A DNA stretch of 34,973 nucleotides, taken from assembly GCA_030247525.1 (NCBI GenBank), contig JAOTSC010000013.1, forward strand, positions 1 through 34,973, read 5' to 3'. How positions within the stretch are numbered: the stretch's first letter is position 1; every line of letters starts with the position of its first letter. The notes below the pieces were generated by a model. It did not search any database, had not been told where the DNA came from, and saw only the letters and a list, made by a program, of their open reading frames with translations. Origin of the DNA: a bacterium (GTDB lineage: Bacteria; Electryoneota; JAOADG01). Position numbers and translations under genes: made by a program. Of the stretch, positions 1 to 34,973 are shown piece after piece.

Positions 1-919
1 GACTGAGGTCACTGGCTTATCTGAGTTGCTATTGAGAACATGGGAGCGGCGATACAAAGTCGTAGTGCCATATCGAACAAATGCCGGACAAAGGTTGTAC
101 AACCAGAAAAACATTACCCGACTCCAGTATTTGAAAGCGCTAACAGGGAACGGTCGACGAATCGGAGACATCGCCCATTTAGACGATTCTACTCTGCAAC
201 AACTTGCAATGCCTTATGGAAAGTCTGATTTCGGAACGTTGGATATCGCCATGCAGAGTGTTATCGATGTGATGCGTAAGAAGTGCATTGGTTCGATACT
301 TTCGTTTGATCGCGAGTTGTTAGAATCGTTGTTGGATAGCTCACTCGCGAGATTCTCTCGCAGCGTGCTTCGCGATCATGTCATTTTTCCGGTACTGGTT
401 GAGATCGGTGATAAGTGGAGGCGTTCTGAGTTAAGTATCGCCCACGAGCATTTTGCCTCGGAAGTGATAAGTAACTTCATCACCACACATTGGCTATCCC
501 CTCGATTCACTTCGAACTCGCAGTTATTAGTAGTGGCAACTCCGGTCAATCATTTCCATTCGATACCGGCACTCTTTCTTGTCGATGAAGCAATGTCACA
601 GGGCTGGAATGCTTTGTACCTCGGTACCAATCTGCCAGCGAGTGATATTGCATTAGCTTGTCAAAAAAAGAACGCTTCGGCACTTGCACTAAGCATAGTT
701 CACTCAACTTCCGAATCATCACTTGAGACAGAATTAGTATCCATTCGAAAGTTGCTGACACCTGATTTTCCAATTCTGATTGGCGGAAGCGGTGCATCCA
801 AAATGCGAAGTTTGTTATCTCAAGTAAACGCTCGGTTCATGTTTAAATTCAGCGAGTTATCGAAGTTCTTTACAGAGTATTGTCAGAATTCGGGAAGTCA
901 TCTTGGAAACGAACTGTGA
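1..919 (+). CDS. MerR-family regulator with cobalamin-binding domain (LitR/CarH-like), 5' partial
   Basis: Transcriptional regulator whose family represses target promoters in the dark with adenosylcobalamin bound and releases DNA on illumination. The reading frame is open back to the first bases, so the true start lies outside the window. The visible part begins inside the MerR helix-turn-helix (LLRTWERRY, then GQRLYNQ and ITRLQYLKAL). The helical bundle above the corrin is shown by the W-x9-E-H signature in GDKWRRSELSIAHEHFAS. The B12-binding Rossmann domain follows, with HFHSIP in the place of the usual E/DxHxxG, YLGTNLP and LIGGSGAS. The His that would be the lower cobalt ligand is kept. 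The residue after the signature Trp is Arg, where Thermus CarH has the His that forms the light-state adduct. The gene directly precedes the lipid operon, with 73 bases to the next start, and is probably its regulator (inference). It could respond to B12 or to light. Confidence 0.88.
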   Translation, partial: TEVTGLSELLLRTWERRYKVVVPYRTNAGQRLYNQKNITRLQYLKALTGNGRRIGDIAHLDDSTLQQLAMPYGKSDFGTLDIAMQSVIDVMRKKCIGSILSFDRELLESLLDSSLARFSRSVLRDHVIFPVLVEIGDKWRRSELSIAHEHFASEVISNFITTHWLSPRFTSNSQLLVVATPVNHFHSIPALFLVDEAMSQGWNALYLGTNLPASDIALACQKKNASALALSIVHSTSESSLETELVSIRKLLTPDFPILIGGSGASKMRSLLSQVNARFMFKFSELSKFFTEYCQNSGSHLGNEL

Positions 920-992
920 TCACAAGTCTGAAAATCTTGCTGAATAATATTTGTTACTGCCTGATATCTCATCGCTTACCGGGAGGCATTGC

Positions 993-2285
993 ATGAATGA
1001 GTCTGGAGAACGAAAACCGGAAATGCTCCGGGCAACGCAACAGAAGATCGCAGTAGTCGGTTCGGGGATTTCCGGATTGATTGCAGCGAGTTTACTGGAT
1101 AAACATCACGACGTCACCATTTTCGAGGCGGGTGACTATTTCGGTGGTCATACTAACACGGTTGAGATTCAAACAGAAGGTAAAACGATCGCAGTTGATA
1201 CCGGGTTTATTGTATTTAACGATGTAACATACCCGAATTTTCTCAAGTTCCTCACCAAGTACAATGTGGCGTCGCAACCGACAACGATGAGCTTCTCCTT
1301 TCACGATGAAGCTACCGGCTTTGAGTACAATGGAACGACTCTCAACACTTTATTTGCCCAGCGTAGTAACCTGATTTCAGTCAAGTTCTATAAAATGTTG
1401 AGCGAAATCATTCGATTTAATCGCGAGGGAAAAGCGTTTGCCGCGAATGGCAATGAAACCATACTGCTTGGCGATTACCTACGAGAAAGAAAGTATAGCC
1501 AAGAGCTCATTGAATGGTATGTCATACCAATGGGGGCTGCCATCTGGTCATCTAAACATGATCAGATGAAGGAATTCCCCGCAAAGTACTTTCTACAATT
1601 TTTCAATCATCACCAAATGCTTAACGTGAACGAGCGACCGGTGTGGCGTACGATAAGCGGTGGTTCGCGCGAGTATGTTCGGGCAATGATGAGTCAATTC
1701 TCAGGAAAAGCACACACGAAGTCGCCGGTTGAGCGAATCGAGCGAACTGTCGCAGGTATCCGCCTGACCGTAACCGGTGCGCAACCAATGGAATTCGATC
1801 AAATCGTGATTGCAGCGCACAGCGATCAGGCACTTAGAATGTTGGCAGATCCATCGCAGTCTGAAACCGAAATATTAGGTGCGATTCCCTACCAAAAAAA
1901 TATGGCTTACTTACATAGTGATATTCGAGTGCTCCCATCTCGAAGAAAAGCGTGGGCTGCCTGGAACAGCCGCTTGTTAAAGGATAGCAACAGGACAGCA
2001 CTTTCCTACCAGATGAATCTTTTACAGAATCTGCCATTAAGGGAAACGCAATTGATAGTAACCCTCAATGAAAAGAGTGCAATCGATGAAACAAAAATGT
2101 TACAGGAAATTGAATATCATCATCCGGTTTACACATTGGAATCTGTTGCCGCACAACGTCGCAAAGCCGAGATAAGCGGAGTGAATCGTACCCATTATTG
2201 TGGAGCATATTGGCATTTTGGCTTTCATGAGGATGGCGCAAAGAGTGCGTTGGAAGTTGGAAGTCATTTCGGGGTTGCACTGTGA
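993..2285 (+). CDS. FAD-dependent oxidoreductase (amine-oxidase / desaturase-like flavoprotein)
   Basis: Flavoprotein of about 430 residues in the NAD(P)/FAD-dependent oxidoreductase superfamily related to phytoene desaturases and amine oxidases. The dinucleotide-binding motif VVGSGISGLIAASLL lies near residue 20, followed by the acidic strand end TIFEAG and FGGHTNTV. A TTG 14 codons upstream (951) is in frame, but the ATG at 993 has a good ribosome-binding site (GGGAGG, six bases away), so it is preferred. In Proteobacteria, homologues sit beside DUF1365 and cyclopropane-synthase-like genes in light- or singlet-oxygen-induced clusters. There a flavin-dependent acyl-chain desaturation is a plausible role (family knowledge plus inference). 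The substrate cannot be read from the sequence. The stop overlaps the next start by 4 bases. Confidence 0.87.
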   Translation: MNESGERKPEMLRATQQKIAVVGSGISGLIAASLLDKHHDVTIFEAGDYFGGHTNTVEIQTEGKTIAVDTGFIVFNDVTYPNFLKFLTKYNVASQPTTMSFSFHDEATGFEYNGTTLNTLFAQRSNLISVKFYKMLSEIIRFNREGKAFAANGNETILLGDYLRERKYSQELIEWYVIPMGAAIWSSKHDQMKEFPAKYFLQFFNHHQMLNVNERPVWRTISGGSREYVRAMMSQFSGKAHTKSPVERIERTVAGIRLTVTGAQPMEFDQIVIAAHSDQALRMLADPSQSETEILGAIPYQKNMAYLHSDIRVLPSRRKAWAAWNSRLLKDSNRTALSYQMNLLQNLPLRETQLIVTLNEKSAIDETKMLQEIEYHHPVYTLESVAAQRRKAEISGVNRTHYCGAYWHFGFHEDGAKSALEVGSHFGVAL

Positions 2286-3070
2286 CACTTATCCGTAAGA
2301 GTGCAATATACCGCGGAACAGTAATCCACAATCGAGTACAACCCAGGAAACACCTGTTCAGGTACGGTTTGTTTATGGTGTACATCGATCTATTGGAGCT
2401 GGAATCACTTTTCCCGGAGTCGTTGCTCTGGAGTATCCGGCGGTCCGCGGTTGTCGCTTTCCGGCGAAGCGATTATCTCGGTGATCCATCAATTTCCCTG
2501 GAAGACGCAATCCGACAAACGATCAAAGAAAAGACTGGAGTTCAAACCGAGGGTCCGATCCGAATGTTGACACATTTGCGATACTTCGGATATTGCATGA
2601 ATCCAGTAACATTCTACTATGTGTTTTCAAAGGATGATCGTCAGTTAGAATGCATTGTTGCAGAAGTGAATAATACTCCCTGGAACGAAAGATACACTTA
2701 TGTACTGCCAATCTCTGAAGCGAAGGAGAGGAATGATTATTACACGTGGGACTTTCCAAAACAGTTTCATGTTTCTCCTTTCATGGCGATGTCACAGCAG
2801 TACGACTGGCGGTTCGCAGAGCCTGGTGAACAACTATCAGTGACGATGGCTAATTATGAAAACGGACAATTCATGTTTCAAGCAGCGTTGCAACTGCATA
2901 AGCATACTTGGTCAAGAAATAGCCTGTTGGCAGCATTATTATCGTTTCCCTTCATTACGGTGAAAGTTATTGGCGCGATTTACTGGGAGGCGATCCGGTT
3001 ATGGTTTAAGAAAATTCCCTTTCACGATCATCCAAAACAAAATAATCCAAAAGGAGCTAACCTTGAGTGA
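2282..3070 (+). CDS. DUF1365 domain-containing protein
   Basis: A 262-residue DUF1365 protein of unknown biochemical function. Characteristic stretches are RHLRYFGY-like LTHLRYFGYCMNPVTFYY, EVNNTPWNERYTYVLP and HVSPFMAM. It starts with GTG inside the stop of the flavoprotein gene (GTGA overlap), which indicates translational coupling. A hydrophobic stretch near residues 210-235 may touch the membrane. DUF1365 genes almost always accompany an FAD oxidoreductase and a cyclopropane-fatty-acid-synthase-like gene, so a role in the same acyl-chain modification is expected, but no reaction is established. Its 3' end overlaps the next gene by 8 bases. Confidence 0.88.
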   Translation: MTLIRKSAIYRGTVIHNRVQPRKHLFRYGLFMVYIDLLELESLFPESLLWSIRRSAVVAFRRSDYLGDPSISLEDAIRQTIKEKTGVQTEGPIRMLTHLRYFGYCMNPVTFYYVFSKDDRQLECIVAEVNNTPWNERYTYVLPISEAKERNDYYTWDFPKQFHVSPFMAMSQQYDWRFAEPGEQLSVTMANYENGQFMFQAALQLHKHTWSRNSLLAALLSFPFITVKVIGAIYWEAIRLWFKKIPFHDHPKQNNPKGANLE

Positions 3071-4337
3071 GATACTGCTCGACTCCGCTGCGTTGATTAC
3101 ACAAAGTGGACGGACACCCTTGATCATTCGTTTTTTACGACAAAAGTTTATCGAACGGTTGTCGCGGATTTCGATTGGAACCTTGACAGTGATTGATCCC
3201 AATGGAACTTACTTACTTGGCAGCGACCACTCAATCCGGGCTACTCTACACATCAATAATCTGGAATTCTACCGAAAGGTAGCAGTTGGCGGAACGATTG
3301 GTGCTGCAGATGCGTACATCGACGGTTTATGGAAATCCGATGACCTTGTATCGCTAATAAGGTTATTCATCCGAAATCGAGCTATCATGGATCGAATGGA
3401 AGGTGGCTTGGCATGGATTGGAAACGCAATATTTCGATTAACTCACAGGAAGAATCGTAACACCATAGATGGTAGTAAAGCGAACATCTTAGCACATTAT
3501 GACATCGGTAATGAGTTCTATCAGTTGATGCTGGATGAAACGATGGCATATTCTTCTGCCGTATTCCTGTCGCCAGACTCAACGCTTACAGAGGCTTCCA
3601 CAGAAAAATTCGACCGCTTGTGCAGAAAATTGGATTTAAAGCCGCAGGATCAAGTCATCGAGATTGGTACTGGATGGGGTGGATTTGCGATTCATGCTGC
3701 TTCAAAATACGGATGTAAGGTGACCACTACTACGATCTCGGCTGAGCAGTATCAATATGCAAAAGCCGCCGTAGAAAGGGCAGGTCTTACAGGTCAGATT
3801 ACACTGCTCAATCAGGATTACCGGTTACTAACCGGAACCTTTGATAAGTTAGTTTCCATTGAGATGATAGAAGCGGTGGGAGCGGAATACATCGGAGAAT
3901 TTGTGGAAAAGTGTTCACGGTTGTTGAAGCCGGATGGACTTATGACGATTAAAGTGATAGCTTCTCCTGATCAGCATTTTGATGAGTACCGAAAGCGGGC
4001 GGACTTCATCCAAAGTCACATTTTCCCCGGTTCCTGTCTTGTTTCGATTGCTCATTTGTTAGAGAATGTTAAATTGAAAACCAATCTTCGCCTGTTAGGA
4101 CTTGAAGACATTACTCTACATTACGCCCGAACGTTGAATGAGTGGAATCTGCGATTTCAAGCAAATCGTTCCAGAGTATCCGATTTGGGGTATCCGGATT
4201 CGTTCCAGCGAATGTGGGAGTATTATTTAGCATACTGTGAAGCAGGTTTCCGGGAACGTTTTATCGGCAATGTTCAACTGATGTTCGCCAAACCGGAAAA
4301 TCGGCTTGATCCGGTCACTATGATGCAGGAGAAATGA
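3063..4337 (+). CDS. Cyclopropane-fatty-acyl-phospholipid synthase family methyltransferase
   Basis: SAM-dependent methyltransferase of 424 residues in the Cfa family. The family adds a methylene or methyl group from S-adenosylmethionine to the double bond of acyl chains already in phospholipids. The N-terminal lipid-binding domain (residues about 1-130) is present. It is followed by LAHYDIGNEFYQLMLDET (about 142), the SAM loop VIEIGTGWGGFA (about 200), VSIEMIEAVG, LLKPDGLMTIKVI and ADFIQSHIFPGSCL, all typical of Cfa enzymes. The open frame runs back to 2970 inside the previous gene. A TTG at 3063 has AAGGAG six bases upstream and gives the standard length, so it is chosen. The product may be a cyclopropane or a methylated acyl chain, as with the UfaM-type enzymes of the furan fatty acid pathway; sequence alone does not decide. 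Confidence 0.9.
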   Translation: MSEILLDSAALITQSGRTPLIIRFLRQKFIERLSRISIGTLTVIDPNGTYLLGSDHSIRATLHINNLEFYRKVAVGGTIGAADAYIDGLWKSDDLVSLIRLFIRNRAIMDRMEGGLAWIGNAIFRLTHRKNRNTIDGSKANILAHYDIGNEFYQLMLDETMAYSSAVFLSPDSTLTEASTEKFDRLCRKLDLKPQDQVIEIGTGWGGFAIHAASKYGCKVTTTTISAEQYQYAKAAVERAGLTGQITLLNQDYRLLTGTFDKLVSIEMIEAVGAEYIGEFVEKCSRLLKPDGLMTIKVIASPDQHFDEYRKRADFIQSHIFPGSCLVSIAHLLENVKLKTNLRLLGLEDITLHYARTLNEWNLRFQANRSRVSDLGYPDSFQRMWEYYLAYCEAGFRERFIGNVQLMFAKPENRLDPVTMMQEK

Positions 4338-5374
4338 TGGTATCAGTAGTTATCCAGTTAATGGAACACGGCTATCTCCCTGATTCGATGATTCGATTCG
4401 GCATTCGCAAACTGCTTCGAGAGAGATTGAAAACATGTGAGCTGGAAAAATCAAACGGTAGTATGCAGCGGTTTGTCAATTCGCTGAGTTCTGGTCCAGT
4501 AGCTCTTGTACCTGAAAAAGCGAACGAGCAGCATTACGAACTGCCGGCTGATTTCTTTGAATTGGTATTGGGTCCCAACCGAAAATACAGTTCCTGTCAC
4601 TATAACAATCGAACCGATTCGCTTGAGCAGGCAGAACAGAACATGCTTTCGCTTACCTGTGAACGGGCTGAGATCAGTGATGGAATGGATATTCTTGAGT
4701 TGGGATGCGGTTGGGGATCGCTTTCCCTCTGGATGGCGAGGAGGTATCCGAAATCCCGGATTACCGGAGTTTCAAACTCATCAGAGCAAAGAAAGGCGAT
4801 TCTCGATCGAGCTGCTGCCGAGGGTTTAACTAACATCGAAATCATTACGGCTGACATGAATAGTTTCGAGATCAACCGGCAGTTTGATCGGGTAGTTTCC
4901 GTCGAGATGTTTGAACACATGCACAATTACCAGGAATTGTTACATCGAATCTCACAGTGGTTAAAACCGGATGGAAAACTATTTGTTCATATCTTTTCAC
5001 ATCGCACTTACTGTTATCCATTTGTAACACAGGGTGACTCCGATTGGATGGCAACCTATTTCTTTACCGGTGGTCTTATGCCATCACACAATTTGCTTTC
5101 TCAGTTCAACAAACACCTGACAGTAGAAGCAGATTGGTTCGTCTCGGGCGTCCATTATTCAAAAAGCAGTAGGGATTGGCTGATAAACATGAAACTTCAG
5201 CGTGAAGCAATAATCGACATACTTCATCAGCACTACGGTAAAAATGAAGCTCGATTGTGGTTTCAGCGGTGGCGAATTTTCTTTATGGCATGCGAGGAGT
5301 TGTTCGGAATGGACAACGGCAAAGAATGGGGAGTATCTCACCTCAGATTTGTCAAGAACGCAGGGACGAAGTAA
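4334..5374 (+). CDS. Second SAM methyltransferase of the cyclopropane-synthase / coclaurine N-methyltransferase-like branch
   Basis: A 346-residue class I SAM methyltransferase, shorter and clearly diverged from the gene before it. Motifs are ALVPEKANEQHYELPADFF, YSSCHYNN, the SAM loop ILELGCGWGSLSLWMARRYP (about 120), ITGVSNSSEQR, VVSVEMFEHMHNY and WLKPDGKLFVHIFSH. The pattern YSSCxY...GCGWGSLxL...VTGxxNS...ELFEHM is also that of plant coclaurine N-methyltransferases, which are members of this superfamily. Bacterial members of this branch are mostly uncharacterised. ATG at 4334 overlaps the previous stop. The next codon, ATG at 4337, is better spaced from AGGAG (5 bases rather than 2) and may be the true start. 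Context suggests a lipid substrate, perhaps a head-group amine or acyl chain (inference). Confidence 0.88.
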   Translation: MMVSVVIQLMEHGYLPDSMIRFGIRKLLRERLKTCELEKSNGSMQRFVNSLSSGPVALVPEKANEQHYELPADFFELVLGPNRKYSSCHYNNRTDSLEQAEQNMLSLTCERAEISDGMDILELGCGWGSLSLWMARRYPKSRITGVSNSSEQRKAILDRAAAEGLTNIEIITADMNSFEINRQFDRVVSVEMFEHMHNYQELLHRISQWLKPDGKLFVHIFSHRTYCYPFVTQGDSDWMATYFFTGGLMPSHNLLSQFNKHLTVEADWFVSGVHYSKSSRDWLINMKLQREAIIDILHQHYGKNEARLWFQRWRIFFMACEELFGMDNGKEWGVSHLRFVKNAGTK

Positions 5375-6114
5375 TGTTGATATTCTTCATAGGACATTGG
5401 TTCTCATCACTTTTTGTGCAGACCTTTTTTTTGCACCGGTTCGCCTCACACCGGATGTTTAAACTATCAGAGCGCTGGTTGAAATTTTGGTATGTAACTA
5501 CGGTGATACTTCAGGGGGTTTCGTTCTTGAACCCCCGCGCTTATGCGATTTTACATCGACGTCATCACGCGTATAGCGATGGAGTGTTAGATCCACATTC
5601 ACCGATGCGACATCGAAATGTTTTCAGTTTAATGAGAGAAACATACGAAAATTACCTGACTGCTCTATCACGAAACAACAAGGAATTCGAGAAATACGGC
5701 AGCAATATTCCCGAGTGGCCTTGGTTAGACCGGCTTGCCGACCAGTGGAGTGTTCGTATTGGATTTGTGGTAGTTTACACGCTGATTTACATAGTATTTG
5801 CCCCCTCCATCTGGTGGTTTCTGTTGTTACCGATTCACTTCATTATGGGTCCGATCCATGGTGCGATTGTGAATTGGGGAGGACACAAGTATGGATATGT
5901 CAATCATCCTGATACTGGTGATCACTCACGAAACACACTCCCCTTTGATTTTTTAACTTTAGGGGAACTTTTCCAGAATAATCATCATCATTCACCGGGA
6001 CGGTTAAACTTTGCACACCGCTGGTACGAGATTGATCCAGTTTACTGGGTGATTCGTTTAATGGCAGTTATCGGGTTGGTTCAGATTACAGATACAAAGC
6101 TGAAGCAGATTTGA
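5374..6114 (+). CDS. Membrane fatty-acid / acyl-CoA desaturase (stearoyl-CoA desaturase type)
   Basis: Integral-membrane di-iron desaturase of 246 residues. It would insert a cis double bond into an acyl chain at the cytoplasmic face, using oxygen and an electron carrier. Three histidine boxes are present: HRFASH (HX4H, near residue 21), HRRHH (near 64) and NNHHHSPG (near 205). The extra conserved stretch GPIHGAIVNWGGHKYGY and the ending WYEIDPVYWVIR match bacterial stearoyl-CoA-desaturase-like enzymes. The frame is open back to 5257 inside the previous gene. The ATG at 5374 (TAATG overlap, AGGGA seven bases upstream) gives the usual N-terminus. It is the last gene of the run and probably makes the unsaturated substrate for the two methyltransferases (inference). 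A gap of 147 bases separates it from the convergent lipocalin gene. Confidence 0.9.
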   Translation: MLIFFIGHWFSSLFVQTFFLHRFASHRMFKLSERWLKFWYVTTVILQGVSFLNPRAYAILHRRHHAYSDGVLDPHSPMRHRNVFSLMRETYENYLTALSRNNKEFEKYGSNIPEWPWLDRLADQWSVRIGFVVVYTLIYIVFAPSIWWFLLLPIHFIMGPIHGAIVNWGGHKYGYVNHPDTGDHSRNTLPFDFLTLGELFQNNHHHSPGRLNFAHRWYEIDPVYWVIRLMAVIGLVQITDTKLKQI

Positions 6115-6261
6115 TGTATGACTTCACCGGAAAGCAAATCCTTACTAAAAAAGAGTAATGAAGGTTTCCACTCATAACCTATCTCGATACGAATTTTATC
6201 TGATGTATTAAAAGGCAGAAACCCTGTGATTCGAGCCATCAATCACTGAAATTCCAACCAC

Positions 6262-6810
6262 TCACTGGATATCTTTTGTCCACGTTTGTGGAACTCGCTG
6301 GATCTTAAACGGGTCAAATCCAGCTTTTTCAAGCTTGGAAATCAGATGTTGTATTAGTGAATCGGGAGGATTCGGTTCCCGTGTCATTATCCAAGCATAG
6401 CTTCGGTTAGACGTTCCGACGACGGTATAAGTGTACTCCTGATCCAGATCGAGCACGTAATATGGGAACTTGATTGGCCAAAAGAACTGAACCCGCCATT
6501 CTGAAAACGTCGAGCGATCCACCACAAACCCCTTAGCCGTATAGGTTTTCAGTTCACCGGTAGGGGTCCCTTTACGAAAAGTGAATCGAATGTCGACGTC
6601 GCCGTCTTCCCGCAGCGAATAAGTTTCAATGGCATTCACTGCCCCTTTCTCAATAAACGTTGGAATGTTGGCTACAACATACCAGTCGCCCATGAATCGA
6701 GTTGGATCAATAGTGGAAACTTTGTTCAACTCACCCATTTGTTTTGCCTGAAAACAGGATGAACTCAGTACAGTTAGTGCAAGAATTGCGGTTAAACAAC
6801 GTCTCTTCAT
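6262..6810 (-). CDS. Lipocalin family protein (Blc-like), probably exported
   Basis: Bacterial lipocalin of 182 residues. Such proteins bind fatty acids, lysophospholipids or oxidised lipids, usually anchored in the outer membrane. The N-terminus MKRRCLTAILALTVLSSSC is a signal peptide. The Cys could be lipidated, but the lipobox (SSSC, with no Leu at -3) is weak. The mature part opens with FMGDWYVVANIP, the family's GxWY motif, and later has WRVQFFWPIKFPYYVLDL and YAWIMTREP, as in Blc. The open frame continues upstream to 7053 inside the preceding gene. ATG at 6810 is chosen because it starts the signal peptide and overlaps the upstream stop by 4 bases. It is the last gene of the minus-strand operon and probably carries a lipid substrate or product (inference). 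Confidence 0.9.
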   Translation of the reverse strand: MKRRCLTAILALTVLSSSCFQAKQMGELNKVSTIDPTRFMGDWYVVANIPTFIEKGAVNAIETYSLREDGDVDIRFTFRKGTPTGELKTYTAKGFVVDRSTFSEWRVQFFWPIKFPYYVLDLDQEYTYTVVGTSNRSYAWIMTREPNPPDSLIQHLISKLEKAGFDPFKIQRVPQTWTKDIQ

Positions 6811-7580
6811 TGCGATACCTTCTTGGGAATCCAAGGGATGAACGCATTTGTACGTTGCGAGTACTCGTTGTAACCAGGTTTGGTTCTCATACTCCGCTCC
6901 AGCAATGGAACGCCTGAGAAGAATCTCAAAAGCAGTGTTATCATTACCGGCGAAATCAATATCCAATCGTATCCGGCAGCCACCCCAAACGCTCCAAATC
7001 CCCACCAAAGTAAAGCTTCGCCGAAGTAATTTGGATGTCTCGAATACTTCCAAAGTCCCGTCCTTAGAAACGACTCACGCTGTTGAAGTTTGAGGTACTT
7101 TGCAAGTTGTCCATCAGCAGTCATCTCGATAATAAAACCGATAGTCCAAATCACAATGCCAATCGTATCCCAAAGTGTCCAAAATTCGGGAGCAGTTTGC
7201 ATGGAAACCGCGAGTGGTCTCGCTATCACCCAAAGCAGAACGCCTTGAAGCAGAAAGACCCGGAAGAAACTCGTCCACCACCAGTTTTGACCGCCTTCTT
7301 CGCGCCATTTCCGATAGCGGGAGTCTTCGGGTTTTCCACGATGTCTGCTCCAGATATGGAAAGCCAATCTACCTCCCCATATAATTGTCAGTCCAAAAAC
7401 TAACCAAGCCCGCCAGTGTACCTCGCCGGTCACAAAATGTACCAGCGCAACCACACCGAATCCCGGACCCCACGCAATATCAATGATGCTGACATCACGT
7501 AACTTCACACTCACTAACCATGTAACAATTAGATATCCAATCAAAGCGCCAATCTCGATCAGCAGTATCTCAGTGTTCAT
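6807..7580 (-). CDS. DUF1295 membrane protein (steroid 5-alpha-reductase-like fold)
   Basis: Polytopic inner-membrane protein of 257 residues with DUF1295, related to the C-terminal domain of 3-oxo-5-alpha-steroid 4-dehydrogenases. Visible hallmarks are VSIIDIAWGPGFG (about 30-42), RLAFHIWSRHRGKPEDSRY, the conserved RTGLWKYSRHPNYFGEALLWWG near residue 170, and LLERSM. The RHPNYxGE motif is shared with NADPH-dependent reductases and isoprenylcysteine methyltransferases, so it is a reductase or methyltransferase of a lipid-like substrate whose identity is unknown. Start and stop each overlap the neighbouring genes by 4 bases, so it is surely co-transcribed with the START-like and lipocalin genes. 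Homologues are recurrent in light-responsive DUF1365/Cfa loci. Confidence 0.9.
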   Translation of the reverse strand: MNTEILLIEIGALIGYLIVTWLVSVKLRDVSIIDIAWGPGFGVVALVHFVTGEVHWRAWLVFGLTIIWGGRLAFHIWSRHRGKPEDSRYRKWREEGGQNWWWTSFFRVFLLQGVLLWVIARPLAVSMQTAPEFWTLWDTIGIVIWTIGFIIEMTADGQLAKYLKLQQRESFLRTGLWKYSRHPNYFGEALLWWGFGAFGVAAGYDWILISPVMITLLLRFFSGVPLLERSMRTKPGYNEYSQRTNAFIPWIPKKVSQ

Positions 7581-8251
7581 CGATAGTTCCTTCTTTTCGC
7601 TTCAGCAGTTACATCTTCCACTTGAGTTAAAATGCCTTTCTTATTGATGTAGTCAAGTACCCAGCCCGAAAGAGCTCCACTACTTGCCATCGAAAGACGG
7701 TAATCCACTAACGTCCCACCATCAGACTTACTTACCAAAATCCATTGACCTGCACCTATCTCAATAATTGAAGCGTCATTCATAACTTTCATCGAAAGAC
7801 TGTTCGTAAGCGCAAGATTCGCTGGTGTCTCAAGAGTCCATTGCAGAAAAAGAGTGTCTCCAGCCCGTGATTTTTTCATTCGGTAGAAGAAGTATCGATC
7901 CGGTAGCAAGGGGATATCCCATCGCTGATAACCAATTTGTACTGAACTGTCCTGAACGACGATACCAGCTTGAAGCCGTGAGGCTGCAGTCAAGAACCGG
8001 TTGTAAGCAGGAACATCGTAAACTACTTCAGCTATCAATTCTGCCGGAGCATTTGTTTCACCAGAAATGGCGAGGGCAGGACTCTCAAATCCGTCTATCG
8101 TTCTCTTTGAATGTGTCCATCCTGAAGGATATGTTTGCTCTTTGACCCAACCGCTTTCCGTGGAAAGCTTTTTCAGTAACAATTCATTAGATGAACCGAT
8201 AGCATAGCTAACGGAGAACAACAGCAGAATTGGGATAACTAACCTTTTCAT
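7577..8251 (-). CDS. Exported START / SRPBCC-domain protein
   Basis: A 224-residue protein with an N-terminal signal peptide (MKRLVIPILLLFSVSYAIGS) followed by a START-like helix-grip domain, the type that encloses hydrophobic ligands. Recognisable segments are VVYDVPAYNRFL, RWDIPLLPDRYFFYRM and the GGTLVDYRLSMA strand before the long C-terminal helix. It is predicted to be periplasmic or lipoprotein-free secreted; no lipobox is seen. It lies between the DUF2878 and DUF1295 genes with 4-base overlaps on both sides. A lipid-binding or lipid-transfer role between membranes fits both fold and context, but the ligand is unknown. Confidence 0.85.
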   Translation of the reverse strand: MKRLVIPILLLFSVSYAIGSSNELLLKKLSTESGWVKEQTYPSGWTHSKRTIDGFESPALAISGETNAPAELIAEVVYDVPAYNRFLTAASRLQAGIVVQDSSVQIGYQRWDIPLLPDRYFFYRMKKSRAGDTLFLQWTLETPANLALTNSLSMKVMNDASIIEIGAGQWILVSKSDGGTLVDYRLSMASSGALSGWVLDYINKKGILTQVEDVTAEAKRRNYR

Positions 8252-8787
8252 CTACGCCCCTTAATGATTGCGTGTTTACTCATCAGCCACATCATTACGC
8301 CCCAAGCAACTCCCAAGGTGATCAACGCTATTGCAGGCCGGGTAAGCGATATTGCACCGAGACCAGCGGCACCACGATAAGTCAGTGGACCTCCAATTAG
8401 CCCAAGAAGAATCGCGACAATCGGCCGGCTCAGGATTGATTTGAAGGAATGGTTAACAGTCAGAGCGAATCCGAGCCAAATTCCGCCAATCCACAGTGGA
8501 GCAACAATAGCGTTTTCTCCCCAGCTGGATTTATACTCAACAAAATTCAAAGCTGTAAGTACACTATCGAAAAGGAATCCAGAGATGACAATCACCCCTG
8601 TCACGAGAAATTCGCCTTTGATGAACGTTTTCGATGCGATGTGCCAACTCATGAAGAGGATAGCAAGAAGCGGTCCGAACCACCAGAAGTCATTTCGGGC
8701 AGCAAGAACACTTCCCCACCAAACGACCATGTATCCTATGGCGTTGATAAACACTTTCAGCCGGTCATCAGCAAATCGATTCTTCAT
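8248..8787 (-). CDS. DUF2878 integral membrane protein
   Basis: Small hydrophobic protein of about 179 residues with roughly five membrane spans, recognised as DUF2878 from FINAIGYMVVWWGSVLAA near the start, the FxxGPLLAILFMSWHIA segment and APLWIGGIWLGFALTVNHS. A TTG three codons upstream (8796) is in frame, but ATG at 8787 is the more normal start. No strong Shine-Dalgarno sequence is visible. It is the first gene of the minus-strand operon. Just before the start codon lie repeats that could be a regulator site. No function is known for the family. It recurs beside Cfa-like, DUF1365 and B12-MerR genes, so a part in envelope lipid change is inferred. Confidence 0.85.
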   Translation of the reverse strand: MKNRFADDRLKVFINAIGYMVVWWGSVLAARNDFWWFGPLLAILFMSWHIASKTFIKGEFLVTGVIVISGFLFDSVLTALNFVEYKSSWGENAIVAPLWIGGIWLGFALTVNHSFKSILSRPIVAILLGLIGGPLTYRGAAGLGAISLTRPAIALITLGVAWGVMMWLMSKHAIIKGRR

Positions 8788-8789
8788 AT

Positions 8790-8818
8790 TATGCAATACC
8801 TATACAAATGTTTTACTA
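8790..8818 (-). promoter_or_regulatory. Candidate operator: three 11-bp-spaced repeats before the DUF2878 operon
   Basis: On the minus strand TTGTATA (8801-8807) and TTGCATA (8790-8796) are spaced exactly 11 bp apart. A third, poorer copy TAGTAAA (8812-8818) lies at the same spacing. CarH-type B12 regulators bind tandem 11-bp direct repeats, one per DNA-binding domain. The position immediately before the start codon would suit repression. No clear -35/-10 pair could be assigned, so this is tentative. Confidence 0.3.
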
Positions 8819-9223
8819 TTCCGTTATCACTTGCGATGATTAGCAAGAATACCTAATACTCTTTTTATCTGACTCTCAACAGAGTGAAGAGCTTTGCGAT
8901 AAGTAATTTTGGCCGCAATGCCGCTTGAATACTATATTATCATGCAAGATCTCAGCTATGTTACAGAGGGCTGATAAAGTATCTTAGCATGTATCGGGCT
9001 GGAGGTTAGTGCTGCTTAGCAGGTGTATGAGTTGTTGTACGATACTTATGCAATATTGTTGGAATCTGTTTCTACGACAGACGAACTCGAAGGCGAGCTT
9101 TCTTTCGAGGCAATGCTCATTCCCGTAATGTTTACGCGATCAAGATGCACATTACGATGAACTTTCGAGAAATGACCGACTAATGATCTAAGTATAATGA
9201 TGATTCATAATAATCTGTGATCC
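8797..9223. other. Intergenic region between the DUF2878 operon and the Ca2+ ATPase
   Basis: This 427-base gap holds the upstream region of the minus-strand lipid operon and the 3' side of the ATPase gene. Apart from the repeats at 8790-8818, I see no convincing gene, RNA or strong terminator. A weak inverted repeat (CTCGAA...TTCGAG, about 9088-9109) is the only other structure. Confidence 0.5.
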
Positions 9224-11917
9224 TCAATGCTGCTTGTTGCGCAAGTACAGTTTTTTCAATTCCGTGATCATTACGATGACCAATGCTCCAACGGCGCAGA
9301 TTCCCAGTTCTGTCGGTTGTAACGGTGTTGTGCGAAACACGGTGTTAAAAAACGGGACATAAATAATGATCATCTGCAGGGTCAGTGTGACGCCAATGGC
9401 AAGCAACAACACCGGGTTGCTGAGCCAGGACTGTTTAAACAGCGATTGCGTTTGCTTGCGCACACACAGCGCGTATGCCATCTGGCAGAACGTCAGCATT
9501 GTGAACACTATGGTCTGCCAGGCGTTTGAACCTGTTCCGCCATCCCAGAACCAGTACCCGGTCCCCACCGAGATCAAGCCGATGATCAGACCCATGACGA
9601 GAATCTGCCAGCCCAGTCCGCGTGCAAAAATGCCTTCTCGCGGATTGTACGGCGGTCGGTTCATTACATCGCGCTCAGCTTCTTCGAACCCCAAAGCAAC
9701 TGCCGGTACGCCATCGGTCACCAGATTGATCCATAAAATTTGAATCGGGAGCAACGTCAGCGGCATACCCATCAGTGGGCCCGAGAGCATGACAACGATT
9801 TCACCAGCATTACCGGTGAGGATGTATTTGACGAATTTGCGGATATTATCGTAAATGCGGCGGCCTTCTTTAACGGCGGCGACGATGGTCGCGAAATTAT
9901 CATCCAGCAGGACCATATCGGAGGATTCTTTGCTGACGTCGGTCCCTGTAATCCCCATTGCCACACCAATGTCGGCTGATTTCAACGCCGGTGCATCGTT
10001 GACGCCATCTCCTGTCATCGAGACGATCTCATGTTGTGCTTGCAACGCATCAATGATGACCAACTTATGCTTGGGCGAAACGCGCGCAAAGACGGAAACA
10101 TCCTTGATTCGGGCACTTAGCGCATCGGCGGTCATCTTGTCTAAATCCTGCCCGGTTAAAACCGTATCGGAAGTCGTCAGCCCCAAATCCTTAGCGATGG
10201 CGACTGCCGTCAGAGGATGATCACCGGTTATCATTATCGGGCGAATCCCGGCCTGCTTGCATAGCCGAACGGACTCAATTGCTTCGGGACGCACCGGGTC
10301 GAGCATGCATGCCATCCCAAGAAAGACCAGATCCCGCTCGTATTGCGCCGGTTGATCCAGCCCATCGACATTTATAAACCGATAGGCTAATCCAAGCACC
10401 CGAATACCTTTTTTCGCCATCGCTTTGTTTTCGACTGAAATTGCGGCTTTTCTTTCATCGCTGAGAAGTTGAATGACACCGTTAATCAGAATCCGGTTGC
10501 ACACCTCGATCAAGCCATCGGTCGCCCCCTTGGTCAATACCAAGTAATCGGTGTTCCCCTCATGCCCAGCGGCTGCAAGAACAGGACGCAAAATTGTGGC
10601 CTGGGAAGACGATGGCAGGGTGTGAATGGTGGACATCCGTTTACGTTCGGAGTCAAAGGGCAGTTCGCGAACACGCGGTAACAAAGCTTGCAGATCGCGT
10701 TGCACCAGTCCCGCCTGTTGTGCCACAAGCACCAGCGCGCCTTCAGTAGGATCACCAAGAATACCATTTTGCGCTTTTTCATCGATGACGGCGTCGTTGC
10801 AGAGCGTCCCTGCAAGCAACAGCAGATTAAGATCATAATCTTCGTGTTTTGACACTGCCTCATCGAGGGAGTAGCGGCGATTCGGTAACACAATGTCCGA
10901 AACCGTCATTTTATTCTGCGTCAGAGTGCCGGTTTTGTCGGAACAAATCACAGTTACCCCGCCCAGGGTTTCTACTGCCGGAAGCCTCCGAATTAACGCT
11001 TTTTTCTTCAGCATCTGCTGTGCGCCCAGCGCAAGGGCGATGGTGACGACTGCTGGTAAACCTTCGGGAATAGCCGCCACCGCCATGCTGATGGCGGTCA
11101 TGAATATTTCCTTCAAGCCTGCGCCTTGCAGATAGATCATGCCTGCAACGATGACAATCAATACCCCGGCAGCCATTGCTAACGATTTTCCGAGCTTTGC
11201 CAATCGTCGTTGCAACGGGGTTTGCTCATCCTCAACGTCCTGAAGCATGGAGGCGATTTTGCCCAATTCGGTATGCATACCGGTGCCAGTGACTACAGCC
11301 TCACCGCGACCGTACGTCACAACAGTGCCCCGATATATCATGTTTTTACGATCGGACAGGGCAAGATTGGCGTCCGGCAGCACACTGGGATCTTTGTCCA
11401 CCGATTCTGATTCGCCGGTCAGGGCTGCTTCCTGGACTTTGAGATTCGCTGTTGTGATTAATCGGGCATCCGCCGGCACAATGTTCCCGGCTTCGATGAG
11501 TAAGATGTCTCCCGGTACCAAGTCTTTTGCTGAAATCTGCCGCTCTGCACCGTCACGCCGCACCCTCACATTAAGTACCGTCATCTTCTTGAGGGCCGCC
11601 ATGGCATTTTCTGCTTTGAATTCTTGCCAAAAACCGAGAATTGTATTGAGCACCACAATGACGAAAATCACGATAGCATCGATGTATTCCTGCAGTACCA
11701 CCGAAAGAACAACAGCGACAAGCAGAATCAGGGTCATGACCTCCTTCACCTGCGCCAAAAGAATCTGCCATGCCCTTTTCTTTCCCTTCTCGATCAGGTC
11801 GTTAGGGCCGTGTACGCCCAACAGTCGCGTTGCATCGGACGTTGATAAGCCTTGTTGCGGGGATGTTTCATGGTTTTTAAGCACCTCTTCGGCGCTCAGG
11901 CGATACAGTTCCTGCAT
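9224..11917 (-). CDS. P-type Ca2+-transporting ATPase (P2A, SERCA-like)
   Basis: Cation pump of 897 residues in the inner membrane, full length for bacterial P2A ATPases. Seen in order are the cation-ATPase N-terminus, the TGES loop (167-170), the phosphorylated Asp in SDKTGT (Asp 327) and the hinge TGDGVNDAP (about 634). The metal-site residues resemble [13 protein letters not shown] in M4, NAGE in M5 and WINLVTDG in M6. This makes Ca2+ the most likely ion, exported at the cost of ATP; Mn2+ cannot be excluded. The start has a near-perfect anti-16S match (GAGGTGATC) just before the ATG at 11917. Sampled lines are about 55-57% GC against about 38-50% in neighbouring genes, which suggests a different history. 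It stands alone, 191 bases from the glucan synthase gene. Confidence 0.95.
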
Positions 11918-12108
11918 TGATCACCTCAAGTATGTGCGTATAGACTATGTTATCAGATTAGTGAAATTTAGAGAAAGATGTCGTATTACGGAAATCATAC
12001 ACCATTGCCTATGGCACTCAACGACAGTTCAGTTGACATAGATCGCTGCCTCGTCAAATCGAGCCACTTCATCTCATAATCAGTCATTCAATACAGTCTG
12101 CAATTTGA

Positions 12109-15100
12109 TTAAGAGAGCCTTGATGCCGTCGAATTACTTTCATCACAGCTCTGTTTTGGTATCAGCACTTCGACCCAATGTTCTTTTTGGTCATCGATTA
12201 GTGGAATGGTATTATCGGGTTGTTCAATACCGTCAACATTGAAGTGCATTTCATCATTCTCAGCGGGGGCTTGCAAAACCTCGATGTGGTAGACTGTTTC
12301 TCGATAACGGTAGTGAATTTTGTATCCCTTCCAATCGGACGGGAGACACGGGTTCATTCGTAGTTTATCCACCTCAAGCCGAAGTCCCAGAAGCGACTCC
12401 ATAATCAACTGATACAACCATCCCGCCGATCCCGAGTACCATGTCCAACCTCCTCGGCCGGTATGAGGCGGCGCTGAGTAGACGTCGGCAGCGACTACAT
12501 AGGGTTCCACTTTATAGATGTTAGTCTGTTCAAACGTTATTGCATGGTTTACTGGGTTGATTATTGTAAAAAGCTCCCATGCCTTTTGGCTGTCTTTCAT
12601 GCGAGCGAAAGCCATTGCCGCCCAAATTGCGGCATGTGTATACTGCCCGCCATTTTCTCGAACACCCGGAACATATCCTCGAATGTAACCGGGATCCAGC
12701 GTCGATTTATCGAACGGTGGATCTAACAATTGGATTAACCTTGTCTCGCGACGAACGAGGTTTTCATCCAATGCTTTCATTGCTTGATAAGAACGTCCAT
12801 TTTCTCCTGCACCCGAAAGTACCGCCCAACTTTGTACAATCGAATCTATCTTGCATTCAGAGTTAGCCGACGATCCCAGTGGTGAACCGTCGTCGAAGTA
12901 TGCACGGCGATACCACTCGCCATCCCAGCCATTGGTCTCAATATTGCGACGAAGTTCCTCCGCTTCTTCGATACAATGTTTGGCAAATACCTCATCTCCT
13001 TGAATCCGGGCAATACTCGCAAAGCGAGTAAGAACTTCGTAAAGAAAGAATCCCAACCACACGCTTTCGCCTTTACCGTGCTCACCAACTAAGTTGTATC
13101 CGTCGTTCCAGTCACCGGTACCGATGAGTGGCAGACCATGCTTGCCGTATTTAAAACCATTCCGTATTGCTCGAACGCAGTGTTCATATAGACTCGCAGT
13201 CTCTTCCGAATGTGCTGGTAAGTCGTAATAAGAATCTTCGTCCGCTTTTACCAAGCGACCTTGGAGGAAGTGAATCGGCTCATTTAATAAATCGGTATCT
13301 CCGGTCTCAAGGATATAGCGACAGGTTGCAAGCGGTAGCCAGAGGTAATCATCTGAACAGTGAGTTCGTACACCTCGACCGGAGGGTGGATGCCACCAAT
13401 GTTGTACATCACCTTCGAGAAATTGATGTGACGCGCAACGGAGCAGATGTTCACGTACGAGATTCGGTTTGGCGTGGATGAGCGCCATAACATCTTGCAA
13501 TTGATCCCGGAAACCGAACGCGCCACCCGATTGGTAAGTTGCAGTTCGCGCCCAGAGACGGCATGCAAGAGTTTGATAAACCAGCCAGCCATTTGCAAGC
13601 ACATTTAGCGATTGGTCGGGCGTTTCCACATTAATTGTACCAAGGGTGTGTGTCCAATGCTGCCAAACCATTTCGAGAGCATTGTGTGCTGCAGTTAATC
13701 CTCGAAAGCGTTTAACCAGTTTTCGAGCTTCTTCGGTATCTCGCCCGACACCAAGTCGGAATACAATCTCACGCTCTTGGCCGGGAGTTAGATCAAAGTT
13801 TACTTGGATTGCAGCGCAAGGATCAAGACCTGCCCCCACCTTATTGGAAAGATGTGTTTGTTTCATTGCTGCCGGAGCATTTTGTGTACCATTGCGTCCG
13901 ATAAATTCAGTCCGATCACCGCTTACAGAGCGAATCGTATCATCCACATCGAAAAATGCAGTCCGGTCGCGGAACTCTGTGTTATAAGGGTTACGCGCGA
14001 AAAGCGATCCACAATCTTGATCAATTTCGGTTATCAGATGCATACTCGATTTTGAAGGGAGGTCGCCAAGTACCCATTCGGCATACCCAGTTGCAGAAAG
14101 CCGTCGAGATCGGTCTGAGACGTTTCGAACTTTGAGCACCATAAATTTGATAGCTGCATCCAACGCCACATAAACCCATAACTCAGAATAAATTCCCCGT
14201 TCGGTGTGCTCGAAAACGCTATACCCGAATCCATGCCTGGTAACATAAGGTGTTATCCCACGGCATGGGAGTGGCGTTGGTGACCAGAAATGGCCGCGTT
14301 CTTCATCTCGGAGATATATTGCTTCACCGCTCGAATCACTAACAGGATCGTTACCCCAGGGTGTAAGACGGAATTCGTGGGCATTCTCGCTCCAAGTATA
14401 CGCCGATCCACTTTCCGAGATGACTGACCCGAACTCCGGGTTTGACAACACATTCACCCATGGAGTGGGAGTTAACTGGCCGTTTGCAGTTGTAATCACA
14501 TATTCGCGCCCATCCGGGGTGAATCCTCCTAATCCATTAAAAAACTTTAGATCGGAGCGCGGTAACGGAATGACCGCCAGTGGTTCTGGACGGTGGGTTC
14601 GGGATGGGTTAATGCGAGGAACAAGTACTTCTCCTAAACCACGGCCATTGATCTGATTTTCCAACGATCCATGGCTGTCAGTGATGATCACACGAGCAAC
14701 TGTCTGTATAAGGATGCGGTCTTTCTCAGCGATTTGATCGGCAGGCCGCACGAAAATTCCTCCAGGTCGATCGGTCGCGTTGGCTTCGGTACCTGAAGCA
14801 ATGAGTCCCATGATCTGGTCGTGCAGAATTTGCCGGTAACCGGCGTGATCTTCATTCCAAATCACCAGATCCACCGACAGTCCTTTTAAACGCCAATAAG
14901 CATGTGCCTGAATGAGTTGTCGGACTAAGAGGATATTAGAAGGGTCTTCAATCTGCAATAATACAATCGGCAAATCGCCAGAGATGGCGTGTCCCCAAAG
15001 ACCAGACTGCCCACGGTGGTTCTTCATAATGGTGCTTGGGTCGGCTCGCAGTGAGATATTTGCATAAACAATCGAACTGGCAAGGCGCCCATAGAGTTGT

Positions 15101-18100
15101 GCATCGGTTTCGGTGGCATTGATCTGGCGGAGTAGTACTTGGCTATGAGTCCACGCCAACTCGAAAACTCGATCCGCCAGACGCCGGTCCTGATACTTTT
15201 CGACCAAACTTAAAGCGGCTTCACGGGTTTCAGCGATACCGGAAACAATGTTTATCGTTGCGGATTCTTCCGGTTCCAAAGCTATCCGGTAGCGGATTGC
15301 AACAATTGGATCAAGTACAGAGCCTTCGGTGCCGGAAAGCAATCCTGCATCTTCGCTCATCGCTTGGGGACAAGCAACCGTGTTGCCACGACCGACGAAT
15401 TTCATGCGATCGGTTTCGTATGAGATTTCTCCAACCTCCGCTCCATGCACAGCCATTAAATGCAACATCCATGGTGGGTGCTCACTAAGCGAACGAGGTC
15501 TGCGTGTACATAGGATTGCGCGCTGTCGACGAATGATTTCTGTCTGCACAAATAGATTACTGAATGCCGAGTGCAAAGCATCGGCAGCAGGCGACGCCAA
15601 TACTACTTCCGCGTAACTTGTGACTTCGATTGTGCGCCGTGTCCGGGCTCGATTGGTAATTCGGGTACGACGTACCTCGATGTCATCTTCTGGAGAAACA
15701 GCGATCTCAGTATACGTGTCAAAATTGTGATCACGACCGCGGAATTCAGCTCTCCCTTCCGAAAAGATTGCCTCAAAACTCTTTGAACTCTTGTGCGTCG
15801 GTTGAAAAGCAGTCGACCAAAATTCGCCACTTGAAACATCGCGGAGATAACAAAAAGTCCCCCAATTATCACGGGTACGATCTTCACGCCATCGAGTAAC
15901 TGCAAGATCTTTCCAGTGGCTATAGCCGCCACCGGCATTTGTGACCATAACATGATATTTGCCATTCGAAAGCAATTGCACTTCCGGGTTCGGTGTGTCA
16001 GGACTTGTGAAAACGCGAATCGGCGTTTCTGGAGTGCTGGAACTTAAGTCATGTTCTGATAGCTTGGTAGTGTGAGCATAGAACGCCGATACCTTGGGAA
16101 TTCGTTCTTGAAGCAAAAGAAGTGTCGCTTGGAATAATGGTTCCGACTTGAATCGTTTTTGCATCGGGTGATCTTGGAGCAGATAATCCAATGAGAGCAA
16201 ACTCATGCCTTGATGGTGAGCCATAAAAGAGCGAACTATTACGCATGACTGTCCACGCGGAAGGCGTGATGGTGTATAGTCAATCGCTTCATAGAAGCCA
16301 TAACGACTTTCAAAGCCTTCTGATGCGAGTCGCTCGAGGTTTTGGCATGCTTCTTTTGGGGCGACCATCAGAGCCAATGCTGAGGCATACGGTGCTATGA
16401 CTAAATCATCCGCAAGCCCACGTTTGAGTCCTAATCCGGGGACGCCAAAAGCGCGGTATTGGTAATTGGATTGAGCATCGATTCCATTGTAACCGCTTTC
16501 TGAAATACCCCACGGCACATTTCGCTTCTTCCCATACTCAATTTGCCTTGCTACCGCCGCCTTGCAAGTCTGATCGAGTAAGGTATGTTCATAGGTCGGC
16601 ATCACCAGGAGTGGCATCAAATATTCGAACATCGAACCACTCCATGAAAGGAGAATCGGTTCCCCACCAGCGGTAGTTAGCAGACGTCCCAATGCAAACC
16701 AGCTCTCTTGCGGTACCTTTCCCTGTGATATCGCAACGAATTCCGAAAACCTCGCTTCCGAGGCAAGCAGATCATAGTAACTGGAATCCCTTCGGCATTC
16801 AGCAACATTGTAGCCAATAGTCAGAAGATGACGGGTTTTGTCATACAGGAAATCATAATCCATCTGAGCGAGTAAATCACACGACCGGGCAAGTTCGTTG
16901 ATCGCTACAATTCTTGCTTTACATGACTGGGTTCCAGTCGCGATCTGGCTTTGAAACTTATCGAGTTGTGCTCTCTCTTCCGAAGTTATCGAAGAAGTAA
17001 GGTGACCTTCAATGATCTTTGGTAATTGTATCCCTATGGCGGTTAACTCACGCAACGATAGATTTTTATCGAGTTCAGCGGAAAATTCGAAACAGTTATG
17101 AGAAAGTAACAGCTCTGTCCATGGAACGAGTAGAATCAGTTCATTGTATGCATCGCGACACTGTGTGGCGAACGCACCAACCCACCAGTTCAATCGGTTT
17201 TCTGGATCGGCTTCGAGAACTTCCAAACCTGCAACCAATTCTGCAGCGGACTTCATCAACTGGTCTAAACACAACCGATATGCTGTTAGTGTGGCAGGTG
17301 GATTCTGGGTTACGGACTTCAAATCTTGTTGAATTTGTGCAAGTTGGGCAGAGAAGTCTGAGCAAGTTTCTTTTCCGGTAGAATTACCAAGAGTCTCTAT
17401 GATCACCCCGATGGTGTCACACAAACCTTCAAAAAATTGAGTACGAATGATCTTGTGGTCTGGTAAGGCAAGTAAACCTGATCGCAATGTCAAAAGGTGA
17501 CCAGCGAGATTCCCGCTGTCTACCGACGATATGTAGAGTGGCAGTAACGGATTCAAGGTTTGTGTGTCATACCAGTTGTAGAAATGCCCTTTGTGCCGTT
17601 CCAAGGCATTCATGGTATGGAGCGTTTTTCCCGTACGTTCAATGAGTTTTCCGGTTGAAACATAACCAAAATCAAACGCGGACAAATTCGCCAGCAAGGC
17701 AAGACCGATGTTGGTCGGCGACGTGCGATGTGCAATCACTGCAATCGGATGCACCTGATAGTTGTCGGGCGGCAACCAATGATCTTCTGGACCAACGAAA
17801 GTTTCAAAGAACGACCATGTTTTCCGGGAAAGCTTCCGTAAGAAAATTACCTGATTCATCGACAACTTGCCCCAGCAACGAACGAGTGGTAGACTTATCC
17901 ACCAAGCAATCGCGGGAGAGGCAAACCAAAGAATCAGTATGGGTGCAGCGATAACAAGGGCAAATGGCTTCGATACAATAAGCATCAACATTGTGGAAAC
18001 GGCAACGAACGGACCTATCCACATAGTCAGATAAGAGTCTGCGAGGTCAGTGCGGCAATTGCGCTCCGATTCGCCGGACGGATTCCATTGAAGTAGTCGC

Positions 18101-20898
18101 TTATGCGAAATCAGTATGCGCCAAGCTGTGCGTGTAATCGCATCCAGGCTGAAGAACGCTTCGTATGGCAAGCTCACAACCATGAAGACAACCTGCGCGA
18201 AATGTCGGCTGGTCAAGTGTAGAACGGCCGATAGATGCTGCGCTAAAGTCATTTCTACCGGCTTCTGAAGAACATTGAAGGCTGATGCGAACAAGGAAGG
18301 AATCATGACTATTCCTAACACTGCCAATGTCCAAAACCAGATCGATGGTGATACTATCCAACCCAATAGAAGTAAGAGTGTTAATGCTGCAGCGGTCAAA
18401 CTATGACGTAAGTTATCAAGTATCTTCCATCGGGATAGTATCGATAGTGGATTCTTCTTCAAATGTCCATCGGAACCGGGAACAAATGGCAACACCCATT
18501 GCGCAATCTGCCAATCACCCCGAATCCAGCGATGCCGACGGTTCACATCCGAACTATAGCGAGATGGATATTCTTCATATAACTGCACATCACTTAATAG
18601 ACCAGCCCGAGCGTAACACCCTTCCAGTAAATCGTGGCTCAGAATCCGGTTATTGGGTAAACGATCTTTCAACACCCGCTCGAATGCTTCCACTTGATAG
18701 ATACCTTTACCGATAAACGAACCCTCACCGAATAGGTCTTGGTAAACATCGGAGACGGCACGGGTATATGGATCGATCCCAAATTCATTAGTGCACATCC
18801 GAGCATACCGCGAACGGTTCGCACCAGGCAGACTCACCGCAACCCGCGGCTGAAGAATACCGTACCCGGCGCCGATTCGCTGCTGTTTTTCGTCATAACA
18901 GGCATGGTTCAGTGGGTGTGCTAATGCGCCGACAAATTGACTCGCTGAATCACGAGCTAAACGGGTATCAGTATCCAAAGTGATTACAAATTTCATATCC
19001 GGTAAAACTGCCGTGTCACCGACGACGACTGTAAACCGATCACTTGATCCACTCCGTAGGAGTTTATTCAAATCAGCTAATTTTCCGCGCTTGCGCTCAA
19101 AACCCATCCATATCCGGTCATGCGGATTCCACTTTCGCGGACGATGGAATAGGAAGAAATTATTGCCTAATGGACTTTGATATTTTTCGTTCAACTCTTC
19201 AATTCTCAGTCGCGCTAATCGTAACAGTGTTTCATCCTCTGGTAGAGTTTCTTCGGAGGCGTCGCGAAAATCAGTTAACAGACCAAAGTGAAGGTGGTTA
19301 TCTCGGTTTGCCAGAAAGCGAACCTCAAGCGCTTCGATCAAGTCCTCGGTATTATTAGTATTAGTCAGCATTGCCGGAACTACGACCAGAGTTCTGAACT
19401 CCGGCGGGATTCCTTTAGAAAAATCCATTCGCGGTAATGGCTTTGGTGTTGCAAACAATGTTGCCAGCCAATTCACCACTCCGACCGCCAAGTGACTCGC
19501 GCCGAGTGTTGATAAAAGGCTGATTACTCCCAAAAGCCATCCCCGAGACCCATCGGAGTATGCTTTCGTAACGAAGCTCCATGCAATGATCATTGTTAAT
19601 AGAAGAATCGCACCGCCATATAACAATAGTGGACACCGGTGGTTTACTTTTTGTAGAACCCCGGAAATCGATAATCGTACACCTGCTATTCGTTCGAGTT
19701 GCGACAATCCATCATCAATTAGGTAAAAGCCAACGTGCGATATGCGGTCGTTACCACCCGACCTTGTTGTTCCTTCCTTCGCCAGTTGAATTGCTTTGAG
19801 TGCCACTTCACTTTCTGAACATGGGCTGCTTTTTGCAATCCTTTCTACAACATGGCGGTAATGATCACGAGTAACAAAATCCATTTTGCGATAGAAATCG
19901 CCGGGATCATCACACAGGGTTCGCTCGACAATACTCATCGTTTCGACAAACTCATGCCAGTCGATCGCTCCAAGTAAGCGGAGACTACCGATACTATTAC
20001 TGATTGATACTTGGTCGGCTGCTTGCTGTTGATTCTCCGAACGTACTAACTGTTCGATGGTTAAGCCGGCTTCGGAGAGTCGCTGTTCAATCCAAGTTAG
20101 AGGCAGCGCCAGAGCAGGGTTATGTCCTTGTAAGCGACGCGTGAGTTCGGCAATAAACGAGCTGACCATCGGGGGATTCGAGCGCGCCATGTCTGCGATT
20201 ACCAGTATTAGACTCTTTGGGTCTGTCGCAGCCATATCAGTCATTTGATTAGCCCAATCGTCGGCGCGGATTCGATCTATCCGGGCAGCAGCGATCCGAG
20301 CGGCAACCTGACGTAGATTTTCGATTAACGCCAGACGCAACATTATTGGAATTGCCCACAGCTCACCTAATTTTAAATTATTCACTGTCTGATAGGATGT
20401 TACAAATCGGCTGAGGTTTTCCATATCGACCCGACCATCACTATGAGATATTGCTTCCAGAGCGATGTCGTAGACTCGCGGTAGTCCGGCTGAAGGACCG
20501 TTTAGTAAATGAGGTAACTCGCGACTATACCCTTTCGGCAAATGTCGCTTAGCGGTTCGAATCTGCTCTTCGATCAAGTAAAAGTTGTCCAACAGCCACT
20601 CCCCGGCAGGTGTAAGCCGGAGATCTGCATCAATACCAGCTGTCAGCAAACGATGAACCTCAAGCAAGACATTTTCGTTCTCCGATAACCGTGCCAGAAG
20701 ATGTTCGAGACTTCGCTTAGTCCTTACCTGATGAGCCATTGCAAGGGTTTTGCCATGCTGTTCCATTTGATCGGCACTAAAAAGTTCAGTTCGAAGGGGA
20801 GGTTCGATGTTGCCGTACTTCCGTTTCGGATTGCTTCCGAGGAGATGTGCCCATGTACGAAGTGAAACTCCGCGAACGGTTTTGCTTCTAACCTCCAT
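12109..20898 (-). CDS. ndvB: Cyclic beta-1,2-glucan synthase (NdvB/ChvB type, GT84-GH94)
   Basis: Giant 2929-residue membrane enzyme, close to the roughly 2800-residue proteobacterial NdvB/ChvB. The family makes cyclic beta-1,2-glucans from UDP-glucose. Domains in order are: an N-terminal region (1-420); membrane spans (about 425-480); the GT84 glycosyltransferase with LVVVPAML (about 501), LDTDTRLA (about 643) and HRWIRGDWQIAQW (from 789); and further spans (about 825-880 and 965-1005). Next come a glycoamylase-like domain with GHFYNWYDTQ (about 1110), WGISESGYNG (about 1466) and MAHHQGMS (about 1559), then two beta-sandwich modules, and finally the GH94 phosphorylase-like domain with FGFRDQLQDVM (about 2460) and GTGDWNDGYN (Asp 2596/2599), which carries the catalytic acid. 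AAGGGAA lies before the ATG. All key motifs are intact. The product is probably exported to the periplasm for osmotic or envelope functions. Confidence 0.95.
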   Translation of the reverse strand: MEVRSKTVRGVSLRTWAHLLGSNPKRKYGNIEPPLRTELFSADQMEQHGKTLAMAHQVRTKRSLEHLLARLSENENVLLEVHRLLTAGIDADLRLTPAGEWLLDNFYLIEEQIRTAKRHLPKGYSRELPHLLNGPSAGLPRVYDIALEAISHSDGRVDMENLSRFVTSYQTVNNLKLGELWAIPIMLRLALIENLRQVAARIAAARIDRIRADDWANQMTDMAATDPKSLILVIADMARSNPPMVSSFIAELTRRLQGHNPALALPLTWIEQRLSEAGLTIEQLVRSENQQQAADQVSISNSIGSLRLLGAIDWHEFVETMSIVERTLCDDPGDFYRKMDFVTRDHYRHVVERIAKSSPCSESEVALKAIQLAKEGTTRSGGNDRISHVGFYLIDDGLSQLERIAGVRLSISGVLQKVNHRCPLLLYGGAILLLTMIIAWSFVTKAYSDGSRGWLLGVISLLSTLGASHLAVGVVNWLATLFATPKPLPRMDFSKGIPPEFRTLVVVPAMLTNTNNTEDLIEALEVRFLANRDNHLHFGLLTDFRDASEETLPEDETLLRLARLRIEELNEKYQSPLGNNFFLFHRPRKWNPHDRIWMGFERKRGKLADLNKLLRSGSSDRFTVVVGDTAVLPDMKFVITLDTDTRLARDSASQFVGALAHPLNHACYDEKQQRIGAGYGILQPRVAVSLPGANRSRYARMCTNEFGIDPYTRAVSDVYQDLFGEGSFIGKGIYQVEAFERVLKDRLPNNRILSHDLLEGCYARAGLLSDVQLYEEYPSRYSSDVNRRHRWIRGDWQIAQWVLPFVPGSDGHLKKNPLSILSRWKILDNLRHSLTAAALTLLLLLGWIVSPSIWFWTLAVLGIVMIPSLFASAFNVLQKPVEMTLAQHLSAVLHLTSRHFAQVVFMVVSLPYEAFFSLDAITRTAWRILISHKRLLQWNPSGESERNCRTDLADSYLTMWIGPFVAVSTMLMLIVSKPFALVIAAPILILWFASPAIAWWISLPLVRCWGKLSMNQVIFLRKLSRKTWSFFETFVGPEDHWLPPDNYQVHPIAVIAHRTSPTNIGLALLANLSAFDFGYVSTGKLIERTGKTLHTMNALERHKGHFYNWYDTQTLNPLLPLYISSVDSGNLAGHLLTLRSGLLALPDHKIIRTQFFEGLCDTIGVIIETLGNSTGKETCSDFSAQLAQIQQDLKSVTQNPPATLTAYRLCLDQLMKSAAELVAGLEVLEADPENRLNWWVGAFATQCRDAYNELILLVPWTELLLSHNCFEFSAELDKNLSLRELTAIGIQLPKIIEGHLTSSITSEERAQLDKFQSQIATGTQSCKARIVAINELARSCDLLAQMDYDFLYDKTRHLLTIGYNVAECRRDSSYYDLLASEARFSEFVAISQGKVPQESWFALGRLLTTAGGEPILLSWSGSMFEYLMPLLVMPTYEHTLLDQTCKAAVARQIEYGKKRNVPWGISESGYNGIDAQSNYQYRAFGVPGLGLKRGLADDLVIAPYASALALMVAPKEACQNLERLASEGFESRYGFYEAIDYTPSRLPRGQSCVIVRSFMAHHQGMSLLSLDYLLQDHPMQKRFKSEPLFQATLLLLQERIPKVSAFYAHTTKLSEHDLSSSTPETPIRVFTSPDTPNPEVQLLSNGKYHVMVTNAGGGYSHWKDLAVTRWREDRTRDNWGTFCYLRDVSSGEFWSTAFQPTHKSSKSFEAIFSEGRAEFRGRDHNFDTYTEIAVSPEDDIEVRRTRITNRARTRRTIEVTSYAEVVLASPAADALHSAFSNLFVQTEIIRRQRAILCTRRPRSLSEHPPWMLHLMAVHGAEVGEISYETDRMKFVGRGNTVACPQAMSEDAGLLSGTEGSVLDPIVAIRYRIALEPEESATINIVSGIAETREAALSLVEKYQDRRLADRVFELAWTHSQVLLRQINATETDAQLYGRLASSIVYANISLRADPSTIMKNHRGQSGLWGHAISGDLPIVLLQIEDPSNILLVRQLIQAHAYWRLKGLSVDLVIWNEDHAGYRQILHDQIMGLIASGTEANATDRPGGIFVRPADQIAEKDRILIQTVARVIITDSHGSLENQINGRGLGEVLVPRINPSRTHRPEPLAVIPLPRSDLKFFNGLGGFTPDGREYVITTANGQLTPTPWVNVLSNPEFGSVISESGSAYTWSENAHEFRLTPWGNDPVSDSSGEAIYLRDEERGHFWSPTPLPCRGITPYVTRHGFGYSVFEHTERGIYSELWVYVALDAAIKFMVLKVRNVSDRSRRLSATGYAEWVLGDLPSKSSMHLITEIDQDCGSLFARNPYNTEFRDRTAFFDVDDTIRSVSGDRTEFIGRNGTQNAPAAMKQTHLSNKVGAGLDPCAAIQVNFDLTPGQEREIVFRLGVGRDTEEARKLVKRFRGLTAAHNALEMVWQHWTHTLGTINVETPDQSLNVLANGWLVYQTLACRLWARTATYQSGGAFGFRDQLQDVMALIHAKPNLVREHLLRCASHQFLEGDVQHWWHPPSGRGVRTHCSDDYLWLPLATCRYILETGDTDLLNEPIHFLQGRLVKADEDSYYDLPAHSEETASLYEHCVRAIRNGFKYGKHGLPLIGTGDWNDGYNLVGEHGKGESVWLGFFLYEVLTRFASIARIQGDEVFAKHCIEEAEELRRNIETNGWDGEWYRRAYFDDGSPLGSSANSECKIDSIVQSWAVLSGAGENGRSYQAMKALDENLVRRETRLIQLLDPPFDKSTLDPGYIRGYVPGVRENGGQYTHAAIWAAMAFARMKDSQKAWELFTIINPVNHAITFEQTNIYKVEPYVVAADVYSAPPHTGRGGWTWYSGSAGWLYQLIMESLLGLRLEVDKLRMNPCLPSDWKGYKIHYRYRETVYHIEVLQAPAENDEMHFNVDGIEQPDNTIPLIDDQKEHWVEVLIPKQSCDESNSTASRLS

Positions 20899-21190
20899 TT
20901 AGAAATTCCCTTCGTAAATCGTAAACAAAATTCATGCATGATGAATGCAAGACTACTCTTAATCCGAGACCATTGCACTGTCTGATTTGGAATAGACAAA
21001 TGCCGATAATCGATAACGAAATTCAGTGTTATCTGATTGCCAGTGCGCATTATCTGTTCTTTTGGCACAAAGCCTCAAAACCGAAGATTACACCGCACAA
21101 TTCTTTATCAATACCACCCTGTAGTAATCGATGTTGTTACCAATGTTGCTTTGGATTTGCAAAGGGATCACCAGTCTTGATTGAATTGAA

Positions 21191-22354
21191 TTAGTAACGG
21201 AAAGTGGCAGCCAGACCTGATTTACTTGGCATGTGTTTTGATGGAATTACACGTACATTACCACCCATCTTCGCGACAAGCTCTCCTAGATCATCGAGAA
21301 GGTCATCAACCTGCGGGTCGTTTAGGTCGGCTAACTCAATAATTCCTGTTATACTGTTGAGGCGACCGGCGATTTGTCGATCAGATTCTATCAGTAAAGT
21401 GGCGACTCTACCAGCAACTGCAGCTTGTGCTACTTTATCTAAGTTGTCACTACCAAGTCCTTTAGAGTTTGCAACTTCGAACTCATCGGACACCGCATTT
21501 AGCTTGGTTTGATATTGTGGTTCGATTACTTTCCAGGCGCGCTCCCGAAGATTTTCGATGGATAATGTCTCGGGATTGGCCGGGATTCCCTCCTTCATCA
21601 GTAACGAATTGTGACTGACTTTCTGGAATAAATGGTGATGTTCGGGCAAAGCTGCCAGAATTAATGGTAAACCCGAAGGCTTTGAATGGCGTTCAGCGAT
21701 TGCCCGATCAATCGTACGGAAGAACCGTTCTGCGTCGATTTCCTCACCCTCCTGTTTCCCGCCATGCCCATGATGCATGGGCATACTACCTTGACCAACC
21801 CCACCATAGGACGCTACTGTGGAGTACGATTCAGTCAATTCATCCCCAAGTGCTTCAATCATCGTATGCGGAACACCTGGTGCAAGTTCGATTTCTTCAA
21901 GTGAATTTCGATTTCCTTCAAAGAGTTGAACTTTACTCAAGCTCAAACCTAATATTTGATAGCGATCAACTGACTGAAGAAAGCTCCGCAACGGCTTGGT
22001 GTGATAGCTATCAGCTACAACGACGAACTCGGATACCAGTCGCTGTAACCGATACACACGAAACTGCTTTGTATCACTCAACACAGCCAACCCATCCAAA
22101 GTGTGTTCCCAAAATGTGTAATCTTGGGCGAGTGATTCATACTGTTCCAGTAATAGTCGGGTTTCTTCGTCGGTATACTTCTGCCGAAGCGACGACTCGA
22201 GTTGCTTGATCAGATTGCGAAATCGAATTGGATCTTGCTTGTTCTCTGGGCTGCTTCGATGAGTCGGTTGGTAAAGCGATAGACATGGTGGTTGTCGAGA
22301 AGCTTCTAAGTCAACGAGTGACTTGAAAGAAAGACTAAAATTCTGCGTTAGCAT
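21191..22354 (-). CDS. baeRF family protein (bacterial archaeo-eukaryotic release-factor-like, family 3 type)
   Basis: A 387-residue protein resembling the bacterial eRF1/Pelota-like (baeRF) families. It opens with LVDLEASRQPPCLSLYQPTH, then has WEHTLDGLAVLSD and FVVVADSYHTKPLRSFLQ, a His/Gly-rich loop (MPMHHGHGGKQEGEE, about 205), LILAALPEHHHLFQKVS, and the family-typical ending GGNVRVIPSKHMPSKSGLAATFRY-like tail. These proteins are thought to act on ribosomes or as stress factors, but no bacterial member has a settled role. A good ribosome-binding site (AGAGGTG) precedes ATG at 22354. The next gene downstream is the glucan synthase, 292 bases away. Homologues are often near stress genes (inference from family knowledge). 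Confidence 0.82.
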   Translation of the reverse strand: MLTQNFSLSFKSLVDLEASRQPPCLSLYQPTHRSSPENKQDPIRFRNLIKQLESSLRQKYTDEETRLLLEQYESLAQDYTFWEHTLDGLAVLSDTKQFRVYRLQRLVSEFVVVADSYHTKPLRSFLQSVDRYQILGLSLSKVQLFEGNRNSLEEIELAPGVPHTMIEALGDELTESYSTVASYGGVGQGSMPMHHGHGGKQEGEEIDAERFFRTIDRAIAERHSKPSGLPLILAALPEHHHLFQKVSHNSLLMKEGIPANPETLSIENLRERAWKVIEPQYQTKLNAVSDEFEVANSKGLGSDNLDKVAQAAVAGRVATLLIESDRQIAGRLNSITGIIELADLNDPQVDDLLDDLGELVAKMGGNVRVIPSKHMPSKSGLAATFRY

Positions 22355-22711
22355 CTAACACCTCTTAAGTAAGTATTTGTCGCGAATCGTGACATGATAT
22401 TCCAAATCGAATAAGTCGATGAAAGCAAAAGTCCTCTACGAAGGAGCGATTGATTGTATATTCACAACTTGAATGTTTAATCTGCCTTGATTCGCTTTCG
22501 AGTTACTCATGCCTGCCCCACGGGTTTAAATTGTGGTATGTTTTCTGAATGAACTTGCTTGGACTTGGATCTCGGTATTCGCAAGTAACAACGAGGAGAT
22601 TTGTGGTAAATGTGCGCCAAACCAAAATTCCATAACACTTCCTCGCACCGAGACCACTGCGCCAAGATTCAGTGATGCTGTCTTGTTTTTTCATTAAGTT
22701 CTCGATTAATG
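22355..22711. other. Intergenic region upstream of the baeRF gene
   Basis: This 357-base gap should carry the promoter of the baeRF gene. It contains an imperfect palindrome at 22379-22393. A 63-codon minus-strand frame at 22503-22694 has no visible ribosome-binding site or family and is not called. Confidence 0.45.
22379..22393. promoter_or_regulatory. Imperfect palindrome, possible operator
   Basis: GTCGCGA and TCGTGAC form a 15-base inverted repeat with 12 of 15 positions symmetric, 25 bases upstream of the baeRF start codon. The position would suit a repressor site. No known regulator motif is recognised. Confidence 0.2.
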
Positions 22712-23347
22712 TCAGCCTCGTAGCGTTATGATAGATAAAACAGGAACGATTGGAGGTTTGAAAATTGTTCTCATACGCTTTAGGATTTCATACGCTGTAA
22801 TAATCGTCGATTCTCTTGATCCGCTTGGTTCTAAAGCAAGCGTAAGTGTAGCGAGTAAATCGTTGAATCGATTGTCACTTTGACTCGCAAACACGTGGTG
22901 TGCTCCTAATCGCAACAAATTCGAATTCGGTTCATTTTTCAATAACGCTCGCAGCAAAGGTGGCCAGGCTTTCATTTGAAATTGTAGTAAGCCTTCGGCT
23001 GCCAACCATGCCACATCGGGGTTACTGTCATGGAGTGCTCTCACGAGAGGTCTGATCGATCGGGTATCATTAATCGCACCAAGTGCCTTTGACGATTCCC
23101 AACGAACTTGATCCGATTTAGAACATAGCAGTGCTCTTATAAGTGGAGAGACTGCCGGTTTGCCAAGCGTGATCAAAGATTCTCTGGCGTGCTCACGAAG
23201 CATACCATCATCGCTTGTCAACGATTTCATCAGCGATCTTACCTGCGTTCGTATCGATGGTTTCTCATTCATGATTTCGCTTTCCATGTTAACAAAATAC
23301 ATTTCACATGACTTAGTCGTATGACATATCTCGCAAATTGACGCCAT
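22712..23347 (-). CDS. HEAT-repeat protein
   Basis: A protein of up to 211 residues built largely of HEAT-like helical repeats. Units are visible in MLREHARESLITLGKPAVSP, VRWESSKALGAINDTRSIRP and VAWLAAEGLLQF, from about residue 50 to 140. These form a curved scaffold for protein contacts; no catalytic motif is seen. Several starts are possible. The longest begins at 23347 with MASICEICHTTKSCEMYF, which holds a CxxC. An internal ATG at 23272 (MNEKPSIRTQ) has GGAAAG about seven bases upstream and would give 186 residues, so the Cys-rich N-terminus may not be translated. The relation to the baeRF gene downstream (357-base gap) is unknown. Confidence 0.75.
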   Translation of the reverse strand: MASICEICHTTKSCEMYFVNMESEIMNEKPSIRTQVRSLMKSLTSDDGMLREHARESLITLGKPAVSPLIRALLCSKSDQVRWESSKALGAINDTRSIRPLVRALHDSNPDVAWLAAEGLLQFQMKAWPPLLRALLKNEPNSNLLRLGAHHVFASQSDNRFNDLLATLTLALEPSGSRESTIITAYEILKRMRTIFKPPIVPVLSIITLRG

Positions 23348-23784
23348 TTCTCGCGATTAATGAGTATTGGCGGTTTGAACCGAGTACTGTCACTTGAAAG
23401 TTAAGCACGATTGACTATGTATGTGATACGTACTAATCGAGAAACTCGTTCATCAGTAATCACTTTAGCGCTGTTATGAATAATAGATGCTGAGTGCTTT
23501 TCTGCTTCTTATGATTTGGATATCAATTACTGTCATAAAAATTCCTTACACACTTTTAGTCAGTCATCGAGCCAAAATTGAAGCAGATCATCGAGGGAGC
23601 AGACTACAACTTGTTCAGGTTGTTGAGACTTCCCCGTTACTATTCCTTACCCCTGAGCCAACGATTTCGCCCTTTACCTGAAGTGATATGTAAATGAACT
23701 ATCTGAGTCGAGCTTCGTTTGATTTTCTTGTGTATAAATCGAGCAGTTCTTGCAGAATGACAACCCAAAGGGTATTTTCGCTTG
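23348..23784. other. Intergenic region between HEAT gene and metal-efflux operon
   Basis: This stretch of about 437 bases separates divergently transcribed genes and must hold promoters for both. An AT-rich TGTGTATAAAT near 23729 could be part of the efflux promoter, but no good -35 partner was found. A plus-strand 64-codon frame (23487-23681) starts hydrophobic but lacks a ribosome-binding site and any recognisable family. Confidence 0.45.
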
Positions 23785-24048
23785 ATGATTAGGTCGCAAA
23801 AACTCATTTCTGGGATAATCTTGTTCCTCGCCGTACTGTTCTTCGGTACGACGTTTGATTATTGTGTTGTCGTCGACGACACCCACGACCACCATGAGTG
23901 CTTTTGTATCTGTCATTCGGAGTTGCACACTTCCAAGTCAATCACGATCAACACCCCTACATTTACCGATCGCGATTTCTATCACTCCATCCTGCATACT
24001 TCACAAGCTCTCCATCAGGATATTTATCGACCTCCGATAGCTGCGTAA
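23785..24048 (+). CDS. Small exported His/Cys-rich protein, putative metal-binding
   Basis: An 87-residue protein with a hydrophobic signal or anchor (SGIILFLAVLFFGTTFDYC) followed by the short metal-ligand cluster DDTHDHHECFCICHSELH. The C-terminus ends in YRPPIAA. It lies 51 bases before the TolC-like gene in the same direction. Small exported proteins with such clusters and an RPP ending precede several metal-efflux operons, so metal sensing, buffering or delivery in the periplasm is inferred; no named family is claimed. A TTG directly before the ATG is also in frame. The Shine-Dalgarno sequence is weak (AAAGGG, 13 bases upstream), which leaves some doubt. Confidence 0.65.
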   Translation: MIRSQKLISGIILFLAVLFFGTTFDYCVVVDDTHDHHECFCICHSELHTSKSITINTPTFTDRDFYHSILHTSQALHQDIYRPPIAA

Positions 24049-24099
24049 TCGATTGTTTCATTAGACAGTTGGATTACTGCAACATTTTTGAGGTCAATC

Positions 24100-25353
24100 A
24101 TGGTGAAAATACTTTCACTATGGGTGTTGTTGTGTATGCTCGCCTTGATGCCTTCCGGTGTTCGGGCGGTTGAGCAACTATCCCTTAGTGATGCGATATC
24201 AATCGCATTAACTAAAAATCCAGAAGTGATTCGTGCAAACCGCGAGATCGACGCATCGCGCGGACGATTCTGGCAAGGAATCTCGTTACCGCCAACTACC
24301 GTATCCGTTGCATACGAAAATGTCCCGGTAGGAGAAAAAGCGAAGCACTACCGCGAACGTGTCGTTGAAATCGAACAATCGTTCGATTTCCCGACCACTT
24401 ATGGGTTACGGGGTAAGTCGCTTGCCGCTGAGACGAAAGTTGCTAATGCATCTTTTACGAACGTGCAACAGACGATTATTCAGCAAGTAAAAATCGCATA
24501 CTACACCGCGGTGGCGTTGCGCAGCAAAATGGAGTTAGCCGAAGAAAACCGGAAAATAGCCGAGGATTTTTCCCGCAAAGCCGATTCGCGGTTTACTCAC
24601 GGCGAAAGTACCCGCCTCGAAAAACTCACGGCAACGGTACAATACACTCAAGCTCAGAATGATGTCGTAATTGCCCGCAACCGGTTCCAAATGGCAATGG
24701 GAGATCTTCTCTATTCGCTGGGGCGGGATCGTTACGATGTAAGTACATCCATCGTACTGACCGACAGTCTTGTATATCAACCACATTTCGCTAAAATGGA
24801 TTCGCTGTTCCAAAGTGCACGACAATCCAATCCCGAGCTTCGCGCCAATTCGTTCAGAGTGAAAAGCGCAGCCATGAATCGCGCGTTGGCGTGGTCGAGT
24901 CTGTTGCCATCCCTGAGTCTTGGCTACAATCGCGTTACAACATCCAACGAAGAGTCGAGTTATGGAGTCATCTTCGGGATGTCGGTTCCACTCTGGTTTA
25001 TGTTCGATCAACGCGGACAAATCCAAGAAGCTACAGCGAATCTACGCAAAACCGAATCAGACCTAACAACCGTTGAGAATTTAGTCAGATTAGAAGTTCA
25101 GAACGCATTTCTCGAGTTGAACACGCAGGAACAGCAGGTATTGCTTTACCAATCCGATTTACTTCCTCAGGCGAAGGAAGTGTATCGCGTCGCTTCCTCC
25201 AGTTTTGAAACCGGTGAAATCAGTTACATCGAATATCTGCAAGCAAAGCAATCGCTGATTGCGATGGAATCAGAATACATCGATGCATTACTAAGCGTCA
25301 AATCTGCAATGGCAAAACTTGAGAAAGCTGTCGGCAAGGAGTTACACCCATGA
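24100..25353 (+). CDS. TolC-family outer-membrane efflux protein (CusC/CzcC-like)
   Basis: Outer-membrane channel of 417 residues, the exit duct of a tripartite metal-efflux pump. The signal peptide is MVKILSLWVLLCMLALMPSG, ending in VRA. The mature protein begins with LSLSDAISIALTKNPEVIRA, the usual TolC-repeat opening. Long helices rich in Ala, Gln and Glu follow, and the second half repeats the pattern (NPELRANSFRVKSAAMNRAL, then VRLEVQNAFLELNTQEQQV). An in-frame TTG at 24088 exists, but ATG at 24100 has GAGGT five bases upstream and starts the signal peptide. The stop overlaps the adaptor start by 4 bases, so the two are coupled. Confidence 0.92.
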   Translation: MVKILSLWVLLCMLALMPSGVRAVEQLSLSDAISIALTKNPEVIRANREIDASRGRFWQGISLPPTTVSVAYENVPVGEKAKHYRERVVEIEQSFDFPTTYGLRGKSLAAETKVANASFTNVQQTIIQQVKIAYYTAVALRSKMELAEENRKIAEDFSRKADSRFTHGESTRLEKLTATVQYTQAQNDVVIARNRFQMAMGDLLYSLGRDRYDVSTSIVLTDSLVYQPHFAKMDSLFQSARQSNPELRANSFRVKSAAMNRALAWSSLLPSLSLGYNRVTTSNEESSYGVIFGMSVPLWFMFDQRGQIQEATANLRKTESDLTTVENLVRLEVQNAFLELNTQEQQVLLYQSDLLPQAKEVYRVASSSFETGEISYIEYLQAKQSLIAMESEYIDALLSVKSAMAKLEKAVGKELHP

Positions 25354-26597
25354 TATACATGAAACGGTTCGGCGAAATTAGTGCGGTTCAGCGGTTTTTA
25401 CTCGTTTTAGTAATTCTATTCGCTTTATTGGCTGTCGGTATGGTGGGATGCACAAGTAAAACCAAAGAAGTCGATTCGCATTCGGAACACTCGGAAGAAG
25501 AGGGCGAACATCAAACACCGACAGTATCGCTTACCCGCGAGGCAATACAAACGATTGGTCTAACGACGATTGCGGCGGAGGAAAAAGTCGTATCCGGTAC
25601 ACTTACGGCGGCGGCTAAATTAGTTCCCAATCAGGATTACGAAGCGCAAGTCGGGTCGCTGGTGCAGGGGCGAGTTCACAAAGTACTCGTGAGTGTCGGG
25701 GATCAGGTTAAGCAAGGACAGGTTCTAATGCAGATTGAGAGCATGGAAATCGGAACCTTGCTTTCCGAGTTTATGAAAGCCAAGGCTGAACTGAAGTTCA
25801 CTGACGCCAATCGCAAACGGCAGAAAAGTCTCCTTGAAGACAATGCCGGTTCTCAGAAGTCGCTGTGGGAAGCGCAGACCGCCTATGAAAAAGCGCTTGC
25901 CGACTATTCAGCGGTAGAAAAGCGAATTCATTCAATCGGACTCTCTGTATCCGATATGCAAGATTCGGGTACAGCAGTTGATGTGGGTCGTGCAGTCGAT
26001 AATGGTCTACTTCCCATTAAAGCGCCGATTTCGGGAACGGTAATCGAACGTACCGTTGTCATCGGTCAAATGGTGGATGCATCGAGTACGGCGTTTCGTA
26101 TCGTCAACACCAGTACCCTCTGGGCAGACGGGCATATTTATGAAAGCGATGCACAACGGTTGGTCGGAAAGCCTGAAATCACGTTGACAGTATCGGCAAT
26201 TCCCGGTGAACGATTTCGCGGTAAAGTGATTTTTATATCACCGGTAGTCGATGAACATACCCGAACCATTACCGTGCGCGCATCAATTCCGAATGCTTCC
26301 GGTCGTTTGAAGCCGCAAATGTTCGGCGAACTCCATCTTCCGATGGACGGAACTTCCAAGGGAATCGTGGTACCAGCAGAGTCGGTCGTGAAGGATAATA
26401 CTGTCAATTTTGTTTTCGTTGCGATGAACGATACCACGTTTGAGCGCCGTGAGATTCAACTGGGTGTCGCATTCGACAATCAGATCGAAGTGAAGCAGGG
26501 ATTGGCAGTTGGCGACCGCGTGGTAGTAAAAGGAATATTCGAACTAAAATCGGAGTTTAACCGCGACGCAATCGTGGGAGATCACAACCATGATTGA
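25350..26597 (+). CDS. RND efflux periplasmic adaptor subunit (CusB/CzcB family), probable lipoprotein
   Basis: Membrane-fusion protein of 415 residues linking the RND pump to the TolC channel. The N-terminus has a hydrophobic segment ending in VGMVGC, a probable lipoprotein cleavage site. It is followed by a His/Glu-rich stretch (HSEHSEEEGEH, about residues 43-53) likely to bind metal. Then come the barrel-sandwich/lipoyl half (YEAQVGSLVQGRVHKVLVSV), a helical hairpin (about 130-190), the second lipoyl half (LPIKAPISGTVIERTV), and the beta-barrel and membrane-proximal domains (SAIPGERFRGKVIFISPVVD). AAGGAG lies eight bases before ATG at 25350. The gene overlaps both neighbours (4 and 8 bases). 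Confidence 0.92.
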   Translation: MIYMKRFGEISAVQRFLLVLVILFALLAVGMVGCTSKTKEVDSHSEHSEEEGEHQTPTVSLTREAIQTIGLTTIAAEEKVVSGTLTAAAKLVPNQDYEAQVGSLVQGRVHKVLVSVGDQVKQGQVLMQIESMEIGTLLSEFMKAKAELKFTDANRKRQKSLLEDNAGSQKSLWEAQTAYEKALADYSAVEKRIHSIGLSVSDMQDSGTAVDVGRAVDNGLLPIKAPISGTVIERTVVIGQMVDASSTAFRIVNTSTLWADGHIYESDAQRLVGKPEITLTVSAIPGERFRGKVIFISPVVDEHTRTITVRASIPNASGRLKPQMFGELHLPMDGTSKGIVVPAESVVKDNTVNFVFVAMNDTTFERREIQLGVAFDNQIEVKQGLAVGDRVVVKGIFELKSEFNRDAIVGDHNHD

Positions 26598-29500
26598 AAA
26601 AATTGTTTCTGTGACATTGAAACACCGTGCACTGGTGCTTTTCATCGTCGCTTTGTTGGTCGCGTTAGGAGTTTACTCATACACGACATTGCCTATCGAC
26701 GCGTTTCCTGACGTATCGAATGTGCAGGTGGAAGTCATTAGTACCGCCCCCAGTCTTTCTGCACTGGAGGTGGAACGATTCGTTACCTATCCAATTGAAA
26801 TGGCGATGCGGGGAATCCCGAAAGTCGTGCAAATGAGATCGGTAACGAAGTTCGGTTTATCGGTAGTAACCATTGTGTTTCAAGACGACGCCGACCTCTA
26901 TTTTGTCCGCCAACTTGTTTTTGAGCGGTTGGCAGAGGCAAAAACCAGTTTGCCAGACGGGGTTGAGGTCGAAATGGGACCTGTTGCGACGGCAATGGGT
27001 GAAATCTACCAATACACATTAGATGGCAATGTACCGAGCGATTCCGTCGAACTGAAGAAGTACTTAACAGATATGCGAACGTTGCAGGAGTGGGTGATCG
27101 CGCCATTGCTGAAGAGCGTTCCCGGTATCAGCGAAATTAACTCGTTTGGGGGATACTTCAAACAGTATCAGATTATCGTCCAACCGGAAAAGTTGTTGGG
27201 ATACAACTTAACGCTGGACGACGTCTATCACGCCGTCGCAGAAAACAACCAGAATGTCGGCGGTAACATTCTTGACCGGAATTCCGAACAATACATCGTG
27301 CGCGGTGTTGGTCTTTTAAAATCGGAAGAGGATATCCAAAATATCGTTGTAAAGTCGGTACACGGAACTCCCGTTTTTATCCGCGACGTCGCGACCGTCA
27401 CCATCGGAGAAGCGGTCAGGCAAGGTGCCGCTTTGATCGATGGCAAACGGGAAGTAGTTGGCGGCATCGTGATGATGTTGAATGGGGAAAATAGTCGCGA
27501 GGTAGTGGAACGCGTAAAAGCGAAAGTGAAGGAGATCAACGAGAATAACGTTCTTCCTGCCGGCATCAAACTTGTACCGTTTTACGACCGCGCCGATATC
27601 GTTGCCAACAGTGTGAATACAGTGCGAAAAGCGCTCTTGGAAGGGGCAATCTTTGTCGTCATTGTACTATACATTGCATTGCGCAGTTTTCGAGGTGCAA
27701 TCGTGGTATTGCTATCGCTTCCGCTTTCGTTGCTCCTAACATTCATCGTTATGAAGTACACCGGTATCCACGCAAATCTGATGTCGATGGGTGGACTCGC
27801 AATCTCAGTCGGTATGATCATGGATTCCGCTATCATTCAAGTCGAAAACGTTCAGCGTTTATTAGGAAAATTGACATCGAATGAGCATAAGTTCTCGACG
27901 GTGTTAAATGGAGTGATGCAAATCCGCAAACCAAGCATCTTCGGAGAGCTGATTATCGCTATCACGTTTATCCCGATTCTTGCGCTGGAGGGAATGGAAG
28001 GGAAGATGTTTGCCCCGCTCGCATTGACGGTTGCAATAGCCCTGCTCTCTTCCCTATTCGTATCGATCTTCATTATCCCGACACTGTGCGCTACGTTCCT
28101 AAAATTGGGCGAGGAAAAAGAGAGCAAGGTAATACACGCAACACGTATGGGTTACTCACGATTACTCGATTGGTCGATGAAGCGGAAAGGAATCGTTATC
28201 ACTTCGGCGGTTGCTATGTTGATTGCAGCACTGTCGGTCATACCGTTTCTGGGTACCGAGTTTATTCCGGTAATGGATGAAGGGGCGTTCGATATGGACG
28301 TGCAACTCCTGCCCGGTGTATCGTTGGATAAATCGTTAGAGATAAACAATCTCATCGATGCGAAGTTGATGCGTTTCCCCGAATTGACTAAGGTCGTTTC
28401 CCGTACCGGTCAAACCGGCATTGCACTCGAAGCCCGCGGTGTCGATAAAACCGGCAAAGTGGGTAACTTAAAACCGCGTTCGGAATGGCAGACAACGTCT
28501 GACCGTGACGAGTTGATTGATTCGATGAGAAGCGCTTTAGCAGGGATACCCGGAATCACTTTCAGCTTTAGTCAACCGATTCAGTGCCGGATCGACGAAT
28601 TGGTGGCGGGAACCCGCGCGCAGTTGATTATCAAGTTGTTTGGCGAGAATATGGATGTTCTCAAAACGAAAGCCGACGAGATAAGCCGAATTGTCAGAGA
28701 AATCCGAGGAACTGCGGATCTTGTCGTGGAGCGAATCGCCGGACAACCCTATCTCTCGATCGAAATCGATCGTAAGAAAATTGCCCGCCATGGACTCAAT
28801 ATCAGCGATGTACAAAAGGTTATTGAGATTGCGATTGGTGGTAAATCAGCGACGCAATTCTACGAAGAGAATCGCTCGTTCGATGTGATGGTTCGGTACC
28901 CGCTGGCAAGCCGAAACTCGGTCGAAACGATAGGTAATACCCTGATTCCATCCGAGCAAGGCTACAATGTACCGCTTAACCAGTTGGCAGACATCGCCAT
29001 CGTCGATGGCCCGGTGCAGGTCAGCCGCGAGGATGGTCTCCGGCGTATCGGAATCGAGATCAACATCAATGATCGCGACATCGGCAGTTATGTCGCTGAA
29101 GCAAAAGCTGCAATTAAATCTAAGGTCGAGTTACCAGCCGGGTACTATACAACTTGGGGCGGTCAATTTGAGAATCAACAACGGGCAATGAACAAACTGA
29201 TGGTTATCGGGCCGGCTGCGATTGGATTGATTCTGTTACTGCTGTTTATCACATTCCGGTCGATTCGACTCTCGCTGTTGGTACTCACGAATTTGCCGTT
29301 TGCGCTTATCGGTGGCGTTTTCGCGCTCTACTTATCCGGTTTGTACTTATCGGTACCGGCGTCGGTCGGATTCGTTGTACTGTTTGGCGTCGCTGTATTG
29401 AATGGAGTGGTTCTCGTTACGTACATCTCCCAACTCCGGCAGGATGGCATGTCGCTGCAGGAAGCGGTCGTTAAGGGTAGCAATGACCGGTTGCGTCCGG

Positions 29501-29682
29501 TTCTGATGACAGCAGCTATTGCAATCATCAGTTTAATTCCCATGCTATATGCAACGGGACCCGGTTCCGAAGTACAGCGACCTCTGGCAACAGTAGTTGT
29601 GGGAGGATTACTGACTTCAACTTTCCTGACACTCATTGTACTGCCGATTCTTTATCGATGGTTTGAGGGTAAGGTTTCTTAG
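26590..29682 (+). CDS. Heavy-metal efflux RND pump (CusA/CzcA family)
   Basis: Inner-membrane proton-driven pump of 1030 residues, full length for HME-RND transporters. The N-terminus IEKIVSVTLKHRALVLFIVA and LPIDAFPDVSNVQVEV are typical, as are the porter domains, and the TM11-12 segment ends VLPILYRWFEG. In TM4 the proton-relay Asp 412 and Glu 419 are present (GMIMDSAIIQVEN). The first Asp of the CzcA-type TM4 motif is Ser 406, as in Cu/Ag-type CusA pumps, which also lack it. The porter loop reads FSQPIQCRIDEL, the CzcA-like form, and Leu replaces the CusA Met in RHGLNISDV. The metal therefore cannot be named. It overlaps the adaptor gene by 8 bases and is the last gene of the operon. Confidence 0.95.
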   Translation: MIEKIVSVTLKHRALVLFIVALLVALGVYSYTTLPIDAFPDVSNVQVEVISTAPSLSALEVERFVTYPIEMAMRGIPKVVQMRSVTKFGLSVVTIVFQDDADLYFVRQLVFERLAEAKTSLPDGVEVEMGPVATAMGEIYQYTLDGNVPSDSVELKKYLTDMRTLQEWVIAPLLKSVPGISEINSFGGYFKQYQIIVQPEKLLGYNLTLDDVYHAVAENNQNVGGNILDRNSEQYIVRGVGLLKSEEDIQNIVVKSVHGTPVFIRDVATVTIGEAVRQGAALIDGKREVVGGIVMMLNGENSREVVERVKAKVKEINENNVLPAGIKLVPFYDRADIVANSVNTVRKALLEGAIFVVIVLYIALRSFRGAIVVLLSLPLSLLLTFIVMKYTGIHANLMSMGGLAISVGMIMDSAIIQVENVQRLLGKLTSNEHKFSTVLNGVMQIRKPSIFGELIIAITFIPILALEGMEGKMFAPLALTVAIALLSSLFVSIFIIPTLCATFLKLGEEKESKVIHATRMGYSRLLDWSMKRKGIVITSAVAMLIAALSVIPFLGTEFIPVMDEGAFDMDVQLLPGVSLDKSLEINNLIDAKLMRFPELTKVVSRTGQTGIALEARGVDKTGKVGNLKPRSEWQTTSDRDELIDSMRSALAGIPGITFSFSQPIQCRIDELVAGTRAQLIIKLFGENMDVLKTKADEISRIVREIRGTADLVVERIAGQPYLSIEIDRKKIARHGLNISDVQKVIEIAIGGKSATQFYEENRSFDVMVRYPLASRNSVETIGNTLIPSEQGYNVPLNQLADIAIVDGPVQVSREDGLRRIGIEININDRDIGSYVAEAKAAIKSKVELPAGYYTTWGGQFENQQRAMNKLMVIGPAAIGLILLLLFITFRSIRLSLLVLTNLPFALIGGVFALYLSGLYLSVPASVGFVVLFGVAVLNGVVLVTYISQLRQDGMSLQEAVVKGSNDRLRPVLMTAAIAIISLIPMLYATGPGSEVQRPLATVVVGGLLTSTFLTLIVLPILYRWFEGKVS

Positions 29683-30078
29683 CAATGGAAATTCTTTACA
29701 GATTGTTGAACAAGTTTCGTCTTAATGCGGCTGCGAGATGGTGATCCGTCGAAATCCGCTCAGTTCTTGAGCAGATATTTGAATAATAATGACCCTCGAA
29801 GAGCAGTCTTCGAGGGTCTGCTCGAAGAACTCACGACTGTTTGATACAACTTTTGGTAAATACACTTGGGCACGCGGTTTTTGAATGGTTACCTTCTATA
29901 AGGCGTGACCGTCAGAGTTTCACACGGGAGTATGAATATTGCACTGTAACTCACTGATTCGCTGTTAAACAGAATTTGCTTGGTTAACAGGAAGTTTACA
30001 AATGTATGATCCTACGACACGTGTGTGTACACAGCAGAATTGAGTAAAACGCCCAGTCTCTTTGAAAATGGAGTTCAA
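29683..30078. other. Intergenic region after the efflux operon
   Basis: This 396-base gap contains the hairpins at 29758-29772 and 29791-29818 and a palindromic stretch at 30017-30033. The frame open from 30025 is an upstream extension of the secreted-protein gene and is judged untranslated. No other gene is seen. Confidence 0.5.
29791..29818. terminator. Hairpin, probable terminator of the efflux operon
   Basis: A perfect 12-bp stem (GACCCTCGAAGA / TCTTCGAGGGTC) closes a GCAG loop, 109 bases after the pump gene. On the plus strand no T-run follows. On the minus strand the hairpin is followed by ATTATTATT. A weaker hairpin (GCTCA-gttct-TGAGC, 29758-29772) sits just upstream. Transcript end or mRNA-stabilising structure. 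Confidence 0.5.
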
Positions 30079-31587
30079 ATGTGTCGTTTTTGTTTCATCG
30101 TGGCAATGGTGTTACTTACCGCTTCAAGTTCATTCGGACAACTAACCGTCACCGCAATTTCTCCAGCAAGTGACGCAGTCAATGTGACCACTACATCGAT
30201 TGACATCACATTTTCCGCTCCGCTTGACACGACCTACCGTACACCGGATAACATACCCGTAGGAATAATGTTTCTGATTGGTGAGGTAGGTGAAGAGGGA
30301 CCAACGCTACCGACAAGTTGGAGTTTTAGCCCGGATTTACGAACGATCCACTTCCCTATCACCTTGACTCAGCACACGTTTGTAAATATTGTGATCTTCA
30401 ATGCGAGGTCACAGACTGGGCAGATGATGAGCAGGCCATTCGTATCGAACTTTACGAGCTGGTCGAGTTATGGTACTCTTTCAATTTCTGGAAACGTTGT
30501 TTTTCCCGGTCATACAGCATACAATTCGGTTGTACTTGTCTTTACCCGGGGGACACAAGGTTACGCTATATATCGTGTAGCGCTCTGCAATTCCGGATTA
30601 ACCACATTTACTGTAAATTCGCTTCGTGGACAACAAGACTATTTTATTGTCGCAGTTAACGATTACAATTGTGATGGACAGCTTGGTCAGACAGACCCAA
30701 CGGGATGGTGCGACACGAATGGTGACTACGAAGCTGATCCGATCGCAGTTGACAATAGTAACATCTCGAACATCACAATTTCAATACACCAAAGACTCTC
30801 TTTCACGGTTTTAGAGCGTTTAAGTTCCGTGCGAACAGCAATGGCGACGGTTGATTCCAATGCGACGATCAGAGGAATTTGGGGTGGAGAAGATATACAG
30901 CACGCTACCGGACGATGCACAGAGTGGCAATACAACTGCTATTCACCAAGATATAATATGATGTTCTGTGTTCGCGCGGAATCCTATCGGTGTACAATTG
31001 ATACAACAGATCACACGAACCAAGGTGGAAATCCGAACTATTCGTTGTCTACAAACTGCATCGATTCTGATAGTGCATTTCGGGTAGCTGAACGAGCAGG
31101 TGGGGCATGGGTTCGAACTCAATACCCAATTTCTGACGTTGTAATCGCTTCAGGTGCAAATGACCCCGCTCCGCATCAATTTAATTACCATGTATGTTAT
31201 AATGATAACTCAAGCCAATTTAATAACTATTTTCAAGTAAATGTCGACATGTTTACCGGACAAGTTGCCGATACAATCTGGAGTCGAGGGGTTTCGGTGA
31301 GGTTGGATGAGGCGGTTCCAACTATGTTCTCGTTTGGGTCAGTTTATCCTAATCCCTTCAACTCTTCAACCACGATTTCCTATGCAATTCCAAAATCGAG
31401 CAATGTCGAGTTAAAGCTATTCGATCTTACAGGACGGGAAGTGAGAACGATATATTCAAATCAGAATCAAGCGTCAGGTTCGTATCGATTATCATTTGAT
31501 GGAAAAGAGTTAGCCACTGGTACTTATTTTATACGCTTGCAAGCAGGTAGGCAAGCACAGTTTCAGAAGATTGTTCTTCTGAAGTAG
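30079..31587 (+). CDS. Secreted protein with Ig-like domain and C-terminal (T9SS type A-like) sorting domain
   Basis: A 502-residue exported protein. The signal peptide MCRFCFIVAMVLLTASSSFG is followed by an SbsA/Big_5-like Ig domain (LTVTAISPASDAVNVTTTSI, about 22-125). A second beta-rich module contains a Ca2+-loop-like NDYNCDGQLGQTDP and CDTNGDYEADP (about 194-222). A Cys-rich middle of no recognised family comes next. The final 80 residues (423-502) are the sorting module YPNPFNSSTTISYAIP...LFDLTGREV...GTYFIRLQAG. GGAG lies five bases before ATG at 30079; the frame is open upstream to 30025 but has no signal-peptide logic there. In FCB phyla this tail directs secretion or surface attachment. 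The biological role is unknown. Confidence 0.85.
   Translation: MCRFCFIVAMVLLTASSSFGQLTVTAISPASDAVNVTTTSIDITFSAPLDTTYRTPDNIPVGIMFLIGEVGEEGPTLPTSWSFSPDLRTIHFPITLTQHTFVNIVIFNARSQTGQMMSRPFVSNFTSWSSYGTLSISGNVVFPGHTAYNSVVLVFTRGTQGYAIYRVALCNSGLTTFTVNSLRGQQDYFIVAVNDYNCDGQLGQTDPTGWCDTNGDYEADPIAVDNSNISNITISIHQRLSFTVLERLSSVRTAMATVDSNATIRGIWGGEDIQHATGRCTEWQYNCYSPRYNMMFCVRAESYRCTIDTTDHTNQGGNPNYSLSTNCIDSDSAFRVAERAGGAWVRTQYPISDVVIASGANDPAPHQFNYHVCYNDNSSQFNNYFQVNVDMFTGQVADTIWSRGVSVRLDEAVPTMFSFGSVYPNPFNSSTTISYAIPKSSNVELKLFDLTGREVRTIYSNQNQASGSYRLSFDGKELATGTYFIRLQAGRQAQFQKIVLLK
31345..31587 (+). repeat. Sorting-domain repeat, copy 1
   Basis: This 243-base segment encodes the C-terminal sorting module and is nearly identical in DNA to 33549-33791. 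Long runs match base for base from about 31429 to 31530, including synonymous positions. Confidence 0.85.
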
Positions 31588-31661
31588 CGGACTTGCTATT
31601 GAACAGAATTCACAGAATTAGCCGAATGCAAGTACCGTCTCTAACAAGAAAGGTGTTAAAC

Positions 31662-33791
31662 ATGAGAAGGCGCAACGAGATTTTTCACCAGGAAAGAAAT
31701 GCCCTCGTTTGTTTGCTGCATTGTTCCATTGTTGTACTCATTTCAATGTTTATCCCACTTACTTCGAATGCCCAAAGCTGGAATCACCAGAACCCATTAC
31801 CTACCGGAAATGACCTGATGTCGGTAAAGTTCGTTGACTCAACATCTGGATGGGCAGTGGGTAGAGTTGGTACAATAATCCATACTACAGATGGCGGTAC
31901 TACTTGGTCAAGTCAAACAAACGGTACATCGAGTCACTTGAATGGGGTATACTTTTCTGATTTGAATTTCGGTTGGGCAGTGGGTGATTCTGGTATCATC
32001 ATCCATACTTCGGATGGCGGTGCGAGTTGGACGCGTCAAACAAGTGGAACGACGAGACACTTGTATGGGGTGTCTTTCATCGATACAAATACCGGTTGGG
32101 CAATTGGTCAGGTCGGTACCATCGTCCATACAACCAATGGCGGTGCAACTTGGACGAGTCAAACGAGTGGGACGACGAATTTCCTTCGGAGTAGTTGGTT
32201 TACCGATGCCAATAACGGCTGGGCAGTGGGTGATGCTGGCACGATCGTCCGTACTACGAATGGCGGTGCGACTTGGACGACTCAAACGAGTGGGACGACA
32301 AGACATCTATATAAGGTTTGCTTTTCAGATGCCAATTCTGGTTGGGCAGTTGGTGCGAATGGCACCATCATTCATACTACTAATGGTGGAACGAATTGGA
32401 CAATTCAAACGAGCGGATCTACAAGTCATCTATATGGAGTTTCTTTTACCGATGCCAATGTCGGTTGGGCAGTGGGTGTAAACGGCATCATCGTTCATAC
32501 AACAAATGGCGGATCTAATTGGACAACTCAAACGAGTCTGACTTCAAATTTCCTTCGAGATGTTTGCTTTTCCAATGCCAATACCGGATGGGCAGTGGGT
32601 CACAATGGAACTATCGTCCATACAACGAATGGTGGCACCAACTGGACAAGTCAGAATCGGGGGATAACGAAATCTCTACGGGGAGTATTCTTTACCAATG
32701 CGGATAATGGTTGGGCGGTGGGTGATTCAGGCACCATAGTGCATACTACAAATGGTGGGACGTCTTGGACAAGTCAAAATAGTGGAACTGTGAATGAACT
32801 TCGCGGGGTTTTCTTTACCGATGCCTTTATTGGTTGGGCTTTAAATGGGATTACCATCGTTCATACGACGAATGGCGGTATCAATTGGACGAGTCAAAAT
32901 AGCGGTACAACGAGCGCCCTTTATGCGGTTTACTTCATAAATGCCAATGCCGGTTGGGCAGTAGGTGAAGGTGGTATCATCGTCCATACAACGAACAGTG
33001 GTGCTACTTGGACAAGTCAACCGAGAGTAACGAACAATCCCCTTTGGGGAGTTTACTTTGTCGATGCCAATATCGGTTGGGCTGTGGGAAGTGGTACCAT
33101 CGTTCATACTACGAATGGTGGTACGAGTTGGACGAGTCAAACCAGTGGGACAACAAATTCACTTTCGGGGGTTTGCTTTACCGATGCCAATTCCGGTTGG
33201 GCGGTCGGAGGGTCTGGAACAATCATTCATACTACGAATGGCGGTATCAATTGGACGAGTCAAAATAGCGGTACTACGAATGCCCTTAATGCAGTTTACT
33301 TCATAAATGCCAATACCGGTTGGGTAGTCTGTTTTTCTGGCGCGATCATGCATACCACCAATGGCGGGGTAGACTGGACGAGACAAACAAGTGTGACTGA
33401 GAATTGGTTAGCGGGAGTATTTTTCACCGATGCAAACAATGGATGGGCGGTCGGTGAAGGAGGTGTAATTCTTCATTACACCGGCAGTACGTGGGTTCCC
33501 GAACCGCATCAAGCAGTGTTGCCGACAGAACTCCTGCTGTATCCAACGTATCCCAATCCATTCAACTCTTCAACCACAATATCCTATTCAATTCCAAGAG
33601 CGAGCAATGTCGAGTTGAAACTCTTCGATCTTACGGGACGGGAAGTGAGAACGTTATATTCAAATCAGAATCAAGCGTCCGGTTCGTATCGATTATCATT
33701 TGATGGAAAAGAGTTAGCCACTGGTACCTACTTCATGCGCTTACATGCGGGTAAACAGGCACAGTTTCAGAAGATCGTTCTTCTTAAGTAG
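31662..33791 (+). CDS. Secreted YCF48/BNR-type beta-propeller protein with C-terminal sorting domain
   Basis: A 709-residue exported protein. After a signal region (LVCLLHCSIVVLISMFIPLT, ending SNAQ) come 14 tandem units of about 41 residues (52-611). Their consensus is LxGVxFTDANxGWAVGxxG, then TIVHTTNGGxxWTSQxSGT, the YCF48/photosynthesis-assembly-like blade. Fourteen units would make two seven-bladed propellers. The sorting module occupies residues 630-709. The open frame extends back to 31593, but ATG at 31662 has AGAAAGG about seven bases upstream and precedes the signal peptide. It follows the other secreted gene by 74 bases and may be co-transcribed. Unit 13 is degenerate (GWVVCFSGAIMHTT). 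The role is probably surface or extracellular; ligand unknown. Confidence 0.88.
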   Translation: MRRRNEIFHQERNALVCLLHCSIVVLISMFIPLTSNAQSWNHQNPLPTGNDLMSVKFVDSTSGWAVGRVGTIIHTTDGGTTWSSQTNGTSSHLNGVYFSDLNFGWAVGDSGIIIHTSDGGASWTRQTSGTTRHLYGVSFIDTNTGWAIGQVGTIVHTTNGGATWTSQTSGTTNFLRSSWFTDANNGWAVGDAGTIVRTTNGGATWTTQTSGTTRHLYKVCFSDANSGWAVGANGTIIHTTNGGTNWTIQTSGSTSHLYGVSFTDANVGWAVGVNGIIVHTTNGGSNWTTQTSLTSNFLRDVCFSNANTGWAVGHNGTIVHTTNGGTNWTSQNRGITKSLRGVFFTNADNGWAVGDSGTIVHTTNGGTSWTSQNSGTVNELRGVFFTDAFIGWALNGITIVHTTNGGINWTSQNSGTTSALYAVYFINANAGWAVGEGGIIVHTTNSGATWTSQPRVTNNPLWGVYFVDANIGWAVGSGTIVHTTNGGTSWTSQTSGTTNSLSGVCFTDANSGWAVGGSGTIIHTTNGGINWTSQNSGTTNALNAVYFINANTGWVVCFSGAIMHTTNGGVDWTRQTSVTENWLAGVFFTDANNGWAVGEGGVILHYTGSTWVPEPHQAVLPTELLLYPTYPNPFNSSTTISYSIPRASNVELKLFDLTGREVRTLYSNQNQASGSYRLSFDGKELATGTYFMRLHAGKQAQFQKIVLLK
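31815..33494 (+). repeat. Tandem 123-base coding repeats (14 units)
   Basis: In-frame repeats of 41 codons, with units 9 and 11 one codon shorter, encode the propeller blades. Recurrent phrases are GGTTGGGCAGTGGGT, CATACTACGAATGGCGGT and ACTTGGACGAGTCAAAC. Similarity between units in DNA implies recent expansion or gene conversion. Confidence 0.9.
33549..33791 (+). repeat. Sorting-domain repeat, copy 2
   Basis: The second copy of the 243-base sorting-domain segment has the same length and frame as 31345-31587. Differences are scattered single bases, most frequent at the two ends. Confidence 0.85.
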
Positions 33792-33815
33792 TATCATCGA
33801 ATGTGCTTATCAATT

Positions 33816-33846
33816 AAACCCCCGAAGGTACTCCCCTCGGGGGTTT
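33816..33846. terminator. Strong bidirectional terminator
   Basis: AAACCCCCGA pairs with TCGGGGGTTT around a short loop with two further G-C pairs. The flanking A and T runs make it suitable for either strand. It lies between the convergent propeller gene and the YeeE operon, 24 bases after the propeller stop. Confidence 0.8.
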
Positions 33847-33879
33847 GCACACTTGCTATCTTTGTAGAAATCCTTCTTG

Positions 33880-34023
33880 TTATAGAATGGGTTCTTCGGT
33901 ACTGCTCATTGGTATAGCCTCATACAACCCCTTGATGCGACCCAGTAAACCAGTCAAAGCCCCCTTATAACGGATTTCGACCGGAACTTCATCAATCTGA
34001 ATTTCAGGTGGAGTTTGTATCAT
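33880..34023 (-). CDS. Small 47-residue protein downstream of the YeeE-rhodanese gene
   Basis: A short reading frame of 47 codons (beginning MIQTPPEIQIDEVPVEIRYK and ending SSTEEPIL). ATG at 34023 lies seven bases after the stop of the upstream gene and is preceded by GAGGAA at good spacing, so it should be translated as part of the same operon. It ends about 35 bases before the terminator. The peptide is amphipathic and acidic, with a central GALTGLLGRIKGLYEAI helix-like segment. It has no signal peptide and no Cys. No family is recognised. It may be a small partner of the membrane protein (inference only). Confidence 0.6.
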   Translation of the reverse strand: MIQTPPEIQIDEVPVEIRYKGALTGLLGRIKGLYEAIPMSSTEEPIL

Positions 34024-34030
34024 CGTTTCC

Positions 34031-34973
34031 TCAACAACCGCCCTTTATCTTCTTTTCAGTCTTTGCAGCCTTGACGGGCTTGTTTTTGTTGTCGGCAATC
34101 ATTTTCGTAATGGTCAACCGCGCTTGGTCGTGAAAACGGTTGACATCATGATCCCATCTTGAGCCAGTCAACTGCACCTGTGACGGGTCGAAAATGGTTT
34201 TCTGAAAGTTCGGCAGACCCCCATCGAGGATAGCGATATTTTCAAACCCAAGCTTTTGCAATAGTAGCGCTGCAACTTGTTCTTCCTGCACGGTATTACC
34301 GACAATCACCTTCCGTACATGACGTTGCGAGAATAGCTGTATCCACTCCTTGTTGAAGAAATCATTCGTGAGTATGTTCAATGAGTTCGGAAGCGCTAAA
34401 TTGTTGTATTCACTGGCTTGGCGAACATCGATGATTCGAAAATTCGGCTCATGATCGATGATTCTGAATGCGAGTTCATCTATCGGCATGATTACTACGG
34501 GATGTGCTGCGACGTAACCAGGATCGGATACGGATGATAGAAAATGTGTTTTGCGATCTGGAGTTACCAATAACACAACAGCCAGTACGACAGCAAATGC
34601 TCCTGCCGCATAATGAAGACGCTTGGGATACGTGAATGCTGGTGATGCTGCATTTATCTTCTTCTCAATCATAGTTGTTGCGAAAAAAGCGCCAACTGCC
34701 ATGACGATAAGCAGAAAAGCAAACAACCCCTGTGAGATTCCGATCGAATCAAAAACTTTTATTGCGCCTAATGACGTAGAGTCGTTGAACGAGTTGTATA
34801 GCGGATACAGCTCACCAAACAAGAACACACCCAAAACGCCTCCGCCAACGAAGAACATGGCATCCACTTTTCCAATCGACATCGCACAGATACTGGTGCC
34901 GGGACAGTATCCACCCAAGAGAAAACCAACTCCCATGAAAACACCGCCGACGATTGCGGGAGCTACCCAAGTT
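34031..34973 (-). CDS. YeeE/YedE-type sulfur-transport membrane protein fused to a rhodanese-like domain, 5' partial
   Basis: The frame is open to the window edge (in-frame codons before the ATG at 34936 continue the conserved AIVGGVFMGVGFLLGGYCPG), so the N-terminus lies outside. The family imports thiosulfate or other sulfur compounds. The hallmark GGYCPGTSICAM has the conserved Cys. About four further membrane spans follow, up to residue about 125. A rhodanese-like domain follows (FRIIDVRQASEYNNLALPNS ... NIAILDGGLPNF). Its active-site loop reads VIVGNTVQEEQ with no Cys, so it should lack sulfurtransferase activity of the usual kind. The tail is Lys-rich and ends in KGGC. Probably a sulfur uptake or trafficking protein with a sensor or binding domain (inference). 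Confidence 0.87.
   Translation of the reverse strand, partial: TWVAPAIVGGVFMGVGFLLGGYCPGTSICAMSIGKVDAMFFVGGGVLGVFLFGELYPLYNSFNDSTSLGAIKVFDSIGISQGLFAFLLIVMAVGAFFATTMIEKKINAASPAFTYPKRLHYAAGAFAVVLAVVLLVTPDRKTHFLSSVSDPGYVAAHPVVIMPIDELAFRIIDHEPNFRIIDVRQASEYNNLALPNSLNILTNDFFNKEWIQLFSQRHVRKVIVGNTVQEEQVAALLLQKLGFENIAILDGGLPNFQKTIFDPSQVQLTGSRWDHDVNRFHDQARLTITKMIADNKNKPVKAAKTEKKIKGGC

Follow-up and report, generated by a model that had tools for sequence, protein, structure and literature searches.

Which lipid is made by a cluster of ten genes at the edge of a contig from the bacterial phylum Electryoneota? The window analyzed here is the whole of that contig, 34,973 nucleotides long, and belongs to a metagenome-assembled genome (contig C13 of G000; 3.59 Mb in 305 contigs). 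An earlier note on this DNA had described a lipid-making locus with a B12-MerR regulator and kinship to the UfaM/UfaD/UfaO pathway, and the family assignments and gene order agree with that description. We consider it quite likely that these genes serve the biosynthesis of furan fatty acids (FuFA), with a dimethyl product reached by the route proposed below. The product can be named because the DUF1365 protein is UfaO, the flavoprotein is UfaD-type, and the Cfa-like pair consists of a UfaM-type and a FufM-type enzyme. Furan fatty acids occur as antioxidant lipids in fish, plants, and a few bacteria. The Ufa pathway itself is known, and the locus is most likely a member of it, in a dimethyl version that includes FufM and is accompanied by genes for supply and handling.

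Architecture of the locus

The ten open reading frames that had been placed at 1-8796 were all found on the strands given for them, and nine of the ten have a Pfam family match, the START call being the exception (Table 1). A plus-strand block, MerR-UfaD-UfaO-UfaM-FufM-desaturase, is faced by a minus-strand block, DUF2878-START-DUF1295-lipocalin. Because successive genes share a few bases at their ends in the plus block (at 2282, 3063, 4334, and 5374) as well as in the minus block (at 6807-6810, 7577-7580, and 8248-8251), each block is very probably a single operon. The UfaM-type gene has a TTG start preceded by AAGGAG. The contig edge truncates the MerR gene, which therefore lacks its 5' end; none of the host genome's other contigs carries the first 25 bases of the window. 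Promoter and terminator scans gave no more hits than did shuffled sequences. The description of the host as FCB-type agrees with its Por_Secre_tail sorting domains, which are the sole support for it. Three other origins or functions were considered and rejected: a recent foreign island, given that the GC content of the locus matches the rest of the contig; a chance grouping, given that the families recur together in relatives and in about ten phyla; and a carotenoid locus, given that the window has no such genes.

Table 1. Genes of the locus, with positions in the window and the evidence for each assignment
Feature	Position	Strand	Evidence
LitR/CarH-like MerR regulator, cobalamin-binding domain, 5' end cut by contig edge	2..919	+	MerR_1 1.5e-9; B12-binding_2 1.5e-8 (Pfam)
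UfaD-type flavoprotein, putative fatty acyl desaturase	993..2285	+	amine-oxidase/NAD_binding_8 domains (Pfam); gene order
UfaO-type DUF1365 protein, predicted O2-dependent furan-forming	2282..3070	+	DUF1365 2.6e-81 (Pfam)
UfaM-type putative fatty acyl C-methyltransferase, Cfa-like	3063..4337	+	CMAS 2.5e-76 (Pfam); N-terminal domain
Predicted FufM-type methyltransferase, coclaurine N-methyltransferase (CNMT)-like	4334..5374	+	CMAS 3.2e-43 (Pfam); CNMT-type PDB matches
DesA-type membrane acyl desaturase	5374..6114	+	FA_desaturase PF00487; NF049918
Blc-type lipocalin, N-terminal export signal	6262..6810	-	Lipocalin_2 4.2e-35 (Pfam)
DUF1295 membrane protein, steroid-reductase/ICMT-like	6807..7580	-	DUF1295 1.1e-64 (Pfam)
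Exported START-fold lipid-binding protein (predicted)	7577..8251	-	signal-like N terminus; AF2 fold match
DUF2878 membrane protein, ATG at 8787 or TTG at 8796	8248..8796	-	DUF2878 4.8e-31 (Pfam)

Homologs of UfaD, UfaO, and UfaM

Previous experiments by others have shown the reactions of UfaM, UfaD, UfaO, and FufM for homologs in two alphaproteobacteria. UfaM methylates vaccenate, UfaD is an FAD-type desaturase whose product is a methyl-diene, and the UfaO of R. sphaeroides is a DUF1365 protein that forms the furan ring using O2 (PMC7380195). In addition, ufaM, ufaD, and ufaO are consecutive in Halomonas, and Halomonas ufaM in E. coli yields 11-methyl-octadec-12-enoate (PMC12089945). Judged by sequence, the flavoprotein, the DUF1365 protein, and the first Cfa-like enzyme of the window correspond to UfaD, UfaO, and UfaM, and by analogy they and the FufM-type protein would have the same activities. 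The statement that three families of the locus have no known reaction thus needs amending for DUF1365, which is UfaO (PMC7380195), and stands for DUF1295 and DUF2878, which are membrane proteins without an assigned reaction.

The flavoprotein is placed in the pathway by its domains, its relatives, and its position ahead of the UfaO-type gene. The UfaO-type protein has the residues conserved among DUF1365 relatives and shares 26-50% identity with members from other phyla. Its AF2 model (pLDDT 92) had no significant match in the PDB, the best being calycin-type barrels at 2.5e-3. For the UfaM-type protein, the best solved relative is E. coli Cfa (6bqc, 2.4e-48), with CNMT at 3.6e-17. The position of Cfa His266, a bicarbonate ligand, is Gln in 70 of 71 UfaM family members and Lys in the window protein (position 297). 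More broadly, the family carries the signature Glu267/Ala271/Gln297 where Cfa has Gly/His/His266, the Gly and His that flank a conserved Glu in Cfa being replaced by Glu and Ala.

These residues bear on whether the locus could be an ordinary cyclopropane fatty acid or membrane-remodeling stress locus with no furan pathway, which we regard as very improbable. General models do liken both methyltransferases to cyclopropane synthases, yet no member of the UfaM family has the bicarbonate His of Cfa, the second methyltransferase is of CNMT type, and UfaD and UfaO would be superfluous in a cyclopropane locus. We rejected this candidate on the absence of His266 from the UfaM-type protein. The NCBIfam Cfa equivalog cut-offs were not reached, and the host genome has no full-length CMAS proteins besides the two of the locus.

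The pathway might instead have been repurposed, with altered UfaO or UfaM specificity, to end at a methylated mono- or diene or another oxidized acyl chain. The uniqueness of Lys297 in the set of 71, the distance of the host phylum from the tested species, and the modest identity of UfaO to members outside the phylum all speak for such a change. We nevertheless find it quite unlikely, as UfaO retains the residues that its DUF1365 relatives conserve and the whole gene set travels together. Lys in place of Gln is a caveat on the UfaM-type assignment in its own right.

A second, FufM-type methyltransferase

The locus had been credited with two Cfa-like methyltransferases; both are indeed CMAS proteins, but they are not equivalent, one being UfaM-type and the other FufM-type. 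The second enzyme matches CNMT far better (6gkv, 5.6e-67) than Cfa (5.7e-33), retains the Cfa His, and is 25-27% identical to UfaM-type relatives. The CNMT-like group includes LIME1, a lipid-droplet methyltransferase of Arabidopsis. FufM is 37.9% identical to LIME1 (PMC10940516). The FufM of R. palustris (RPA0924), which is 26% identical to UfaM, makes the dimethyl furan and required no added partner in vitro (PMC7380195). We predict that the second enzyme of the window is likewise FufM-type and adds the second furan methyl; this assignment runs via relatives, including rhizobial proteins 47-50% identical to it, and not via the RPA0924 sequence. In a quick tree, the window protein pairs with that of L006, a relative from the same family, and deeper placement is weak. 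The tree speaks neither for nor against transfer of the gene from one phylum to another.

Conservation of the gene set

Our comparisons reveal a gene set that stays together across phyla. In L006, nine of the ten genes form one co-directional run at 33-57% identity, and the same nine occur in a locus of Marinimicrobia (L021), so that the scattering in close relatives by which the earlier note proposed to judge its reading was not what we found. Another genome from the phylum (L007) has the five enzyme genes, and DUF1365 is patchy within the phylum (3 of 39 genomes). We also sampled 80 named genome loci via the FufM-type protein, spanning Pseudomonadota, Planctomycetota, Verrucomicrobiota, Fidelibacterota (Marinimicrobia), Bacteroidota, Myxococcota, Kiritimatiellota, Gemmatimonadota, Bdellovibrionota, and Acidobacteriota. 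Together, ufaD, ufaO, and ufaM occur in 58 of the 80, in the order ufaD>ufaO>ufaM on one strand in all 58; a desaturase is present in 47, DUF1295 in 63, DUF2878 in 36, and a lipocalin in 20, counts that are not unbiased because the FufM-type protein served to pick the loci. DUF1365 is found in 77 of these 80 genomes (beside the FufM-type gene in 59, elsewhere in 18), and the other three are metagenome-assembled and perhaps incomplete. By comparison, a single one of 14 control genomes has it, and so does one of 22 from outside the phylum.

The neighborhoods also raise an alternative for the second methyltransferase. Actinobacterial BfaA and BfaB methylate an unsaturated lipid and reduce it, which gives a saturated, branched chain. 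By comparison, UfaM, UfaD, and UfaO could make a monomethyl furan while the second methyltransferase and DUF1295 form a separate module that converts another unsaturated lipid to such a chain. DUF1295 is related to steroid reductases, in 51 of the 63 loci having both, its gene is no more than 150 bp away from the FufM-type gene, and some loci hold this pair without Ufa genes beside it. However, 18 of the 21 genomes without DUF1365 in view of the FufM-type gene carry it elsewhere, FufM needs no added partner in vitro (PMC7380195), and Legionella has DUF1295 with Ufa genes and no FufM-type gene within view. We therefore judge the separate module unlikely and retain the dimethyl furan as the probable product.

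What is new here is how widely and how consistently the cassette occurs, and that DUF1295, DUF2878, the desaturase, START, and the lipocalin emerge as candidate participants in furan lipid metabolism. Our literature search, which was incomplete, found no description of the wider cluster, and an earlier mention is possible. The neighborhoods predict complete furan pathways including fufM in Planctomycetota, Bacteroidota, Marinimicrobia, Verrucomicrobiota, Gemmatimonadota, and many Gammaproteobacteria. These lineages have cultured members (such as Rhodanobacter, Lysobacter, Luteibacter, and Pontiella), making the prediction checkable by ordinary fatty acid analysis.

Substrate supply and lipid handling

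The His-box positions of the DesA-type desaturase are conserved in 50-51 of 51 cluster desaturases. The FabA equivalog was not found in the host or its relatives, where hits were weak and far below the cut-off, and because the host is without FabA, the desaturase is probably the supplier of the monoenoic substrate. In L006, the cluster gene is the single desaturase of the PF00487 family; the window genome has a second one, 51% identical, on another contig. Use of O2 is plausible because heme-copper oxidases are present in the host genome.

A desaturase of its own and an exported lipid-binding pair had been held up as features of this locus. Both are present, but the desaturase and the lipocalin are not special to this host: such extra genes accompany Ufa genes in many Gammaproteobacteria, and some do so in Planctomycetota, Bacteroidota, and Marinimicrobia. 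The lipocalin matches NCBIfam Blc at 8e-23, under the equivalog cut-off. As for START, the call did not reach significance in Pfam (E 0.18); it gains from an AF2 model of moderate confidence (mean pLDDT 70) that matches a Xanthomonas STAR-related lipid transfer protein (3qsz, 3.7e-10) and also human StAR/CERT, so a helix-grip START fold is supported by the model. The accessory genes may do something else, because fatty acids were unaltered in R. sphaeroides when the three remaining operon genes were deleted one at a time (PMC7380195).

Possible regulation by light

Class I LitR/CarH photoreceptors share the signature GxxW, EH, GxxH, and GxxxP (PMC11796333). The window MerR protein, whose N terminus is missing, keeps GxxW, EH, and GxxxP and reads NxxH for GxxH; the lower-axial, cobalt-ligating His is kept, and the Gly is replaced by Asn. 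It scored 29.3 bits against Pfam B12-binding, just below the cut-off of 32.1, and did not reach the NCBIfam CarH equivalog cut-off. MerR proteins near similar clusters in L022, L052, L062, and L076 have all four elements, and the G001 cluster has no MerR gene in view. Because the signature is mostly kept here and complete in these four other loci, light control by the B12-MerR protein is plausible, if unproven. It is true of the contig, which ends just upstream of the cluster, that no photolyase gene is in view, but the host genome has one on another contig (G000:C14), with no furan genes beside it.

Proposed route to a dimethyl furan lipid

In the route that we propose, the DesA-type desaturase would yield a monounsaturated acyl chain, UfaM would methylate the double bond using SAM and shift it, and UfaD would produce a conjugated methyl-diene. 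UfaO would then insert O2 and close the monomethyl furan, to which FufM would add the second ring methyl. The product would be a membrane antioxidant consumed by singlet oxygen, probably as a scavenger. DUF1295 and DUF2878 may be membrane helpers, the two exported proteins (START and lipocalin) probably act in the envelope by binding or transporting the lipid or what it breaks down to, and the B12-MerR protein probably represses the gene set in the dark. For this locus, we infer the roles of the desaturase, of the transport proteins, and of light. A bolder version, which we advance tentatively and think somewhat unlikely as a whole, is that DUF1295, DUF2878, the desaturase, and the START-lipocalin pair are undiscovered furan-lipid parts. 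They would belong to a widely shared all-in-one cassette that supplies its own monoene, makes from it a furan lipid with two methyls or further modifications, and delivers this lipid to the outer envelope, where it would be sacrificed as a shield against singlet oxygen; outside Proteobacteria, a B12 light sensor would switch the cassette on.

Comparison with similar systems

R. palustris CGA009 has the enzyme families and the ufaD-ufaO-ufaM order of the window (RPA2571-2570-2569, with RPA0924 as fufM) and makes a dimethyl furan fatty acid (PMC7380195). Its fufM is far from the other three genes (PMC7380195), whereas that of the window directly follows ufaM and is accompanied by desaturase, DUF1295, DUF2878, START, and lipocalin genes. 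R. sphaeroides shares UfaD, UfaO, and UfaM (operon RSP1091-1087 and RSP2144, the unlinked ufaM), but its product is the monomethyl furan only; the system gives singlet-oxygen protection, is raised in a chrR mutant, and is controlled via ChrR (PMC7380195), rather than by a B12-MerR protein of the kind encoded in the window. In Marinimicrobia, the L021 locus runs DUF2878-START-lipocalin-UfaD-UfaO-UfaM-FufM-desaturase-DUF1295, and L096 has a MerR gene and the window's DUF2878-START-DUF1295-lipocalin order, each as a single co-directional run in contrast to the two facing blocks of the window.

The light-inducible LitR regions of P. mendocina and P. putida combine a LitR-family MerR gene with an FAD oxidoreductase and ufaM (PMC9758184). 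Their regulator is a class II LitR thought unable to bind B12 and partnered by a LOV protein, and the Pseudomonas cluster includes a photolyase (PMC9758184), unlike the window contig. Finally, proteobacterial plasmids carry the same parts. The Acinetobacter plasmid pYUSHP14-1 (L010), which also has the desaturase and lipocalin, holds these together with UfaD, UfaO, UfaM, DUF1295, and FufM-type genes; it has no DUF2878 or START beside the cluster, and two-component regulators and a photolyase lie nearby.

Cluster genes and their counterparts elsewhere

The DUF1365 protein of the cluster, a predicted UfaO, gave a confident structure model, and a comparison of that model with the PDB returned no significant match. 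Its weak top matches were calycin-type barrels (CpcS/CpeS, nitrobindin, and lipocalin), a likeness that may point to a pocket for lipid or haem. At L008, a locus in a genome from a different phylum, UfaO and UfaM are joined as a single 649-residue frame, with UfaD and a FufM-type gene immediately upstream.

Codon 297 of the UfaM-type gene is AAA (Lys), a single base away from the Gln codon CAA; Gln occupies this position in all 70 of the 70 relatives. Lys297 could represent a true specificity change or else an assembly error.

Elsewhere in the window's genome, at L120, lies another desaturase of the same family as the cluster's (51% identity), adjoined by an SDR gene. The window is without the additional small SRPBCC-like proteins found within or adjoining the furan clusters of two relatives, L006 (same family) and L096 (Marinimicrobia).

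Other genes of the window

Beyond the cluster, the 2929-residue GH94-type protein has a domain set like that of cyclic beta-glucan synthases.

Positions of features in the window and at other loci
Feature	Position	Strand	Remarks
Predicted UfaO	window 2282-3070	+	DUF1365
UfaM-type codon 297	window 3951-3953	+	
GH94-type protein	window 12109-20898	-	two GH94 supersandwich domains, GH94 catalytic domain, glucoamylase-like domain
RND efflux system	window 24088-29682	+	CusCBA/Czc type, three genes
Further sorting-domain protein	window 30025-31587		adjoins YCF48-type protein
YCF48-type repeat protein	window 31593-33791	+	nine repeat matches, Por_Secre_tail sorting domain
UfaO-UfaM fusion	L008:8301-10247		
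Second desaturase	G000:C225:3448-4218		L120
Small SRPBCC-like protein	L006:1387-1902		
Small SRPBCC-like protein	L096:2621-3097
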